NCBI GenBank assembly: GCA_018268465.1
Contig: JAFDWN010000030.1
Coordinates: forward strand, 62,001 to 126,000
DNA length: 64,000 nucleotides
DNA from: Actinomycetota bacterium
GTDB taxonomy: Bacteria; Actinomycetota; Actinomycetes; Mycobacteriales; Mycobacteriaceae
Direction of reading: 5' to 3'
The translations under genes and the position numbers were made by a program. The notes beneath the pieces were generated by a model that searched no databases, had not been told where the DNA came from, and was given only the letters and a program-made list of their open reading frames with translations. Shown here in pieces: positions 1 to 64,000 of this stretch. Each line of letters starts with the position of its first letter. Position 1 is the first letter of the stretch.

Positions 1-522
1 TGCCGGAAAGGCGAGCGCGACCGGGCAGGTGGGTGCGTCCGTGATCGGGCGATACGTGAGGTCCTTGCGGTGATACAGCCGCGCCAGCGACTGCGGCACG
101 ATGAGGGCGCCCATCCCTGCGGCGACGAGTTCTATTGCGTCCTCGGTGGTTTCGGGTCGGTGTTCGATCGGGGCGCCGGGACCATCCAGCCAGGCGACGA
201 CGTCGTCGAGTGGCAGCAGTACCGGCTCACCGTCGATGTCCGCGGAGGTGATCTCGTCGGCCGCCGTGAGAACGTGGTCGGTCGGTACCACGGCGACGGT
301 CGTCTCGTCGTAGAGGGGGATGACGGACAACCCGGACGTGTCGACCGTCGGCCGGAGCACCGCCACGTCGATGACACCGGCGCGCAGTTCGTCGGCCGCG
401 TCGGCCGCGGCGACGGCGCGCAACCGCAGCGGCACCCCGGGGTGGCGCTCCGCCCAGATCCGCGCCCACTTTGCGGGCGTCCCACCGGGGACGTAGCCGA
501 GGGTCAGGGAGGACTGGGTCAC
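1..522 (-). CDS. LysR-type substrate-binding domain protein without HTH (3' end cut by window)
   Basis: The GTG start at 522 leads directly into a periplasmic-binding-like effector fold (TLGYVPGGTPAKWARIWAERH..., then LRAGVIDVAVLRP). This is how the second half of a LysR regulator begins; there is no winged-helix DNA-binding domain in front. The 38 bp between it and the next gene leave no room for one. Stand-alone domains of this kind beside a DUF5997 gene are common in actinobacteria. It probably binds a small molecule, but the ligand and output are unknown. The C-terminus lies outside the window. Confidence 0.7.
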   Translation of the reverse strand, partial: MTQSSLTLGYVPGGTPAKWARIWAERHPGVPLRLRAVAAADAADELRAGVIDVAVLRPTVDTSGLSVIPLYDETTVAVVPTDHVLTAADEITSADIDGEPVLLPLDDVVAWLDGPGAPIEHRPETTEDAIELVAAGMGALIVPQSLARLYHRKDLTYRPITDAPTCPVALAFPA

Positions 523-559
523 CGCATCAGGCTACCGATGGGCCGCCTAGGCTGGGGTC

Positions 560-946
560 ATGAGCAGGCCGAACGCACAGTCCATGAAACCCGCCACGGC
601 GGCGAAGAAGCTGGACGTGTACCTGCCCGCGACACCTGCGGATTTCCAGGAGAACCCGATCAGCCGCACCGAACTCGCCGCCCTGCAGGCGGACCCGCCG
701 CAGTGGCTCAAGGATCTCCGCAAGAATGGGCCGCACCCGAAGAATCTGGTGGCGGCCAAACTGGGCATCTCGATCGCCGGCCTGGCACGCGGCGGCGTCG
801 GGGATGCGCTGACTACCGAGCAGATCGACGCGTTGCTCGAGGAGATGCCGCAGTGGCTGGTCGCAGAACGCGAGAACTACCAAGAAGTGCTGCGGGAGCA
901 GCGCCGCCTGAAGGCGTTGCGGTCGGAGCAGGCGCGCGAGCGTTGA
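560..946 (+). CDS. DUF5997 family protein
   Basis: A 128-residue soluble protein with no signal peptide or membrane segment, matching the actinobacterial DUF5997 family: an SMKPATAAKKLDVYLPATP opening, a conserved central FQENPISRTELAAL...PPQWLKDLRKNGPHPK block, and a charged helical tail (REQRRLKALRSEQARER). It is divergent from the LysR-like gene, with 37 bp between them, an arrangement usual for this family. The function is unknown. The small size and K/R-rich N-terminus would suit a nucleic-acid-binding or adaptor role, but this is only a guess. Confidence 0.75.
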   Translation: MSRPNAQSMKPATAAKKLDVYLPATPADFQENPISRTELAALQADPPQWLKDLRKNGPHPKNLVAAKLGISIAGLARGGVGDALTTEQIDALLEEMPQWLVAERENYQEVLREQRRLKALRSEQARER

Positions 947-959
947 GAGATCCACGCCC

Positions 960-1592
960 TCAGAGCGCGCTGATCCAGCGATGCTCCGGGTGCACGCGCG
1001 ACAGCCAGGCCCGCAACCGGGATCGTCGCGCCGTGTCCATCGCCGGGAGCGCACGCACGAAGTCGGCCTCATCCTTGTCGCGAACGTGCTTTGCCTTGAA
1101 CAGCAACGCGACCTCGGGGATGACGTAGGGGATACCGTCAGGGGTTCGCCGGATCAGTTCGGCGTACGGCAGGGTGATCGACGGGTCTCGTCGGCACACC
1201 CACTGCTCATCGGTATGCGGTTCCCGAAAGACGTCCAAGCGGTAGGTTCCGGTTGCCGGTTCGCGCAGCCAGGTCTGAAAGTGCGTTGCCAACTGCTCGG
1301 GGTACGGCCAGACCCGGCCATCCCCCACGACATCCCACTCATGGTCAGGCAGTGCCGCGACCACCTCGTCGAACTGCCCTGCCGGTATGGCGATTTCGAT
1401 GTCGTCGTGTGCGCGGGTGATCTCACCGACGAACAGGTCCAGTGCCCACCCCGCGGCCACACACCACGGGGCGCGAACGTCATTGAGCCGCTGCACGACC
1501 TCAGCCGGCGTCCATGCGTCCCAGCGTTGGTCGATCTCGTCGGGGGAAAGCAGCTCTCCCGTGCCATCACTCACGCCGCCGTCGGGTGACAC
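960..1592 (-). CDS. Aminoglycoside adenylyltransferase-like nucleotidyltransferase
   Basis: A 210-residue protein with the minimal nucleotidyltransferase signature of ANT(2'')-like enzymes: AAGWALDLFVGEITRAHDDIEIAI, where the D-x-D/E pair and a downstream acidic residue would hold Mg-ATP. The second half (LLFKAKHVRDKDEADF) also fits this family. It begins 4 bp after the nrdE stop, so it may be translated from the nrd message. GTG at 1592 was chosen as start; GTG at 1571 is an alternative and neither has a clear ribosome site. The substrate is unknown; the similarity does not show antibiotic resistance. No HEPN partner is adjacent. Confidence 0.65.
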   Translation of the reverse strand: MSPDGGVSDGTGELLSPDEIDQRWDAWTPAEVVQRLNDVRAPWCVAAGWALDLFVGEITRAHDDIEIAIPAGQFDEVVAALPDHEWDVVGDGRVWPYPEQLATHFQTWLREPATGTYRLDVFREPHTDEQWVCRRDPSITLPYAELIRRTPDGIPYVIPEVALLFKAKHVRDKDEADFVRALPAMDTARRSRLRAWLSRVHPEHRWISAL

Positions 1593-1596
1593 CGCA

Positions 1597-3768
1597 TCAC
1601 AGCATGCAGCTGACGCAGCCCTCCACCTCGGTGCCCTCCAGAGCCATCTGACGCAGCCGGATGTAGTACAGCGTCTTGATCCCCTTGCGCCACGCGTAGA
1701 TCTGCGCCTTGTTGACGTCGCGGGTGGTGGCGGTGTCCTTGAAGAACAGCGTCAGGCTCAGCCCCTGGTCGACGTGCTGGGTGGCGGCGGCGTAGGTGTC
1801 GATGATCTTCTCGTAGCCGATCTCGTACGCGTCCTGGTAGTACTCCAGGTTGTCGTTGGTGAGGTAGGGCGCCGGGTAGTAGACGCGGCCGATCTTGCCT
1901 TCCTTGCGGATCTCGATCTTGCTCGCCACCGGGTGGATCGAACTCGTCGAATGGTTGATGTAGGAGATCGATCCGGTGGGCGGCACCGCCTGCAGGTTCT
2001 GGTTGTAGATGCCGTGACGCTGCACCGATTCCTTCAGCCGCCGCCAGTCGTCCTGGTCGGGGACCCGGATGCCGGCATCGATGAAGAGCTGACGCACCCG
2101 CTCGGTGGCCGGCTCCCACGGCTGCTCGGTGTACTTGTCGAAGAACTCACCGGATGCGTACTTGGACTTCTCGAAGCCCTTGAAGTGGGTACCTCGTTCG
2201 ATCGCAATGCGATTCGATGCGCGCAGGGCGTGGTAGAGCACCGTGTAGAAGTAGATATTGGTGAAGTCGATCCCCTCGTCGGACCCGTAGTGGATCCGTT
2301 CGCGCGCCAGGTATCCGTGCAGGTTCATCTGCCCCAGGCCGATGGCGTGCGACTCGTTGTTGCCCTGCTCGATCGACGGCACCGACCAGATGTGGGTCTG
2401 GTCGGACACCGCGGTCAATCCCCGGATGGCCACCTCGATGGTCTGGGCGAAGTCGGGGGAATCCATCGTCTTGGCGATGTTGAGTGATCCCAGGTTGCAC
2501 GAGATGTCCTTGCCCACCTGGGCGTACGTCAGATCCTCGTTGAACACCGACGGGGTGGAGACCTGCAGGATCTCCGAGCACAGGTTGGAGTGGGTGATCT
2601 TGCCCTCGATGGGGTTGGCCCGGTTCACCGTGTCCTCGAACATGATGTACGGGTAGCCCGATTCGAACTGCAGCTCGGCCAGCGTCTGGAAGAACTCGCG
2701 GGCCTTGATCTTGGTCTTGCGGATCCGCCCGTCGTTGACCATCTCGTGGTACTTCTCGGTGACCGAGATGTCGGCGAACGGCAGCCCGTAGACCCGCTCG
2801 ACGTCGTACGGCGAGAACAGGTACATGTCCTCGTTACGTTTGGCCAGCTCGAAGGTGATGTCCGGGATCACCACACCCAGCGACAGCGTCTTGATCCGGA
2901 TCTTCTCGTCGGCGTTCTCACGCTTGGTGTCCAGGAATCGGTAGATGTCGGGGTGGTGGGCGTGCAGATACACCGCACCCGCACCCTGACGGGCACCGAG
3001 CTGGTTGGCGTAGGAGAACGAATCCTCCAGCAGCTTCATGATGGGGATGACGCCCGAGCTCTGGTTCTCGATGTTCTTGATCGGGGCGCCGTGCTCGCGA
3101 ATGTTGGAGAGCAGCAACGCAACTCCCCCGCCGCGCTTGGACAGCTGCAGCGCGGAGTTGATGGAGCGCCCGATGGACTCCATGTTGTCCTCGATGCGCA
3201 GGAGGAAACACGACACCGGCTCGCCGCGCTGCTTCTTACCCGAGTTGAGGAAGGTCGGGGTCGCCGGCTGGAACCGTCCGTCGATGATCTCGTCGACGAG
3301 CTTCTCCGCCAGCGTGGTGTCCCCGGCGGCCAGCGTCAGCGACACCATCACCACCCGGTCCTCGAACCGCTCGAGGTAGCGCTTGCCGTCGAAGGTCTTC
3401 AACGTGTACGAGGTGTAGTACTTGAACGCGCCGAGGAACGTCGGGAAGCGGAACTTCTTGGCGTATGCGCGATCCAGTAGCGTCTTGACGAAATTGCGCG
3501 AGTACTGGTCGAGCACCTCGCGCTCGTAGTAGTTCTTCTGGATCAGGTAGTCGAGCTTCTCGTCCTGGTTGTGGAAGAAGACGGTGTTCTGGTTGACGTG
3601 CTGCAGGAAGTACTCGCGCGCGGCGAGCACATCCTTGTCGAACTGGATCCTGCCGTCGGCGTCGTACAGGTTCAGCATCGCGTTGAGCGCGTGGTAATCG
3701 GTTTCGCCGGGCAGCGCGTGGAGCGCGCCGGCGGTTACAGGCTCTGCAGCTGTGACGCTTGGTGGCAC
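1597..3768 (-). CDS. nrdE: Class Ib ribonucleoside-diphosphate reductase, alpha subunit
   Basis: A 723-residue catalytic subunit that reduces ribonucleoside diphosphates to deoxy forms; it works with NrdF, NrdI and NrdH. It is near identical in long stretches to mycobacterial NrdE ([49 protein letters not shown]). The C-terminal EGCVSCML supplies the swinging-arm Cys-x-x-Cys that NrdH re-reduces. The GTG start at 3768 has GGAAGG upstream and matches known N-termini; a longer in-frame reading exists but lies inside nrdI. It overlaps the end of nrdI by 34 bp. No nrdF follows in this window; in M. tuberculosis nrdF2 is also separated from nrdE by other genes. Confidence 0.97.
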
Positions 3769-4211
3769 GTCTGTTCCTTCCAGAATTCTGCGAGGCCGGC
3801 GCGGACCGCGGCGACGTCCTCGTCGGTTCCCATGAGCTCGAAGCGGTACAGGTACGGGACGCCGCACTTACGCGAGACCACATCGCCCGCGTAGCCGAAT
3901 TCGGCGCCGAAGTTCGTGTTACCCGCGGCGATCACGCCGCGGAGCAACGACCGGTTGTGGGGGTTGTTGAGGAATGCGATGACCTGTTTGGGCACGTAGC
4001 CGCCGCTGTTGACATCCGGGGTGGCCCGGCCGCCGCCGTAGGTGGGCAGGATCAGCACGTAGGGTTCGTCGACCTCGATGCGGGCGTGCAGCGGGATGCG
4101 CGTGGCGGGCAGGTCCAGCTTCTGCACGAAGCGGTGGGTGTTCTCCGACACGCTGGAGAAGTAGACGAGGTGGCCACGCGGCATCGGCGATGCCGACGGT
4201 GCGCCGTCCAT
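3735..4211 (-). CDS. nrdI: NrdI flavodoxin-like protein
   Basis: A 158-residue flavodoxin-fold protein that supplies the oxidant for assembling the Mn(III)2-tyrosyl cofactor of NrdF. The FMN-binding loops are visible: [19 protein letters not shown] near the N-terminus, LPTYGGG in the middle and [15 protein letters not shown] near residue 110. Length is usual. ATG at 4211 was chosen because the family starts just before the [10 protein letters not shown] strand. It lies 34 bp downstream of nrdH and overlaps nrdE, so translation is probably coupled. Confidence 0.95.
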
Positions 4212-4245
4212 GTCGCTCGACTCCTTGATCGCCGCGGTGTTCTCC

Positions 4246-4506
4246 TCAGGCAGTGGCGGCCACGGGCCCGGCCAGCGCCCTGATGCGATCGGGACGGAAC
4301 CCCGACCAGTGCTCGCCGCCGGCCACCACAACCGGTGCCTGCAGGTAGCCGAGCGCCATGACGTAGTCACGCGCCTCGCTGTCGAGGCTGATGTCGACCG
4401 TTTCGTACGCCACACCCTGCTTGTCCAGCGCCTTGTAGGTGGCGTTGCACTGTACGCATGCGGGCTTGGTGTACACGGTGATCAGAGGCTGCGCGGGCTG
4501 AGACAT
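4246..4506 (-). CDS. nrdH: NrdH glutaredoxin-like electron donor
   Basis: An 86-residue redoxin that reduces the NrdE C-terminal cysteines. It has the NrdH active site CVQC in the [14 protein letters not shown] context, and the C-terminal WSGFRPDRI block that marks NrdH from ordinary glutaredoxins and suits reduction by thioredoxin reductase. ATG at 4506 follows GAGGAGATG. First gene of nrdHIE. Confidence 0.95.
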
Positions 4507-4711
4507 CGGCGGTACATCTCCTCTGTGGTGGGTGGAACGACATACGATCCGGCAACTGGCCGGGTCATACACGTCGCTATGATTCAGCGGCCCGCGGACC
4601 CGGAAAATTCCTGGTGCCCTGAGCTGCGTCCACCATCGGCTCCGGTTCCGAAACCTCTGGATATCTGCGCTCCGGCGGACCTGTGAATCGTGGGGTCTGT
4701 CGGTGCGCCAA

Positions 4712-4727
4712 ACACTACACCTAGTGT
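4712..4727 (-). promoter_or_regulatory. NrdR-box-like palindrome
   Basis: ACACTACACCTAGTGT is a 16-bp palindrome with 6-bp perfect arms (ACACTA/TAGTGT). It closely fits the NrdR box pattern acaCwAtATaTwGtgt. NrdR represses ribonucleotide reductase operons in response to ATP/dATP, and mycobacterial nrdHIE is a known target. NrdR usually binds two boxes about 30 bp apart; a partner here is poor (AGATACAAGATGTTCT at 4743-4758). Confidence 0.65.
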
Positions 4728-4927
4728 CCGACAATCAGAAGAGATACAAGATGTTCTGAATGACATTTCTGAAATTCCCAGGTCGTAAGCAGGTCGGCGG
4801 TATCCGCACCGGCGTGTCGCCGAAGGCGACACACAGGCGCGGTGCAGTATCTGTCATTCCTAACACCGGGCACCGACATCGCCGGCCGGGCCTCCCGGCG
4901 GCATATCCGTCCAGCAAACAGACCAGA

Positions 4928-4954
4928 GGCGCCGCAGACCGTGTCTGCGGCGCC
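4928..4954 (-). terminator. Hairpin terminator of the FMN reductase gene
   Basis: GGCGCCGCAGAC, a 3-nt loop, then its exact complement GTCTGCGGCGCC: a perfect 12-bp stem 32 bp past the stop codon at 4987. Read on the minus strand it is followed by tggtctgttt, a weak T-rich tail. This fits a mycobacterial intrinsic terminator. Confidence 0.7.
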
Positions 4955-4986
4955 CCTGGGACGTTCTGGATCACCGATCCGGCAGG

Positions 4987-5529
4987 TCAGCCGACCTCGG
5001 CGACCAGCTTCCCGACGATGTCACGGACGGCGTCGGCGACCTCGCGCCGCTCACGCGGATGCTCCCCGTCGAAGACGGTGGTCGACAGCGACAGCGACAG
5101 GTCCTCGACCACCCGTGCGCCGGCGATGCCGATCGACTTGCGGGTGTCGTCGTGCGCCCACACACCGCCGTACTGCCCCAGCGCCGCGCCGATGACGGCG
5201 GCGGGCTTGTCCTTGAGCGCTCCGCTGCCGTACGGGCGCGACAACCAGTCGATCGCGTTCTTGAGCACAGCCGGAATGGTGCCGTTGTACTCGGGCGTCA
5301 CGACCAGCGCGGCGTCGGCGCCCTGCGCCGCCTGCCGCAGCGCGACCACGGATTCGGCGGCGGCGTAGTTGTCGATGTCCTCGTTGTAGAAGGGCACCTC
5401 ACCGAGCCGGTCGAACACCCGCAGATGCACCCCTGCCGGCGCCACCTCCACGGCCAGCTCCGCCAGCTGCCGATTCACCGACGCCGCGCGCAGGCTCCCC
5501 ACCAGCACCAGGACCTTGATGTCCGCCAT
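4987..5529 (-). CDS. NADPH-dependent FMN reductase family protein
   Basis: A 180-residue flavodoxin-like NAD(P)H:FMN/quinone oxidoreductase. It starts with the phosphate-binding strand-loop VLVLVGSLRAASVNRQLAE and has the family signature TPEYNGTIPAVLKNAIDWLSRP near residue 90. ATG at 5529 has GGGAGC upstream; an ATG 13 codons earlier would run through the candidate TetR operator. It corresponds in position to Rv3054c (from memory). It is divergent from a TetR gene, which probably represses it. Likely role: two-electron reduction of quinones or nitro compounds. Confidence 0.85.
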   Translation of the reverse strand: MADIKVLVLVGSLRAASVNRQLAELAVEVAPAGVHLRVFDRLGEVPFYNEDIDNYAAAESVVALRQAAQGADAALVVTPEYNGTIPAVLKNAIDWLSRPYGSGALKDKPAAVIGAALGQYGGVWAHDDTRKSIGIAGARVVEDLSLSLSTTVFDGEHPRERREVADAVRDIVGKLVAEVG

Positions 5530-5554
5530 ATCCACTGCTCCCTTTCGGTCTTCG

Positions 5555-5564
5555 AACGATCGTT
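5555..5564. promoter_or_regulatory. Candidate TetR operator
   Basis: AACGATCGTT is a perfect 10-bp palindrome in the 90-bp gap between the divergent FMN reductase and TetR genes. Many TetR-family operators contain such AACGAT/ATCGTT half-sites. No second copy was seen in the gap. Confidence 0.5.
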
Positions 5565-5619
5565 GCACACGCCAACCGGACCACGGTCCGAATTATTCCC
5601 CCTGAGCTAAAGTCGAAAC

Positions 5620-6228
5620 GTGAACGCCCCTGACCTGACAGCCGAACTGCAGGTGTCCGCCGACGTGCCGCACGAACGCGGGGATGCCGCCCGTAACCGT
5701 GTGTTGCTCCTCGACGCGGCGCGCCGGCTCATCGCCGAGCGGGGCGCCGACGCGGTCAGTATGGACGATGTCGCCGCGGAAGCCGGCGTCGGCAAGGGGA
5801 CACTGTTCCGGCGGTTCGGCAGCCGCGCGGGTCTGATGATGGTGCTGCTGGACGAGGACGAGAAGGTCGAGCAGCAGGCCTTCCTGTTCGGCCCTCCCCC
5901 GCTGGGCCCCGGCGCACCGCCGCTGGCACGGCTGCTGGCCTACGGCCGTGAACGTGTGAAGTTCGTCCAGCGTCATCAGGCACTGCTTTCGGAAAGCTAC
6001 CGCGATCCGCAGACGCGGTACAGCGCCGTGGCGACCTTGCACCGCTCCCACGTCCGGCTGTTGCTGCAGGCGGCGGGCACCACCGGCGATCTCGACGCGC
6101 AGACCGACGCCCTGCTCGCGCTGCTCGACCCCGACCACGTCGGCCACCAACTCGCCGAGATGGGCGTGACTGTCGAGGCCCTGGGTGATGCGTGGGAGAG
6201 CGTTGCCCGCAAGCTCTGCGGGACGTGA
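5620..6228 (+). CDS. TetR/AcrR family regulator
   Basis: A 202-residue one-domain repressor. Residues ~27-75 form the TetR helix-turn-helix (LLLDAARRLIAERGADAVSMDDVAAEAGVGKGTLFRRFGSRAGL); the remainder is a divergent helical ligand domain. It starts at GTG 5620, 90 bp from the divergent FMN reductase, and is followed 3 bp later by dinB2, so the two may share a message. It matches Rv3055 by position. The likely targets are its own promoter and the reductase. Confidence 0.88.
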   Translation: MNAPDLTAELQVSADVPHERGDAARNRVLLLDAARRLIAERGADAVSMDDVAAEAGVGKGTLFRRFGSRAGLMMVLLDEDEKVEQQAFLFGPPPLGPGAPPLARLLAYGRERVKFVQRHQALLSESYRDPQTRYSAVATLHRSHVRLLLQAAGTTGDLDAQTDALLALLDPDHVGHQLAEMGVTVEALGDAWESVARKLCGT

Positions 6229-6231
6229 CCG

Positions 6232-7299
6232 ATGAGCGCCGGCTGGGTGCTCCACGTCGACCTCGACCAATTCCTCGCCTCGGTCGAGCTGCGGCGGCAC
6301 CCCGAGCTGGCCGGCCTGCCGGTCATCGTCGGCGGTAGCGGTGACCCGAACGAACCGCGCAAGGTCGTCACCTGCGCGTCCTATCAGGCACGCGAGTACG
6401 GGGTGCACGCCGGCATGCCGTTGCGCACGGCCGCGCGCAAATGCCCCGACGCGACCTTCCTGCCGTCGGACCCCGAGGCGTACGACGCGGCATCCGATGA
6501 GGTGATGGGCCTGCTGCGCGACCTCGGCCACCCCGTCGAGGTGTGGGGCTGGGACGAGGCGTACGTCGGGATGGATCCGGACGCCACCGGCGACCCGCTC
6601 GAGCTCGCCGAACGCATCCGCACCCTCGTGGCGGCCCAGACGGGCCTGTCCTGTTCGGTGGGTATCAGCGACAACAAACAGCGCGCCAAGGTGGCCACCG
6701 GGCTGGCCAAACCGGCCGGGGTCTACTCGTTGACCGACGGCAACTGGATGGCGGTGATGGGCGACCGGGGTGTGGACGCGCTGTGGGGCGTCGGGCCCAA
6801 GACGGCCAAGAAACTGGCCGGACTGGGCATCACGACGGTCGCCGACCTCGCCGCCACCGACGCCACCCTGCTGACATCGACGTTCGGGCCGACGACGGGG
6901 TTGTGGATCCTGTTGCTCGCCAAGGGCGGTGGCGACACGGAGGTCAGCGCCCAGCCGTGGGTGCCGCGCTCGCGCAGCCACGTGGTGACGTTCCCGCGCG
7001 ATCTCACCGACCGCGCCGAGATCGACTCGGCGGTGGCCGATCTCGCACGACGCACGCTTACCGAGGTGATCGACCAGGGTCGCACGGTCACCCGCGTGGC
7101 GGTCACCGTGCGCACCAGCACTTTCTACACCCGCACCAAGATCCGCAAACTCGCCGAACCCGGCACCGACGCCGCTGTCATCATCTCCACCGCGCTGTCT
7201 GTTCTCGGCATGTTCGAACTCGACCGGCCGGTGCGGCTGCTCGGCGTGCGGCTGGAGCTGGCCATGCCGTCGGAGCCGGCTGTCACCGCAGACCGATAA
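6232..7299 (+). CDS. dinB2: Y-family DNA polymerase IV, DinB2 type
   Basis: A 355-residue translesion polymerase equivalent to Rv3056/M. smegmatis DinB2. The catalytic carboxylates are Asp10 (VDLDQF) and the Asp108-Glu109 pair in WGWDEAYVG; a helix-hairpin-helix (ALWGVGPKTAKKLAGLGITTVADLA) and a little-finger domain follow. The steric-gate position, normally Phe/Tyr, is Leu15 in DLDQFLAS. In M. smegmatis DinB2 the same Leu lets the enzyme insert ribonucleotides. There is no C-terminal beta-clamp motif of the QLSLF type; the chain ends soon after the little finger. Confidence 0.92.
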   Translation: MSAGWVLHVDLDQFLASVELRRHPELAGLPVIVGGSGDPNEPRKVVTCASYQAREYGVHAGMPLRTAARKCPDATFLPSDPEAYDAASDEVMGLLRDLGHPVEVWGWDEAYVGMDPDATGDPLELAERIRTLVAAQTGLSCSVGISDNKQRAKVATGLAKPAGVYSLTDGNWMAVMGDRGVDALWGVGPKTAKKLAGLGITTVADLAATDATLLTSTFGPTTGLWILLLAKGGGDTEVSAQPWVPRSRSHVVTFPRDLTDRAEIDSAVADLARRTLTEVIDQGRTVTRVAVTVRTSTFYTRTKIRKLAEPGTDAAVIISTALSVLGMFELDRPVRLLGVRLELAMPSEPAVTADR

Positions 7300-7308
7300 C
7301 GTGACCGC

Positions 7309-8499
7309 ATGCTGCAGACGGTGGCGGTTCGTGGATACCGTTCGCTACGCGAGGTGGTTCTGCCGCTGGGCCGGCTGACCGTCGTCACCGGCGCCAACGG
7401 CACCGGCAAGTCGTCGGTGTACCGCGCGTTGCGACTGCTGGCCGATTGCGGCCGCGGTGAGGTCATCGGTTCGCTGGCCCGCGAGGGCGGGCTGCAGTCG
7501 GTGTTGTGGGCGGGCCCCGAACAGCTCGGCGGTGCGCGCCGCACGGGACGGGTGGAGGGCACCACCCGGACACGCCCGGTGTCGCTCGAACTCGGCTTCG
7601 CCTCCGACGATTTCGGCTATCTCGTCGACCTCGGCCTGCCGCAGTACGCGGGCCCCGCATCGGCGTTTGCCAGGGATCCCGAAATCAAACGCGAGGCGGT
7701 GTTCGCCGGCCCCGCGCTGCGATCGAGTTCGACGCTGGTACGCCGGGCCGGTGGCCTGGCGGAGGCCGCGGCCGAATCCGGGCGCGGATTCGACGAACTG
7801 ACCCGCGCGCTGGCGCCCTACCGCAGCGTGCTGGCCGAGTTCGCACATCCCGCTGCGCATCCGGAGCTGGCGGCAGTGCGGGATCGGCTGCGCGGGTGGC
7901 GCTTCTACGACGGCTTCCGCGCCGACGCCGCCGCACCGTCGCGCCGACCCGGGGTCGGCACCCGCACCCCGGTGCTCGGCGACGACGGCAGCGATCTGGC
8001 GGCGGCGGTGCAGACCATCATCGAGGCGGGGTTCGACGATCTGTCCCGTGCGGTGGCCGACGCGTTCGATGGCGCGACGGTCTCGATTGCCGTGCACGAC
8101 GGTCTCTTCGACCTCCAGCTGCACCAGCCCGGAATGCTCCGTCCGCTGCGGGCGGCCGAATTATCGGATGGCACACTGCGTTTCCTGCTCTGGGCGGCCG
8201 CACTGCTCAGCCCCGCGCCGCCGTCGTTGATGGTGCTCAACGAGCCGGAGACATCCCTGCATCCGGATCTGGTGCGCCCGCTGGCGTCTCTGGTGCGCAT
8301 CGCCGCCGCCCAGACCCAGGTGGTGGTCGTGACCCACTCGCGCGCGATGCTGGATTTTCTCGGCGCCGTCCCGGTCGCCGACGCCGGGGATCACCCGGAT
8401 GCCGCGGTGCGTGTCGAGCTGTACAAGGACTGCGGCGAGACCAAGGTGGCGGGCCTCGGGATGTTCGACGCGCCACGCTGGGACTGGGGAAAACGCTAG
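7309..8499 (+). CDS. RecF/COG4637-like AAA ATPase
   Basis: A 396-residue SMC-like ATPase. Visible are Walker A GANGTGKS (28-35), an ABC-type signature LSDGT (285-289) and the Walker B/D-loop LMVLNEPETSLHP (307-319), where the usual Walker B Asp is Asn, as seen in several COG4637 proteins. VVVVTHS is the switch region. Between Walker A and the signature there is only a short insert, so there is no long coiled coil. It starts 9 bp after dinB2, so it may be co-transcribed, and ends 7 bp from the convergent MBL gene. The function is unknown; DNA repair or a nuclease/effector ATPase are possible. Confidence 0.8.
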   Translation: MLQTVAVRGYRSLREVVLPLGRLTVVTGANGTGKSSVYRALRLLADCGRGEVIGSLAREGGLQSVLWAGPEQLGGARRTGRVEGTTRTRPVSLELGFASDDFGYLVDLGLPQYAGPASAFARDPEIKREAVFAGPALRSSSTLVRRAGGLAEAAAESGRGFDELTRALAPYRSVLAEFAHPAAHPELAAVRDRLRGWRFYDGFRADAAAPSRRPGVGTRTPVLGDDGSDLAAAVQTIIEAGFDDLSRAVADAFDGATVSIAVHDGLFDLQLHQPGMLRPLRAAELSDGTLRFLLWAAALLSPAPPSLMVLNEPETSLHPDLVRPLASLVRIAAAQTQVVVVTHSRAMLDFLGAVPVADAGDHPDAAVRVELYKDCGETKVAGLGMFDAPRWDWGKR

Positions 8500-8506
8500 A
8501 CGAGGA

Positions 8507-9781
8507 TCATCGGGCGCCGAGCAGGTCGATGGTGTGGGCCGGATTTCCCTCCAGCGGCACGATTTTCGCCGCCATCTCGGGATCCCCGCCGAAGAACGCC
8601 GTGAGACTGTGTTTTTCCTGCGACCATGCCGGCCGGGGTTTCTTGCCACCGGTGATCTCCGCGGCCCGCTTCTTATCCCATTCGGCTTTGCGCGCGGTGT
8701 CGATCTGGTCGAGCGGATAGGTGAGGTGGATCCGGTAGTCGTCTCCGCCTCTGGCCGTGCGCAACATCTCGAAGGTCTCCCGCTCCGGGTTGCCGTGTTC
8801 GCCGTTGCCGGAGAACACGTAGTGCTCGGCGGTCACCCTGGCGAAGAAGTCCGCCTCGACGTTGTTGGCGCTGCCGTGGTGGGGCACTTTCAGCACGTTT
8901 ACGTGCAGTTCGGTGCCGAGACCGACCAACTGCAGGCCTTCGAGGATCTTGTCGCCGCGGGCGTCACCGGTGAAGAGGACCGTCTTGCCCTCCACTTCGG
9001 CCAGCAGCACCAGACTGGAGAGGTTGGGCACCGAGCGGTCCACGTACTCGACGAGTGCCGCGGTGTTCGGCGCGGGCTTCTGCTGCTGCTTGGCGAGCCA
9101 TTCGTCGTGCTTCTGCTGCAGCTTCTCGACCTCCGTACGCATCGGGCCGATGACCGTGAACGTCAGCCCATTGCCGACGTCGATCGGCGCACCGTTCTCG
9201 ACGGCGATGACCAGACCGCCCTTGCCGTCGGCGTTGACCGGAATCTTGAGCACCTGCGCGTCGTCGCGCAACCGGAAACCCTGTTCGACGCCCGCGAGCA
9301 CCATGATGCCGGCGACAAAGGTGTCCGCGTCCACCAGGGCGTCGTCGGGCACCTCGGCCGACAGGCTGCCCGTCGCCGACGCCGTCCCGAACGAGGCCGT
9401 CGCCGCAGCCATCAGCTCCTTGGCCGTGTTGCCGACGATGTCGTCGAACGAGTTGTGCCACAGTCGCCGTGCTTTCAGATACTGAAACGAGCGGGTCCGC
9501 TCGGCGGCCACGAGTTCGTCGGTGAGCTGGAGCAGCCCTTTGACGTGGTCATCGTCGATATGGCTGAGCATCACGAAGTCGGCGACCAGCGGTTTGGTGT
9601 CCGGGATCTTCTTCTCGGCGCGCAGCTGCAGCAGCCGCGGTTTGAGATGGGGTCCGTAGACCCCGGCGGGGCCGCCGTCGATAATCGCGAATCCGGGCTT
9701 CTTCTTCGCACCGTAGTGCAGCAGCAGGCAGTCGCCTTTCCTCGCGGGTAGCACTTCGAGGGTGAAGACTTTGTCGGACAC
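8507..9781 (-). CDS. MBL-fold hydrolase (ComEC/Rec2-like beta-lactamase domain)
   Basis: A 424-residue soluble metallo-beta-lactamase-fold protein. The metal site is visible as HIDDDH (74-79), an Asp in FTGDARGDK (272-275) and the HHGSANN block (301-307) typical of ComEC-C-terminal-like MBL proteins, which may act on nucleic acids or other phosphoesters. A glutamine/lysine-rich helix (KLQQKHDEWLAKQQQKPAP, ~220-238) is inserted between them. It has no membrane segment, so it is not a DNA-uptake channel. It is the last gene of the patatin-protease-MBL operon, 11 bp after the protease stop. Confidence 0.82.
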   Translation of the reverse strand: MSDKVFTLEVLPARKGDCLLLHYGAKKKPGFAIIDGGPAGVYGPHLKPRLLQLRAEKKIPDTKPLVADFVMLSHIDDDHVKGLLQLTDELVAAERTRSFQYLKARRLWHNSFDDIVGNTAKELMAAATASFGTASATGSLSAEVPDDALVDADTFVAGIMVLAGVEQGFRLRDDAQVLKIPVNADGKGGLVIAVENGAPIDVGNGLTFTVIGPMRTEVEKLQQKHDEWLAKQQQKPAPNTAALVEYVDRSVPNLSSLVLLAEVEGKTVLFTGDARGDKILEGLQLVGLGTELHVNVLKVPHHGSANNVEADFFARVTAEHYVFSGNGEHGNPERETFEMLRTARGGDDYRIHLTYPLDQIDTARKAEWDKKRAAEITGGKKPRPAWSQEKHSLTAFFGGDPEMAAKIVPLEGNPAHTIDLLGAR

Positions 9782-9792
9782 GGCGATTCACC

Positions 9793-11739
9793 TCACTGGC
9801 TCTGCAGCGCACGAAGGACGTCGAGGATGCCGTGGCCCTGGAAGCTGCGTTCGCGGCCCAGGTCGGTGGCGGACTCGCACAGGATGCGCTTGATCTTGTC
9901 GGGTTTCCCGATCAGCTCGGGGTAGCGGGCCATCAGCAGTGCTGCGGCGCCGCTGACGTGCGGCGCGGCCATGCTGGTGCCGTCGAGGAAGTCCCACGAG
10001 TCACCCAGTACGGGCGCGTAGATGCGCTCACCGGGTGCGACGAGGTCGGGTTTCAGCCGGCCGTCGCCGGTCGGACCCCGGCTGGAGAAGTAGCTGATCC
10101 CGTAGGTGAAGGGTGCATATCGATGGGTGGAGCCGACGGTGATGACGCGTTCGGCGTTGCCGGGATCGGTGATGCTGAAGGCGATGTAGTTGTTGAACGC
10201 CTGCCCGTTGACGGTGGTCTGCTGATATCCGAAGTTGCCCGCGGCGGCCACCACGACGACGCCGCTGTCGACGAGGCGTTCGCTCTCCACACACACCGGG
10301 GTGCCGCCGCAGGCGTAGTTGCGCACGTCGTGCGGGATCGCCAGGCTCATGTTGACGCCCTTGATCTCCAGGAAACCGGCCTGTTCGTTCTTGTTGCGGA
10401 TGAACTGCAGTGCGGCGATCACCGCGAATTCCGTGTCGCTGCTGCTCGCACCGAGAATCCGGAAGTCGTAGAGGCCGATGCCCGGACACATGCCGTTGGC
10501 GTTGTCGACCCCGGTGCCGTCGGCGTCGGGGTCGGGAGGCTCGTCGGTGTTCGGGCCGGCGCGGCACGCGCCGATGATGCCGGCCACGTGGGTGCCGTGT
10601 TCGCTGCGGGGCAGCCGGGGCGCATCGCCGAGGTCGACGAACTCCTCGATGAGATCCGATCGCAACGGCAGGCCGTCGACGCAGGCCTTCGCGATCTTCT
10701 TGAGTTTGGTGTTGGCCCCGTTGGGCAGCCGGCCGCCGCGCGCGGCTTTGATGGTGGCGAGATTGGCCGTGCGCACCGCGTCGTCCTCGTTGCCGAGGTC
10801 GACGATCTCGCGGTAGAAGGTGAAGTCGTAGGTGTGCTTGACCGTGGTCGGGTTGAACGCCGGGTGATCGGTCTTGATGCCGGAATCCACGACCGCCCAG
10901 TTGATATCCCTGAAATCGACGTCGAAGAGCCGTCGCGCGGCGTCGGCCTTCACCGTCGGCACCGATCTCGCGATGGCCGCCGAGGCCGGCCGGTTGCGGG
11001 AGATCTGGAAGACCATGGGTGTCCGGGCCGGCGACCGCGCGGCCCGCCCCGGCGCGGGGGTGTCCATCCGTGTCAGCAGCTCGACTACCTGTTGTTTGAT
11101 TCTGTCCTCACCTCGGGGGCTGGCTTGGAGCCGGTCGATGTTCTGCTGGGCGATCGCCGCTTTCTCCCCCTCGCTGACGACCTCCGAGCGGATCGCGCGG
11201 TCGCTGCCGGCGATGAATACGAGCGCGCACAGCGCGACGAAACGCCCCAACGCCGACCGTGGCCGGTCGTCCATCTTCTCGCTGGAATTGGCGTCGCTCC
11301 AACGGTTCAGCAGGACCCGGACGTCGGCCACCGTCTCGTCGATTTTCTGGGGCTCCGCGCTGCCCGTGGCGGTTCCGATCGCGAGGTAGGCCTCGAGTTC
11401 GGCCTTTGTCCGCTTCTCGTTCCACCACTTCGACATCGGGACCAGGATCTCGGCGACCTCGTCGAAGTAGAGTTTCGCCGCGACGAAGCTCTGCAACGGG
11501 GCGACCCTGGGGTCGCCTTCGGTGGCATCGCGGCGGGCCGAGACCTGCCGGTGGATCTCCGCGGCGAGTTTGCTGGCGGTCGTCTCCTTGTGCGATGTGA
11601 TGAGCAGGTCCACCGGCTCGAAAGGGTCCGATGCGTAAGCGATCCAGACGTCGCCGAGGATCGGTGAATCCTGCAGGTGGCGCCTGCTGTCGCCGCTGCC
11701 CAGCAGGATGTATTCGACCAGGTCGGGAGAGATGATCAC
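9793..11739 (-). CDS. Subtilisin-like (S8) serine protease with unknown N-terminal region
   Basis: A 648-residue protein. The S8 catalytic triad is complete: Asp285 (WAVVDSGIKTDHP), His381 (EHGTHVAGI) and Ser589 (DGTSMAAPHVSG), with the oxyanion Asn502 in AAAGNFG. Residues 1-270 are not a typical I9 propeptide; they carry a helical region without a recognised domain. There is no signal peptide, so the enzyme is probably cytosolic, which is unusual for S8. The GTG start at 11739 overlaps the patatin stop (GTGA), so translation is coupled. A longer reading upstream lies inside the patatin gene and is rejected. The N-terminal part may be a sensor or inhibitor, but this is inference. Confidence 0.88.
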   Translation of the reverse strand: MIISPDLVEYILLGSGDSRRHLQDSPILGDVWIAYASDPFEPVDLLITSHKETTASKLAAEIHRQVSARRDATEGDPRVAPLQSFVAAKLYFDEVAEILVPMSKWWNEKRTKAELEAYLAIGTATGSAEPQKIDETVADVRVLLNRWSDANSSEKMDDRPRSALGRFVALCALVFIAGSDRAIRSEVVSEGEKAAIAQQNIDRLQASPRGEDRIKQQVVELLTRMDTPAPGRAARSPARTPMVFQISRNRPASAAIARSVPTVKADAARRLFDVDFRDINWAVVDSGIKTDHPAFNPTTVKHTYDFTFYREIVDLGNEDDAVRTANLATIKAARGGRLPNGANTKLKKIAKACVDGLPLRSDLIEEFVDLGDAPRLPRSEHGTHVAGIIGACRAGPNTDEPPDPDADGTGVDNANGMCPGIGLYDFRILGASSSDTEFAVIAALQFIRNKNEQAGFLEIKGVNMSLAIPHDVRNYACGGTPVCVESERLVDSGVVVVAAAGNFGYQQTTVNGQAFNNYIAFSITDPGNAERVITVGSTHRYAPFTYGISYFSSRGPTGDGRLKPDLVAPGERIYAPVLGDSWDFLDGTSMAAPHVSGAAALLMARYPELIGKPDKIKRILCESATDLGRERSFQGHGILDVLRALQSQ

Positions 11740-12887
11740 GACAGCGGCTCCTCCGGGTAGGGCAGCTGCGTGGCGGCGCCGAGCCGCCCGTTGGGGTAGT
11801 GCGTGCGCAGGCCGGCGTCGCAGATGATGTAGCCCCAGTTGACGAGGCGTTTCTGGATCTCCTCGGGCACCCTGGCCAACCGGGTCGGCAGGGCGGCCAA
11901 TGGCGCGGTGCGTTTCGGATCGGCGCTGAGCACCGCGTCGTCGAACCGGGCGGTGTCGCTGCGGATTCCGACGTACATCCCGGACCTGGCACCGGCGATG
12001 AATGATTCGATGACTTGACGTTTGCGCAGTGCCCGGACCTGGCTGTCGACGATCTTGAGCACCCGCGCGGTCTGTCGCAGCGGATCGGTGGCCGGCTCGT
12101 CGTCGGGTGCCAGGCGGCCGCCCGCGTCGCTGACGATGATCGACGTGTAGTTCTTCCAGGCGGTTTCGAGACCGAGGTTGTCGTAGACACCGCCATCGGT
12201 GAGCCGGATGACGCCACGGAAGCCCGGCGTGACGAGGGTGTTGCCGGTGTCGGTGACCCAGGTGCGGTCCCGCAGGTCCAGGGTGCACGGCGACAGTACG
12301 GGCGGGAACGCCGACGACGCGGCCACCGCGACCGCGAGTTCCAGGTCGGGTCGCATGACCCGGCCCACGGTGTGGTCACCGAGGTATTTCTTGGCGAACC
12401 GCATCAACGCGCCGGATTCCAGATTCGTCGCGTTGAAGACGAACCGCGGCGCGTCGGGAAGGTCCTGCAGTGTGGCATCGCCGAAGAGATGCCTGCGGTA
12501 GGCGGCCGCGACCCGGTCGGCCACCGAGTCGCCGAAACTCAGAACTCCGCCGAGCACCGCGGTGACGTCCACCGTGGACCCACTCATCCGGAGGATCGGT
12601 TCGACCAGCTCTTCGCCGAAGTTGACAGCAGAGTTGTTCTCCCACTTGAGATTCGACCAGCACAGCGCCAGCGCTCCCGCGGTGATGGAACCGCCGGACA
12701 CGGCGGACACGTGGTCGAGTTCGGGCAGCAGGCCGACCTCGTTGAGTCGCCACAGCACGCCGACGTGGAATACCATCGCGCGGTAGCCGCCACCGGAAAG
12801 GCATAGCGCCAGACCCTGCCCGGGCCGGTCGTCGTGAGACGGGTCGTGTACGGGACTCATCACATCGTTCGGTACAGCGCCCACCAT
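11736..12887 (-). CDS. Patatin-like phospholipase
   Basis: A 383-residue lipid acyl hydrolase with the patatin Ser-Asp dyad. The oxyanion loop is SGGGYRA (31-37), the nucleophile is Ser64 in AVSGGS, and the second catalytic residue is Asp231 in LTDGGVYDN. There is no signal peptide or membrane anchor, so it would act on the inner face of the membrane. The ATG at 12887 has GGGAGAG upstream; Met10 is an alternative start. It is the first gene of an operon with an S8 protease and an MBL protein. Soluble patatins serve as membrane-attacking effectors in several anti-phage systems; whether that holds here is unknown. Confidence 0.9.
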   Translation of the reverse strand: MVGAVPNDVMSPVHDPSHDDRPGQGLALCLSGGGYRAMVFHVGVLWRLNEVGLLPELDHVSAVSGGSITAGALALCWSNLKWENNSAVNFGEELVEPILRMSGSTVDVTAVLGGVLSFGDSVADRVAAAYRRHLFGDATLQDLPDAPRFVFNATNLESGALMRFAKKYLGDHTVGRVMRPDLELAVAVAASSAFPPVLSPCTLDLRDRTWVTDTGNTLVTPGFRGVIRLTDGGVYDNLGLETAWKNYTSIIVSDAGGRLAPDDEPATDPLRQTARVLKIVDSQVRALRKRQVIESFIAGARSGMYVGIRSDTARFDDAVLSADPKRTAPLAALPTRLARVPEEIQKRLVNWGYIICDAGLRTHYPNGRLGAATQLPYPEEPLS

Positions 12888-13203
12888 CGCCTCTCTCCCA
12901 CCGCGTCGCCGGCAACCCGCACAGGTCCAGCTCGCAAGGGACCGGCACGGTCTGACTTCCTCACCCGCCGCAAACGCTAGCGGCGCGCCGAAGCGATCAA
13001 TCGCGTAGCGCGGTACTCGTCTTTTCCGGGTCGGTGCGCAGCTGGGTGAGTACTCGTCCCCAGACCCGCAGCGGCCGAGGCTACCGGTGTCCGATCGGAT
13101 GTAAAGGTAACCAAACTAAACAATTCGTGCGGGCGTCATCGCCGGTTCACCGGAATCCCGTTCAATTCGCTCGGTCCGGTTCCACCGATCGAGGAGTTCG
13201 TCC
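12888..13203. other. 316-bp divergent promoter region (patatin operon / phoA)
   Basis: No gene was seen. The 9-mer GTACTCGTC occurs twice in direct orientation (13013-13021 and 13050-13058), 37 bp apart and about 130-170 bp upstream of the patatin start, which could be regulator half-sites. On the phoA side GTTCACC (13145) and GTTCAAT (13160) resemble Pho-box units but are 15 rather than 11 bp apart. Confidence 0.4.
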
Positions 13204-14748
13204 GTGTCCGTCCGTTCGTTTCACAAGGCGCTCGCCGTTGCCGGCGCCTCATCGATGCTGGTGCTCGCCGGCTGTAGCAGCGGGGAGAGCAGCCGGCCCG
13301 CGGCGGCCGGCGGCGACACCGTGAGCCGCGCCGCCGCCGGCGATTTGGCGGCCAACGGCGGGGCGCGCCGGTTGACCGGTGACGACAGCGAGGCCATCCG
13401 CACGGCGATCAGCGACACCTCCGCCAAGAACGTGATCCTGCTGATCGGTGACGGAATGGGGGATTCGGAGATCACCATCGCGCGGGACTACGCCAAGGGC
13501 GCGGGCGGCTTCTTCGAGGGGCTCGACGCCTTCCCCCTCACCGGCCAGTACACCACCTACTCGCTGCGCAAGGACGGAAAGCCCAGCTACGTCACCGACT
13601 CCGCGGCCAGCGCCACCGGGTGGTCCACCGGCACCAAAACCTATAACGGCGCGCTCGGCATCGACGTCAAGAACACCAAGCAGCCGACCATCCTGGAGTT
13701 GGCCAAGGCGCAGGGTTTCGCCACCGGCGACATCACCACCTCCGAGATCCAGGACGCCACACCGGCAGCGCTCTACTCCCACATCACCGAACGCGACTGT
13801 TACGGCCCGCAGGAGATGGCGGAGATGTGCCCGGACGAGACGCTGGAGAAGGGCGGGCCCGGATCGGTCACCGAGCAGCTGCTGGCGGGTGCCCCCGACG
13901 TCACCATGGGCGGCGGCGCCGAGACGTTCGCCCAGACCGCGACGGCCGGCGCCTACCAGGGTCAGACGCTGGAGGCCCAAGCCAAGGCGCGTGGATTCCA
14001 GATCGTGCGCACCGCAGATGAACTGGCGGATGTGTCCAAGGCCGATCAGGACGCCCCGCTGCTTGCGCTGTTCGCCGACGGCAACATGCCGGTGCGTTCG
14101 ACCGGGCCGGCGGCCGTCCGTCGGGGCTATCTGCAGCCGGCGGCGACCTGCACGGACAACCCCGACCACGGCGCCGACGTGCCGATGCTCGCCGATATGA
14201 CCTCCAAGGCCATCGACCTGCTCTCGACGAGCCCGAGGGGCCAGGACAAGGGCTTCTTCCTCCAGGTCGAATCCGCGTCGATCGACAAGCGCGACCACGC
14301 GGCCGACCCGTGTGGGCAGATCGGCGAGACGGTGCAGTTCGACGAGGCCGTGCAGAAGGCCCTGGACTTCGCCCGCAAGGACGGCAACACCCTGGTGATC
14401 GCCACGGCCGACCACGGCCATTCCAGCCAGATCGTCGAGCCCTACACCGAGGAGGATCTGGCCGATCTGGCCGCGGACTCCAAGATGCCCGTCGAACAGG
14501 TCCGCGACGTCATGTATCCGGGCCTGACCCGCACGCTGACCACTGCCGACGACGCCGAGCTGATCGTCAGCTACGGCACCTCGGCCGACGTCGGCGTCGA
14601 GGACCAGACCCACACCGGCACGCAGGTCCGCGTCGCCGCCTTCGGTCCGCGTGCCGCCAACGTCGTCGGGCTGACCGATCAGACCGACCTGTTCTTCACC
14701 ATGACCGATGCGCTGGGCGTCGACCGGTCAGGAGACGGCGGGCACTGA
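13204..14748 (+). CDS. phoA: Alkaline phosphatase, lipoprotein form
   Basis: A 514-residue PhoA-family phosphomonoesterase. A lipoprotein signal peptide ends in LVLAGC with Cys24 as lipid anchor, so it sits outside the membrane. Metal and active-site motifs match Pho[11 protein letters not shown] (~81-89), the nucleophile Ser133 in [36 protein letters not shown], and TADHGHSS. It would release phosphate from organic esters using two Zn and one Mg. The GTG start at 13204 has GAGGAG upstream. There is no phosphate transporter nearby. Confidence 0.93.
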
Positions 14749-14761
14749 CGGAACCCGTCAG
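14745..14761. terminator. Small hairpin between convergent phoA and SDR genes
   Basis: CTGACGG-AAC-CCGTCAG forms a 7-bp perfect stem with a 3-nt loop that overlaps both stop codons. Because phoA and the SDR gene converge here with only 9 bp between them, it could stop transcription from both sides. There is no U-tract. Confidence 0.45.
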
Positions 14762-15615
14762 CGGCGAGTCGGCCTGAGCGCCCGGGTGAACACCACGTTC
14801 ACCCGGGCCATCGCCATGCTGTACGGCAACCAGGCCAACCGCTTGAACAGGTACAGCGCACGGATGTCGGCGGAGGTGTAGATCAGATAGCGGTTCTTGC
14901 ACACCCCGCCGAGGATCCGGTCGGCGACCCGCTCCGGGGACGCCGCGTGTCCGGCGAACCGTTCGGTCCACCGGCGCACCCTGGGATCGTCGCGGTCCAC
15001 GCCGGCGATCTGAATCGTCTGCACCAGAGGGGTTTTCACCGCGCCGGGCACCACGACCGAGACCCCGATGCGATGCCTGGCGAGGTCGAATCGCAGGACC
15101 TCGCTCAGTCCGCGCAGTCCGTATTTGCTGGCGCTGTAGGCGCTGTGCCACGGCAGGGCGACCAGGCCCGCCGCCGACGACACGTTGACCAGATGCCCCC
15201 CTCGGCCGGCGGCCACCATCGGGGGCAGGAAGGTCTCGATGACGTGGATCGGCCCCATCAGGTTGACGTCGATCATCGACTTCCAGTGCTCGTGGGTGAG
15301 CTGATCGACTGTGCCCCAAGCGGATACGCCCGCGATGTTCATCACCACGTCCATCGCCGGGTGCCGGGTGTGGATGTCGGCGGCAAAGTGGGCGACGGCG
15401 TCGTAGTCGGCGATGTCCAGCGCGCGGTACTCGGGGACCTCGGCCCCGAGCGCCCGCACGTCGGCGACCGTGGTCGCCAGACCGTCGGCGTCACGGTCGG
15501 TCAGATACAACTCGGCGCCGTCGACCGCCAGCTTCAGCGCGGTCGCGCGCCCGATGCCGCTCGCGGCCCCGGTCAGGAGACAACGTTTGCCGGTGAAGCC
15601 GCCGCGTTGCGCCAT
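14758..15615 (-). CDS. Short-chain dehydrogenase/reductase
   Basis: A 285-residue classical SDR: TGAASGIGRATA (NAD(P)-binding loop, ~16-27), NIAG, the catalytic Ser in VNVSSAAG and YSASK (Tyr and Lys). The C-terminal ~40 residues (RALYLFKRLAWLPYSMAMARVN) are hydrophobic and may touch the membrane. It corresponds to Rv3057c by position. The ATG at 15615 begins the family-typical MAQRGGFTGKRCLLTG; no strong ribosome site is seen. The substrate is unknown, perhaps a lipid or steroid given the neighbouring CYP136. Confidence 0.88.
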   Translation of the reverse strand: MAQRGGFTGKRCLLTGAASGIGRATALKLAVDGAELYLTDRDADGLATTVADVRALGAEVPEYRALDIADYDAVAHFAADIHTRHPAMDVVMNIAGVSAWGTVDQLTHEHWKSMIDVNLMGPIHVIETFLPPMVAAGRGGHLVNVSSAAGLVALPWHSAYSASKYGLRGLSEVLRFDLARHRIGVSVVVPGAVKTPLVQTIQIAGVDRDDPRVRRWTERFAGHAASPERVADRILGGVCKNRYLIYTSADIRALYLFKRLAWLPYSMAMARVNVVFTRALRPTRR

Positions 15616-15632
15616 GGCGCCGACGATACCGG

Positions 15633-16505
15633 CTACCCGCCGGCGCCCCGGGAGATGACCTCGGCCAGCGACACGGGTGGGCGGCCGATGAGCTTCTCGG
15701 TGTCGCCGACCGGCGTCTCGAGCAGCCCCGCGCGAATACTCTCGCCGAATCCGGTGAGTACACCTGCGAGTTCGGCGGGCACGCCGGCACCGATGAGCCC
15801 GTCGGCGTACGCCTCGTCGGATACGCCGATCACCTCGACGGTCCTGCCGTAGCGGGTCGACAGCGCCGCGGCGATCGCGGCGTCGTCGACGAGGTCCGCT
15901 CCCCCGATGTCGTAGACGGCGTTGTCGTGGCCGTCGCCGAGCAGGACCGCGGCGGCGGCCGCCGCGCAGTCGTCGCGCAGCAACGGTGCCTGCCGCCCGG
16001 ATCCGTTGTTGCTGACCAGTTGTCCGGTGGCACCGGCATGGGCCAGGCCGCCGAGCTGCAGATCCAGGTAGAGCGCGTTGCGCAGGATGGTCCACGCCGG
16101 TCCGGCCGCGGCAAGGGCGCGCTCGGTGGCTGCGTGGTCGTCGGAGAGCGGGCGCAGCCGCGCGGGGAACGCCGCGTCGGCGTTGGGCATCGAGGTGTAG
16201 ACGATCCGGCCGACGCCGGCTTGCACCGCCGCGGCGATGGCCGCCTCGTGCTGGCTGCGGCGCCGGCCGACGGCGTCGGTGGAGATCAGCAGCAACACGT
16301 CCACACCGCCGAACGCCTCGGTCAGCGTGGCGGGTGCGTCGAAGTCGGCCTGGCGAACCTGGGCGCCCGCCGCGGCGAATTCACCGAGGGACTGCGGCGA
16401 ACGGCTGAACAGCACCGTCTCCTGTGGCGTCTGCGACGCCAGGACGTACTCGGCGGTGCGACGGCCGAGCGCGCCCGCCGCGCCGGTGATTCCCACGATG
16501 GTCAT
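15633..16505 (-). CDS. NmrA-like NAD(P)-binding quinone reductase (QorB/YtfG type)
   Basis: A 290-residue atypical SDR. The dinucleotide loop is GITGAAGALGRRTAEYVL at the N-terminus, and the middle YTSMPNADAAF...HAATERAL and RNALYLDLQ blocks are typical of the YtfG/QorB quinone oxidoreductase branch. GGGAGGC precedes ATG 16505. It is divergent from an HxlR regulator with a conserved Cys. In Corynebacterium glutamicum the same pairing (qor2 with QorR) is induced by quinones or diamide. Likely role: NADPH-dependent quinone detoxification. Confidence 0.8.
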   Translation of the reverse strand: MTIVGITGAAGALGRRTAEYVLASQTPQETVLFSRSPQSLGEFAAAGAQVRQADFDAPATLTEAFGGVDVLLLISTDAVGRRRSQHEAAIAAAVQAGVGRIVYTSMPNADAAFPARLRPLSDDHAATERALAAAGPAWTILRNALYLDLQLGGLAHAGATGQLVSNNGSGRQAPLLRDDCAAAAAAVLLGDGHDNAVYDIGGADLVDDAAIAAALSTRYGRTVEVIGVSDEAYADGLIGAGVPAELAGVLTGFGESIRAGLLETPVGDTEKLIGRPPVSLAEVISRGAGG

Positions 16506-16531
16506 GACTGCCTCCCGGTGTTGCCACCTCT

Positions 16532-16550
16532 TAGTTACGAATAGATACTG
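16532..16550. promoter_or_regulatory. Candidate HxlR (QorR-like) operator
   Basis: TAGTTAC-GAA-TAGATAC lies in the 73-bp gap between the divergent reductase and HxlR genes. It can be read as a direct repeat TAGwTAC or as an imperfect dyad AGTTAC-N5-GATACT. The AT-rich block stands out in GC-rich surroundings and would overlap either promoter. Confidence 0.5.
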
Positions 16551-16578
16551 ACAACATCGTGAGGAACCAGGAGGGGAT

Positions 16579-17025
16579 GTGCAAGAAGGCACTTCGACGT
16601 CAGTCGGGCACACCGGGGTAACCGTCGCGGTCACCGGGCTGGACGACCTGCTGGCTATGACGCCCGACACAGTGCTCGGCCCCTGCCCGGTGCGCGACGT
16701 CCTCGACCGGGTCGGCGACAAATGGTCGGTCCTGGTGATCTCGCTGCTGGGCGCGGGCCCGATGCGCTTCACCGAACTCAAACGCACCATCGGGGTGGTG
16801 TCCCAGCGGATGTTGACGGTGACACTGCGCGCACTGGAACGTGACGGCCTGGTGCGCCGCACCGTGCATCCCGTCGTGCCGCCGCGCGTCGACTACCAGC
16901 TGACCGATCTCGGGCGCAGTCTGCACGACATCCTCGATCAGCTCGCGCACTGGGCGTTCGCCCACAGCGACGACGTGGCTGCGGCGCGTGCGGCCTACGA
17001 CGGACTAAGCCGGGCCACAGTCTGA
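16579..17025 (+). CDS. HxlR (DUF24) redox-type regulator
   Basis: A 148-residue winged-helix regulator: CPVRDVLDRVGDKWSVLVISLL, RFTELKRTIGVVSQRMLTVTLRALERDGLV and YQLTDLG. The conserved N-terminal Cys36 (GPCPVRD) is the sensing residue in QorR, HypR and YodB relatives. GTG 16579 has a very strong AGGAGGGG site; a later ATG at 16657 does not. It runs 21 bp into the 3' end of the convergent TetR gene. It probably represses the divergent quinone reductase. Confidence 0.85.
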   Translation: MQEGTSTSVGHTGVTVAVTGLDDLLAMTPDTVLGPCPVRDVLDRVGDKWSVLVISLLGAGPMRFTELKRTIGVVSQRMLTVTLRALERDGLVRRTVHPVVPPRVDYQLTDLGRSLHDILDQLAHWAFAHSDDVAAARAAYDGLSRATV

Positions 17026-17661
17026 TCCGCCCCACAGGGCGCTCTGCCACAGGCGCTCCAGGGCATCGATCGCGCGGCCAGGGTCGTCGTCGCCGCCCAC
17101 GAACGTACTGTCGTGCGCGAGCGTCATCGACGTCGCGGCGGTCAGCAATCGGACCAGCGCGTACAGATCATTGGATATGGGGCGGGCGGTGGGGTCCTGT
17201 TGGACGAGGCCGACGAGTTTGCCGATCACCGCGCCCTGGAAGTCGTTCATCAGGTCGCGGATCTGCGCGTCGGAGTTCTGCGCTACCGTGCATGCCCGCA
17301 TCACCGGGTCATTGCCGGCGTAGACGGTGGCCGCGCTGCCGACCATCCGCTTGGCGAATGCGTCGATCGGTTCGCCCGGCTCCCGGGGCGCGAAGTCGTG
17401 GGTGAGGGCCTTGAGCTCCTCCATCGCGCCGGCCAGGATGACCGCGAGCACGGCGTACTTGGAGTCGAAATAGAAGTAGAAACCCGACCTGCCGACACCG
17501 GCCCGCTCACTGATCGCGCTCACCGACAGGTCGGCGAATGACTGCTCCAGCAGGAGCTCGCGGACGGCGTTGACGATGGCCTCGCGCTGGCGATCACCTC
17601 TGCTGCGGCGGGTCCGGTCGCCGGGCTCCGGGCTGGTGGTGCCCACGGTTTCGCTGGTCAT
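17005..17661 (-). CDS. TetR family regulator next to CYP136
   Basis: A 218-residue TetR protein. The HTH is at ~28-72 (AIVNAVRELLLEQSFADLSVSAISERAGVGRSGFYFYFDSKYAVL) and the C-terminal ligand domain resembles EthR-like regulators. ATG 17661 has AAAGG upstream. It matches Rv3058c and is divergent from the cytochrome P450, with a candidate operator between them, so it probably controls CYP136. Confidence 0.88.
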   Translation of the reverse strand: MTSETVGTTSPEPGDRTRRSRGDRQREAIVNAVRELLLEQSFADLSVSAISERAGVGRSGFYFYFDSKYAVLAVILAGAMEELKALTHDFAPREPGEPIDAFAKRMVGSAATVYAGNDPVMRACTVAQNSDAQIRDLMNDFQGAVIGKLVGLVQQDPTARPISNDLYALVRLLTAATSMTLAHDSTFVGGDDDPGRAIDALERLWQSALWGGSDCGPA

Positions 17662-17700
17662 GGATGTAGACCTTTGCACCGAGCCACGCCAGAACAAAAC

Positions 17701-17714
17701 TTGACAGCCGTCAA
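17701..17714. promoter_or_regulatory. Candidate TetR operator in the TetR/CYP136 gap
   Basis: TTGACAGCCGTCAA is a 14-bp dyad (TTGAC/GTCAA arms) between the divergent TetR and P450 genes. The left arm also looks like a -35 hexamer, so a bound repressor would block RNA polymerase. Confidence 0.5.
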
Positions 17715-17777
17715 CTGGGGGCGACAGGATGAACGGGGTGATGCCCACCACAGTCGCGTGAGCGCCGGGAGGTTCCC

Positions 17778-19259
17778 TTGTCCACCGTCAGCACCCGGGA
17801 GTACCTGATCGATCAGGCACGGCGCCGGTTGACGCCGACACCGAACACCATCCCCGGGATGGGATTGCTGGAGAAGCGGTTGCGGGCTCACGAGTGGAAC
17901 CAGTTCGTACTCGCGGAACCACCGGCGGGCAGCGGCCTCAAGCCGGTGATGGGTGATGCCGGCCTGCCGGTTATCGGCCACATGATCGAGTTCTTCCGCG
18001 GCGGCCCCGACTTCGTCCTCGACATCTACCGCAGGTACGGCCCGGTGCACTACCAGCACACCCCGGCGCTGCAATCGGTGCTGGCGCTGGGGCCCGACGC
18101 GACCCAGGCGGTTCTGTCCAACCGCAACAAGGAGTTCTCACAGCGTGCGTGGGACCCGATGATCGGACCGTTCTTCCCACGCGGATTGATGCTGCTCGAC
18201 TTCGACGAGCACATGATGCACCGCCGGATCATGCAGGACGCCTTCACCCACAGCCGGCTCGGCGGCTACGTCGAGCACATCGACTCGGTGGCCAGCCAGG
18301 TGATCGGGACGGACTGGGCCGCTGACGACCGGCGGTTCCTGTTCCACCCGGCGATCAAGGAGCTGACCCTCGACATCGCGTCGGTGGTGTTCATGGGCCA
18401 CGACCCGGCCACCGACCACGAGCTGGTCACGACGATCAACCACGCCTTCACCACGACGACGCGCGCCGGCAACGCCATCGTGCGCACACCGGTGCCGCCC
18501 CTGACGTGGTGGCGCGGCATCCGCGCCCGCAAGACACTCGAGGAGTACTTCACCGCGCGGATCGCCGAGAAACGCGGTTCGGGATCGACCGACATGATCA
18601 GCGTGCTGTGCCACGCGACCGACGACGAGGGCAGGCAGTTCAGCGATTCCGACATCGTCAGTCACATGATCTTCCTGATGATGGCCGCGCACGACACCTC
18701 GACGTCGACGCTGACCACCATGGCCTACCACCTGGCGGCCAATCCCGCGTGGCAGGACCGCTGCCGTGACGAGTCGGCCCGCATCGGCGACGGCCCGCTG
18801 GATATCGAGGCACTGGAGAAGCTGGAAACCTACGACCTGGTGATCAACGAGTCGCTGCGGATGATGACACCGCTGCCGTTCAACTTCCGGCGCGCGGTGC
18901 GCGACACCGATCTGCTCGGCTACTACATCCCCGCCGGCACCGACGTCATGACGTGGCCGTCGATCAACCACCGGCTACCGGAGCTGTGGACCGACCCCGA
19001 GACGTTCGACCCGGAGCGCTTCACCGAACCGCGATCCGAGCACAAACGGCACCGGTACGCGTTCGCCCCGTTCGGCGGCGGGGCCCACAAGTGCATCGGC
19101 ATGGCGTTCGGGCAATTGGAGGTCAAGACGGTCATGCACCGGCTGTTGCGCCGGTATCGGCTGGAACTGGTGCGTCCGGGCTATACCCCGCACTACGACT
19201 GGGGTGGTATGCCGGTGCCGATCGACGGTATGCCGATCATGCTGCGGCCGCTGCGGTAG
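17778..19259 (+). CDS. cyp136: Cytochrome P450, CYP136 family
   Basis: A 493-residue P450 monooxygenase. The I-helix oxygen-activation site is AAHDTST (Asp306-Thr307), the ExxR pair is Glu358/Arg361 (NESLRMM), and the heme-ligand loop is FGGGAHKCIG with Cys439. The longer N-terminus and sequence resemble Rv3059, which it also matches by position. TTG 17778 has GGGAGG seven bases upstream. It is soluble, with no N-terminal membrane helix. The substrate is unknown. It needs a ferredoxin and reductase, and none is adjacent. Confidence 0.9.
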   Translation: MSTVSTREYLIDQARRRLTPTPNTIPGMGLLEKRLRAHEWNQFVLAEPPAGSGLKPVMGDAGLPVIGHMIEFFRGGPDFVLDIYRRYGPVHYQHTPALQSVLALGPDATQAVLSNRNKEFSQRAWDPMIGPFFPRGLMLLDFDEHMMHRRIMQDAFTHSRLGGYVEHIDSVASQVIGTDWAADDRRFLFHPAIKELTLDIASVVFMGHDPATDHELVTTINHAFTTTTRAGNAIVRTPVPPLTWWRGIRARKTLEEYFTARIAEKRGSGSTDMISVLCHATDDEGRQFSDSDIVSHMIFLMMAAHDTSTSTLTTMAYHLAANPAWQDRCRDESARIGDGPLDIEALEKLETYDLVINESLRMMTPLPFNFRRAVRDTDLLGYYIPAGTDVMTWPSINHRLPELWTDPETFDPERFTEPRSEHKRHRYAFAPFGGGAHKCIGMAFGQLEVKTVMHRLLRRYRLELVRPGYTPHYDWGGMPVPIDGMPIMLRPLR

Positions 19260-19301
19260 CGCCCTCGTCGCGAGCGCGCGTTGGCCGGGCGGTGCGGACA
19301 C

Positions 19302-19790
19302 TCACCCGCCCAAGAGGCGGTTGGCGCAGGCGATGACCGCGCGCAGCGCCGATTGGGTGGCATCGTCGGACCAGCCCATCGCCCATTCGGCGCGCGCCCC
19401 GTCGGAACCGCGGACGAACGTCGCGGTGTGACCCGCCGTGTGAGCCTGGTGGAAGGCCGTCATCTCCACGGCGATTCCGCGCTCGTGCAGCATCGCGGTC
19501 AGCGCCGACACCGGGCCGGTCGCCGCGGCGGTCGACGTCGCGATCCGGTCGCCGACGGCGAGGGTGGCCTGGAAGGTGCGCGCCTGCGGCCCCAGCCTGC
19601 TGGCCGGGCGCTCGGCATCGGTGCACGTCCAGTGTCCCAGGCGCAGCGGTCCGGCGGCGGGCGCGTACCGGGCCAGGAAACCCTCCCAGGACATCTCGTC
19701 GGCCTGCTCACGCAACGCGCGGGGCAACGGGGTGGCGAAGTGGTCGGCGAATCGCGCGGGGGTGGTTGGTGTGGCGGTGGAAGTGAACAT
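19302..19790 (-). CDS. LeuA regulatory (dimer) domain-like protein
   Basis: A 162-residue protein resembling the C-terminal allosteric domain of 2-isopropylmalate synthase, without any catalytic TIM barrel: LRLGHWTC, TFQATLAVGDRIATSTAAATGPVSALTAMLHERGI, HQAHTAGHTATFVRGSDG. In LeuA this fold binds leucine. The upstream leader peptide MILVVATRSGV and attenuator hairpin independently link the gene to branched-chain amino acids. ATG 19790 was chosen. It may bind a branched-chain amino acid or partner with LeuA; neither is shown. Confidence 0.65.
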   Translation of the reverse strand: MFTSTATPTTPARFADHFATPLPRALREQADEMSWEGFLARYAPAAGPLRLGHWTCTDAERPASRLGPQARTFQATLAVGDRIATSTAAATGPVSALTAMLHERGIAVEMTAFHQAHTAGHTATFVRGSDGARAEWAMGWSDDATQSALRAVIACANRLLGG

Positions 19791-19832
19791 GTGCCGGTCT
19801 TCTCGTCTCGGGGGAGGCGACCGACGGATGCA

Positions 19833-19884
19833 GCAACGACCCACAGCGGGGGGTCGGTCTGGATCAGACCCCGCTGCGGGTTGC
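19833..19884 (-). ncRNA. Attenuator hairpin downstream of branched-chain leader peptide
   Basis: On the minus strand GCAAC-CCGCAGCGGGGTC pairs with GACCCCCCGCTGTGGGTC-GTTGC, a long stem of about 18-20 bp with small bulges. It overlaps the second half of the leader peptide and ends 42 nt before the LeuA-like start. This is the geometry of amino-acid attenuation: ribosome position on the Ile/Leu/Val codons would decide whether the hairpin forms. No clear U-tract follows, as is common in actinobacteria. Confidence 0.65.
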
Positions 19885-19899
19885 TACTACGAGAATCAT
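19864..19899 (-). CDS. Leader peptide MILVVATRSGV
   Basis: An 11-codon frame, ATG ATT CTC GTA GTA GCA..., ends at TGA. It reads Met-Ile-Leu-Val-Val-Ala-Thr-Arg-Ser-Gly-Val, so four of the first five residues are branched-chain. The rare-looking GTA-GTA pair would slow ribosomes when valine is short. There is no clear ribosome site; a TTGCGC-N18-TAGTCT promoter-like pair just upstream would put the transcript start about 10 nt before the ATG, so translation may be near-leaderless. Confidence 0.65.
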   Translation of the reverse strand: MILVVATRSGV

Positions 19900-19953
19900 C
19901 CGCACGATCGCCGAGACTAGACCCTGGCGAACGCGCGGCGCAAGCACTTTCGG

Positions 19954-20385
19954 TTACGAGGTCCCCGAGAGGCTGTCGAGCGCCTGCTGCAGCAGGTCAC
20001 CCACCGACGCCGCGATGCCGGCCAGGGCCGGTTCGTCGGTCACCTCGACCATCAGCCGCGGATTCATGGCCTCGACGATGGTCTCCTGCGCGCCGGGTTC
20101 GGTCCTGACCACCACGTTGCACGGCAGCAGCACACCGATGGGCCGGTATGCCTCGACCGCGCGCCTGGCGAATGTGGGGTTGCACGCACCCAGGATCAGG
20201 TAGTCACCGATCTCGTCGCCGGCGCCGTTCCCCAACTTGGCGTTGAGGGTCGCCCGGACGTCGATTTCGGTCAGAACACCGAAACCCTTGGCGGCCAACG
20301 CTTCCCGCGTCCGTGCCACAGCGTCGTCGAAGGTCGTCTGCAATGTCGTCGACATCGCGATATCGGTCGTGGAGCTCATCGTCAT
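19954..20385 (-). CDS. DUF302 family protein
   Basis: A 143-residue cytosolic protein with the DUF302 core: FDDAVARTREALAAKGFGVLTEIDVRATL, GACNPTFARRAVEAYRPIGVLLPCNVVV and VEAMNPRLM. The family fold is small alpha/beta and dimeric. It often occurs beside sulfur-oxidation or metal-stress genes, as here, 31 bp after a CsoR/CstR-type repressor. ATG 20385 has AAAGGA upstream. The two Cys (GACNP, LLPCN) are typical. Biochemical role unknown. Confidence 0.85.
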   Translation of the reverse strand: MTMSSTTDIAMSTTLQTTFDDAVARTREALAAKGFGVLTEIDVRATLNAKLGNGAGDEIGDYLILGACNPTFARRAVEAYRPIGVLLPCNVVVRTEPGAQETIVEAMNPRLMVEVTDEPALAGIAASVGDLLQQALDSLSGTS

Positions 20386-20416
20386 CCGATCCTTTCGTAC
20401 TGTCCCAAACGGGCGA

Positions 20417-21616
<1,200 letters not shown>

Positions 21617-21620
<4 letters not shown>

Positions 21621-22486
21621 GGCGCCGCCTGCGCCGGTTCACGCGGTCGCATGCGCCCGGGGCATCGGCCGTAGCGGCCGCACACGAAACTGGCCGCCGC
21701 CGCGACAGCGGTGAGCAGGCCACCGACGATCCCCGCGGCGGGATGCCACTCCTGGGCGAAGATCACCGACGACATGGCGAGGACGAACCAGCCGAAGGCT
21801 TTGCGCAGCGAATCGGGATCGACCAGCGACGTGAGCCGCGCACCGATCAGCCCACCGGCGACCGCGGCGGCGGTCACCATCGCGGCCACGGTCCAGTCGA
21901 TCTGCACCGAGGACAGGTAACCGGCCAGTCCCGCAAACGATTTCATGGCGATGACCACCAATGAGGTCCCGACGGCGATCGGCATCGGCAGACCGCCCAG
22001 CAGCACGAGTGCGGGCACCACCAGGAATCCGCCGCCGGCACCGACCAGTCCGGTCACCAGGCCCACCACCAGTCCCTCGGCGAGGATCGTGACGACGGGC
22101 AGCGTGCGCCCGCCCTCCGCCGCGGCCGGGGCCTTGCGGCCGCGCAGCATGGCGACCGCGGTCGCCACCATCATCAACGCGAACCCGATGAGCAGCACCG
22201 TTCCCGGGATGAACCGGGCCAGCACGCCACCCAGATACGCCCCGGCCATGCCGGCCCCACCGAATATCAGACCGACGCGCCATTGCACCCGCCCGGCCCT
22301 GGCATGTGAGATCGCGCCAACGGCGCTGGTCGCACCGACGACGAGCAGTGACGTCGCGATTGCCTGTTTGGCGTCCATGCCGGCGACGTAGGCCAGCAGG
22401 GGCACGGTCAGGATCGAACCGCCACCGCCCAGCACACCCAGCGTGACACCGACCGCCACGGCGAGCGCCAGGGTCAGCACGATCAT
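21617..22486 (-). CDS. TauE/SafE family exporter, second copy
   Basis: A 289-residue paralogue of the downstream gene with the same two repeats (LGVLGGGGSILTVPLL; GLVGAGGGFLVVPAL) and the same DAKQAIATSLLVVG block. The two copies probably arose by tandem duplication and could act as a pair or have different substrates. The start overlaps the rhodanese stop (ATGA) and the stop overlaps the next start, so three genes are translationally coupled. Confidence 0.87.
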
Positions 22487-23070
22487 TGCCCGGCACCGCC
22501 CGTCAGCTGGGTCACCACGCTGCGGGCATCGCACGTCGTCCCGCGGTTGTAGGGCAGTTTGGACAGCGCCGCGCCCATGGCGCAGGTGTCGGACAGCGCC
22601 GCGAACGTCAGCCCGGCCCCGACGGCGCCGGCCACCCAGCGCAGCTTGGGCACGACGATGCTGCCGAGGATCGACGTGAGGACGATCGTGCCGGCGACCA
22701 GCCGGACCTGCCGTTCCAAGTGCCACTTCGACCGACCGTGGTTGAGGGTGAAACCCTTTGCCTCCCAGTCGAGGATGCCGCCGTCGAGGATGTGGACGTT
22801 CCCCAGGCCGGCGGCCCGCAGGGTCTCCTGGGCCTGGCCGGCGCGCTGCCCGGACCGGCAGACGAGGACAACCTCTTCGTCGAGGTGCGCCATGATCTCG
22901 TCGCGGTGTTCGCGCAGCAGGTCGAGCGGGACGTTGTAGGAGCCCGGAATGTGGGCGGTCTCGAACTCGGCCGGGGTCCGGACGTCGAGCAGCCTGGGTG
23001 GCGCCGGCGCAGCAAGGCGTTCGGTCAGCTGATGGGAGTCGACGGTCGACGGTTTCTGAGCGGTGGTCAC
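22483..23070 (-). CDS. Rhodanese with YgaP-like membrane tail
   Basis: A 195-residue protein. Residues ~10-110 are a single rhodanese domain: LLDVRTPAEFETAHIPGSYNVP, and the active-site loop CRSGQR with Cys71. Residues ~125-195 are a DUF2892/YgaP-like hydrophobic segment (VRLVAGTIVLTSILGSIV) that would anchor it in the membrane. It transfers persulfide sulfur between thiols. The GTG start at 23070 has GGAGG upstream. It is the first gene of the operon, next to three CsoR-type operators. Confidence 0.88.
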   Translation of the reverse strand: MTTAQKPSTVDSHQLTERLAAPAPPRLLDVRTPAEFETAHIPGSYNVPLDLLREHRDEIMAHLDEEVVLVCRSGQRAGQAQETLRAAGLGNVHILDGGILDWEAKGFTLNHGRSKWHLERQVRLVAGTIVLTSILGSIVVPKLRWVAGAVGAGLTFAALSDTCAMGAALSKLPYNRGTTCDARSVVTQLTGGAGQ

Positions 23071-23104
23071 GCGTATGTCCTCCACGGTCGGTGAACTCGG
23101 ATTG

Positions 23105-23122
23105 GATACCCCTATGGGTATC
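23105..23122. promoter_or_regulatory. CsoR/CstR-type operator A
   Basis: GATACCCCTATGGGTATC is a near-perfect palindrome, 35 bp upstream of the rhodanese start. It is the first of three such sites in the divergent rhodanese/thioredoxin gap. Confidence 0.75.
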
Positions 23123-23140
23123 TTCATCCTCATCGTACAT

Positions 23141-23156
23141 ATACCTATGGGGGTAT
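23141..23156. promoter_or_regulatory. CsoR/CstR-type operator B
   Basis: ATACCTATGGGGGTAT, the same motif with one base out of register, 36 bp from site A and midway in the divergent gap. Confidence 0.65.
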
Positions 23157-23174
23157 GTAAGGGGTGGGAAGAAA

Positions 23175-23190
23175 ATACCCTATGGGGTAT
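23175..23190. promoter_or_regulatory. CsoR/CstR-type operator C
   Basis: ATACCCTATGGGGTAT, a palindrome of the same family, 34 bp from site B and 100 bp before the thioredoxin start. The even 34-36 bp spacing of A, B and C suggests tetramers bound in array. Confidence 0.75.
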
Positions 23191-23290
23191 GTTGGAGATA
23201 TCACCGGAGAGCGATCGAGACACCGGCCGCAACGGACCCGGCGGACAACGCGACCTTCTGCACAGCAATACAATTGGAAAGGAACCGACG

Positions 23291-23671
23291 ATGACGACAC
23301 CCAACCTGAGCCTGGACGACTTCGAGACCACCGTGCTGGACAACGACATTGTGCTGGTGGATTTCTGGGCTCCGTGGTGTGGCCCGTGCCGGGCGTTCGG
23401 ACCGGTCTTCGAACGATCCGCCGCGGCGCATCCGGACATCGTGCACGCCAAGGTCGACACCCAGTCCGAACGCGACCTCGCCGAGGTGATGGGCATCCGC
23501 TCCATCCCGACCATCGCGGCCTTCCGCGATGGCATCCTGGTGTTCAGTCAGGCCGGCGCGCTGCCGGCGGCCGCGCTGGAAGACCTGATCGGCCGGGTCC
23601 AGAGGTTGGACATGGACGAGGTCCGGGCCAAGATCGCCACGCGTAAGGCAGCGGAGTCGGCACGGGCGTGA
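23291..23671 (+). CDS. Thioredoxin
   Basis: A 126-residue thioredoxin with the WCGPC active site (Cys30/Cys33), cis-Pro in RSIPTIAAF, and a C-terminal basic extension (VRAKIATRKAAESARA) beyond the usual ~105 residues. AAAGGA precedes ATG 23291. It is divergent from the rhodanese operon and shares its operators, so it probably reduces protein or glutathione-type persulfides under sulfur stress rather than being the housekeeping TrxC. Confidence 0.88.
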   Translation: MTTPNLSLDDFETTVLDNDIVLVDFWAPWCGPCRAFGPVFERSAAAHPDIVHAKVDTQSERDLAEVMGIRSIPTIAAFRDGILVFSQAGALPAAALEDLIGRVQRLDMDEVRAKIATRKAAESARA

Positions 23672-23744
23672 CGACACCCCGGACGAAGCCGGCAGAGTCG
23701 CCGCGGAGGTGCACCCTCTGACCGTATTGTGACCCGCATCCTTG

Positions 23745-23768
23745 CGGACCTCCCCAAACCGAGGTCCG
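23745..23768. terminator. Hairpin between thioredoxin and GntR genes
   Basis: CGGACCTC-N8-GAGGTCCG: perfect 8-bp arms, 74 bp after the thioredoxin stop and 20 bp before the next start. It may terminate the thioredoxin message, or act as a regulatory dyad for the GntR gene because it is so close to its start. Confidence 0.4.
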
Positions 23769-23769
23769 T

Positions 23770-23780
23770 TGGCATTATCA
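23770..23780. promoter_or_regulatory. Weak FCD-type operator-like element before the GntR gene
   Basis: TGGCATTATCA differs at two places from TGGTnnnACCA, the motif found ahead of the catabolic operons. It overlaps TTGGCATTAT, which recurs exactly at 49009. It is 8 bp before the GntR start, a suitable place for autoregulation. Confidence 0.35.
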
Positions 23781-23787
23781 TTGGTCC

Positions 23788-24534
23788 ATGGCGACAGACA
23801 GCACGGTCACACCGTCGCGCGCGGCCTCCGATGGCCTGTTCAGCCGAGTGAATCCGGGTCGCGCGTCGGAGATGATCGTCGATCAGATCCGCCTACTGAT
23901 CCGCGACGGGCAGCTCAAACCCGGTGACAGGCTGCCCGCGGAGCGCGAACTCGGCGAACAGTTCGGCGTCAGCCGCGTGACCGTCCGGGAGGCGCTGCGG
24001 GGTCTCGAAGCCAACGGCATGGTGATGATCAAGGTAGGAGCCAGGGGTGGCGCGTTCGTCACCGCACCGACGAGCGCCCAGGTCGGCGAGGGCATCATCG
24101 ATCTGCTGTCACTGTCCGAGCTGACCGACATGGAAGTCACCGAGGCCAGACAGGTCCTCGAACTCGGCATCATCCCGTTGGTGTGCGAGCGCGCGACCGA
24201 TCAGGACATCGCCGAACTGCTCGATATCTGCGACCGCTCGGACGCGGCGCTGGCCAACGGCTCGTACCCGATGTCACTGTCGGCCGAGTTCCACACCCGC
24301 GTTGCCCGTGCCAGCCACAACACCGCCATCGCCATGCTCGCCGAGTCTTTCCACGGGCCGACCCTGCGCTCGCTGCAGCACGTGCAGGAGGGTCACCCCG
24401 AGATGGGCATTCGAGGCAGCCGCGAGCACCGCCAGTTCGTCGCCGCGATCAAGAAGCGCGACGTCGAGAAGGCCACCGCGGTGATGCGCACCCACATCGG
24501 CCGGACGGCACGCCACGTCTCGCGCGGCGACTGA
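23788..24534 (+). CDS. GntR family regulator, FadR/FCD subfamily
   Basis: A 248-residue regulator. The N-terminal winged helix is at ~28-85 (SEMIVDQIRLLIRDGQLKPGDRLPAERELGEQFGVSRVTVREALRGLEANGMV), followed by an all-helical FCD ligand domain with metal-site residues (EARQVLELGI; SAEFHTRVARASHN; EHRQFVAAI). FCD members bind small acids and operators of the form TNGTNNNACNA. It is the only FCD regulator in the window. Motifs of that form lie ahead of the catabolic operons at 28-52 kb, so it is their most likely regulator, by inference. Confidence 0.9.
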   Translation: MATDSTVTPSRAASDGLFSRVNPGRASEMIVDQIRLLIRDGQLKPGDRLPAERELGEQFGVSRVTVREALRGLEANGMVMIKVGARGGAFVTAPTSAQVGEGIIDLLSLSELTDMEVTEARQVLELGIIPLVCERATDQDIAELLDICDRSDAALANGSYPMSLSAEFHTRVARASHNTAIAMLAESFHGPTLRSLQHVQEGHPEMGIRGSREHRQFVAAIKKRDVEKATAVMRTHIGRTARHVSRGD

Positions 24535-24573
24535 CCGGACGACAAGCGCGATCCGGTCGCGGCACATCCGCGT

Positions 24574-24622
24574 GAATTAGTACGCAAGGCGTAGTACAGT
24601 CATTGCGTTGGCGTACTAATTC
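24574..24622. promoter_or_regulatory. Long inverted repeat operator before the MFS gene (MarR target)
   Basis: GAATTAGTACGC (24574-24585) and its exact complement GCGTACTAATTC (24611-24622) flank 25 bp that contain a further TAGTAC. The right arm ends 18 bp before the MFS start. The half-site ATTAGTACG also lies in front of the marR gene at 26337, which ties both to that regulator. Confidence 0.7.
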
Positions 24623-24640
24623 TGGCGATCTGGAAGTGGC

Positions 24641-25966
24641 GTGAAGCGACACCTGGCCTCGACGTTTCGCGCCCTCGCCATCCGTGACTACCGCCGATTC
24701 GCGATCGGCCAGTCGATTTCGGTCACCGGCACCTGGATGCAGAAGCTCGCCCAGGCGTGGCTGGTGCTCGAACTGACGGGTTCTCCGTTCCTTCTCGGGG
24801 TGACCGTCGCCATCCAGCAGACGCCCACCCTGCTGTTCACCACTGTCGGCGGCGCATTGGCGGATCGCTTCCGCAAGCGCACGATCCTGGTGTGGACCCA
24901 GATCGGCGCCCTGCTGCCCGCACTGGCACTCGGCACCGTCGTCGCTCTGGATGTCGTCGCGGTCTGGATGGTGATGGTCGCGGCGCTCACCCAGGGAATG
25001 TCCGATGCGATCGACAAGCCGGCGCGTCTGACCTTCGTCAACGACATCGCCACCCCCGACACGCTGACCAACGCGGTGACCCTCAACAGCGTGATCCAGA
25101 ACAGCGGGAAGGTCGCCGGCCCCGCGATCGCCGGGCTGCTGATCGACGCGGTCGGCATCTCCTGGGCCTTCTTCGCCAACGCGGCGTCATTCGTGCCGGT
25201 CATCCTGGCGCTGATGATGATCCGCCCGGCCGGCCCGGTCGCCGCCCCCGGTCGGATCACGGTGACCGGAAACCCGGTGATGACGTTGCGCTACGTCGCC
25301 GCGCGGCCCACCCTGGCCGCGGCGCTGGTGCTGATGGCCGTGTCGGGCCTGCTTGCCTACAACTGGAATGTGTTGCTGCCCGCATACTTCCACGGCGTCT
25401 TCGCGGGCGACGCGAAGACGGTCGGTCTCGCCTTCACAAGTATGGGTCTGGGCGCCGTACTCGGCGGGCTGTCCTTTGCCGGATTGCTCAGCCCGCGATG
25501 GAAACCGTTGTTGATCAACGGCTGCGTGCTGGCGGCACTCCTGACCCTTCTCGGGTTGTCGCCGTCACTCATCGTCGCCCACGTCATCCTGTTCGCGCTC
25601 GGAGCCGTCAGTGTGACGTTCCGGGCGACCGCCAACGCGATGCTGCAGCTCTATTCGGACAGCCACATGCGGGGCCGGGTCATCTCACTGCTGGTGCTGG
25701 CGACCAACGGCACCACGCCGGTCGGCGGTCCCATCATCGGCTGGATCTGCCAGAACGCCGGACCACGTCTCGCGTGCGCGGTCGGCGGTGTCGGCACGGC
25801 GCTGGCGGCGATCGCCTGCCACGCCTACCTCAGGCGGGGCGAGCGCCGCGGCCGCGGGATCGACGAACCCCCGCGCACGATTCACGACAGCCCGGTCAAC
25901 CGCTGCAGCGACGGCAGTGCCGCCAAGATGGCGAGCCGATCGTCCTCGGACAGCCGCCCGATCTGA
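24641..25966 (+). CDS. MFS exporter (EntS-like, MFS_3)
   Basis: A 441-residue transporter with about 12 helices. LSVTGTWMQKLAQAWLVLELTGSPFLLG and GGALADRFRKRTILV (motif A) identify the enterobactin-exporter/multidrug branch. The GTG start at 24641 follows a MarR-type operator. The final ~28 residues are antisense to the end of the convergent marR gene (85-bp overlap) and hydrophilic. It probably exports a toxic compound sensed by the MarR protein. Confidence 0.87.
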   Translation: MKRHLASTFRALAIRDYRRFAIGQSISVTGTWMQKLAQAWLVLELTGSPFLLGVTVAIQQTPTLLFTTVGGALADRFRKRTILVWTQIGALLPALALGTVVALDVVAVWMVMVAALTQGMSDAIDKPARLTFVNDIATPDTLTNAVTLNSVIQNSGKVAGPAIAGLLIDAVGISWAFFANAASFVPVILALMMIRPAGPVAAPGRITVTGNPVMTLRYVAARPTLAAALVLMAVSGLLAYNWNVLLPAYFHGVFAGDAKTVGLAFTSMGLGAVLGGLSFAGLLSPRWKPLLINGCVLAALLTLLGLSPSLIVAHVILFALGAVSVTFRATANAMLQLYSDSHMRGRVISLLVLATNGTTPVGGPIIGWICQNAGPRLACAVGGVGTALAAIACHAYLRRGERRGRGIDEPPRTIHDSPVNRCSDGSAAKMASRSSSDSRPI

Positions 25967-26328
25967 TGGACCAGGTAGTCGTTGGCGCGCGCACGTGCCG
26001 ACGCGAGCAGCTCGTGGCCGTTGGGGGTGATGCCCACGACGAAACTGCGTCCGTCGTCGGGATCGGCGCTGCGCTGCAGATACCCCATCGCCTCGAGTTT
26101 GGCCACCAGCCGGGTCGTCGACGACTTACTTATCTGCTCCCGGCGGGCGAGCTCCCCCACCCGGATCGGGCCGTGCCGCAGGATCGTGGACAGAGCCGAG
26201 ATCTGCGACATCGTCAGATCGGTCTGGGAGTGTTTGCGCACCCGTCGGGTCAACAACAGACTGACATCCTGCAGCGCGGCGATCTGCTCTCCGCGGATGG
26301 CGGTGTCCGGCTGAGCGGGGGTGGGCAC
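25882..26328 (-). CDS. MarR family regulator
   Basis: A 148-residue winged-helix repressor: LTMSQISALSTILRHGPIRVGELARREQISKSSTTRLVAKLEAMGYLQRSADPDDGRSFVVGITPNGHELL, the classic MarR core with the DxRs wing. It converges on the MFS gene. Its own promoter carries ATTAGTACGTTGC (26337-26349), sharing a half-site with the MFS operator, so it probably represses both. Confidence 0.9.
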   Translation of the reverse strand: MPTPAQPDTAIRGEQIAALQDVSLLLTRRVRKHSQTDLTMSQISALSTILRHGPIRVGELARREQISKSSTTRLVAKLEAMGYLQRSADPDDGRSFVVGITPNGHELLASARARANDYLVHQIGRLSEDDRLAILAALPSLQRLTGLS

Positions 26329-26336
26329 GCCACCAG

Positions 26337-26349
26337 ATTAGTACGTTGC
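26337..26349. promoter_or_regulatory. MarR half-site before marR
   Basis: ATTAGTACGTTGC, 9 bp upstream of the marR start, repeats the ATTAGTACG half-site of the inverted repeat at 24574-24622. Confidence 0.5.
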
Positions 26350-26374
26350 TGCACATATGTGCCCGACGGCAGGG

Positions 26375-27238
26375 TCAGGACTCGAGAAACTCGGCCACGC
26401 GGGCAGGCGCGGTGTCCGCGGTCTGGGCTGCGACGGGAACATCCCAATACTGCGCCGACGGCAGGCACTCTTGCAGGTACCGCGCTGCCGACGGCGCGTG
26501 GGAGCTGTCCTCCCCCGGCACGATCAGCGCCGGAACATCCAGGGCCAGCAGGTCTTCGGGCTCGGGACCGGGGACGGTGTCCCGGTCGAACAGCAGCCTG
26601 CGCATACCCGCGACGATCAGGAGATACCGGTCGCGGTCCAGGGCCGAGTACCGCGCCGCGAAATCGGCGTCGTTGCGCAGCACCGACACCCAGGGCCCCA
26701 CCCGGCCGTCGTCGGAGAAGCCCGCATCCGTGGTCGCGGCCAGCGCCGTGACGGCCGGCATCCCGTACTCGGCGACATAGGTACGGTGCGCGTCGAAGCG
26801 GGCATGCTGTTTCATGCGGTACCCGACCCCGCCCGCCGGGGAGTACAGCACCATGGCGGCGACCCGGTGCGGGTGCGCGGTGGCCATGGACGCGGCGATC
26901 GAGCAACCCACGCAGGCCCCCATGATCGCCGCGCGCGCGATGCCGAGGTGGTCGAGCAGACCGACACCCTGAGCCACGTAGTCGGCCCAGCAGATCCGCT
27001 CCACCCGGCCGCCCGACCCGCCCGACTCACGCTTGTCGAAGATGATGCAGCTGAACCGTTCTCGCAGCTGCGCCAGCATCGCCGTGCGCCGGTAGAGACC
27101 GTGCGACTCCCATCCCGCCATGGTGGCGCTGAAACCGCCCGGCGAGAACATCAGCAGCGGCGGGCCGGAGCCGACGACGGCGTACCGCGTCGCTATCCCG
27201 TCCACCACCGCCGTCGCCGCACCGGTCACCACGGTCAT
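26375..27238 (-). CDS. Alpha/beta hydrolase with Cys nucleophile
   Basis: A 287-residue alpha/beta-hydrolase: PLLMFSPGGFSATMAGW (oxyanion), FDKRESGGSGG, the nucleophile elbow MGACVGCS and a late Asp/His (PGEDSSHAP). The elbow has Cys109 where Ser is usual (G-A-C-V-G), as in dienelactone hydrolase. It is the last gene of the Rieske operon, overlapping the PanB-like gene by ATGA. It may cleave a ring-fission or acyl intermediate; its substrate is unknown. Confidence 0.82.
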   Translation of the reverse strand: MTVVTGAATAVVDGIATRYAVVGSGPPLLMFSPGGFSATMAGWESHGLYRRTAMLAQLRERFSCIIFDKRESGGSGGRVERICWADYVAQGVGLLDHLGIARAAIMGACVGCSIAASMATAHPHRVAAMVLYSPAGGVGYRMKQHARFDAHRTYVAEYGMPAVTALAATTDAGFSDDGRVGPWVSVLRNDADFAARYSALDRDRYLLIVAGMRRLLFDRDTVPGPEPEDLLALDVPALIVPGEDSSHAPSAARYLQECLPSAQYWDVPVAAQTADTAPARVAEFLES

Positions 27239-28065
27239 GTCCGCAGTCCGCCCGCGATCTGGCGGGCCGCGCGCACGTCACCGGCGTACGCACTGACCGC
27301 GTCGAAGGCGATCTGGGCCACGTTGGCATAGGTGTCGGGCGGGTTGTCGAGGGCATCGGCGCCGTAGCCGATCGCCGCGGTGATCATGCGCATCCGCCCG
27401 TCCAGCCACGGTCCGCCGCCGAAACCGCCTACGACCGGAACCGATACCGCCGCGGCGACGGCGGCGCCCACCACCGGACCGGAGTTGGTGAAGTTCAGCA
27501 GCGCCGCTCCGGCATCCTCCAGATGCTTTGCCTCGCTGACCATTTCGTCGAGTAGCTCATCGGGCACGGCGTCCGCGGCCGAAGGGGTGGCGGTATAGGT
27601 GACCCCGTACTTCAGCGAGGTCTGCGGCGTGATGCCGAACTGAGCGAACACCGGGATCCCCGCGCGGGTGACAGCCTCGACCGCGTCGAGATGATCCGAG
27701 GCGCCGTCGAGTTTGACCATGTCGACACCGGCCTGCTTGACCAGCCGGATCGCCGCCCGGACAGCACTTTTCGGCCCTTCCTGGACCGGGCCGAACGGAA
27801 AGTCACAGCTCAGCAGGGCTCGGGTCACGCCTCGGCGCACCGCTCGGCAGACCACCATCATCTCGTCCATGGTCACCTCGAGCGGGTTCGGCTGCCCCCA
27901 GAGATTGACGCCGACGGTGTCGCCCACCGACACCAGATCGACCCCGGCCCGGTCGACGATCCTGGCCATTTGGTAGTCCCAGGCGACCATCCCGACGATC
28001 TTGCGGCCGTCGCGTTTCATCGCGCGCAGATCGGCCAGCTGAACCTTATGCCTCATACCGTCCAT
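27235..28065 (-). CDS. Ketopantoate hydroxymethyltransferase (PanB)-like protein
   Basis: A 276-residue TIM-barrel protein of the PanB/phosphoenolpyruvate-mutase superfamily. It shows the PanB-like KIVGMVAWDYQMARIVDRAGVDLVSVGDTVGVN block, LSCDFPFG, VKLDGAS and PVFAQFGITPQT. PanB converts 2-oxoisovalerate to ketopantoate using methylene-tetrahydrofolate and Mg. Its place in a catabolic operon suggests a related aldol or retro-aldol reaction on a 2-oxo acid rather than pantothenate synthesis. It lies 12 bp after the unknown gene and is coupled to the hydrolase. Confidence 0.78.
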   Translation of the reverse strand: MDGMRHKVQLADLRAMKRDGRKIVGMVAWDYQMARIVDRAGVDLVSVGDTVGVNLWGQPNPLEVTMDEMMVVCRAVRRGVTRALLSCDFPFGPVQEGPKSAVRAAIRLVKQAGVDMVKLDGASDHLDAVEAVTRAGIPVFAQFGITPQTSLKYGVTYTATPSAADAVPDELLDEMVSEAKHLEDAGAALLNFTNSGPVVGAAVAAAVSVPVVGGFGGGPWLDGRMRMITAAIGYGADALDNPPDTYANVAQIAFDAVSAYAGDVRAARQIAGGLRT

Positions 28066-28077
28066 ATCGGCTCTCCT

Positions 28078-28608
28078 TCACGCCCGCAGGGCGCTCAACA
28101 CGTCCACGACGTCATGCTCGTCACCGCTGACCATCAGGACCCGCGCGTGCGGGCGGATCGCGGCCACCGTGGGGCCCACCATGTCGGGGTCACCGATGAC
28201 CAGGCCGGCGGTCATGATGGCCCGCACCGTGCACGCCGCGCCGATGATGGTCGCCGCGGCGGTGTCGCTGCCGGTGGTCGCGACCATGATCGCCACGTCG
28301 GCTTCCGCCAGCTCGGCGAGCAGATTCGTCGACGCCCCCGCGGTGGTGCGCAGTGCGACCGACTCCGACCCGGCGTCACCGACCTCGCCGACGACCGGCC
28401 CCGCCAGGCCGAGGAACCGCGCATATCCCCACTGGCGCTGTGCGATCCGGGCCACGATCATGTCCGCACCGCGATCGAGCCCGATGATGCGCGCCCCCCT
28501 GCGGCCGCGGATCGGCCGGTCGATGCGGTAGCGCATTTCCGCGGCCGACGTCGCGCGGGCGCAGCTGCTGCCGAGGATGGGCCGGACCGCCATCGAGATA
28601 TCCGTCAT
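28078..28608 (-). CDS. Unknown 176-residue protein in the Rieske operon
   Basis: Not recognised. It starts at ATG 28608, overlapping the oxygenase stop (ATGA), so it belongs to that operon. There is no signal peptide. The second half is Rossmann-like in pattern (ADVAIMVATTGSDTAAATIIGAACTVRAIMTAGLVIGD...ARVLMVSGDEHDVVDVL), with Gly/Ala-rich loops after beta strands that may bind a nucleotide or cofactor; the first half is rich in Arg (RPIRGRRGARIIGLDRGAD). It could be a small cofactor-binding or accessory subunit. No function is assigned. Confidence 0.6.
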   Translation of the reverse strand: MTDISMAVRPILGSSCARATSAAEMRYRIDRPIRGRRGARIIGLDRGADMIVARIAQRQWGYARFLGLAGPVVGEVGDAGSESVALRTTAGASTNLLAELAEADVAIMVATTGSDTAAATIIGAACTVRAIMTAGLVIGDPDMVGPTVAAIRPHARVLMVSGDEHDVVDVLSALRA

Positions 28609-29891
28609 ACCGAGGTCTGCCGGACGCCTGCGCGTACGGACAGGTCGTCCCGGCACGCTTCGACGAACGACGCGTCGCGCGGTAGCACCACGGCTGCCGA
28701 CCGCACGTGGTGATGCGCCGGGTCGACACCCGGCGGCGTCGTCCCGTTGTCCCGCAACGCCTCAGCGGCCCTGCGCAACTTCTGGCGGGCCTTGATGATG
28801 CCGCTGTCCGCGGACACCAACATCTCCTTGGTGCGGTCGACGATCGGGCCCATACTCTCCTGCAGCGACGCATCCTGCATGGCGATACCCTTGACGCCCG
28901 AATAGGTTTCACCTCGCCGCTGCGCCTCGCGGTCGATCAGGTAGTCGTTGTCCTTGTTGGCCGCGGGCCGGAACGTGCCGGGGATGTTCTCGCTGTGTAC
29001 GCCGTGACCGTCCTTCATCGCCTGCACCTCGGCGGCACTCAGCGCGCGCACCGGGTGGTAGTCGAAGGAGTAGGTCCAGCAGTTCTCGTCGTCGATCGGG
29101 ATCCAGAAGTGGCCGTGCACCGGGTGGTCGCCGCGCGGGGGCACCATCGTGAAACAGGGCATCACCCACGGTGTGATGCGCCAGTAGTAGCTGTCCTCTT
29201 CGGCGTTGCGGCGGGCGCCGACGAACAGTCCGCCCTCGGCCTCGGCGACCTCGAAATACGGTTTGAGATCACCCATGTTGTAGTCGTTTCCCTTGGTGCC
29301 CTTGAACAACGGGTCACTCTTGAGTCCGCCGGAGTGCAGGAACGACACGTGGCTGGAATCGATGCCGCCCTCGAAGGCCTGCAGCCAGTTGCATTCCTGC
29401 CAGCGTTTGGAGGTGTAGGTCTGCTCGGGCGGGACGAGGGCGAACTCGTACTCGGGCAGCGGTGGCCGCTTCGCCGGATCTCCCATGTAAGTCCACAGCA
29501 GGTCGCCGATCTTGACCAGCGGATACGACGTCAGCTTCACGTGGGCGCAGAAGGTGCTGTGCTCGGGTTCGGAGGGGATCTCCACGGCCTGCCCCGTCAC
29601 GTCGTACTTCCAGCCGTGATAGGGGCAGCGCAGGCCGGATCCCTCGTTGCGCCCGAACCACAGTGATGCGCCGCGGTGTGCGCAGAATTCGTCGACGAGC
29701 CCGTAGCGGCCCTCGCTGTCGCGGAAGGCCACCATCCGCTCGCTGAGCAGCTTGACCCGTACAGGTGGGCAGTCGTTCTCCGGCAGCTCGTCGGCCAGCA
29801 GCGCGGGCAGCCAGTACTGCCGGAACATCTCCCCCATCGGCGTACCCGGACCGGTTCTGGTCAACAGCTCGTTTATCTCGGCCCTCAGCAC
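28605..29891 (-). CDS. Rieske aromatic ring-hydroxylating oxygenase (phthalate 4,5-dioxygenase type)
   Basis: A 428-residue oxygenase alpha subunit. The Rieske [2Fe-2S] ligands are Cys70/His72 (CAHRG) and Cys89/His92 (CPYHGW); the mononuclear iron site is Asp177, His180 and His185 (GGIDSSHVSFLH). GTG 29891 was chosen because it gives the family-typical LRAEINELLTRTGPGTPMG start and has GGAGGG seven bases upstream; a longer reading from 29939 has neither. No beta subunit is present, as usual in the phthalate-dioxygenase (homotrimeric) group. Electrons probably come from the ferredoxin and reductase at 50-51.6 kb. The substrate is unknown, likely an aromatic acid. Confidence 0.88.
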   Translation of the reverse strand: MLRAEINELLTRTGPGTPMGEMFRQYWLPALLADELPENDCPPVRVKLLSERMVAFRDSEGRYGLVDEFCAHRGASLWFGRNEGSGLRCPYHGWKYDVTGQAVEIPSEPEHSTFCAHVKLTSYPLVKIGDLLWTYMGDPAKRPPLPEYEFALVPPEQTYTSKRWQECNWLQAFEGGIDSSHVSFLHSGGLKSDPLFKGTKGNDYNMGDLKPYFEVAEAEGGLFVGARRNAEEDSYYWRITPWVMPCFTMVPPRGDHPVHGHFWIPIDDENCWTYSFDYHPVRALSAAEVQAMKDGHGVHSENIPGTFRPAANKDNDYLIDREAQRRGETYSGVKGIAMQDASLQESMGPIVDRTKEMLVSADSGIIKARQKLRRAAEALRDNGTTPPGVDPAHHHVRSAAVVLPRDASFVEACRDDLSVRAGVRQTSV

Positions 29892-29921
29892 TGTGCGCCC
29901 TCCGCTGCCGTCGTCGTTGGT

Positions 29922-29939
29922 GTGGTGAGAGCTCACCAC
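29922..29939. promoter_or_regulatory. Palindrome in the Rieske gene leader
   Basis: GTGGTGAG-AG-CTCACCAC, an 18-bp dyad with 8-bp perfect arms, 31 bp upstream of the chosen oxygenase start and 11 bp from the FCD-type site. It could be a second operator or a leader hairpin. Confidence 0.4.
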
Positions 29940-29950
29940 GATTAAGCTAA

Positions 29951-29961
29951 CTGTAATACCA
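29951..29961. promoter_or_regulatory. FCD-type operator between Rieske and beta-HAD genes
   Basis: CTGTAATACCA (TGGTATTACAG on the other strand) fits TNGTNNNACNA but for its last base. It sits in a longer dyad, AGCTAA...TTAGCT, between divergent genes starting at 29891 and 30011. The same AGCTAATGG arm recurs at 34352. Confidence 0.6.
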
Positions 29962-30010
29962 TTAGCTCATCAGGCCAAGGGTGTAGGCCCGGGAAGAAAG
30001 GAACCTTCCG

Positions 30011-30865
30011 ATGATAGGGATCGTGGGTGTCGGCGACATGGGACTGCCGATGGCCGGCCACATGGTCGCGGGCGGTCTGGACGTCCTCGCCTACGACGTC
30101 GACCCGCAGCGGGTGGCCGCCGCGGTCGACGCGGGTGCGCGCGCCGCGGCCGGCCTGTCCGACATCGCCGCCGAAGCCGACATCGTGGTGGCTTGCCTGC
30201 GCACGGACAGCCAGATGGAGGGTGTCGCCGAAACCCTGGCGGCACAGGGCAGGTGCGGTCAGTTGATCGTCGTCGCGGGCACCCACGGCGTCGAGTTCAT
30301 GCAGCGGCTGGCCGCAGTCGTCGAGCCGAAGGATATGCGGGTGATCGACGCTCCCGTGGTGTTCGGCGCGCTCGGGGCCAGGGAAGGCAACCTGTTGTCG
30401 CTGTGCGGTGGCGAGGCGGCCGACGTCGACCGGGCGCGGCCGGTGATGCTGACCTACAGCCGCGGTGTCGAGCACGTCGGACCGCTGGGCTCCGGCCAAC
30501 TCGCCAAGACCTGCAACAACCTCCTGCACTGGATTCACAGCGTCGCGAACTTCGAAGCGCTGGCCATCGCCAAGCGCTACGGCGTCGACGCGCAGCGCAT
30601 GCGTGAGGTCCTGCTGAAATGCCCCGGGGACAACGGCACGCTGCGCCGCTGGGATTCCACGCGCTTCACGTGGCAGGAGAAGGATATGGATTTCGTGATC
30701 GAGCTGGCCCAGAACGGCGGCCTGGTATTGCCGCTGACTGGCCAGGTCGACCAGCTCATCAAGACGATGTGCGCCGACGACGTCGCCGCGCTGCTCTACG
30801 AACCGGAATGCCGTTATCTGGGCCGGCGCATCGCGCCGCTGGCGAGGTCCGAGGGCGGGGTGTGA
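30011..30865 (+). CDS. Beta-hydroxyacid dehydrogenase (3-hydroxyisobutyrate dehydrogenase-like)
   Basis: A 284-residue NAD(P)-dependent dehydrogenase. The N-terminal Rossmann loop is GIVGVGDMGLPMAGHMVAGG, the substrate loop is DAPVVFGALGAREGNL, where DAPVSGG is usual, and the catalytic Lys is in SGQLAKTCNN. AAAGGAA precedes ATG 30011. It is divergent from the Rieske operon and shares the FCD-type operator. It probably oxidises a hydroxy acid or reduces a semialdehyde in the same pathway. Confidence 0.87.
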   Translation: MIGIVGVGDMGLPMAGHMVAGGLDVLAYDVDPQRVAAAVDAGARAAAGLSDIAAEADIVVACLRTDSQMEGVAETLAAQGRCGQLIVVAGTHGVEFMQRLAAVVEPKDMRVIDAPVVFGALGAREGNLLSLCGGEAADVDRARPVMLTYSRGVEHVGPLGSGQLAKTCNNLLHWIHSVANFEALAIAKRYGVDAQRMREVLLKCPGDNGTLRRWDSTRFTWQEKDMDFVIELAQNGGLVLPLTGQVDQLIKTMCADDVAALLYEPECRYLGRRIAPLARSEGGV

Positions 30866-30894
30866 CAGCGCCCCACCACAACCCCAGCGCCCCG

Positions 30895-31638
30895 CTACAA
30901 CCCCAGCCCGGCGGCCTCAAGCCGGCCCGCGTAGTGCCGCCAGCGTGACACGTCGTTGAACGACGGGCCCAGCTCGGGCAGGCGGCTGCGGTCGTCCTCG
31001 CGCAGCGGCTGCGGGCGCCCACCCAGGAGCGCCACGTGGGTCGCGATCCGGCACAGTTCGGTCAGATCCAGCGCCCGCATGATCGCGTGTTCGACGCTGT
31101 CCCCGAAGGTGACGATGCCGTGGCCCCGCAGGATCGCGGCGCCGCCGTCACCGACGGCCGTCGCGACCGCACGACCCAGCTCGGCGGTGCAGATCAGCGC
31201 GGATCTCGGGTACACCGGCACCCCCCGTCGCGCCATGTGCGATGCGGGAATGTTGTAGGCGCCGAAGGTCTGCCGCAATTCGATGCGGGCGAGGTCGGCA
31301 ACCACCACCTCCCGGGGATGGGCGTGCACGACGGCATGTGCACCGGGTCGGGCTCGGTAGAGCTCGGTGTGGATGTGCACCTCGTTGGGCACCGCGTAGC
31401 CGCCGGCCAGGTCCGCGTCGCCGTCGAGGTCCACCACGCGGATGTCCTCGGCGACGGTGAACAGCAGTCCGCGGTCCTCGGGCCCGCGACAGCGCACCAG
31501 GATCCGATCGGCGTCAAGCCGGACGCTGACATGTCCGAGTACGTCGGCGGCCAGTCCCTGGTGCCCGAGGATGCGGCAGGCGGTTGCCACCACAGCGCGA
31601 AGGGCGGCGAGCCGATCGCGGTCGCCGGATGCGCTCAC
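30895..31638 (-). CDS. Class II aldolase/adducin family protein
   Basis: A 247-residue zinc-dependent aldolase-fold protein. Zn ligands are seen as HAHP (~107-109) and the late His in RGHGI (~171); NEVHIHTELYRARP precedes them. The family includes L-fuculose-phosphate aldolase, but also decarboxylases and 3-oxo-4-phosphate aldolases of catabolic routes. It overlaps the EutA-like gene (ATGA). It is convergent with the beta-HAD gene, with 29 bp and no clear terminator between them. Confidence 0.85.
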   Translation of the reverse strand: MSASGDRDRLAALRAVVATACRILGHQGLAADVLGHVSVRLDADRILVRCRGPEDRGLLFTVAEDIRVVDLDGDADLAGGYAVPNEVHIHTELYRARPGAHAVVHAHPREVVVADLARIELRQTFGAYNIPASHMARRGVPVYPRSALICTAELGRAVATAVGDGGAAILRGHGIVTFGDSVEHAIMRALDLTELCRIATHVALLGGRPQPLREDDRSRLPELGPSFNDVSRWRHYAGRLEAAGLGL

Positions 31639-33185
31639 GCCGACACCGTCGATGGCGCCGGCGTGGGCACATCGGCGCCGAAGACCAGCGACTTGATGGT
31701 TACGGGCACGGTATTCGACGGGTGGCGCACCCGGCCGAGGTCGACGAAGTCGAAGTCGCGCAACTCGACGCCGTCGAGTATGAGCAGATCATTGGTCAGC
31801 GCCAGCTCGTCGCGCAGGATGCCGCCCAGGGTGAGTGCGATGTCGGCGTCGATCATCAGGTACGCCGCGCGCCCGTCGGCGAGCCGGTGCCGCAGGCCGC
31901 GCACGATGCCGTCGGCGAAGGCGCGCAGGCGCCGATAGCTCGGGGCTCCGGTCCAGGCGAGTGCGACGGCGACGTCGGCGGGCTCGTCGTGCAGACCGAA
32001 CGCCGCGAGGTGGCCTTCGATGGCCGCACCCACGTCGGCGGCCGAGATGATCTCACCGAGTCGGCACTGCGGCCTGGCCACCTGGATGTTGCGCCGCGGC
32101 AGGGTGCTCTGGGGTGCCGGCAGGAAGCTGGTGATCCCGCTGAGCTGGACGGTGTATTCGGATGCGCCGAGCACGGTGGCCCGGATCCGGTGTGCCGCGG
32201 GCAGCAGCGGTGCGGGCAGCTCCCGCGCCCGGACGGCCAGCGCCGAGCCGAGCCGCTTGCCGAGGTCACCGAAATCCCTTGTCTCGCAGCCGTAGATGTA
32301 CTCGGCGACGCCGCCGGAGAAGATCACGCCGTCCACGAGCCGACAGTCGGCGATCCGGTCGGTGAGAAAGAGGTGATCGGCGCTGCGTTCGCCGCACACC
32401 GCCGCGATCACCAGGTCGGCCATCGTCGAGGCGATGGCGTCGAGGGCGGCGTCGCGAACTTCCCCACCGAGCTCGAGGTCGTATCCCGCCGCGGCGGCCA
32501 CCCGGCGGCCACCCGGTTCGATCCGGGTGACGACACCGCCGTCTGCGGCGATGAGGCGGCCTCCGACGTGGAAGGCGGCGGTGGCCAGCACCCGCCCGTG
32601 CTCGATGAGTGCGAGTTTGGTTGTGCCGCCGCCGATGTCGACGTTGAGCAGCCGGGTGCCGGTGCGGTGGGAGGTCAGCGCCGCGCCCGAGCCATAGGCG
32701 GCCAGCATCGCCTCCATGTGGTGGCCGGCCGACGCGCACACCATATCGCCTGCCCGCTCGGCGACGATGGAGGCGATCCGCTCGGCGTTACGGCGCCGCA
32801 GCGCCTCACCGGTGAGGATGACGACGCCGGTGTCGACGCCCGACGGATCACGCGCGGCGTCGGCGTAGGCCACGTCGAGGATGCGGCCGAGCGCGACGGC
32901 GTCGATCTGAAGGTCGTCGGTGTAGGGGGTCAGCACCACGTCGGATTCGAAGAGTGTGTCCCTGGCGACGACAACGTATCTACTGGTCAGATCCTCCCCG
33001 CGCCTGCGCAGGTGCAGGCGCGAGAACACCACCTGGGTACCCGAACTGCCGATGTCGACTCCGACGCTGTGCAGCGTGACGTTGTCCTGCTGCCAGATCG
33101 GGTTGTCATCCAGCGCCAGATCGGGCCCGTCCCCGTGGTGGTGGTGGTGAGATTCGTGCCCGGCGTGCGAGTGGTCGTGGGTCAT
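31635..33185 (-). CDS. EutA-like ammonia-lyase reactivating ATPase
   Basis: A 516-residue protein of the actin/Hsp70-like ATPase fold, as in EutA, which frees inactive cobalamin from ethanolamine ammonia-lyase. The N-terminus is His-rich (MTHDHSHAGHESHHHHHGDG) and may bind metal. The phosphate loops are VGVDIGSSGTQVVFSRL (~40-56) and NVDIGGGTTKLALIEHG (~180), and LTGEALRR and FSGGVAEYIYG also match EutA. No EutB/EutC or other B12 enzyme lies in the window, so the partner is elsewhere or the protein has another client. It is coupled to the bicupin and class II aldolase genes by ATGA overlaps. Confidence 0.82.
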   Translation of the reverse strand: MTHDHSHAGHESHHHHHGDGPDLALDDNPIWQQDNVTLHSVGVDIGSSGTQVVFSRLHLRRRGEDLTSRYVVVARDTLFESDVVLTPYTDDLQIDAVALGRILDVAYADAARDPSGVDTGVVILTGEALRRRNAERIASIVAERAGDMVCASAGHHMEAMLAAYGSGAALTSHRTGTRLLNVDIGGGTTKLALIEHGRVLATAAFHVGGRLIAADGGVVTRIEPGGRRVAAAAGYDLELGGEVRDAALDAIASTMADLVIAAVCGERSADHLFLTDRIADCRLVDGVIFSGGVAEYIYGCETRDFGDLGKRLGSALAVRARELPAPLLPAAHRIRATVLGASEYTVQLSGITSFLPAPQSTLPRRNIQVARPQCRLGEIISAADVGAAIEGHLAAFGLHDEPADVAVALAWTGAPSYRRLRAFADGIVRGLRHRLADGRAAYLMIDADIALTLGGILRDELALTNDLLILDGVELRDFDFVDLGRVRHPSNTVPVTIKSLVFGADVPTPAPSTVSA

Positions 33186-34327
33186 ACCGCGGACGGCACC
33201 GGTGCGGCCTCGACCGGTTTGGGCGGCAGGTCGGCGAGTTCGGCGGTGTAGACGTCGTCCATCCGGGGGACCAGCCCGTTTTCGGCGAGCGCGTGGGCGA
33301 ACGTCTCCCGGATCATCGGCGATTCGTCGGCGTAGTCGATCTGGTCGCCGCCGATGCGCTGGCTGATCCACGCTTTGGGCACGCCCTGCGCGTTGCGCAC
33401 CGACACCACCTCGTGTTTGAACGCGAGGTAGCGCGCCGGTTCGGCTCCGGTGTTGAAATGCTGGTGGAACCACATGTTCGGCGGGACGATGAGCGTTCCC
33501 GGCTGCCACTCGTAGCGGCGCGGTTCCTCGCCCTCGGGCCACATCAGCGAGAAGCCCTCACCGCTGAGGATGATCACGTGCGCACCGGGCCCGTGCCGGT
33601 GGCCCTTCTTGTAGGTGGCGGTCGCGAACTGCGAAATATGGCTGTTCATCGAGCCTTTGGCCATCGAGAACCGGATGTGGCCGCCGCCGGCGCCGCGCTC
33701 CTTGGCCGAGATCAGCGGCAGCCCCACCGCGTCGGCGACGAAGTTGGTCTTGAGCAGCAGCCCGTCCTGTTCATCCTTGGGTGCGAAGTAGTCGGGTTCG
33801 CCGGCGAAGCGGCCGGGGAAGTCGTGTGCGGTGTTGAACACGAACTCCGGCTCGTCGTAGAGGTTGATGACGGGCGGCATGTTGGTCGACGACACGAACC
33901 GCGCGGCGGTGGTGCCCGAACCGTTGAAGTGCTGATGCCAGGTGTTGAGCGGAATCGCGAACAGCGCGCCCGGCCCCCATTCGAAGGTGACCTTCTGCCC
34001 GGCGTCGTTCCACACCGATGTCGACCCGTGCCCGGACAGCACCAGGATCATCTCCTCGAACAGCTGCCGCTGGGGTGCCAGTTCCTGCCCTGCCGGGATC
34101 TCACACACATAGCAGTCGTTCGAGGTGCGCGAGGCTTCGTGGTTGATGAAGACCCCGCGGCCGCCGCGCCGGGCCCATGGCTTGAGTTCGACGGTGTTGA
34201 GGTCGGGCACGTAATGGGCGCCGATGATGTCGAGGCCCTCGTCGCGCACCCATCGCACGTAGGGCGAATCCTTCTCGGTCGCGAATTTCTTCGCAAGGTC
34301 GTCGGAAACGATCGCATCCTTGGCCAC
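33182..34327 (-). CDS. Bicupin protein 1 (gentisate-dioxygenase-like fold)
   Basis: A 381-residue two-cupin protein. Cupin 1 (~75-160) has FEEMILVLSGHGSTSVW...AIPLNTWHQHFN and cupin 2 (~240-330) has HISQFATATYKKGHRHGPGAHVIILSGEGFSLMW...IVPPNMWFHQHFN, with several His that could hold Fe or Mn. The bicupin layout is that of gentisate and hydroxynaphthoate ring-cleavage dioxygenases, but other roles are possible. GTG 34327 with GGAGG was preferred; the ATG 12 bases earlier lacks a ribosome site. An FCD-type operator lies 31 bp upstream. Confidence 0.75.
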   Translation of the reverse strand: MAKDAIVSDDLAKKFATEKDSPYVRWVRDEGLDIIGAHYVPDLNTVELKPWARRGGRGVFINHEASRTSNDCYVCEIPAGQELAPQRQLFEEMILVLSGHGSTSVWNDAGQKVTFEWGPGALFAIPLNTWHQHFNGSGTTAARFVSSTNMPPVINLYDEPEFVFNTAHDFPGRFAGEPDYFAPKDEQDGLLLKTNFVADAVGLPLISAKERGAGGGHIRFSMAKGSMNSHISQFATATYKKGHRHGPGAHVIILSGEGFSLMWPEGEEPRRYEWQPGTLIVPPNMWFHQHFNTGAEPARYLAFKHEVVSVRNAQGVPKAWISQRIGGDQIDYADESPMIRETFAHALAENGLVPRMDDVYTAELADLPPKPVEAAPVPSAV

Positions 34328-34357
34328 TGCATCCTCCATGTGAACTATTTGAGCTAA

Positions 34358-34368
34358 TGGTATTACCA
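34358..34368. promoter_or_regulatory. FCD-type operator upstream of bicupin 1
   Basis: TGGTATTACCA is a perfect TGGT-N3-ACCA palindrome within AGCTAATGGTATTACCAATA. It sits between the MFS stop (34383) and the bicupin start (34327). Confidence 0.75.
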
Positions 34369-34382
34369 ATAGGGCACGGGTT

Positions 34383-35651
34383 TCAAGGCCCGCCGGGCGG
34401 ACCCTTCGCCTGCGCAGGCACCTGCGCCGGCTCCTCGGCCGCCACGCCCTGGTAGCGCCGGACCTGGTTCGGCCGGACCACGAACGAGCCGGCGTAAAGC
34501 GCACAGACCGCGCCGCCCAGCGTCAGCGCCGAAACCGGCCCGAGCGCACCTGCGGCCAATCCGACGAGGGTGTCGCCGACCGCGGGACCTCCCCGCGAGG
34601 ACATCTGGTAGAGCGCCGACACCCGCCCGCGCAGGTCGTCGGGCGTCTCCAGCTGCACCGCCGCATGCCGGATCGTGGTGGCCATCGCGTCGAACACCCC
34701 GATGAATCCGCCCGCGACCACGGCGGCCGCGAAGACGTGCGCCTGCGCCAGGGCGATCGTGGCCACCCCGTACAGCACCGTCGACGCGAGCAGCACCTGA
34801 CCGAGACGCCGCGTCCGGCCGACCACCCGGAACACGATGTAGGTGGCCAGCAACGCACCCGCCGACGGTGCCGCGGACAGCACGCCGTAGCCCTGCGGCC
34901 CGACGTGGAAAACCGTTGCGCACAGGGCGGGCAGCACCACGCGGTAGGCCCCGAACAACGTCGCGGACAGGTCGAGTGTCATCAGCAGCCAGATGATCCG
35001 GCGGTGGCGAACGAATCGGGCGCCCTCGACGAGCTGACCCCAGATCGAGCGGTCCGAGCCGGCGCCACCGACCGCCGACACGCGCAGCAGCTGCAGTGCC
35101 ACCGCGAGCGCGGCGTAGGTGACCGCGTCCACGGCATACATCAGCCCGGGCCCGCCCAGTCCGATGAGCACGCCGGCCAGCGCGGGGCCCAGCAGGACCG
35201 CGAACTCGCGGGACGGGTTGATCAACGCGAAGGCCTGGGGCAGCTGGTGGCGGGGCACCAGAGCCGGGATCAGCGCCTGGCGGGCAGGCTGGTCGAAGGT
35301 CGCCGCCGCGGTGGTCAGCACCACCGAGACCACGACCTGCCATGCCGTGACGCGGCCGGCCAGCGTCCCGACTGCGAGCAGGGCCGCCACCACCATCGCG
35401 ACGGCTTGCGAGGCCTGCAGCAGTCGTCGCCGGTCCCACCGGTCGGCGAGCACGCCGCCCAGCGGGCTCAGCACCAGCAAGGCAACGGCCTGACCCGCAC
35501 CGACCAGACCGGTCTGCGCCACCGACCCCGTCAGGTGGTAGACGTGGTAGAGGTTGGCGGCAACCGTTCCGCGAGTTCCGATCTGGGACAGCACGACACC
35601 CGCCCAGTACAGATTGAAGTCGCGGTTTCTCAGTACGTCGGCGACACGCAT
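34383..35651 (-). CDS. MFS transporter
   Basis: A 422-residue 12-helix permease: NRDFNLYWAGVVLSQIGTRGTVAANLYHVYHLTGS, GGVLADRWDRRRLL (motif A) and DDLRGRVSALYQMSSRGGPAVG (MFS_3-type motif). It follows the ABC ATPase gene by 9 bp in the same direction, so it is likely the last gene of the ABC operon. It may take up or export a pathway compound; the substrate is unknown. Confidence 0.85.
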   Translation of the reverse strand: MRVADVLRNRDFNLYWAGVVLSQIGTRGTVAANLYHVYHLTGSVAQTGLVGAGQAVALLVLSPLGGVLADRWDRRRLLQASQAVAMVVAALLAVGTLAGRVTAWQVVVSVVLTTAAATFDQPARQALIPALVPRHQLPQAFALINPSREFAVLLGPALAGVLIGLGGPGLMYAVDAVTYAALAVALQLLRVSAVGGAGSDRSIWGQLVEGARFVRHRRIIWLLMTLDLSATLFGAYRVVLPALCATVFHVGPQGYGVLSAAPSAGALLATYIVFRVVGRTRRLGQVLLASTVLYGVATIALAQAHVFAAAVVAGGFIGVFDAMATTIRHAAVQLETPDDLRGRVSALYQMSSRGGPAVGDTLVGLAAGALGPVSALTLGGAVCALYAGSFVVRPNQVRRYQGVAAEEPAQVPAQAKGPPGGP

Positions 35652-35660
35652 CCCCGCGGA

Positions 35661-36818
35661 TCAGTCGACCGGTACGAGGGCCAGCTTCGCCGGGTCCATC
35701 TGCATGTACACGAGAGTCCCCGGCGCGTGCGAGATGTGCGGCAGGCAGCGTGCCCGGATATCCCGCTTGCCCACCGCCACCACATGGTCGACCGCGTCGC
35801 CGAGGAACGCACGGGTGGTCACCGCACCCTCCCAGACGTTCTCCGTATTGACCGGCCGCTCGGTGTGCAGCACGACGGCTTCGGGCCGGATCGACACCAC
35901 CACGTCCGATCCCGGCGTCATGTGTGCGCCCGACTCCAGCACCAGCCTGCCGTCACGGGTCTCCACCACGTGGCGGTCGCCGTCGCGCGCGGCGACGGTG
36001 CCGTCGATGAAGTTCGACGTCCCGATGAACTCGGCGACGAACTTGCTCTGCGGGTTCTCGTAGATGTCGCGGGGCTTGCCCAGCTGCACGACCTCGCCCG
36101 CGCGCATCACGGCGATGTTCGTCGACAGCGACAGGGCCTCGATCTGGTCGTGGGTCACGTAGATGGATGTGATGCCCAGCTCCCGCTGCAGACGCTTGAG
36201 CTCGAACCGCAGCGACTCCCGCAGTTTGGCGTCCAGGTTGGACAACGGCTCGTCGAGCAGCAGCAGCGACGGTTCGATGACGATCGCGCGGGCCAGCGCC
36301 AGCCGCTGCTGCTGGCCGCCGGAGAGTTTGGTCGCGTGCCGTTCGGCATACTGCAGCAGTTCCATCGTCTCCAGCACGCGGTGCACCCGTTCGGTGATCT
36401 CGCGCTTGCCGGGACGGTCCCCCCTCGGCTGCACCCGCAGCGGGAACGCGACGTTCTCGAACACCGTCATATGCGGCCAGATCGCGTACGACTGGAAGAC
36501 CATGCCGAGACCACGCTTGTTGGCGGGCACGTTCACCCGCTTCGCGATCTCCGCGCCGGCGGCGAAGAGAACCTTGCCGCCGACCGACACGATGCCCGAA
36601 TCCGGTTGTTCCAGACCGGCGATCGAGCGCAGTGTCGTCGACTTTCCGCACCCCGACGGTCCCAGCAGGGTGAACAGCTCACCCGGCTCGACGGTGAAGC
36701 TCACGTTGTTGACGGCGAAGACACGCGCGGGCGCCGTGTCGCCGGCGGGATTCGGATTGCGCCCGCGTTTACGTTTCTCGCCGTCGAATGACTTGACCAG
36801 ACTCTGGACTTCAAGCAC
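35661..36818 (-). CDS. ABC transporter ATP-binding protein (FbpC/PotA type)
   Basis: A 385-residue ATPase. Walker A is GPSGCGKST, the signature LSGGQQQR, Walker B LLLLDEPLSNLD, and the switch His is in YVTHDQ. A C-terminal TOBE-type domain begins near residue 280 (VVVSIRPEAVVL). A basic insert (DGEKRKRGRNPNPAGDT) lies in the N-terminal strand region. GTG 36818 has AAGGA. It energises the fused permease encoded 45 bp upstream. Confidence 0.93.
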   Translation of the reverse strand: MLEVQSLVKSFDGEKRKRGRNPNPAGDTAPARVFAVNNVSFTVEPGELFTLLGPSGCGKSTTLRSIAGLEQPDSGIVSVGGKVLFAAGAEIAKRVNVPANKRGLGMVFQSYAIWPHMTVFENVAFPLRVQPRGDRPGKREITERVHRVLETMELLQYAERHATKLSGGQQQRLALARAIVIEPSLLLLDEPLSNLDAKLRESLRFELKRLQRELGITSIYVTHDQIEALSLSTNIAVMRAGEVVQLGKPRDIYENPQSKFVAEFIGTSNFIDGTVAARDGDRHVVETRDGRLVLESGAHMTPGSDVVVSIRPEAVVLHTERPVNTENVWEGAVTTRAFLGDAVDHVVAVGKRDIRARCLPHISHAPGTLVYMQMDPAKLALVPVD

Positions 36819-36863
36819 GTGATTTTCCTTTCCCAGCCCGTGTCGGGCTTTCCGGACCGTGGA

Positions 36864-38612
36864 TCAATCCTGTTTGAGGCCGACTTTGGCCCCGAGCTTG
36901 TACGCGACGGTGACGAGCACGACGAGCGCGAGCACCATGACGACGCCCAACGCGGACAGCACGGTGAACTGGCCGTTTTCGAACTGCTCGAAGATCAGAA
37001 TGGACAGCACCTCGTTGCCGGGGCTGTAGAGCAGGATGGAGCTCGACAGCTCCCGGAACGACACCACCAGGATGTAGATCCACCCGGCGACCAGGCCCGG
37101 CATCAGCAGCGGCAGCAGCACCCGCCGGAAGGTCTGCCACCAACTCGCACCGTTCACGTGCGCGGATTCCTCGAGTTCGTTGGAGATCTGCTGCATGGAG
37201 GTCACCGCGTAGCGCATGCCATAGGGCAGGTAACGCGTGCAGTAGGAGATCAACAGGATGAACAGGGTGCCGTAGATGGGGATCGGGCTGCGCAGATAGA
37301 CGAAGCTCAGCGCCAGGCCCATCACCAGCCCGGGAACCACCAGCGGCAGGAAAGCCAAGGCGTCCAGCACTTTCCGGCCGGGGATCTTCGAGCGCACCAC
37401 GATCCACGCCGCGACGGCCATCAGGGCCATCACCAGCGTCGCCGAGGACAGTCCCAGGATCAGCGAATTCCTCAGCGCCGTCAGCGCGTCGGGGGTGTTG
37501 ATCAGCTGCCGGTAGTTGTCCAGCGTCAAGTGGGCGAAGGTGTCCGCCGACGGCGGCGCGTAGAACTTCAGCAGCGACGTGTAGAGCAGCACCAGCAGCG
37601 GAGCGACCACCGTGAGCAGGAAGTACAGGATGATGAGAACTCCGACGACCGGCCGCCACCGGCCGAGATCCATTGGGCGGGGCCGGAATCCCTTTCCGGT
37701 GACCGTCTGGAAGTTCTTGCTTGAACGGCCCGCGTAGTTGGAGATCACCACGCCGATGATGGCGATCATCAGCAGGCCGACGGCCAGGGCGCCGGCCGCC
37801 GAGAGATCGGGCGGATAGTCACGGAGCACGAAGTAGATCCGGCTGGTGAACACGTAGATCCCGTTCTGCAGCCCCAACAGCGCCGGCACTTCGAAGCTCT
37901 CCAGGCTGCGCACCACCATGATGAGAATGGCCGCGACGATCGCCGGCCTGGCCAGGGGCAGCGTGATCTTGCGGAACACCGTCCACCGGCTGGCGCCCGA
38001 CATCAGTGCCGACTCCTCCAGCGAGGGGTCCATCGCCCGGAAGGACGCCACCATGAGCAGGAACACGATCGGTGTCAGCTGCAGACCCTCGACCCAGATC
38101 ATCCCCCAGATGCTGAACACGTCGATCACCGCGCGGCCGAAGATCGGCTCGAGGTAGTGGTTCATCAACCCGATATCGGGGCTGCCCAACAGAATCCACG
38201 CGATGGTATAGAGGATTCCCGGGATGACCAGTGGGATGATCGACGCCGCGAAGAACAGCGCCTTGAAAGGGACGTCGGTGCGGACGTTGAGGTAGGCCAG
38301 CGCGGTGCCGAACACCAGCGACACGACCGCCGCTCCCGCCGCGAACCACAGCGAGTTGCCGACCAGGCTGAAGATCTGGTTGTTTCCGTAGGCCCGCCGG
38401 AAGCCGTCGAACGTCAGCCCGCTGGCGTCGAAGAACGTCCCCCAGAACAGGTAGTACAGCGGGACGATCGCCAGGTAGGAGATGATCAGCGTGACCACGC
38501 CGAGGGTGAGGTACTGCGGCGTGGGCAGGAAACGTCGCCAGCGGCCTGGCTCGGGCTCCGGGTCCAGCGCGCCCGGCGGGATCGTCGGCCGGATCGGCGT
38601 GGTGGTCGTCAT
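36864..38612 (-). CDS. ABC transporter permease, two fused domains (FbpB type)
   Basis: A 582-residue inner-membrane permease with about 12 helices and two EAA loops: EESALMSGASRWTVFRKITLPLARP (~200-224) and EESAHVNGASWWQTFRRVLLPLLMP (~480-504). Each half pairs with one ATPase. This layout is found in Fe(III) and some organic-acid importers. Because the genes sit in a catabolic island rather than an iron locus, an organic acid or its metal complex is the more likely cargo. ATG 38612 has GGGAGC. Confidence 0.92.
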   Translation of the reverse strand: MTTTTPIRPTIPPGALDPEPEPGRWRRFLPTPQYLTLGVVTLIISYLAIVPLYYLFWGTFFDASGLTFDGFRRAYGNNQIFSLVGNSLWFAAGAAVVSLVFGTALAYLNVRTDVPFKALFFAASIIPLVIPGILYTIAWILLGSPDIGLMNHYLEPIFGRAVIDVFSIWGMIWVEGLQLTPIVFLLMVASFRAMDPSLEESALMSGASRWTVFRKITLPLARPAIVAAILIMVVRSLESFEVPALLGLQNGIYVFTSRIYFVLRDYPPDLSAAGALAVGLLMIAIIGVVISNYAGRSSKNFQTVTGKGFRPRPMDLGRWRPVVGVLIILYFLLTVVAPLLVLLYTSLLKFYAPPSADTFAHLTLDNYRQLINTPDALTALRNSLILGLSSATLVMALMAVAAWIVVRSKIPGRKVLDALAFLPLVVPGLVMGLALSFVYLRSPIPIYGTLFILLISYCTRYLPYGMRYAVTSMQQISNELEESAHVNGASWWQTFRRVLLPLLMPGLVAGWIYILVVSFRELSSSILLYSPGNEVLSILIFEQFENGQFTVLSALGVVMVLALVVLVTVAYKLGAKVGLKQD

Positions 38613-38668
38613 CTGGTGCTCCCTGCAGAAATGGTGGCGGACGGTGCTGTGAGCGCGGCCAACGTCGG

Positions 38669-39775
38669 TCAGCCACCGACCTGGTCGGACTTCTCGATCA
38701 GCGCGTTGTAGCGGTCACTCCACAGCTCTTGTTCGTCGAGCAGCTTCTGGACGTCGACCGGGATGACCTCGAGCCCCTCCAGCGGGTCTTTCAGGCCTTC
38801 GGGTTCGATGGACGGTGTGAGTCCCTGGTCCACGAGCACCTGCTGCCCCTCGGTGAGCAGCCAGTCGACGAACAACAACGCCGCCGCCGGATGGGCGGCC
38901 GACTTCAGCAGGGCGGCGCCGTTGGCGCGAGCGATGACGGGCTGCGCCATCGGCTGGTAGGCGACCGGCGCACCCTTGTCCTGCACCCGCTGGACCAGGT
39001 AGGTGTAGTTGGACGCCGCCACCGAGAACTGGCCCGCCGACAGCAGCTCACCCATCACCGTGTGGCCCTTGACCACCTTGGCGCCGTTGGCCATGTCGGA
39101 GAACAGCCGGTCGATCTCCTCGGTGCTCTTGCCGTGCTCCTGCCAGTATTCGTAGAGAGTCAGATACCAGTCGTAATCCGACAGCTCCATGGCCAGTTGC
39201 CCGTTCCACTTGGGATCGGCCAGGTCTTCCCAGGAGGTGGGCTCCTGTCCGGGGGCGACCTTGGTGGTGTTCCAACTCGGCGAGAACAGGTTGTAGCGGG
39301 TCGCGGTCCAGTACTCGAATTTGCCTTCGTCCCCGACCAGATCCCGGCGTTCGCCGCGGTAGGGCGCGGCCAGCCCTTCCTTGCTGATCGCGGCCATCTC
39401 CAGGGCGTCGGTCTCCATGACGTCCGCGCCGGAATGGTTGGCGCTGGACTCCTGCAGGACGCGTTGCAGGACGGTTTCGGATCCGGCCCGGTAGAGCTCG
39501 ACCTTGACGCCGGTGTCGGCGGTGAACGCCTTGGTGACCGCGTCGGCGACATCGCTGGTCATCGAGGTGTACAGCGAGAGCACACCCTCGGCCTTGGCAT
39601 CGGCGACCAGGCGGTCGCGGCGTTCCTGCCCGCTCAGTGCCTCGTACTGCTCGTACTTCGATGCGGTGTCGGCCCCCTGGGGGCCCGCGGTGGTGGCGGT
39701 GGGCGGTGCGCCGCAGGCGGCCACCGCCAGGACAAGGGCAACGGTGGCGGCAATGCGACCGGATCTGGATGTCAT
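38669..39775 (-). CDS. ABC transporter substrate-binding lipoprotein (FbpA-like)
   Basis: A 368-residue binding protein. The lipoprotein signal ends in LVLAVAAC with the lipid Cys at 21. The type-2 periplasmic fold starts with GVLSLYTSMTSDVADAVTKAFTADTGVKVELYRAGSETVLQRVLQE, like Fe(III)-binding FbpA. It is first in the operon with permease, ATPase and MFS. A paralogue at 43935 shares the GHTVMGELLSAGQF block. Confidence 0.92.
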   Translation of the reverse strand: MTSRSGRIAATVALVLAVAACGAPPTATTAGPQGADTASKYEQYEALSGQERRDRLVADAKAEGVLSLYTSMTSDVADAVTKAFTADTGVKVELYRAGSETVLQRVLQESSANHSGADVMETDALEMAAISKEGLAAPYRGERRDLVGDEGKFEYWTATRYNLFSPSWNTTKVAPGQEPTSWEDLADPKWNGQLAMELSDYDWYLTLYEYWQEHGKSTEEIDRLFSDMANGAKVVKGHTVMGELLSAGQFSVAASNYTYLVQRVQDKGAPVAYQPMAQPVIARANGAALLKSAAHPAAALLFVDWLLTEGQQVLVDQGLTPSIEPEGLKDPLEGLEVIPVDVQKLLDEQELWSDRYNALIEKSDQVGG

Positions 39776-39889
39776 GTGCCTCGCGTCCTATCTTCTCAGG
39801 GCTGGTATCGAACTATCGGACCGGCATCGGGGCCGTCCCCGCGGGTGGTGGACTGCCAACCCCGCGAGTGCTGGACTTACTGTATGACC

Positions 39890-39900
39890 ATTCCGGTGTG
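39890..39900. promoter_or_regulatory. FCD-type operator variant upstream of the ABC operon
   Basis: CTGTATGACCA (TGGTCATACAG on the other strand) has the same form as the site at 29951 (CTGTAATACCA). It is 115 bp before the binding-protein start. Confidence 0.45.
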
Positions 39901-40125
39901 ATGTCTATCATGTTCGCCCCTGACTGTGAAGTAGTCGGACGCGATTCCCGGCGGCCGGTGGGTGTGCACGGTGGTCACCTCCGCCCGGGCGCGTTTCATC
40001 CCGGCGTGGCAGCACCTGGTGGTCGTGATCGGTTGCGGAACAGGAGAAATCCTCGGACCGTCCGCAGCGGGTGTGTTTGCCCGTATCGGGCCAGGAGGGC
40101 GACCCGGCAGGACGACGACGCGGTC

Positions 40126-40149
40126 CGGCGGCCGCACGGGCAGCCGCCG
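40126..40149 (-). terminator. Possible hairpin after bicupin 2
   Basis: CGGCGGC-N10-GCCGCCG, 7-bp perfect arms 14 bp past the stop at 40163; no T-rich tail on the minus strand. In sequence this GC-rich, such stems also arise by chance. Confidence 0.3.
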
Positions 40150-40162
40150 AACCGTCGCCGAA

Positions 40163-41191
40163 TCAGGCGGGGCTGTCCGCCAGTTCGCCGACCGTCCGCT
40201 GGGCGGCGGACGCCGGCTCGAAGTAGTGCACGTTGTCGTAGCCCAGGTGCTTGAACACGCGGTTCTGCGCGTTGAACAGCCGCAACGGCGTACCGTCGGC
40301 GGCGAAGATCTGGCACACGTGGTTCTGCGGCACGTACAGGGTGTCGCCCTGCTTGATCTCGAAGCGCTTCGGCTCCAGAGCGATTCGCGCATAGTACTTT
40401 TCGGCGATCTCCGCCTCGACCTCCCACTGCAGCGCATAGCCGCCGCCGGAGAGCACGTAGTAGACCTCGTCGGCCATTTTCCAGTACTTGCCCGAGTGAC
40501 CGCCGGGTTCGACCTCGAGCTCGAAGGCGTCGATGCTGAAGATCCTGGCGTCGGCGCGCTCGGGCGATGACATCGCCCTGACCCGACCCAACGGGGTCTG
40601 CTCCCACACGGTGTCCGACGGGCTGATGACCTTCTTGCGGTCGAGAACCCCAGCGGTCCAGATGCGCGACCAGTCCTCCCGCGGGCCGAACGCGGCTTCG
40701 TTGTCGACCGGCCCGCTGCGGCCCTGCTGAATCAGGCCCATGAACATCCACGTGCATTTCGCCTTCACCACCAGGGCCAGCGCCTTCTCCCCGTACGGAT
40801 TGAAGTGGCGGTGCACCGAGTCGGTGTGGACGAACACCAGGTCATCCTTGGCCCAGTCGTAGCGCTGGTCGTCGTGAATCTCGTAGCCGCGGCCCTCGAG
40901 GATGTAGAACGCGGCCTCGTTCTGGTGGCCGTGTCCGTGATTGGACGACTCGGGCGGCAGCTCGACGAAATGGACCTGAACGGTCTGAGTGAGAAAGTCC
41001 TCGTCGCCGGGACCGATGCGCCACCACGTGCGGGACTTCTCACTGTCCCCGGAGTGCGCCACCTTGGCATCGTCGACGACGACAGCGTCGTCGCGGACGC
41101 GCTCGACAGCCAGCTGCTGCTGGCGGAACTCACCGAGACCGTAGGTTTCCGAGGTGAGCCCGCGAACGAAGACGCGGCCCTTCTTCCCCAT
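40163..41191 (-). CDS. Bicupin protein 2
   Basis: A 342-residue two-cupin protein. Cupin 1 (~65-150) has ELPPESSNHGHGHQNEAAFYILEGRGYEIHDD...VFVHTDSVHRHFNPYG; cupin 2 (~215-310) has VEPGGHSGKYWKMADEVYYVLSGGGYALQWEVEAEI...LYVPQNHVCQIFAADG. The first cupin keeps a full His/Glu metal set (HGHQNE...H); the second has fewer His. ATG 41191 has AAGGAG. A perfect FCD-type operator lies 35 bp upstream. It may be an oxygenase or an isomerase; its partner genes do not decide. Confidence 0.72.
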   Translation of the reverse strand: MGKKGRVFVRGLTSETYGLGEFRQQQLAVERVRDDAVVVDDAKVAHSGDSEKSRTWWRIGPGDEDFLTQTVQVHFVELPPESSNHGHGHQNEAAFYILEGRGYEIHDDQRYDWAKDDLVFVHTDSVHRHFNPYGEKALALVVKAKCTWMFMGLIQQGRSGPVDNEAAFGPREDWSRIWTAGVLDRKKVISPSDTVWEQTPLGRVRAMSSPERADARIFSIDAFELEVEPGGHSGKYWKMADEVYYVLSGGGYALQWEVEAEIAEKYYARIALEPKRFEIKQGDTLYVPQNHVCQIFAADGTPLRLFNAQNRVFKHLGYDNVHYFEPASAAQRTVGELADSPA

Positions 41192-41225
41192 ACTCTTCTC
41201 CTTCAACCGACCTTCATTTGTACAA

Positions 41226-41236
41226 TGGTTTTACCA
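41226..41236. promoter_or_regulatory. FCD-type operator upstream of bicupin 2
   Basis: TGGTTTTACCA, a TGGT-N3-ACCA dyad between the isochorismatase-like stop (41281) and the bicupin start (41191). Confidence 0.7.
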
Positions 41237-41280
41237 TTAATGATGGTAAGCGCCATCACATTTCCTGTCCAGCGGCCTGC

Positions 41281-41928
41281 TCATCCGTGTTTGGCGCGCC
41301 GCGGTGTCAGACCCACGATCACGTCTTCGACACCGCGCACGTTGCAGATCCGCGGGAACACCTTCGCCATGAAGAACTCGCGCTGTTCGGCGAAGCCGTG
41401 GCAGCACTCCGGGACCACGGTGATCTGGAAATCCCGGTCCCTCCCGTCGAAGACGGTGGACGCGATACCGACGTGCACCGACCCACCGACCAGCAGGATC
41501 GTGTCGATGTCGCGGCTGCGCAACGACAGCTCCAGGTGGGTGCCGCGGAACGCCGACCAGCGGTGTTTGGGAACGTCGTAGTCGCCGGGCCGGGGGGCGA
41601 TCTCGGCGAGCACGGACAGCGCCGGCGAACCCGACCCATGCGGCGGGGCGGCACGGTAGCGGTTGTCCGGGCCCCACGGCCGCAGGCCGCTGTCGGTGTC
41701 GGGGATGGTGCGGGCGAAGTCGGCGCCGTCACCGCGATGATCTGCCCTGGCGTAGAAGACGGGCACACCCACGTCGCGGCAGGCGCTGATCAGGCGACGG
41801 GTGGGCCCGATCGAGCCGGCCTGCTCGATCGCCTCCCGGTAGGCCTCGAGCATGTCGAACACCACGAGCCCGGTGGAACGGAAATCGTAGTGGATGACCG
41901 GAAGCCGGGTTCCGGCCACGCTCACCAT
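41281..41928 (-). CDS. Isochorismatase-family hydrolase without the catalytic Cys
   Basis: A 215-residue Rossmann-like hydrolase. Asp25 (VVFDMLEAY) and Lys121 (VPKHRWSAF) of the family triad are present. The third position, Cys in nicotinamidases, is Gly154 in GGSVHVGIASTVFDGRD. True isochorismatases such as EntB also have Gly there (AHIGCMTTA), so a vinyl-ether or other Cys-independent hydrolysis is more likely than amide cleavage. Its start overlaps the AAA+ stop by 7 bp. Confidence 0.8.
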   Translation of the reverse strand: MVSVAGTRLPVIHYDFRSTGLVVFDMLEAYREAIEQAGSIGPTRRLISACRDVGVPVFYARADHRGDGADFARTIPDTDSGLRPWGPDNRYRAAPPHGSGSPALSVLAEIAPRPGDYDVPKHRWSAFRGTHLELSLRSRDIDTILLVGGSVHVGIASTVFDGRDRDFQITVVPECCHGFAEQREFFMAKVFPRICNVRGVEDVIVGLTPRRAKHG

Positions 41929-42833
41929 CCCGCGGCCTCGCCGTCGTGTGGCGCCCCGCCGAGCGTGTCCACGGCCACCAGCAGATCGTCGGCGGTGAGC
42001 TGGTTGGGGTCACGCGCCACGTCCTGGCGCACCGCCAGCGCCGCCAGGACGAGCTTGCGCACCCGCCTGCCGTCCCAGCCGGCACAGGCGGCCGCCAGCT
42101 TGGCGTGCAGCCCGTCGTCTCGGGCCAGTGCCGCCGCACCCGCCCACAACACCGACAGTTCCAGCAGGCTGTGCCGGATGATCCTGGCGATGGTCGCCGT
42201 ATCCGGCAGCGCGAGCCGCAGCACCAGGTCCGCCCGCGACAGGAATGCCTCGTCGACCGCGTCGGCGAAATTGGTGGTCGCCACGAACAGCACCCTCGGC
42301 AGGTCCGCAGCCACCGCGTCGATGCCGGCCAGCAGCGCGTCGGTGGCCCGGTGCACGTCGACCGGGTTGGCACCGAACGATGCGCTGGACCGGCGCACCG
42401 CAAAACTCTCGACCTCGTCGACGAGGACGACGGTATGCGGTCGCCGGGCCGCGAGTTCGGGGATGGTGTTCGTCATCAACTGGGTGATGTTGCGCTGACT
42501 CTCCCCCAGCAGTTCGCTCGGGAACGCATGGGGATCGATCTCGACGTACGTCGTGGCCCCGCGCGGCGCGACGGCCCGCGCCGCGGTCTGCGCCAGGCCG
42601 CGCGCGAGCGTCGTCTTGCCGGTGCCGGGCGGCCCCGACAGGACGATCAACCCGTGGGGCAACCCGGCCATCGTGGACAGGGCCGGCCCGTGCAGCAGAG
42701 TGAGCAGTGCGTGATTGAGCAGCCGCTCCTTCACCCCCTGCGGGGCCAGGATGTGGTCCCACGGGCCGTCGTGGTGATCGGCGGGCAGCGCGTGAACCGA
42801 CAGCACACCCGGCGGCAACGCAACCGGGGTCAC
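41922..42833 (-). CDS. AAA+ ATPase, Pch2/TRIP13-like
   Basis: A 303-residue single-domain AAA+ protein. Walker A is GPPGTGKT (67-74), Walker B VVLVDEVES (135-143), sensor 1 VATTNF (~184-189), and the run DEVESFAVRRSSASFGANPVDVHRATDALLAGID...FLSRADLVLRLALP closely resembles the Pch2/TRIP13 class. That class remodels HORMA-domain proteins, and its bacterial members serve in CBASS. No HORMA or cyclase gene is nearby; instead it is coupled (GTGA) to a bicupin and followed by an isochorismatase-like gene. It may act as a maturation or activation chaperone for an enzyme of the island. Confidence 0.78.
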   Translation of the reverse strand: MTPVALPPGVLSVHALPADHHDGPWDHILAPQGVKERLLNHALLTLLHGPALSTMAGLPHGLIVLSGPPGTGKTTLARGLAQTAARAVAPRGATTYVEIDPHAFPSELLGESQRNITQLMTNTIPELAARRPHTVVLVDEVESFAVRRSSASFGANPVDVHRATDALLAGIDAVAADLPRVLFVATTNFADAVDEAFLSRADLVLRLALPDTATIARIIRHSLLELSVLWAGAAALARDDGLHAKLAAACAGWDGRRVRKLVLAALAVRQDVARDPNQLTADDLLVAVDTLGGAPHDGEAAGW

Positions 42834-43897
42834 GGCCACGTCGGTCTGCTGATCTCCGGCCAGTCGATGGTGGTGATATCGCCGGCCTGCGCGTCGCGAA
42901 TGTGCTGCGGGGGCTCCTCGAAGAGCACCATCGGATCCATCAGCACCCGCATGGTGTCGAGCAGGCTGTCGAACATGTGGATCCTGACCACCTTGGCGGT
43001 CTTGTCGGGATCGTCGTTGAAGTGCTGGTGCCACAGGAAGTGATCGACGACGATCAGGTCGCCCTTCTTCCACGGATGGTTCGTGCCGCCCTCCGGCTCG
43101 GTGCCCAGATAGCTGTGCCCGCTGCCTTCCAGCACGTACAGCCACGCTTCGCCCGCGTGCCGGTGCATCGACTGGCCGCGGCCGGGACCGATCTCGAACA
43201 TGGCCATCGAAATACCCGACGCCTGGTACCCGATCGCCCGGTCGAGGAGGAACGTCGTGCGGGTGCCGCGCGGCGTCGGCAGCAGTTCGAGGGCGTCCCA
43301 GTCGGTGTGCAGCCGGCCCGAGCGCCGGGCGCGCTGGTCGGCGGCGAGCCTGCGGATCCGGCGCGCGTAGGGATCGTCGCCGTCGATGCCGCGGGAGTAG
43401 CCGGGCCGCGGCGCCAACTCGCCGACCGGGGTGTGCCCGGCATCCTCGAGCACCGACATCCCCATCGTCTCCAGCAGCGGCTCGCTGGAGAACGAAAGGT
43501 AGCGCGCCGTCACCTCGCCGTCGTTGCCCGAACGGTGCCACGACCAGGCCGGCAGATGCAGCGAATCGCCTGGGCCCCAGTCGATCCGTTCACCGTCGAT
43601 CTCGGTCCACCCGTACCCCGCGACCACGAGCACCATCGCGTCCCACGAGTGCCGGTGGATGGTCGACACGACGCCCGTGTCGATCTCGTGCAGGAGGGCG
43701 TCCATGGATCTGGTCGGCCGGTCCCCGTCGGCGCCGACGTACACACCCACCCTGGTACCGCGCGCGGTTTCGACGAGGGCGACGTCCTCGATGGCGACGA
43801 CGGTCTTCTGGTAGGCGCGCCACTCTTCGATGAAGTCGGCGCGCCGCTTCTTCTGGACGTGATAGTGCGAGACCTTGGTCGTGGTTCGCGAAACCAT
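42830..43897 (-). CDS. Bicupin protein 3
   Basis: A 355-residue two-cupin protein. Cupin 1 (~70-150): EIDTGVVSTIHRHSWDAMVLVVAGYGWTEIDGERIDWGPGDSLHLPAWSWHRSGND. Cupin 2 (~240-325): GRGQSMHRHAGEAWLYVLEGSGHSYLG...LIVVDHFLWHQHFNDD. Both halves keep HxH and a late His, so two metal sites are possible. The start ATG 43897 has AAAGGG. It lies between the binding-protein gene (37 bp upstream) and the AAA+ gene (overlap). It shares overall layout, but little detailed sequence, with bicupins 1 and 2. Confidence 0.72.
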   Translation of the reverse strand: MVSRTTTKVSHYHVQKKRRADFIEEWRAYQKTVVAIEDVALVETARGTRVGVYVGADGDRPTRSMDALLHEIDTGVVSTIHRHSWDAMVLVVAGYGWTEIDGERIDWGPGDSLHLPAWSWHRSGNDGEVTARYLSFSSEPLLETMGMSVLEDAGHTPVGELAPRPGYSRGIDGDDPYARRIRRLAADQRARRSGRLHTDWDALELLPTPRGTRTTFLLDRAIGYQASGISMAMFEIGPGRGQSMHRHAGEAWLYVLEGSGHSYLGTEPEGGTNHPWKKGDLIVVDHFLWHQHFNDDPDKTAKVVRIHMFDSLLDTMRVLMDPMVLFEEPPQHIRDAQAGDITTIDWPEISRPTWP

Positions 43898-43934
43898 GTA
43901 TTCCCTTTCTCGGCGGTGGTTCTGGAACGCCAGG

Positions 43935-45041
43935 TCAGGCCTGACCGCCCCGGTCGGTGACCACCTTGTAGGCGTCACTCCATTTCTTGGGGTTGTCCAG
44001 CAACTCCTGTTCGGGCACGGTCACGATCTCGACCCCGGCGAGCGGGTCGTCGGCGGTGGGGATCGCCCCGATCCGGTTGGCGGCGGCGATCTCCTGCTGG
44101 CCGTCGGTCAGCAGGAAGTCCAGGAACAGCATCGCCGCCGCCGGGTTCTTCGCCGACTTCATCAGCCCGGCGCCATTGGGGCGCAACACCACCGGGTTCA
44201 CCGGTTGGCCGTCGACCTTCCACGCCACCGGCGCCCCTTTTGCCGCGGCGTTGTCGACCGTGTGCGAATAGATGGACACCGCGACGTCGAACTGACCCGC
44301 CGACAGCAGCTCACCCATCACCGTGTGGCCCTTGGCGATCTTCGAGTTGGCTGCGAGTTTGGCGAACAGGTCGTCGATCTGCTCGTCGGACATGCCTTGC
44401 GTCTTGTAGTAGTCGTACATTGCTGCGTACCAGTCGAAGTCGCCGATCTCCAGCCCGACCCGGCCGGCCCACTGCGGGTCGGCCAACTCCTGCAGCGACC
44501 GCGGTTCGGTGCCCGGCGCCACCTTGGCCGTGTTCCAGCCGATCACGAAGGCGTTGAAGCGGTCGGCGGTCCACCCGTCCTTGCGACCCTCGGGACGCAC
44601 CTTGTCGCGCAGTTCGCCCTCGTAGGGCGACAGCAGACCCTGCTCCTGCAGCGCGTTCAGTTCGCCTGCGTTGGTCTCGATGATGTCGGCACCCTGGTAG
44701 TTGGCGCTGGCCTCCTGAAGTGCCCGCTGCAACACCGTTTCCGAATTGGCCCGGTAGGTATCGACTTTGATGCCGTACTTGGCCTCGAAGGCTTTCACGA
44801 CATCTTCCATGTCGGTGTTGGAGGTGTACAGCGCCAGCGTGCCTTCCTGCTTGGCCATATCGAGCAGCGTCTGGGTGCGCTCGTCTCCGGAGAGATCGTT
44901 GATCTGCGCGTAGACCTGCTCGGCGCCGGTCGGTCCCGACGCGGCCTGGCCGCCGTTGCCTGCCGTCGGGCTACCTCCGCATGCGGCGACGAGCAGCATC
45001 AACGCCGCCGCGATCAGATACCGGGCCGGGTGTTTGGTCAC
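43935..45041 (-). CDS. Second ABC substrate-binding lipoprotein (orphan, FbpA-like)
   Basis: A 368-residue paralogue of the binding protein at 38669, with the lipobox LLVAAC and the same blocks (TLALYTSNTDMEDVVKAFEAKYGIKVDTYRANSETVLQRALQEASANYQGADIIETNAGEL; GHTVMGELLSAGQFDVAVS). GTG 45041 has AAGGAG. No permease or ATPase is beside it, so it probably feeds the transporter at 35.7-38.6 kb. It heads the operon with bicupin 3, the AAA+ gene and the isochorismatase-like gene. Confidence 0.9.
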   Translation of the reverse strand: MTKHPARYLIAAALMLLVAACGGSPTAGNGGQAASGPTGAEQVYAQINDLSGDERTQTLLDMAKQEGTLALYTSNTDMEDVVKAFEAKYGIKVDTYRANSETVLQRALQEASANYQGADIIETNAGELNALQEQGLLSPYEGELRDKVRPEGRKDGWTADRFNAFVIGWNTAKVAPGTEPRSLQELADPQWAGRVGLEIGDFDWYAAMYDYYKTQGMSDEQIDDLFAKLAANSKIAKGHTVMGELLSAGQFDVAVSIYSHTVDNAAAKGAPVAWKVDGQPVNPVVLRPNGAGLMKSAKNPAAAMLFLDFLLTDGQQEIAAANRIGAIPTADDPLAGVEIVTVPEQELLDNPKKWSDAYKVVTDRGGQA

Positions 45042-45138
45042 GATCTCTCCTTGGCGCTCGGGTTCGTGTGAATGGACTGACACTCAGACCATTGGTGTGT
45101 TTTGTATCACGTTGCGGCCAGGATGTGAAGAGTGGCGG

Positions 45139-46125
45139 TCAGATAACGAACGCCTCGGCGGTCTCGGCAGCGAACAATTCGTCGGGGCGGTAGCGCCGCC
45201 GCGAGAGCCCCTGGTCGTGGTGATACGCCAGGAAGGTGTCGAGAGTCGCCGCGTTGCTGGTCAGCCCGTATGACCAGTAGTCGGGCCCGAGCAACGCCCT
45301 GGCCTGTTCGAGCTGCTGGATCAGCCACGGCTCCATGAACCGCAGGGCCGATGCGTCGTCGATCCGCGCGTACGCCTCGTCGCGCGCGGCGACGAACGCC
45401 TTGCACAGCGACTGCGCCACCCACCGATGACGTTCGTAGACGTCGGCGCGGACGACCACCACGTGCATGATCGGGAAGATGCCGGTCGTCGCGTAGTACT
45501 CCTTCTCCACCGCGACGACGTCCCCGAACAGGCGCCCCACCCGCGGATCCCGGTCCCGGAACGGGCTGGGCACCCGTGGCGTGTAGAGCGCGTCGATCCG
45601 CCCGTCGGCCAGCATCTGCGACAGCGTGGCGCCGGCGGGGATGGGGCGGATATCCAGTTCGCTCTGGATGCGGCCCTTCTCGACGCGGCCCGCGGTCTCC
45701 TGCCCTCCGGTGTGATAGCTCACCGAATCGATCGGCACACCATGGTGTTCGGCGAGAATGCCGCGGATCCACACCCCGGCGGTGAGCTGGAACTCCGGTG
45801 TGCCCACCCGCTTGCCGCGCAGATCCGACGGCGTCGCGATGCCCGCGTCGGAGTTGATGTAGATCCCGCCGTGACGGAACATCCGCGAGGTGAACACCGG
45901 AAGCGCCACGAACGGCCGCGGGTCGCGGTCGAGAGTGGCCACGTAGGTCGACAACGACATCTCGGCCAGGTCGAACTCCTGGTGCCGCAGCATCCTGAAG
46001 AACGTCTCCTCGACGGGCAGCCGCAGGTACGTCAGGTCGATACCGTCGACCCGTACCGTGCCGTCCTCGATGGCGCGCGTGCGGTCGTAGTCACCGCAGG
46101 CCAGCGTGAGGTGCAGTCGTGACAC
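45139..46125 (-). CDS. 4,5-dihydroxyphthalate decarboxylase-like protein 1
   Basis: A 328-residue protein related to Pht5-type 4,5-dihydroxyphthalate decarboxylase, with a fold akin to periplasmic-binding proteins: [57 protein letters not shown], then LRGKRVGTPEFQLTAGVWIRGIL. There is no signal peptide, so it is cytosolic. It would turn an aromatic ortho-dicarboxylate into protocatechuate-like product; similar sequences include uncharacterised ABC-like proteins, so activity is not certain. GTG 46125 has AAGGAGGGG; it overlaps the amidohydrolase by 35 bp. Confidence 0.75.
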   Translation of the reverse strand: MSRLHLTLACGDYDRTRAIEDGTVRVDGIDLTYLRLPVEETFFRMLRHQEFDLAEMSLSTYVATLDRDPRPFVALPVFTSRMFRHGGIYINSDAGIATPSDLRGKRVGTPEFQLTAGVWIRGILAEHHGVPIDSVSYHTGGQETAGRVEKGRIQSELDIRPIPAGATLSQMLADGRIDALYTPRVPSPFRDRDPRVGRLFGDVVAVEKEYYATTGIFPIMHVVVVRADVYERHRWVAQSLCKAFVAARDEAYARIDDASALRFMEPWLIQQLEQARALLGPDYWSYGLTSNAATLDTFLAYHHDQGLSRRRYRPDELFAAETAEAFVI

Positions 46126-47161
46126 AGTTCCCCTCCTTGTCCGCTGTGGGTTGGGCGCGCAGGCGCCGGTCCAGGCGCGGATACACCCGGCGGGCGTTGC
46201 ACTCGACGATGGCACGCCGATCCGGTTCGGACAGCGCGGCTTTGGAGACGTACGCCAGGGTGTCGTCCCAAGCGACGCCGGTCACGGGATCGCCGCCGCG
46301 CACTGCGCCAAGCATCTCGGAGGCGAACAGGATGTTCTCGGCGGGGATGACCTTCAACAACAGGTCGATTCCGGCCTGGTGGTACACGCAGGTGTCGAAG
46401 TAGACGTTGCGCAGCAATACGCTCGGATCGGGTCTGCCGAGACGCGCCGCGAGGCCGCGGTAGCGGCCCCAGTGGTAGGGCACCGCCCCACCGCCGTGCG
46501 GAATGACGAATGTGAGCTCGGGGAAGCGCTCGAACAGGTCGGCGGTGACGAACTGCATGAACACGCTGGTATCGGCGTTGAGGTAGTGCGCTCCGAGCGT
46601 ATGGAAGTTCGGGTTGCACGAGGTCGAGACGTGCACCATCGCGGGCACGTCGAGCTCCACCATCACCTCGTAGAGCGGGTACCAGTACTCGTCGGTCATC
46701 GGCGGCGTGGTCCAGAAGCCCGCCGCGGGATCCGGGTTGAGGTTGCAGCCGACGAACCCGAGTTCTTCGACGCAGCGCCGCAATTCGGCGATGACCGCGG
46801 ACAGGTCCCCGCCCGGGGTCTGGGGAAGCTGCGCGACCGGCGCGAAGGCATGCGGGTAGAGCTCGGTCACCCGGTGCACGAGGTCATTGGATGCGCGGGC
46901 CCACGCCGTCGCTGTCGCCTGGTCGGGGATGTGATGCTCCATCCCGGAGGCCTTGGGCGAGAACAGCATCAGATCGCCACCTCGTTCGCGCAGCACACGC
47001 AGCTGGTTGTGTTCGACACTGTCGCGGATGGCGTCGTCGCTGATGACCGCCGGAGCCGGCGCCGCAAGACCCGGGTCGGCGAGCGCGGCCAGCTGGTGGT
47101 CGCGGAAGCGCTGGTGGGCAGGCGGCGCGGTGGTGTAGTGGCCGTGGATGTCGATGATCAC
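46091..47161 (-). CDS. Amidohydrolase-fold hydratase (4-oxalomesaconate hydratase LigJ/GalB-like)
   Basis: A 356-residue amidohydrolase_2 protein. The metal site begins with DIHGHYT (His6, His8), with later ligands in VHVSTSCNP and [15 protein letters not shown]. It resembles the ACMSD/LigJ group; LigJ hydrates 4-oxalomesaconate to 4-carboxy-4-hydroxy-2-oxoadipate. The adjacent upstream gene is a LigK-like aldolase that would cleave that product, which supports this reading. The GTG start at 47161 overlaps the aldolase stop (GTGA). Decarboxylase activity of the ACMSD kind remains possible. Confidence 0.77.
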
Positions 47162-47853
47162 CGGGTCGCGTCCTGTTGGTAATCGACGTAACGCAGCCCC
47201 AGCCGCTCCAGGTCGGCCCGCATCGCGTGCACGTCGAGACTCAGCTCGCCGCGCTGGTAGCGCTCCCGGGAACGCGCCTCCTTCGCCTCGCGCGCCCGCG
47301 CCTCGGCCAGGACGGCCGCTGCGCGCGCCCGCGGGATGATGACCACACCGTCGTCGTCCCCGATGACCACATCGCCGGGTTCGACCCTCGCGGCCGCGCA
47401 GGTGACCGGCACGTTGACCGAGCCGAGCCGGTGCTTCACCGTCCCCTGCGCGGAGACGCATTTCGACCACACGGGGAACTTCATCGCTGCCAGCTCGGCG
47501 ATGTCGCGGCAACCCGCGTCGATCACCAGCCCGCGCACCCCCCTGGACGCCAGTGCGGTCGCCAGGAGTTCGCCGAAATATCCGTGTTCCGAAGGTGTTT
47601 CGGGTGCCACGACGACGACGTCACCCTGCCGGCACTGCTCGACGGCGACGTGGATCATCCAGTTGTCGTCGGGGGGAACGCTGACGGTGACGGCGGTCCC
47701 ACACACCCGGGCGCCGGTGTAGATGGGTGTCATGTAGGGCGCGAGCAGCCCGGTGCGGCCCTGCGCCTCGTGGACGGTGGCCACCCCGAATTGCCCGAGT
47801 CCGTCGCAGTCGGCGGGATCGGCGCGCGGCGGATTACGGATGACGATGGACAT
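47158..47853 (-). CDS. RraA-like 4-carboxy-4-hydroxy-2-oxoadipate aldolase (LigK/GalC-like)
   Basis: A 231-residue class II pyruvate aldolase of the RraA fold. The signature [27 protein letters not shown] supplies the metal- and pyruvate-binding Glu, Arg and Asp; the late [15 protein letters not shown] block and C-terminal helix extension are typical of aldolases rather than of the RNase E inhibitor RraA. It would split carboxy-hydroxy-oxoadipate to pyruvate and oxaloacetate. It lies 3 bp after the alcohol dehydrogenase gene. Confidence 0.82.
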
Positions 47854-47856
47854 CGG

Positions 47857-48981
47857 TCAGGACTCCCTTCCCAGCCAGGGCATGAGCGAGATGTGGATGA
47901 CGTCGCCGTCGCCGGTGTCGCCGGCGAGCGCGCGGATCGCATGGTCCACCTGATCCAGCCCGAAGCGGTGGGTGCTGAGTTTCTCCAGCGGGAACCGGCC
48001 GGAGCCGAGCTGGGCCAGCGCCAGCTCGCAGGCGCGGTAGCTGTGCCCGCGTGCGCTCTTGATCGTGATGGCCTTCTCGGTGAGTTTCTTCACGGGGAAG
48101 TCCGGGAAGGCGTTCAACTCACCCTGGATGAGCAGGGTGCCCTCGCGACGTTTGAGTACGTCGATACCCAGCAGCACCGGGCCGGTTCCGGCGCGCGACG
48201 TGCAGTCCAGGACGAAGTCAACGCCACGCCCGCCGGTGAGGTCCATGACCTGCTGGTAGGGATCGGCCGCGGTGATGTCGACGGTGTGGTCGGCGCCGAG
48301 TTCGCGGGCGAGGTCGAGGCGGGCCCGGTCGCGGGTGGTGCCGCTCACGATGATCTTCGACGCACCGGCCTGCTTGCACGCCACCACCTGCGAGAGCCCC
48401 TGCTGCCCAGGGCCCTGGATCAACACGGTGTCGGCGTACCCGACCCCCGCGGCGAGCAGCGCCCACTCGATGCCGTTGGACAGCGGGGTGACCAGGCCGG
48501 CCAGTTCGGCGCTGACGCCGTCGGGGACTTTGTGCAGGACCGCATTCCACGGCAGGTACATGTACTGCGCGAAACCGCCCCAGAGCGTGCCGGCGTTCTC
48601 CGACGATGTGTAGCCGTAGCGGCGCGCATCGCTGTTGGTGCGCCAATCGGTCGCCTCGCAGTGCCGGTACTCGCCGATGCGGCACCATTCGCAGGTGTAA
48701 CAGCCGACGTAGTGTTCGACGAACACCCGATCCCCGTCGGTCACACCGTGCAGCTGGGTGAACCTCTCGCCCGCCGCGACGATGGTGCCGACGTTCTCGT
48801 GCCCCATGATCACCGGATCGGCGAACGGCGGATCGGCGTACATCTTGACGTCGGTGCCGCAGATCCCGGCGACCTCGACCTTCAGCAGCGCGGCATCGTC
48901 GGACAGCGCCGGCATCGGCAACTCGCGCAGCTCGGTGGTACTCGGTGCGGTCCGGACGGCGGCAAGGACACTCTCGACCAT
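47857..48981 (-). CDS. Zinc-dependent medium-chain alcohol dehydrogenase
   Basis: A 374-residue MDR enzyme. Catalytic zinc residues are in GICGTDVKMY and MGHENVGTIVAAGE; the structural zinc cysteines are CYTCEWCRIGEYRHC; the Rossmann loop is LIQGPGQQGLSQVVACK. The ATG at 48981 was chosen. It heads the operon ADH - RraA - LigJ-like - decarboxylase-like. It would oxidise an alcohol or polyol intermediate, or a diol from the Rieske step; its exact substrate cannot be told. Confidence 0.88.
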   Translation of the reverse strand: MVESVLAAVRTAPSTTELRELPMPALSDDAALLKVEVAGICGTDVKMYADPPFADPVIMGHENVGTIVAAGERFTQLHGVTDGDRVFVEHYVGCYTCEWCRIGEYRHCEATDWRTNSDARRYGYTSSENAGTLWGGFAQYMYLPWNAVLHKVPDGVSAELAGLVTPLSNGIEWALLAAGVGYADTVLIQGPGQQGLSQVVACKQAGASKIIVSGTTRDRARLDLARELGADHTVDITAADPYQQVMDLTGGRGVDFVLDCTSRAGTGPVLLGIDVLKRREGTLLIQGELNAFPDFPVKKLTEKAITIKSARGHSYRACELALAQLGSGRFPLEKLSTHRFGLDQVDHAIRALAGDTGDGDVIHISLMPWLGRES

Positions 48982-49008
48982 CAATCACCCCTAACCATGG
49001 ACAACCCT

Positions 49009-49029
49009 TTGGCATTATGGTCATGCCAA
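49009..49029. promoter_or_regulatory. Dyad between ADH operon and decarboxylase-like gene 2
   Basis: TTGGCA-N9-TGCCAA is a perfect 6-bp-arm dyad in the 91-bp divergent gap. It also holds TGGTCATGCCA (49018-49028), one base from TGGT-N3-ACCA. TTGGCATTAT recurs ahead of the GntR gene (23769), and TTGGCATGATGGTC ahead of the DHA2 exporter gene (54470s, minus strand). Confidence 0.55.
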
Positions 49030-49072
49030 TATACCATCAGTGTGGCACAGACCACTAGGGACGGGAGTCCAG

Positions 49073-50008
49073 ATGCCTGACAGCGACCGCGTATTGACCA
49101 CCCTCACCCGGACCCAGGGGGCCAACCAGGCACTCAAGGACGGGTCGGTGACCCCCGACGGGTTCTCGCTGGAGTTCACCGAGATCCCGGTACTGGTCCA
49201 GGGTTTCCGCAGGATGGTGCGCACGCTGGAGTTCGACGTCAGCGAGATGGCACTGACCACCTACCTCACCGCGCGCGAACACGGAGTCGCGTTCACCGCG
49301 CTGCCGGTCTTTCTGGTGCGCGGTTTCCACCATGGCGCCGTCCGCTACAACGTGCGCTCCGGCATCACCCACCCGAAAGATCTGGAGGGGCGGCGCGTCG
49401 GCGTGAACCGCGGCTACACCGTGACCACGGGTGTGTGGGCACGCGGCATTCTCGCCACCGAGTACGGCGTCGACCTGGACCGGGTCACCTGGGTACTGTC
49501 CGGCGACGAGCACGTCGCGTCGTACGTCGCGCCGGCGAATGTGATCGCCGCGGACAGCGACGCCGACTTGGCCACGATGCTCGTCGAGGGGGCACTCGAC
49601 GCGGTCATCGGCGTCGACGTCGAACACCCCGATGTCGCACCGCTCATCGCGGATCCGGACGAGGCCGCGATGGCCGCGCTGAGACAGCGCGGGTTCTATC
49701 CGATCAACCACCTGGTCGTGGTGAGAAACGAAGTGCTGGCACGATATCCACAGGTCGCCACGGCGTTGTTCGACGCGTTCGACGAAGCCAAGCGGCGCTA
49801 CGTCGACAGGCTCGTCGCAGGGACGGCCGCGGACCGCCCCTACGCCCAGGTGCTCGACGCCACCGGCGCCGACCCGCTGCCCTACGGCATCGACGCCAAC
49901 CGGGAGATGCTCGAACAGTTGATGGAATACGCGTTGGCACAACGGATCCTGACTGCGCCGGTCGATATCGACGATCTGTTCACCCCGATCTCCGCGCGCA
50001 CGAACTGA
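49073..50008 (+). CDS. 4,5-dihydroxyphthalate decarboxylase-like protein 2
   Basis: A 311-residue relative of the protein at 45139, with the same overall layout (LTTLTRTQGANQALKDGSVTPDGFSLEFTEIPVLVQGFRRMVRTLEFDVSEMALTTYLTAREHG; LEGRRVGVNRGYTVTTGVWARGIL) but modest identity. It has no signal peptide. ATG 49073 has GGGAG. It is divergent from the ADH operon. Having two such proteins suggests two decarboxylation substrates, or that one is a ligand-binding protein. Confidence 0.73.
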   Translation: MPDSDRVLTTLTRTQGANQALKDGSVTPDGFSLEFTEIPVLVQGFRRMVRTLEFDVSEMALTTYLTAREHGVAFTALPVFLVRGFHHGAVRYNVRSGITHPKDLEGRRVGVNRGYTVTTGVWARGILATEYGVDLDRVTWVLSGDEHVASYVAPANVIAADSDADLATMLVEGALDAVIGVDVEHPDVAPLIADPDEAAMAALRQRGFYPINHLVVVRNEVLARYPQVATALFDAFDEAKRRYVDRLVAGTAADRPYAQVLDATGADPLPYGIDANREMLEQLMEYALAQRILTAPVDIDDLFTPISARTN

Positions 50009-50012
50009 CCCG

Positions 50013-51272
50013 TCAGGCCCCGATCGCCTGGGGAACGATCAACTCGCCAAGGCGGCGCCTGCCCTCTGCGGCGGCCTTGGCCGGGATGGTCGCCCCCTGG
50101 GCCAGCGCCTTACGCACGGCCATGTAGTCGGCGGGGGCATTGACCGCGTCGACGGCGCGCAGCGCGCCGTCGCGGTAGTACAGCACCGAGAAGGACTCCC
50201 CGTCGATGTCGCCGCGGATGACGTGGTCGGTATGCCCCGCGGACAAACCGGCGATCTGGAGCTTGAGATCGTATTGATCCGACCAGAACCACGGCACCGC
50301 GTCGTTGACCGCGCCGCGGCCCATCAGGGTCGCGGCAGCGGTCTTGGCCTGACTGATGGCGTTCTGGACCGATTCGAGGCGCACGTGCCCTTCGCCGGTC
50401 AGCGGGTGGGGCTGCACCGTGCAGTCCCCCGCTGCGACTATCGCCGGGTTGCTGGTGCGGGCCTGGCGGTCCACGACGATGCCGCCCGCGACGTCCAGAC
50501 CGAGCCGCCGGGCAAGTTCGGTGCGGGGTTCGACACCGATGCCGACGATCACCAGATCCGCCGCGAGCTCCGTGCCGTCGTCCAGTCGTACCGCACGCAC
50601 CCTGTGGTCGGTACCCCGCAGCGAGGCGATCCGAGCGCCCAGCATGACGTCGACACCCCTGCGGACGTGGGCCGCACGGTAGAACTCCGACACCACGGGC
50701 GCCACGGCACGGCCGACAAGCCTGTCTGCGGACTCGAGAACCGTGACCGACCTGCCCTGCGCCCGGGCGACCGCGGCGGCCTCCAAGCCGATGAAGCCGC
50801 CGCCGACGACCACCACCGACTCGGCATCGGACTGCATCGCGCGCAGCGCGGCGGCGTCGTCGGCGGTGCGAAGGCAGGTCACGCCGCGCAGATCCGCGCC
50901 GGGCACCGCGAGCGTGCGCGGGCGAGCGCCGACGGTCAGCGCCAGCCGGTCGAACCGGAACACACGGCCCGTGGCGGTGCGGGCCGTGCCCGCGGGGCCG
51001 CCGCCGTCGAGTTCGATGTCTGCGATCCGCTCGCCGGTGAGCAACGTGATGTTCTGCCCGGTCAGGAACTCCGGTGTTCGAAGTGAAAGCTGTTCCAGTT
51101 CGGCACCGCCCTGCAGGTAGGCCTTCGACAGGGGTGGCCGCTGATACGGGGCATACGGCTCGGCGCCCACGAGTGTGATCGGTCCGCTGTCTCCCGCGTC
51201 GCGCAGCGACAGCGCCAGTTGCAGGCCCGCCTGACTGGCGCCGACGATCAGCGTGCCCGCGGCCGTCGTCAC
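50013..51272 (-). CDS. Ferredoxin reductase (FAD, Rieske/P450 electron chain)
   Basis: A 419-residue FAD/NADH oxidoreductase of the putidaredoxin-reductase type: LIVGASQAGLQLALSL (FAD loop), YQRPPLSKAYL, VVVVGGGFIGLEAAAVA (NADH loop, ~152), and VAAGDCTVQPHP. The GTG start at 51272 overlaps the ferredoxin stop (GTGA), so reductase and ferredoxin are made together. They probably supply the Rieske oxygenase at 28.6 kb; CYP136 is another possible user. Confidence 0.92.
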   Translation of the reverse strand: MTTAAGTLIVGASQAGLQLALSLRDAGDSGPITLVGAEPYAPYQRPPLSKAYLQGGAELEQLSLRTPEFLTGQNITLLTGERIADIELDGGGPAGTARTATGRVFRFDRLALTVGARPRTLAVPGADLRGVTCLRTADDAAALRAMQSDAESVVVVGGGFIGLEAAAVARAQGRSVTVLESADRLVGRAVAPVVSEFYRAAHVRRGVDVMLGARIASLRGTDHRVRAVRLDDGTELAADLVIVGIGVEPRTELARRLGLDVAGGIVVDRQARTSNPAIVAAGDCTVQPHPLTGEGHVRLESVQNAISQAKTAAATLMGRGAVNDAVPWFWSDQYDLKLQIAGLSAGHTDHVIRGDIDGESFSVLYYRDGALRAVDAVNAPADYMAVRKALAQGATIPAKAAAEGRRRLGELIVPQAIGA

Positions 51273-51589
51273 TGTTCCTCCGGCAGGTGGACCGTCAGCC
51301 CGTCGAGATCCTCGGTCACCGCGATCTGGCACGACAGCCTGCTGGTGGGACGCCGGTCGGCGACACCGAGGTCGAGCAGGTCGTCCTCCATATCGCCGGC
51401 TCCGCCCACTCCGGCGGCGAACTCGTCGTCGACATAGACGTGGCAGGTGGCACAGCTGCAGTTGCCGCCGCATTCGCCGATGATCCCCGGGATCCCGTTG
51501 CGTACGGCGACCGCCATGACCGACTCCCCGACCTGGGCGTCGACGACGCGTGCGGCACCGTCGAGGGTGATGAAGACGACCTTCGGCAT
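51269..51589 (-). CDS. [2Fe-2S] ferredoxin, adrenodoxin type
   Basis: A 106-residue ferredoxin with ligands Cys40, Cys46, Cys49 and Cys87 (GECGGNCSCATCHVYVD ... RLSCQI). An extra Cys44 lies in the loop. It transfers single electrons from the reductase to an oxygenase. An FCD-type operator lies 31 bp upstream of ATG 51589. Confidence 0.93.
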   Translation of the reverse strand: MPKVVFITLDGAARVVDAQVGESVMAVAVRNGIPGIIGECGGNCSCATCHVYVDDEFAAGVGGAGDMEDDLLDLGVADRRPTSRLSCQIAVTEDLDGLTVHLPEEQ

Positions 51590-51620
51590 CCGCGCTCCCG
51601 TTGAGTAGTGTCGTATAGTT

Positions 51621-51631
51621 TGGTCTTACCA
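51621..51631. promoter_or_regulatory. FCD-type operator upstream of ferredoxin
   Basis: TGGTCTTACCA, a TGGT-N3-ACCA dyad 31 bp from the ferredoxin start. Confidence 0.7.
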
Positions 51632-51685
51632 TTCTACCTTAGCGGACCATCGGGGATGGACTCAAGAGGTTGGCACTCGTGTATT

Positions 51686-51696
51686 TGGTGTTACCA
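51686..51696. promoter_or_regulatory. FCD-type operator upstream of rpiB
   Basis: TGGTGTTACCA, a TGGT-N3-ACCA dyad 46 bp before the rpiB-like start and 65 bp (start to start) from the ferredoxin-side site. Each of the two divergent promoters thus has its own site. Confidence 0.7.
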
Positions 51697-51742
51697 TAAG
51701 GCCGCCAGTTGTCATTCTGCGACCCGACACAGGACCGGACAG

Positions 51743-52198
51743 ATGCGTATCTCCATCGCGGCCGACCACAACGCAGTTCCCCTCAAGTCCCGGCTCTCGT
51801 CGTGGCTGGCCCGGCAGGGCCACGACGTCGAGGACCGAGGGGTGCACGACGACGGTGCGATCGCCGACTATCCGCTGCTGTGCGCCGACGTCTCCGCCAA
51901 GGTGACTACGGGCGCGGCCGACTTCGGCGTCATCCTCGGCGGCAGCGGATGTGGCGAGTCGATCGCCGCGAACAAGGTGCACGGCGCGCGGGCGGCCCTG
52001 TGCCACTGCGTATTCACGGCCGAGATCGCCCGTGCCCACAACGACGCGAACATCCTGGTGATGGGCGCCAAAGTGGTGGCGCCGGACCTGGCCGAACGAA
52101 TCCTGCGGGTGTGGCTGACCACCCCGTTCAAGGGCGGCAGGCACCGAGTCCGGGTCGACCAGATCACCGCATTGGAGCGGGGCGACTCACTCGTATGA
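51743..52198 (+). CDS. RpiB/LacAB family sugar-phosphate isomerase
   Basis: A 151-residue isomerase: ISIAADHNAVPLK, and the active-site loop GGSGCGESIAANKVHGARAAL. Most RpiB use the Cys of a CGTG motif; this one has GGSG with Glu72, the arrangement of M. tuberculosis RpiB, whose Glu is the base. An added Cys70 sits beside it. ATG 51743 was chosen. It carries an FCD-type operator, so it belongs to the catabolic regulon. It may act on a tetrose, pentose or sugar-acid phosphate. Confidence 0.87.
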   Translation: MRISIAADHNAVPLKSRLSSWLARQGHDVEDRGVHDDGAIADYPLLCADVSAKVTTGAADFGVILGGSGCGESIAANKVHGARAALCHCVFTAEIARAHNDANILVMGAKVVAPDLAERILRVWLTTPFKGGRHRVRVDQITALERGDSLV

Positions 52199-52959
52199 GC
52201 CGGCCCGCACCCTCGCACGCACTGGTGTTGCTGCGCCACGGCGAGAGCACCGCCAACGCGGCGGACACCTTCGGCGGATGGCTGGACTGTCCGCTCACCC
52301 CGCGCGGTCGCGAAGAGGCCGCCGCCGCCGCGCTGCTGATCCGAAACTCCGGCCTCACACCGGCGTCCATCCACACCTCAGTCCTCACCCGCGCCGTCGA
52401 CACCGCCGCCGTCGTCGCGCGGACAGCGGCGCCGCCCGACGTCAGCGTCAACCGCACCTGGCGCCTCAACGAACGTCACTACGGGCGGCTCGAGGGGCGG
52501 CGGCGCCGTGCGGTGCGCGAAGAGTTCGGCGACGAGTTGTTCGCGCAGTGGCGCCGGTCCTACGACCTGACCCCACCGGCCATCGACGCCGACGACCCGA
52601 CTCACCCGCGCCACGACGCCCGCTACCGCGGGGTGGATCCCGCCGACCTGCCGTCGGCCGAATCGCTGGCGGACGTGCGCCACCGCCTGCTTCCCTATTG
52701 GACCGAGACGATCGCCCCCGACCTGCGTGCCGGGCGCACTACTCTCGTTGTCGCGCACGGAAACTCGCTGCGAGCGCTGTGCATGGTTCTCGACTGCCTC
52801 ACACCGGAGGAGGTGCGCTCCCTGCACATCCCGACCGGCGTCCCATTGCGCTACGACCTCGACGCCACGATGACACCCGCCGTGCGCGGCGGCAGATATC
52901 TGGACCCGCGCCGCGCGGCGGCGGGCATCGCCGAGGTCGCGGCTCAAGGTACCCGCTGA
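52195..52959 (+). CDS. Phosphoglycerate mutase/histidine phosphatase
   Basis: A 254-residue 2,3-bisphosphoglycerate-dependent mutase-like enzyme: LLRHGESTANAADTFGGWLDCPLTPRGREEA (His nucleophile in RHG), LNERHYGRLEGRRRRAVREEFG, and VVAHGNSLRALCMVL (second His). Length and blocks fit GpmA rather than a small phosphatase. It overlaps rpiB by ATGA. In this setting it may be a second GpmA or a phosphatase for a sugar phosphate. It overlaps the convergent exporter by 16 bp. Confidence 0.85.
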   Translation: MSRPAPSHALVLLRHGESTANAADTFGGWLDCPLTPRGREEAAAAALLIRNSGLTPASIHTSVLTRAVDTAAVVARTAAPPDVSVNRTWRLNERHYGRLEGRRRRAVREEFGDELFAQWRRSYDLTPPAIDADDPTHPRHDARYRGVDPADLPSAESLADVRHRLLPYWTETIAPDLRAGRTTLVVAHGNSLRALCMVLDCLTPEEVRSLHIPTGVPLRYDLDATMTPAVRGGRYLDPRRAAAGIAEVAAQGTR

Positions 52960-54437
52960 TCCACCGCCGACCTGCGCTGCGGCGCGGGAGGTTCGTCGCC
53001 GGGGAACAAGTGCGCGACCCGCTCGATCGACCCACGGGCGCGACGTCCCGTCGTCAGTGCGGCGGCGATCAGGACGGCGAGGCCGAAACTCGCGATCACC
53101 CATACCGCCGCCCTGCTCGCGACAACGAATCCGGTGGGCAGCGGCCCGGCAAGTTGAGAGCTGAGAATCGATCCCGCAATGGCAACGCCGAGAGCCGTGC
53201 CCATCTGGCGGCTCGTGGTGGCGATGGCGGCCGCCACCCCGGCGTGACTGCGCGGCATCCCGGACACCGCTGTGTTGGTGATCGGCGCGTTGACCATGCC
53301 CTGGCCCACACCGAACACCAGGTAGCAGGCGAGCAGGTAGGCGATCGGGGTGTCGGCGCCCACCCGCAGCGTCATGAGGGCCGCGGCGCACACCATCACC
53401 CCAGCCACGAACAGCGAGGGCCGCGGGCCGTATGCGCCGACCAACCGGCCCGAGATCGGCGCACACACCAATATCGCGAGTCCCATCGGCAGAATGCTCA
53501 CCCCCGCCGCCATGGGTGAGAAGCCGCGCACCGTCTGCAGATACAGCGTGTTGAGGAACAGGAATCCGGCCAACGCCGCAAACGCGCAGGCGGCGATCAC
53601 CGTGGCGCCGGAGAACGGGACGCTGCGGAAGAAGCGGAGCTCGATCAACGGGTCGGCGCGCCGCGGCTCGTAGACCAGCAATACTGTCAGCGCGCACACC
53701 GACACGCACAGCAACGAAATCGTCTGCGCCGAGAGCCAACCCGCGTGTGGCGCCTCGATGATCGCGAAGACGAGGCTGGACAGCAGCGCGACAACGGCGA
53801 GCTGGCCGACGACGTCGATCCGGCGGGGATGCGGGGACCTCGATTCGGGCACGAAGATCGCCGTCGCCACCAGGGCGACGGCGACCACGGGGACATTGAT
53901 CCAGAAGATCGCCCGCCAGCCGACGAGTTCGACCAGAACACCGCCGATCGGCGGACCCAGCCCGATCGCGAGCCCGGATACCGCGCCCCACCAGCCGATC
54001 GCGCGGGCCCGCTCCTTGGGCACGGTGAAGGTGTTGGTGATGATGGACATCGCCACCGGATTGAGCATGGAGCCGCCGAGCGCCTGAACCATCCGGAATG
54101 CGATCAGCCACCCGGCCGACGGAGCGAGACTGCAGAGCAGCGAGCCGGCCGCGAACACCACCAGACCGGCCTGGAAGGTGCGGCGGCGCCCGACCCTGTC
54201 CGCGGTCGACCCCGAGAGCAACAGAAATCCGGCAAGTACGACCACGTAGGCGTCGATGGTCCACTGCAGCGCGGAAACCGGTGCGCCGAAATCCTTTCCG
54301 ATCGAGGGCAGCGCGACGTTGACGATCGTGGCGTCGAGACTGACGATGAACAGGCTCATGCAGCAGATCGCCAGCACCAGATATCGACGGCGGCGGTCCA
54401 CGACGCCGGATCGCACCGCGAGATTCCGGACGCGCAT
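52944..54437 (-). CDS. DHA2 family MFS drug exporter (EmrB/QacA type)
   Basis: A 497-residue protein with 14 helices predicted. DHA2 marks are LFIVSLDATIVNVALPSIGKDFGAPVSALQWTIDAYVV, GSTADRVGRRRTFQ (motif A) and AVSGLAIGLGPPIGGVLVELVGWRAIFWINVP (motif C). Proton-driven export of hydrophobic compounds is expected. A dyad upstream (54466-54487) shares sequence with the one at 49009, hinting at control by the same regulator. Confidence 0.9.
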   Translation of the reverse strand: MRVRNLAVRSGVVDRRRRYLVLAICCMSLFIVSLDATIVNVALPSIGKDFGAPVSALQWTIDAYVVVLAGFLLLSGSTADRVGRRRTFQAGLVVFAAGSLLCSLAPSAGWLIAFRMVQALGGSMLNPVAMSIITNTFTVPKERARAIGWWGAVSGLAIGLGPPIGGVLVELVGWRAIFWINVPVVAVALVATAIFVPESRSPHPRRIDVVGQLAVVALLSSLVFAIIEAPHAGWLSAQTISLLCVSVCALTVLLVYEPRRADPLIELRFFRSVPFSGATVIAACAFAALAGFLFLNTLYLQTVRGFSPMAAGVSILPMGLAILVCAPISGRLVGAYGPRPSLFVAGVMVCAAALMTLRVGADTPIAYLLACYLVFGVGQGMVNAPITNTAVSGMPRSHAGVAAAIATTSRQMGTALGVAIAGSILSSQLAGPLPTGFVVASRAAVWVIASFGLAVLIAAALTTGRRARGSIERVAHLFPGDEPPAPQRRSAVDQRVP

Positions 54438-54465
54438 CTGGCGATGCTAGCCGGGCAGCCCCCCA

Positions 54466-54487
54466 ATTGCCAGACCATCATGCCAAT
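54466..54487. promoter_or_regulatory. Dyad before the DHA2 exporter gene
   Basis: ATTGCCA-N8-TGCCAAT has 7-bp arms with one mismatch, about 30 bp upstream of the exporter start. On the minus strand it begins TTGGCATGATGGTC, matching the start of the 49009 element at 13 of 14 positions. Confidence 0.45.
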
Positions 54488-54522
54488 GGCGAACCTGGCG
54501 CGGCAGCGTCCCGGGTTGACGC

Positions 54523-55341
54523 TCAGCGCTTGCGTGCCACCACGAGCAGATACTCCCACTGCATGCCCGGCGTGCCGGCGAGTGCGCTGTCCCCGAGCCC
54601 GGCGATGTCGGCATCCAGGGCGGACACCCGATCGGGGTCACCGGCGATCCCGCGGTAGGCCGCGATGGTCGGCCCGTAGTTGGCCTTGAAGTAGTCACGG
54701 AACGCCGCGCCGTCGGCGAACCTGTCGACCGCCAGCGTGCGCCGCTCGATCGCCACGTCCTCGACCCGGTCACCCAGCAGCGTCGCGACATGGTGCTCGT
54801 CGCCCCACCGGGGCGGCGGCGAGACGCCGGCAGGCGGCGCCGGAACGTAGGGCTTCATCGTGGCGAAGAGCTGACCGATGAAACCCTCTGGCGTCCAGCT
54901 GATCAGCCCGATGGTGCCGCCCGGCCGGCACACCCGCACCAATTCGTCCGCCGACTGCTGATGGTGCGGGGCGAACATCACTCCGATGCACGACAGCACC
55001 GCGTCGAAGGCGTCGTCCTCGAAGGGCAGCGCCTCGGCGTTGGCTTCCCGCCATTCGACCGCGACGCCGCGTTCGACGGACAGCCGGCGACCACGCTCGA
55101 CCAGTTCGGGGCACAGATCGGTGGCCACGACCTGCGCGCCCGCGGCTGCCGCCGGGATGGCCGCGTTGCCGGTGCCCGCCGCGACGTCGAGCACGCGGTC
55201 GCCGGCGCGCACCCCGGCGGCGTCCACCAGCACCCGCCCCAGCGGGGCCACCACCTCGGCGGCGATCGTGCTGTAGTCGCCGAGCGCCCACAAGGCGCGG
55301 TGTTTCGCCTCGAGCTCGCGGTCGAGTGCCACAGCGTTCAT
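54523..55341 (-). CDS. SAM-dependent methyltransferase (class I)
   Basis: A 272-residue UbiE/Methyltransf_11-like enzyme. SAM-binding motif I is VLDVAAGTGNAAIPAAAAGAQVVATD (~51-76), then ANAEALPFEDDAFDAVLSCIGVMFAPHHQQSADELVRVCRPGG. ATG 55341 has AAGGAG. It is divergent from an HxlR regulator, which may control it. The acceptor is unknown. Confidence 0.87.
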   Translation of the reverse strand: MNAVALDRELEAKHRALWALGDYSTIAAEVVAPLGRVLVDAAGVRAGDRVLDVAAGTGNAAIPAAAAGAQVVATDLCPELVERGRRLSVERGVAVEWREANAEALPFEDDAFDAVLSCIGVMFAPHHQQSADELVRVCRPGGTIGLISWTPEGFIGQLFATMKPYVPAPPAGVSPPPRWGDEHHVATLLGDRVEDVAIERRTLAVDRFADGAAFRDYFKANYGPTIAAYRGIAGDPDRVSALDADIAGLGDSALAGTPGMQWEYLLVVARKR

Positions 55342-55404
55342 CACGTACTCCTTCGTAGCAGGTCAATCCATCGTCGCGCCCGCGGGGAGTGCGATCCAGT
55401 GCCA

Positions 55405-55436
55405 GATCTGTACCGCCACCGGTTCTGGATCTGTAC
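55405..55436. promoter_or_regulatory. Direct repeat in the methyltransferase/HxlR gap
   Basis: GATCTGTAC occurs at 55405-55413 and 55428-55436, 23 bp apart, in the divergent gap. It may be paired half-sites for the HxlR regulator. Confidence 0.4.
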
Positions 55437-55492
55437 TAGGCACCGCGGTTACGGGACCATGGAAGGCGAATGGCGCAGACGGAGGTGGGCAC

Positions 55493-56167
55493 GTGTCCGG
55501 ATACGGTCAGTTCTGCCCCGTCGCCAAGGCGATGGAACTCCTCGACGAACGCTGGACCCTGCTGGTGGTGCGTGAGCTGCTACTGGGCAGCAGGCACTTC
55601 AACGACCTGCGGCGCGGCGTGCCGAAGATGTCGCCGGCGCTGCTGTCCAAACGGCTGAAGTCGCTGGCGCGCGCCGGGGTGGTCGAGCGTGACGAGAGCG
55701 ACGGCCGCACCACCTACTCGCTGACACCGTGCGGCCGGGAACTCGCCGTGGTCGTCGACGCCCTGGGCGCATGGGGTGTGCGCTGGATCGGCGAACTCGG
55801 CGACGACGACCTCGATCCGCACCTGCTGATGTGGGACATCCGCCGCACCATTCCGATCGACACGTGGCCGAGATCGCGCACCACACTGGCGTTTCGCCTC
55901 GGCGGCGTCACCCCCAAGGCGTCGCGCTGGTGGGTGGTGGTGGCCGACGGCGAAGCCGACATCTGCGACGTCGATCCTGGCTACGAGGTTTCGGGCACCG
56001 TCGAGACGAGCCTGCTCACCCTGACCCGCATCTGGCGCGGCGACGTCGGCTGGTCCCGCGCGCTGCTCGACGGATCGGTGTCGGTGTCCGGCCCGGCCGA
56101 GGTGCGCCGCGCGATCCCGTCCTGGATCGGGCAGGGCTCGTCGGCGGCGGTGCCCCGTCCGGCCTGA
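55493..56167 (+). CDS. HxlR regulator with C-terminal SCP2-like domain
   Basis: A 224-residue protein. Residues 1-105 are an HxlR winged helix (CPVAKAMELLDERWTLLVVRELLLG; FNDLRRGVPKMSPALLSKRLKSLARAGVV), with Cys8 in the redox position. Residues ~115-215 resemble a sterol-carrier (SCP2-like) pocket (TLAFRLGGVTPKASRWWVVVADGEADICDVDPGYEVSGTVETSLLTLTRIWRGDVGW), so it may sense a lipid. GTG 55493 has GGAGGTGGG. It is divergent from the methyltransferase. Confidence 0.82.
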   Translation: MSGYGQFCPVAKAMELLDERWTLLVVRELLLGSRHFNDLRRGVPKMSPALLSKRLKSLARAGVVERDESDGRTTYSLTPCGRELAVVVDALGAWGVRWIGELGDDDLDPHLLMWDIRRTIPIDTWPRSRTTLAFRLGGVTPKASRWWVVVADGEADICDVDPGYEVSGTVETSLLTLTRIWRGDVGWSRALLDGSVSVSGPAEVRRAIPSWIGQGSSAAVPRPA

Positions 56168-56174
56168 GATCCCT

Positions 56175-57911
56175 TCAGTCCAGGATGCGGCGCGCGACGT
56201 TGGTGGTCATGAGGTCGAGCAGTTCGTCACCGCGGCCGGCGAGGATGGTCCGGATCGCATACAGCGAGAAGCCCTTTGCCTGTTCGACGGTGATGGCCGG
56301 GGGTATCGACAGCTCCTGGCGGGCGGTGACGACGTCGACGACGGCGGGACCGTCGTAGGCGAACGCGGCGGTCAGCGCGGCGTCCAGATCGCCGGGTTGC
56401 TCCACCCTCCTGCCGAACACACCCATCGCCTCGGCGACCGCGGCGAAACTCGGGTTGACCAGCTCGGTGCCGAAGGTGACGATCCCCGCCGCCTTCATCT
56501 CCAGTTCGACGAAGTTCAGCGACGAGTTGTTGAACACGATCACCTTGACCGGCAACCGGTTCTGGATGAGCGTGATCAACTCGCCGAACATCATGGTCAG
56601 TCCGCCGTCGCCGGCAAGGGCCACCACTTGGCGGCCGCGATAGGCGGTCTGCGCACCGATGGCCAGGGGCAACGCACACGCCATGGTGCCGTGGTTGAAG
56701 GAACCGAGCAGCCTGCGCCGGCCGTTCATGGTCAGGTACCGCGCCGCCCACACCACCGGCGAGCCGACGTCACAGGTGAACACCGCGTCATCGGAGGCGA
56801 TCTTATTGGCTTGCGCTGCAACATATTCCGGCCTGATCGGGGTGCGGTCGCGATCGTTGACGGCCAGTTCGTCGAGGCGGTGGCGGGTTTTGGCGTAATG
56901 ACGCAGCGAGCGGTCCAGGTGCAGCCGGTCGTACTTCTGGCGCAGCAGCGGCTGCAGCGCGGTCAGCGTGTCCTTGACGGTGCCGAGCAGGCCCAGGTCG
57001 ATCGGGGTGCGCCTGCCGAGGTTGCGGCCGCGGATGTCGACCTGGATGACGGTGGCGCCCTGTGGATAGAACTGCTGATACGGGAAGTCGGTGCCCAGCA
57101 TCAGCAGCACGTCGGCCTCTTTGATCGCCTTGTATCCCGACGCGAAACCCAGCAGGCCGGTCATCCCGACGTCGAAGGGGTTGTCGTATTCGATGAATTC
57201 CTTGCCGCGCAGCGCATGCACGATCGGCGCGTTGAGGGTCGCCGCCAACGCCACCAGCTCGTCGTGGGCACCGGCGACGCCGGCACCGCCGAGGATGGTG
57301 ACATTCTCGGCTTGGTTGAGAATGGCCGCCGCCCGGCGCAGCGACTCGTCGTCGGGCCGCACGACGGAGCGGGTCGCCACGACCGGACGCGACAACCATC
57401 CCGACGGGTCGGATTTCTGCAGGAAGATCTCGCCGGGGATGACGACGACGGCGACGCCGTTCTCCTCGACGGCCGCGCGCATGGCCATCTCGAGGACCCG
57501 CGGCGCCATCTCCGGGGTGCTCACCAGCTCGCAGTAGACGCTGCAGTCGCGGAACAGATCCTGCGGATGGGTTTCCTGGAAGTACTCCGAGCCGATCTCG
57601 CCGCGCGGGATGTGCGCGGCGATGGCGAGCACCGGAACCCGGCTGCGCTGGGCGTCGAACAGGCCGTTGATCAGGTGCAGGTTGCCGGGGCCGCAGCTGC
57701 CCGCGCACACCGCGAGCGCCCCGGTCAGCGCGGCGTCGGCGGCCGCGGCGAAGGCCGCCGTCTCCTCATGTCTGACGTGCTCCCATGTGACATCGCCGGA
57801 GCGCCGGAGCGCGTCGGTGAATCCGTTGAGGCTGTCCCCCGGCAGGCCGTACACCCGCCGCACACCGCTGATCCTCAGCGCGGACACCACGTCGTCGGCG
57901 ACAGTCGCCAT
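56175..57911 (-). CDS. Thiamine-diphosphate enzyme, pyruvate oxidase/dehydrogenase (PoxB-like)
   Basis: A 578-residue three-domain TPP enzyme: the catalytic Glu in HVRHEETAAFAAAADAALTG, a central FAD-binding region (ILGGAGVAGAHDELVALA), and the TPP motif AGDGGLTMMFGELITLIQNRLPVKVIVFNNSSLNF. The layout fits PoxB (pyruvate to acetate and CO2, passing electrons to quinone) better than acetolactate synthase. No amphipathic PoxB-type C-terminal membrane helix is obvious. ATG 57911 has GGGAGG. Confidence 0.85.
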   Translation of the reverse strand: MATVADDVVSALRISGVRRVYGLPGDSLNGFTDALRRSGDVTWEHVRHEETAAFAAAADAALTGALAVCAGSCGPGNLHLINGLFDAQRSRVPVLAIAAHIPRGEIGSEYFQETHPQDLFRDCSVYCELVSTPEMAPRVLEMAMRAAVEENGVAVVVIPGEIFLQKSDPSGWLSRPVVATRSVVRPDDESLRRAAAILNQAENVTILGGAGVAGAHDELVALAATLNAPIVHALRGKEFIEYDNPFDVGMTGLLGFASGYKAIKEADVLLMLGTDFPYQQFYPQGATVIQVDIRGRNLGRRTPIDLGLLGTVKDTLTALQPLLRQKYDRLHLDRSLRHYAKTRHRLDELAVNDRDRTPIRPEYVAAQANKIASDDAVFTCDVGSPVVWAARYLTMNGRRRLLGSFNHGTMACALPLAIGAQTAYRGRQVVALAGDGGLTMMFGELITLIQNRLPVKVIVFNNSSLNFVELEMKAAGIVTFGTELVNPSFAAVAEAMGVFGRRVEQPGDLDAALTAAFAYDGPAVVDVVTARQELSIPPAITVEQAKGFSLYAIRTILAGRGDELLDLMTTNVARRILD

Positions 57912-58039
57912 CGCCACCTCCCTCATGCGATTTCGGTGCGCTTCCGTGCGTTCGGCGCCGGCCTTGCGCGCCGAACTCACTGTACGTGGACATGATTCCG
58001 TAAGAGTTTCCGCGCGCAACCCGCAGTACCTTGGGCGGC

Positions 58040-59587
58040 ATGGCCGAACCGTCGCAGAGTTCGCGTGGGCTGTACGGCGTCGCCGCTGCCGCCGTCGCCC
58101 TCGGTGTCACCCAGTTGCTGGCCGTACCGTTCGGCCCGCGCGCCGACGCCCGCACCGCCGTCGGCTCGGCCGTCATCGATCTGACTCCCGGCCCGGTCAA
58201 GGAGGGGGCGATCCAGCTCTTCGGCACCGCCGACAAGCTGGTGCTCACGATCGCCGTGCTCATGGTCATCGCGGTGATCGCGGCGCTCACCGGTGCCCGC
58301 GAAACCCGCACCCGCCCCGTGGGCAGCGCCGCGATCGCAGTCGCCGGCGTCGCCGGATGCGCCGCGGTGCTGTCCCGCGCGGGTGCGACGGTGCTCGACA
58401 TCGTTCCGACCGTCGTGGGCACGCTGTGCGGAATCGCGGTACTGCGCTTGCTCGTTTCGGGCCGCGTCACCGATCGGCACGGCGCGGGCACACCCGATGC
58501 GCCCGATCCCGGCCGACGCAGTTCACTGCTGACCCTCGGACTGCTGGCGGTGGGTGCGCTCAGCGGCGTGGGCGGTGTGGTGCTGTCGCGCCTGGCGTCC
58601 TCGGTGTCCGCTGACCGCGACGCGTTCACGCTGCCCCGGGTGGACGCCGTCGCTCCCCCCGTCCCACCGGCAGTGCAGCCGAAAGGTGTTGCGCTTCCTT
58701 CGTTTATCACACCGAATGCCGACTTCTACCGTATCGACACCGCATTGACGGTGCCCCAGCTGTCGCGCGCGGACTGGCGGTTGAAGATCCACGGCATGGT
58801 GGATCGGGAGGTCACATACACATTCGACGACCTCGACCGCTTCGGCGCGGTCGAGAGGTTGGTGACGCTGACGTGCGTATCCAATCCGGTCGGCGGGGAT
58901 CTGATCTCGAACGCGGCCTGGACGGGGTATCTGACACGAGATCTGCTCGCCGAGGCCGGAATCCACCCGGATGCCGACATGGTCCTGTCCACGTCGATCG
59001 ACGGTTTCACCGCGGGCACGCCCGTGGAGGCGCTCACCGACGACCGCGGGTCGCTGCTGGCGGTCGGGATGAACGGCGCACCGCTGCCCACCGAACACGG
59101 TTACCCCGCCCGACTGGTGGTGCCCGGCCTGTACGGGTATGTCTCGGCGACGAAATGGGTGGTCGACCTTGAGCTGACCCGCTTCGACCGCGCCGAGGCG
59201 TACTGGACGCGGCTGGGCTGGTCCCCGCTCGGCCCGATCAAGACCCAGTCGCGCATCGACGTTCCCCGAAGCGGCCAGGACGTGGCGCGCGGCCCGGTGA
59301 CCTTCGGCGGCGTCGCGTGGGCGCAGAACCGCGGGGTGCGCGCGGTCGAGGTGCGCATCGACGGACCCGACCGGCAGGGCGAATGGCAGCCCGCCGGATT
59401 GGGCGCCGCCTACGCCGATGACACCTGGCGGCTGTGGAGTGTCGGCTGGACTGCCACCGACACCGGACTGCACACCATCACCGTGCGGGCCACCGACAAC
59501 ACCGGCGCGGTGCAGACCTCCGAGCAGGCCGCACCCACCCCCGACGGCGCCACCGGCTGGCACAGTGTCACCTTCGCGGTCAAATAA
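58040..59587 (+). CDS. Membrane-anchored molybdopterin oxidoreductase (sulfite-oxidase fold)
   Basis: A 515-residue protein. Residues ~1-190 hold several hydrophobic helices ([50 protein letters not shown]). Residues ~220-400 are the Mo-cofactor domain with the Mo-ligand Cys279 in [12 protein letters not shown], and ~405-515 the Mo-co dimerisation domain. There is no heme domain. Similar proteins are found widely in actinobacteria; substrate unknown. ATG 58040 was preferred to TTG 58031. Confidence 0.87.
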
Positions 59588-59590
59588 CCC

Positions 59591-59628
59591 CACCCTCACC
59601 CCCACCCTCACCCTCACCCTCACCCCCC
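59591..59628. repeat. CACCCT-type hexamer microsatellite
   Basis: An imperfect tandem run of CACCCT/CACCCC units begins 4 bp after the oxidoreductase stop. It is likely to vary in length between strains. Confidence 0.7.
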
Positions 59629-59629
59629 C

Positions 59630-59691
59630 GCCGAGCGTGCGTGTCTGCAGGCGACACGCCACGCGCAGAGCGAAGTTTGCGCACGCTCGGC
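59630..59691. repeat. Nested inverted repeat between oxidoreductase and ligB
   Basis: GCCGAGCGTGCG (59630-59641) is exactly complementary to CGCACGCTCGGC (59680-59691). Inside the loop lies a second hairpin, GTGTC-TGCAGGC-GACAC. It could be a terminator for the upstream gene or a copy of a short palindromic intergenic repeat. Confidence 0.6.
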
Positions 59692-59772
59692 CCAGAGATA
59701 GGGGGCCCGGGCCACCCAGGAACCACCCTCGCCATCCCACGGCATGTCGGAGTGCCATGCCACCCTGGGGGC

Positions 59773-61320
59773 ATGCTGCTGGTCGACGTCGCCACCGCGT
59801 CCACCGACGTCGGCGCGACGTCCGCCCGCGGGGCCAAGATCGCCCGCATCGCCGGCCTGCTGAGTTCGGCCCGCAACGAGGGCGATCCGGCCGTGGTCGC
59901 GATCCTGGTGTCCTGGCTGTCCGGGGAGTTGCCGCAACGCCAGATCGGGGTGGGCTGGGCGGCGTTGCGTTCGCTGCCGCCGCCCGCTGGGGAGCCGACG
60001 CTGACGGTGCACGCGACCGACGCCGCACTGTCGGAGGTCGGGGCGGTCGCGGGCCCCGGCTCGAAGGCCCGCCGGGCGGGGCTGGTCGACGCCCTCTTCG
60101 CGGCGGCAACCGCCGCCGAGCAGATCTTCCTGCGGCGGCTGCTGAGCGGAGAGCTGCGCCAGGGCGCGCTGGCCGGGGTGATGGCCGACGCGGTTGCCAA
60201 GGCCGCCGGAATCCCACCGGCCGATGTGCGGCGCGCGGCCATGCTGGCCGGTGATCTGGCGCCGGTCGCCGCGGCGGCGCTGGCGGGTGGCGCGCCGGCA
60301 CTGGCGCAGTTCACCCTGACCGTGGGTACGCCGGTGGGACCGATGCTGGCCCAGACCGCCTCCGGCGTCACCGACGCACTCGAACGCCTCGGCGGCACGG
60401 CGATTCTCGAGGCGAAGCTGGATGGCGCCCGGGTGCAGATCCACCGCAGTGGGGATCGGGTGTCGGTGTTCACCCGCAGCCTCGACGACGTGACCGCCCG
60501 GCTGCCCGAGGTCGTCGAGGCGGCACTGGAGCTGCCGGTGACAGATCTGATCGCCGACGCCGAGGCCATCGCGCTGCGCCCCGACCTGCGCCCGCACCGA
60601 TTCCAGGTCACCGCGTCACGATTCGGACGGACCGCCGACGTCGCCGCGGCGTACGCCGCCCAGCCGCTGTCGGTCTTCGTCTTCGACCTGTTGCATGTCG
60701 ACGGCGAGGACCTGGTGGACCGCCCCGCCGAGGAACGGATCGCCGCGCTCGACGCGATCGTGCCGGCCGGGGGGCGGGTGCAGCGGCTCGTCACGTCGGA
60801 CCCGGAGGCTGCCCAGCGCTTCCTGGACGTGACGCTGGCGGCCGGGCACGAGGGTGTGATGGCCAAGGCGCCCGCGTCACCGTACGAGGCCGGCCGCCGC
60901 GGGGCGGGTTGGTTGAAGGTGAAGCCGGTGCACACCCTGGACCTTGTGGTGCTGGCCGTGGAGTGGGGTTCGGGCCGGCGCACCGGCAAACTGTCCAACA
61001 TCCACCTCGGTGCGCGCGATCCCGACGCCGGTGGTTTCGTCATGCTCGGCAAGACGTTCAAGGGGATGACGGACGCGATGCTGACGTGGCAGACCGCCCG
61101 ATTCCTCGAATTGGCCGTGGGCGACACCAGCGGATATGTCGTCACGGTGCGTCCCGAGCAGGTGGTCGAGGTCGCCTTCGACGGGGTGCAACGCTCGTCG
61201 CGTTATTCCGGCGGTATGGCGCTGCGATTCGCGCGGGTCCTGCGCTACCGCGACGACAAGGGCCCGGCCGAGGCGGACACCGTCGCCGCCGTGCGCGCGC
61301 TGTTCGACCGCGCGGACTGA
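59773..61320 (+). CDS. ligB: ATP-dependent DNA ligase LigB
   Basis: A 515-residue ligase equivalent to Rv3062. An N-terminal helical DNA-binding domain (1-190) precedes the nucleotidyltransferase motif [14 protein letters not shown] with Lys215 as the adenylated residue, then VFTRS (Ia/III), [13 protein letters not shown] (IIIa), EGVMAKA (IV) and WLKVKP (V), and an OB domain. It seals nicks with ATP; mycobacteria also have essential NAD-dependent LigA, so LigB is dispensable in known species. ATG 59773 was chosen. Confidence 0.93.
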
Positions 61321-61550
61321 CCGGCGCTCGGCCAAACCTTCGGGCGGCGCGTGACGTCGCGGCCGCACCGGCCCACCGCGAACGCGCCTCACCAACAGTT
61401 CACATTCCCGATGCCGACACGACACCGTCAATTCATCTTCCAAGACGCCAAAGTCCTTGGGTAACAGCCCTGTACCGCGACCACGCGATTTGTTCGATAA
61501 GCTGCGGCGCCCGACACGGCAAACACCTCACCGAAGAGAAGGAGTACCGC
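61321..61550. other. 230-bp gap upstream of mgtE
   Basis: No gene or clear terminator. The stretch 61380-61450 is AT-richer than its surroundings and probably holds the mgtE promoter. No convincing M-box magnesium riboswitch was recognised by eye. Confidence 0.4.
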
Positions 61551-62933
61551 GTGACCCCGACTCGCCCGCATGGCCAGACCGGAATCGACCTGGAGCAGGC
61601 CGTCGGTATCGGCTCGCCCAAGGCCGTCGAATTGTGGCTCGAGGTCACCGACCCCGTCGAGCGCGCCCGTCAACTCGAGGACCTCGACCCGCCTGACCGA
61701 CGCCGGCTCGGCGACCTGCTCGACGACGACACCGCCGACGAGCTACTGGTGGCCGTCGACGCGGATCTGGCCGCCGAGGTCCTCACCGCCCTGCCCGCGG
61801 CGCACGCCGCGACATTGCTCGCGGCTTTGGACTCCGACGTGGCCGCCGACATCCTGCGGGCGGTCGACGCCGATCACCGCGAAGAACTGCTGAGTTTGAC
61901 GCCCACCCCGCACGCGTCGGTACTGCGCGGCCTGCTGTCGTGGCCCGAGGACTCCGCGGCCGCGCACATGGTGCCCGAGACGCTGACGGTGGCGCCGACC
62001 ATGACCGCCGCGGAAGCGGTGACCGCGGTGCGCACGCTCGCCGGTGAGCTGCGCAGCGACTCCCGCACCGGCGCCTACGTGTACGTCGTCGGGGGCGACC
62101 GGCATCTGCTCGGGGTCGTCGCATTCCGCAACCTGGTGCTCGCCGACGCCGACCAGGTGGTCGCCGACCTGATGGATGACGATGTGGTGACGGTGGCGCC
62201 ACTGACCGACCAGGAGCAGGCCGCGCAGATCCTGTCTGACCATCGACTGCTGGCGCTGCCCGTCGTGGACGGCGATGGCAGGCTGCTGGGCATCCTCACC
62301 GAGGACGACGCGGCCGACATCGCCGAAGAGGAGGCGACCGAGGACGCCGAACGCCAGGGCGGCTCGGAACCGCTGGACGTGCCGTATCTGCGCGCGTCGC
62401 CGTGGCTGTTGTGGCGCAAACGGATCGTATGGCTGCTGGTGCTTTTCGTCGCCGAGGCCTACACCGGGACGGTCCTGCGCGCCTTCGAGGACGAACTCGA
62501 AGCGGTGGTGGCGCTGGCATTCTTCATCCCGCTGCTGATCGGCACCGGCGGCAACACCGGCACCCAGATCACCACGACGCTCGTCCGCGCGATGGCCACG
62601 GGACAGGTGCGATTCCGCGATCTGCCCGCGATCTTGGGTAAGGAGCTGTCCACCGGCGCGATGATCGCCCTGGCGATGGCAGCGGCGGCGGTGATCCGGG
62701 CCTGGACCCTGGGCGTGGGGCCGGAGGTGACGCTGACGGTATCGCTCAGTGTGGCGGCGATCGTGATGTGGGCGTCGTTCGTGTCGTCGATTCTGCCCTT
62801 GGTGCTCAAGAAGATCGGCGTCGATCCCGCGGTGGTGTCCGCCCCGATGATCGCCACGATCGTCGACGGCACCGGCCTGATCATCTATTTCATGATCGCC
62901 AAACTGACGCTGTCGCAACTGGCGGGTTTGTAA
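61551..62933 (+). CDS. mgtE: MgtE family magnesium transporter
   Basis: A 460-residue Mg2+ channel. Residues ~30-130 are the helical N domain, ~135-265 two CBS domains that sense cytosolic Mg, and ~280-460 five membrane helices. The pore motif is LLIGTGGNTGTQITTTLVRAMATG and the last helices include VVSAPMIATIVDGTGLIIYF. GTG 61551 has AAGGAG. It lies between ligB and cstA, and no regulator is nearby. Confidence 0.92.
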   Translation: MTPTRPHGQTGIDLEQAVGIGSPKAVELWLEVTDPVERARQLEDLDPPDRRRLGDLLDDDTADELLVAVDADLAAEVLTALPAAHAATLLAALDSDVAADILRAVDADHREELLSLTPTPHASVLRGLLSWPEDSAAAHMVPETLTVAPTMTAAEAVTAVRTLAGELRSDSRTGAYVYVVGGDRHLLGVVAFRNLVLADADQVVADLMDDDVVTVAPLTDQEQAAQILSDHRLLALPVVDGDGRLLGILTEDDAADIAEEEATEDAERQGGSEPLDVPYLRASPWLLWRKRIVWLLVLFVAEAYTGTVLRAFEDELEAVVALAFFIPLLIGTGGNTGTQITTTLVRAMATGQVRFRDLPAILGKELSTGAMIALAMAAAAVIRAWTLGVGPEVTLTVSLSVAAIVMWASFVSSILPLVLKKIGVDPAVVSAPMIATIVDGTGLIIYFMIAKLTLSQLAGL

Positions 62934-63025
62934 GCCGTCGTCCGGGGATCGCCGCGTTTCGCCGTGCGCGGGCCACGCCGGTGCGAGGATCGGCAGCACA
63001 GCACACGCGACCATGGAGGGGCAAC

Positions 63026-64000
63026 GTGGCTTCACCCACCGCCGCATCGTCGGCGTACCTCGAAGATCACGACGGGGATGTCACCTACATCCGCACCGAC
63101 AAGGATCTGCCGCCGGTGGCGATCATCGACCGATCGCCAATCACCGCCAAACACAAGGCGATATTCGCGATCGTCGCCGTACTCGGCGCCGTAGCGTGGG
63201 CGGTCATCGCGCTCTTCCGCGGGGAGACCGTCAACGCGGTGTGGTTCGTCATCGCCGCCGTCTGCACGTACGTCATCGGCTACCGGTTCTACGCGCGCCT
63301 GATCGAGATGAAGATCGTCAAACCCCGCGACGAGCACGCCACCCCTGCGGAGATCTTCGAGAACGGCACCGACTACATGCCCACCGACCGGCGGGTGCTC
63401 TTCGGCCATCACTTCGCCGCGATCGCCGGCGCCGGCCCGCTGGTGGGCCCCGTGCTGGCCACCCAGATGGGCTACCTCCCGGGCGCCATCTGGATCATCG
63501 TCGGCGCGGTGGTGGCAGGCTGCGTGCAGGACTATCTGGTGTTGTCCATTTCGACCCGCAGGCGCGGCCGGTCCCTGGGACAGATGGCGCGGGACGAGCT
63601 CGGCGCGGTCGGCGGGGCCGCGGCCATCGTCGGCGTGCTCGTGATCATGACCATTCTGCTGGCGGTGCTGGCGCTGGTGGTGGTCAATGCGCTGGCCGAA
63701 AGCCCGTGGGGCGTCTTCTCCATCTCGATGACGATCCCGATCGCGATCTTTATGGGTGTCTATCTGCGGTTCATACGTCCCGGGCGGGTGTCGGAGGTCT
63801 CGCTGATCGGTGTCGTGCTGCTGCTGCTCGCCGTGGCCTCCGGCGGCTGGGTCGCCGAAACATCTTGGGGCGCAGACTGGTTCACCTTGTCAAAGGTGAC
63901 GCTGTCGTGGTGCATCATCATCTACGGCCTGGCCGCGTCGGTGCTGCCGGTGTGGTTGCTGCTGGCTCCGCGCGACTATCTGTCGACGTTCATGAAGGTC
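63026..64000 (+). CDS. cstA: Carbon starvation protein CstA (N-terminal part, cut by window)
   Basis: The first 325 residues of a pyruvate/peptide transporter of the CstA family. After a hydrophilic start with PVAIIDRSPITAKHKA come several helices and the family blocks GYRFYARLIE, GHHFAAIAGAGPLVGPVLATQMGYLPGAIWI and GCVQDYLVLSISTRRRGRSLGQMARDELG. The GTG start at 63026 has GGAGGGG. It matches Rv3063, next to ligB. The 3' end is outside the window. Confidence 0.93.
   Translation, partial: MASPTAASSAYLEDHDGDVTYIRTDKDLPPVAIIDRSPITAKHKAIFAIVAVLGAVAWAVIALFRGETVNAVWFVIAAVCTYVIGYRFYARLIEMKIVKPRDEHATPAEIFENGTDYMPTDRRVLFGHHFAAIAGAGPLVGPVLATQMGYLPGAIWIIVGAVVAGCVQDYLVLSISTRRRGRSLGQMARDELGAVGGAAAIVGVLVIMTILLAVLALVVVNALAESPWGVFSISMTIPIAIFMGVYLRFIRPGRVSEVSLIGVVLLLLAVASGGWVAETSWGADWFTLSKVTLSWCIIIYGLAASVLPVWLLLAPRDYLSTFMKV

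What the first reader, a model, noticed from the sequence alone, without database searches (positions are those of the whole stretch)
8507..12887. Coupled patatin phospholipase - S8 protease - MBL operon as a candidate undescribed conflict system
Seen: three genes on one strand; patatin and protease overlap by GTGA, and the MBL gene follows by 11 bp. All three have intact catalytic residues (Ser64/Asp231; Asp285/His381/Ser589; HIDDDH and HHGS), and none has a signal peptide. Known: soluble patatins and MBL proteins are effectors or nucleases in anti-phage systems, and proteases switch such effectors on. Inference: the protease, with its unrecognised 270-residue N-terminal region, could process or control the phospholipase. 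The operon lies between genes that are close together in M. tuberculosis (dinB2 and the SDR), so it is an accessory insertion.
Basis: partly seen in the sequence, partly recalled or inferred. Interest (0 to 1): 0.75.

Follow-up and report, generated by a model that had tools for sequence, protein, structure and literature searches.

The report
Protease-controlled DNase and phospholipase operon
Three neighbouring bacterial genes (a phospholipase, a subtilisin-type protease and a probable DNA-cutting enzyme) recur together in distant bacteria and look like a compact self-destruct or anti-phage device, akin to but different from protease-switched nuclease systems reported in 2025; no experiment has been done on them.

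Summary
The three genes are real, at the stated places, with intact catalytic residues. They form a recurrent, mobile module. Of 80 loci found with an MBL profile, 68 have the S8 gene directly upstream; 38 of these 68 also carry a related patatin (three shortened or split) and 7 a Tle1-like phospholipase. Patatin-S8-MBL recurs in six phyla by record title. The window copy sits where 15 of 15 relatives fetched lack the three genes. The MBL has a ComEC-like fold with two extra stretches; its best NCBIfam match is Avs1a, below cut-off. The S8 'unrecognised' N-terminus is predicted to be a subtilisin prodomain split by a helical insertion, so the protease is probably a zymogen. Best reading: an S8-type version of the protease-activated MBL pro-nuclease pairs of Tuck et al. 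2025, with a phospholipase as second effector. Three of six plasmid loci read have known or candidate defence genes beside them, but no clear defence-gene excess was seen around chromosomal copies, and searches started from the patatin rarely find the pair. Cleavage, enzyme activities and defence are inferred.

The parts
11736..12887 (-). patatin-like phospholipase, 383 aa, SGGGYRA oxyanion motif, SGGS Ser64, DGG Asp231
   Evidence: family alignment A4; S64 and D231 in 25 of 25; no PADLOC match
9793..11739 (-). S8 (subtilisin-family) peptidase, 648 aa, GTG start overlapping the patatin stop by 4 nt
   Evidence: alignment A3, triad in 51 of 51
11425..11619 (-). S8 residues about 41-105: first part of a predicted subtilisin (I9-type) prodomain
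   Evidence: AlphaFold model and VIA-align to unprocessed pro-subtilisins from model residue 41; fold-level inference, no Pfam match there
11020..11415 (-). S8 residues about 109-240: helical insertion inside the predicted prodomain, not seen in the alpha/beta-hydrolase-paired short S8 relatives; candidate sensor or docking part
   Evidence: function inferred
9796..10950 (-). S8 catalytic domain, residues about 264-648
   Evidence: Pfam 282-637
8507..9781 (-). MBL-fold hydrolase, 424 aa, SHIDDDH and HHGS motifs, ComEC-like; predicted DNase
9185..9469 (-). MBL extra stretch 1, residues about 105-199 (lower confidence 110-160)
   Evidence: pLDDT dip; about 94 residues more than ComEC between the two motif blocks, both stretches together
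9026..9142 (-). MBL extra stretch 2, residues about 214-252 (lower confidence about 225-250)
8500..14757 (.). stretch between AAA gene and SDR; holds the operon and an alkaline phosphatase gene; the three operon genes are absent at this place in 15 of 15 relatives fetched
7309..8499 (+). AAA_21 ATPase, convergent neighbour; part of the dinB-SDR surroundings, not of the system
   Evidence: present at the same place in 8 of 15 relatives, one a partial match, without the operon

Best explanation
The operon is a self-contained, protease-controlled toxic module, most likely for abortive phage defence or another form of regulated self-harm. The S8 protein is made as a cytoplasmic zymogen whose prodomain carries a helical insertion; an infection or damage signal, read by that insertion or by a partner, releases the protease. 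The active protease cuts the two extra stretches of the MBL protein and unmasks a DNase, as trypsin-like and caspase-like partners do for related MBL nucleases; the phospholipase is a second effector that attacks the membrane and is switched by the same protease or the same trigger. Shown here: the gene linkage, its spread and swaps, unvarying catalytic residues. Predicted by models: ComEC-like fold, two extra MBL stretches, split prodomain. Inferred: signal, cleavage, DNase and phospholipase activity, cell death and defence.
For: S8 directly upstream of MBL in 68 of 80 loci (L081 also has it by tblastn, but failed the script's test; L045 is the source of one query sequence). Because that search began from the MBL, the converse counts more: of 5 plasmid records where the S8 query is covered by 80% or more, 5 have the MBL next to it, as do the one other relative (G013) and the one other Actinomycetota genome (G157) with a full-length S8. 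S8 and MBL distances correlate, r 0.876, 53 loci. Patatin in 38 of the 68 (31 upstream same strand; 6 downstream, of which L085 was added by hand; 1 inverted), among them two fragments (L058, L082) and one split ORF (L049); Tle1-like in 7, four of them closely similar Sphingopyxis-type loci. Phospholipase swap: M. hubeiense has S8-MBL-Tle1-like (PF09994 2e-69). Protease swap: a second operon in the window's own genome reads patatin, HExxH protein, MBL (L034); a patatin 65% identical to that one follows S8-MBL in Streptomyces (L113). Among general families (NCBIfam) the best MBL match is Avs1a, then ComEC, 6A-MBL and others, all below cut-off. ComEC fold, two extra lower-confidence stretches. 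S8 model aligns with unprocessed pro-subtilisins over 337-370 residues, with mature ones over about 260-270. Conjugative plasmids: Pycsar operon then S8-MBL (PycC 2e-220, PycTIR 4.5e-92), FRG and SIR2 (62, 98, 99), Shedu 1.2 kb away from a more distant S8-MBL pair (115), transposases around patatin-S8-MBL (58). Sparse: 3 of 148 Mycobacterium genomes, own included.
Against: No clear excess of defence genes around chromosomal copies: 57 PADLOC families hit among 126 near genes, 61 among 145 far genes, 25 of each shown. 3 of 6 plasmid loci read have no recognised defence neighbour (58, 60, 61). Started from the patatin profile, 1 of 5 other Actinomycetota genomes (G316) has S8 and MBL beside it; the strong match in G327 has neither. 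24 of 68 S8-MBL loci (23 after L085) have no family patatin or Tle1 by script. PADLOC holds only defence proteins, so its matches (LmuA, RTasMBL, Avs1a) cannot show a defence role. Ten Bradyrhizobium-type loci share both chromosomal flanks, which fits a resident function. No known sensor or NTPase in the operon. The extra MBL stretches are predicted mostly helical, and whether they cover the active site was not measured. The MBL has no relative in the phage collection or by pattern in viral contigs. Part of the co-inheritance is plain linkage.
Confidence: 0.45

Rival explanations
1. The working unit is only the S8-MBL pair (protease plus gated nuclease); the phospholipase is an independent, swappable passenger effector or a sensor-side enzyme that the protease does not touch.
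For: S8-MBL is the constant core, and 24 of 68 such loci (23 after L085 is moved) have no family patatin or Tle1 by script. Third genes vary: patatin, Tle1-like, Pycsar TIR, FRG, DUF4062-like, TPR-S. S8-MBL distances correlate better (0.876) than patatin-S8 (0.67). The patatin occurs without the pair in 4 of 5 other Actinomycetota genomes and in G036 beside a divergent MBL without S8.
Against: 4-nt overlap of patatin and S8 here and in M. triplex; two unrelated phospholipase folds in the same role; the sister S8 lineage stands beside an alpha/beta hydrolase and no MBL in 18 of 19 loci examined, and two viral contigs have a hydrolase-like region and S8 in one protein.
Confidence: 0.28
2. A stress, damage or lipid-quality response of the cell (envelope repair, regulated lysis, DNA clearing) without a specific role against phage or plasmids.
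For: Shared chromosomal flanks in ten Bradyrhizobium-type loci; no clear defence-gene excess; no phage or viral-contig relatives of the MBL.
Against: Sparse presence (3 of 148 Mycobacterium genomes; 4 of 376 Actinomycetota; own genome counted in both, and only part of the first-look candidates were scored), different insertion sites in four mycobacteria, conjugative plasmids with defence genes, best NCBIfam match an anti-phage MBL.
Confidence: 0.17
3. An interbacterial or plasmid-competition device: phospholipase and DNase act on rivals or on cells that lose the element.
For: PF09994 is named after a type VI secretion phospholipase effector, and patatin folds are known in secreted effectors (recalled); conjugative plasmid copies.
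Against: No secretion gene recognised next to the operon among the ORFs of 5000-17000 read by eye, and no leader-like N-terminus.
Confidence: 0.05

Closest known systems
Nuclease-protease pairs of Hachiman (HamMAB) and AVAST, and caspase-nuclease (canu) loci, Tuck et al. 2025, PMC12799240 (text parts 1-3 of 6 read; term search; supplement not seen)
   Same: MBL-superfamily nuclease encoded next to a protease; two extra stretches in the MBL, at about the residue numbers of the HamM cuts (I118, I218; HamM itself was not aligned); protease and nuclease inherited together; more distant MBL relatives found here sit beside a caspase-like (L116) and a C11 peptidase gene (L115).
   Different: Protease is a subtilisin (S8) with a predicted prodomain, standalone and upstream; a phospholipase is the commonest third gene; no helicase, STAND NTPase, caspase or CanB recognised in the operon. 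The main text has no 'subtilisin', 'subtilase', 'patatin' or 'lipase'.
AVAST type 1 (Avs1a MBL, Avs1b protease, Avs1c STAND NTPase; make-up partly recalled)
   Same: MBL is nearest to Avs1a in NCBIfam (3.4e-35)
   Different: 121.5 bits against a cut-off of 420; no STAND NTPase recognised; protease family differs
Lamassu (LmuA effector, LmuB SMC-type; make-up recalled)
   Same: MBL matches the PADLOC LmuA model, 2e-43
   Different: no SMC-type gene in the operon; the adjacent AAA_21 gene belongs to the surroundings
IetAS subtilase defence system (recalled)
   Same: S8 protease; weak match 1.4e-06 to IetS
   Different: no ATPase in the operon; NCBIfam IetS 14.5 bits against a cut-off of 900
Patatin effectors of CBASS (CapV; recalled)
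   Same: patatin with intact catalytic dyad
   Different: no CD-NTase recognised; no PADLOC model matches this patatin at E 0.01

Membership tests
Protease-gated MBL pro-nuclease pairs (Tuck et al. 2025) | ComEC-like MBL hydrolase with intact metal site | tested here: met
Protease-gated MBL pro-nuclease pairs (Tuck et al. 2025) | two insertions that block the active site | tested here: inconclusive
   two extra, lower-confidence stretches; occlusion of the site not measured, no alignment to HamM
Protease-gated MBL pro-nuclease pairs (Tuck et al. 2025) | adjacent, coinherited protease gene | tested here: met
   68 of 80 loci, r 0.876 over 53 loci, not corrected for species history
Protease-gated MBL pro-nuclease pairs (Tuck et al. 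2025) | protease of the trypsin or caspase family | tested here: not met
   Peptidase_S8
Protease-gated MBL pro-nuclease pairs (Tuck et al. 2025) | cleavage turns the MBL into an active DNase | not testable with these tools
   needs protein work
AVAST type 1 | STAND NTPase gene | tested here: not met
   four proteins scanned and the ORFs of 5000-17000 read by eye; the rest of the window was not scanned
AVAST type 1 | Avs1a above its curated score | tested here: not met
   121.5 bits against 420
Lamassu | LmuB SMC-type ATPase in the operon | tested here: not met
   the only neighbouring ATPase belongs to the surroundings
canu | caspase-family protease | tested here: not met
   the protease is S8
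CBASS (CapV) | CD-NTase next to the patatin | tested here: not met
   none among the four proteins scanned or the ORFs of 5000-17000 read by eye
Subtilisins with I9 prodomain | I9 prodomain fold before the catalytic domain | tested here: inconclusive
   fold match from residue 41, last strand aligned with that of the short S8s; no Pfam match in that region

The most novel reading that the evidence does not exclude
A compact, sensor-included immune cascade of three hydrolases: an S8 zymogen with a sensor domain spliced into its prodomain fires both a DNase and a phospholipase, hitting genome and membrane at once. It would be the first subtilisin-gated MBL nuclease and a two-target protease-fired death programme in bacteria, with a sister lineage (S8 plus alpha/beta hydrolase) that uses the lipase arm alone.
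Probability: 0.33. Interest if true: 0.85.

Novelty: new variant of a known kind. Interest (0 to 1): 0.66.

Why it matters
If right, proteolytic firing of MBL pro-nucleases has arisen with a further protease family, and a protease that controls both a DNase and a phospholipase would tie nucleic-acid and membrane killing to one switch, a parallel to fungal cell-death pathways that use a subtilisin-like protease on a gasdermin, or a patatin receptor (passages of PMC12881547). The module is small, widespread and carried on plasmids of soil and plant bacteria, so the idea is directly testable.

Tried and rejected
Rejected: (a) that the AAA ATPase at 7309-8499 is the sensor of the system: it is at the same place in 8 of 15 relatives without the operon. 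(b) Membership of AVAST, Lamassu, canu or CBASS: see Membership tests. (c) Chance linkage: see the observation check.

Led nowhere or against me. Defence-island test by PADLOC on neighbours at E 1e-15: 126 near genes (of 213 collected) against 145 far genes (of 151), from 62 loci (68 with S8, less 6 near-duplicates), genes of 100-900 aa called by a simple script. The tool shows 25 of 57 and 25 of 61 families: near, Septu PtuA and PtuB, ThsB-like, mad6, PD-T4-6, PDC-M50B; far, methyltransferases, CARF regulators; mad3 three members in each. No clear excess. The Pfam tally of the near set is headed by transglycosylases and transporters. Single-sequence S8 query in genome contigs: nothing confirmed. 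MBL profile: nothing in viral contigs or, as a single sequence, in phages. Patatin profile gave 5 viral contigs and S8 profile 2, none with the triad; L190 has a weak MBL-like ORF (2e-05) beside its patatin, and L189 ends at the match. Consensus scans for promoters and terminators gave no more than shuffled sequence, and no repeat that looks like an element end was seen. Tree of S8 catalytic domains: 18 short forms monophyletic (0.997); the 51 long forms fall together but with support 0.196, so their monophyly is not shown. The Mantel test (0 of 2000 permutations) does not correct for species history. In VIA-align outputs a missing family is not evidence, and the S8 N-terminus was not folded alone. 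Actinomycetota sample, 376 genomes, own included: MBL profile 4 genomes, S8 profile 11 (2 full length), patatin profile 6. Loci fetched from it: G157 has S8-MBL; G316 patatin, a weakly matching S8 and MBL; G363 a weakly matching S8 and MBL; G327, G099 and G105 the patatin alone; G143 the patatin and a long ORF with a weak MBL match. In one search one query (NmrA) was cut out of frame and is not used.

Literature: 10 searches listed no paper whose title or shown abstract is about the patatin-S8-MBL triad; PMC12560110 (which holds the phrases 'patatin-like phospholipase' and 'S8 family peptidase') and PMC10818511 were seen in the listing only. Only open-licence PMC papers are held, and supplements were not readable.
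Full report
WHAT IS THERE. On the minus strand of the window lie, in this order, a patatin-like phospholipase (12887-11736), an S8 peptidase (11739-9793) and an MBL-fold hydrolase (9781-8507). Patatin and S8 overlap by four bases and the MBL follows by 11 bp. Pfam gives Patatin 3.6e-20, Peptidase_S8 1.5e-37 and a sub-threshold Lactamase_B 5e-4. NCBIfam puts the MBL nearest Avs1a at 121.5 bits, far under its cut-off of 420, followed by ComEC, 6A-MBL and the AHM beta-lactamase. PADLOC, which holds only defence proteins, matches the MBL to LmuA (2e-43), RTasMBL (3.8e-26) and Avs1a (1.5e-24), the S8 to a generic subtilase model (6.6e-41) and weakly to IetS, and the patatin to nothing. The genome is a Mycobacterium in the GTDB sense: its congener G013 shares sequence with the named record of M. 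hubeiense.

ACCESSORY POSITION. A dinB match was found in 23 genomes besides the window's own among 41 searched; the region was fetched from 15 of them. In 15 of 15 the three genes are absent there and dinB and SDR are present. The AAA gene is there in 8 of the 15 (one a partial match), and in four of these (L137, L140, L141, L144) the AAA and SDR matches lie within about 20 bp. In the window 6.3 kb separate them, holding the operon and an alkaline phosphatase gene; one relative (L146) has a phosphatase homologue at this spot and three others (L138, L143, L145) other genes. The triads of M. triplex, M. vinylchloridicum and M. deserti have none of these neighbours and, by eye, differ from each other in their flanks. 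The MBL profile hits 3 of 148 Mycobacterium genomes and 4 of 376 Actinomycetota genomes, own genome included; only part of the first-look candidates were scored.

A CONSERVED MODULE. A profile of three MBLs (window, M. hubeiense, G018) gave 158 confirmed relatives in genome contigs, of which the best 80 loci were kept; L045 is M. hubeiense itself. By script, 68 of 80 have the S8 gene directly upstream on the same strand, 2 are cut by a contig edge and 10 fail; of the ten, L081 has S8 in two pieces and L090 lacks it between patatin and MBL pieces. Of the 68, 31 have a family patatin upstream, 6 downstream (five by script, L085 added) and one inverted; L058 and L082 are fragments and L049 is split. 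Seven have a Tle1-like phospholipase, four of them closely similar Sphingopyxis-type loci. The upstream-patatin loci span Actinomycetota, Pseudomonadota, Acidobacteriota, a deltaproteobacterium, Zixibacteria and Gemmatimonadota by record title; each of the last four rests on one metagenome-derived contig. Ten Bradyrhizobium-type loci share both flanks and are not independent. S8 and MBL distances correlate with r 0.876 over 53 loci, patatin-S8 0.67 and patatin-MBL 0.62 over 24; simple linkage can give such values.

STARTING FROM THE OTHER GENES. From the S8: of plasmid records, 5 are covered over 80% or more of the query, and these 5 are the first five MBL records, with the genes side by side; G013 and G157 agree. 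From the patatin: of 5 other Actinomycetota genomes with a profile match, only G316 has an S8 and MBL beside it; among 60 relatives the one match (G036) has a divergent MBL beside it and no S8. So the S8-MBL tie is tight, the patatin tie is looser.

SWAPS. The phospholipase changes fold while S8-MBL stays: M. hubeiense has S8-MBL-Tle1-like (PF09994 2e-69), the Miltoncostaea plasmid S8-MBL-DUF2235. The protease changes too: the window's own genome carries a second operon, patatin, HExxH protein, MBL (L034), whose MBL matches 6A-MBL (9.5e-11) and Avs1a (2.4e-10) models far below cut-off and whose patatin is 65% identical to one that follows S8-MBL in Streptomyces antibioticus (L113). A relative of the HExxH protein (3e-66) and a gene with a sub-threshold MBL match stand in the same island as FRG-S8-MBL on a Rhizobium phaseoli plasmid. 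More distant MBL relatives stand beside a caspase-like (L116) and a C11 peptidase gene (L115). Other third genes are a Pycsar operon on Methylorubrum pCMU01 (PycC 2e-220, E2 1e-85, PycTIR 4.5e-92), FRG-pYEATS (L125), TPR-S (L093) and a DUF4062-like protein just under its cut-off (L078).

PLASMID NEIGHBOURS. Of 67 plasmid records with an MBL match I read the surroundings of six (H1-H5, H8). Three have known or candidate defence genes close by: Pycsar (H1), FRG and SIR2 (H5), Shedu about 1.2 kb from a more distant S8-MBL pair (H8). H2 has the triad among transposases; H3 and H4 show none that I recognised. H1, H2, H5 and H8 are typed conjugative, H3 and H4 non-mobilizable.

THE PROTEASE. The S8 model (mean pLDDT 83.3) aligns with unprocessed pro-subtilisins over more residues (3afg 370 from residue 20; 2zwp 346 and 3whi 337 from residues 39 and 41) than with mature subtilisins (about 260-270, from residue 260). 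So residues about 41-105 plus the strand 243-248 look like an I9-type prodomain interrupted by a helical insertion (about 109-240). Relatives with a short N-terminus seem to have an uninterrupted region there; profile alignment puts their 'IYRVWPNF' strand on 'MVFQISRN' of the window protein. The function of the insertion is inferred.

A SISTER PAIR. The short S8s stand directly beside an alpha/beta hydrolase in 18 of 19 loci examined: 6 of 6 among relatives, 8 of 9 in the phylum sample (L178 has none; L180 shows a part at a contig end) and 4 of 4 plasmid loci. Weaker S8 matches were not examined. Two viral-contig loci encode a region with an alpha/beta-hydrolase-like motif, by eye, ahead of S8 in one protein (Pfam gives only a sub-threshold Thioesterase match); L193 has a tyrosine integrase gene next to it. 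The hydrolase family has no Pfam match above cut-off, so lipase activity is a guess.

MECHANISM. Tuck et al. (PMC12799240; parts 1-3 of 6 read) showed that an MBL pro-nuclease of Hachiman, and by cut-site mutants and blots one of AVAST, is switched on by a trypsin-like partner, and one of a canu locus by a caspase; they name coinheritance of a protease and site-blocking insertions as hallmarks. Coinheritance is met here, and two insertions are present, their blocking role untested. I therefore propose that the S8 zymogen fires the MBL as a DNase, and that the phospholipase, the most frequent third gene, is a second effector on membranes under the same control. The trigger is unknown. The main text of that paper has no 'subtilisin', 'subtilase', 'patatin' or 'lipase'. 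Two conflict-system surveys were searched by term only: PMC7159879 has one mention of an S8 domain, flanking NucA endonuclease domains together with trypsin, and no patatin or MBL; PMC8195603 has none of the terms.

AGAINST. The neighbour test shows no clear defence-gene excess. Bradyrhizobium-type copies look resident. The patatin is often without the pair. Nothing about activity has been shown. The S8-MBL pair may be in the unread supplement of PMC12799240.

VERDICT. A new variant of the protease-gated nuclease theme with a coupled phospholipase is the best-supported reading. On checking, I lowered its confidence from 0.50 to 0.45, and the novel reading from 0.35 to 0.33, because the patatin-first counts and the one-sidedness of PADLOC had not been weighed; that the three genes act together in this genome I hold much more likely.

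Noticed in passing
L034 (G000:C42:1-14000), 332-5071, minus strand: Second three-gene operon in the same genome: patatin, a large protein with an HEMAH motif and no Pfam match, and an MBL; a protease-swapped counterpart of the finding.
   Followed up: partly
L033, L036-L040, L126, L175-L186: Two-gene unit of a short S8 protease and an alpha/beta hydrolase with no Pfam match above cut-off, in 18 of 19 loci looked at.
   Followed up: partly
L193 4816-7272, L194 4708-7176: S8 behind an N-terminal region with an alpha/beta-hydrolase-like motif in one protein, in two viral contigs; in L193 a tyrosine integrase gene is next to it.
   Followed up: partly
L125 694-11457: R. phaseoli conjugative plasmid island with HExxH-type protein, MBL-like, FRG-pYEATS, S8, MBL, DUF3616 and SIR2 genes: perhaps two kinds of protease-MBL pair in one place.
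   Followed up: partly
L122 3564-10239: Pycsar operon (PycC, E2, PycTIR) 288 bp upstream of an S8-MBL pair on Methylorubrum plasmid pCMU01.
   Followed up: yes
L032 5285-9979: Patatin 46-49% identical to the window's, beside a divergent MBL and a 775-aa protein with no Pfam match (phosphoribosyltransferase-like by eye), next to an integrase-like gene; no S8.
   Followed up: partly
L188 796-2631: Patatin of this family fused to an N-acetylmuramoyl-L-alanine amidase domain in a viral contig.
   Followed up: no
L058, L082, L090, L049: Copies with shortened or broken patatin, or without S8, as expected of an accessory operon that decays.
   Followed up: no
window 13204-14748; L146 1951-3477: Alkaline phosphatase gene inside the same stretch; a homologue sits at the dinB-SDR spot in a relative without the operon, so the spot seems to collect genes.
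   Followed up: partly
L036 5948-7834, L040 10941-13859: Genes that look by eye like haem peroxidases (the L040 one with a catalase-like tail) beside the short S8-alpha/beta hydrolase unit in two mycobacteria.
   Followed up: no
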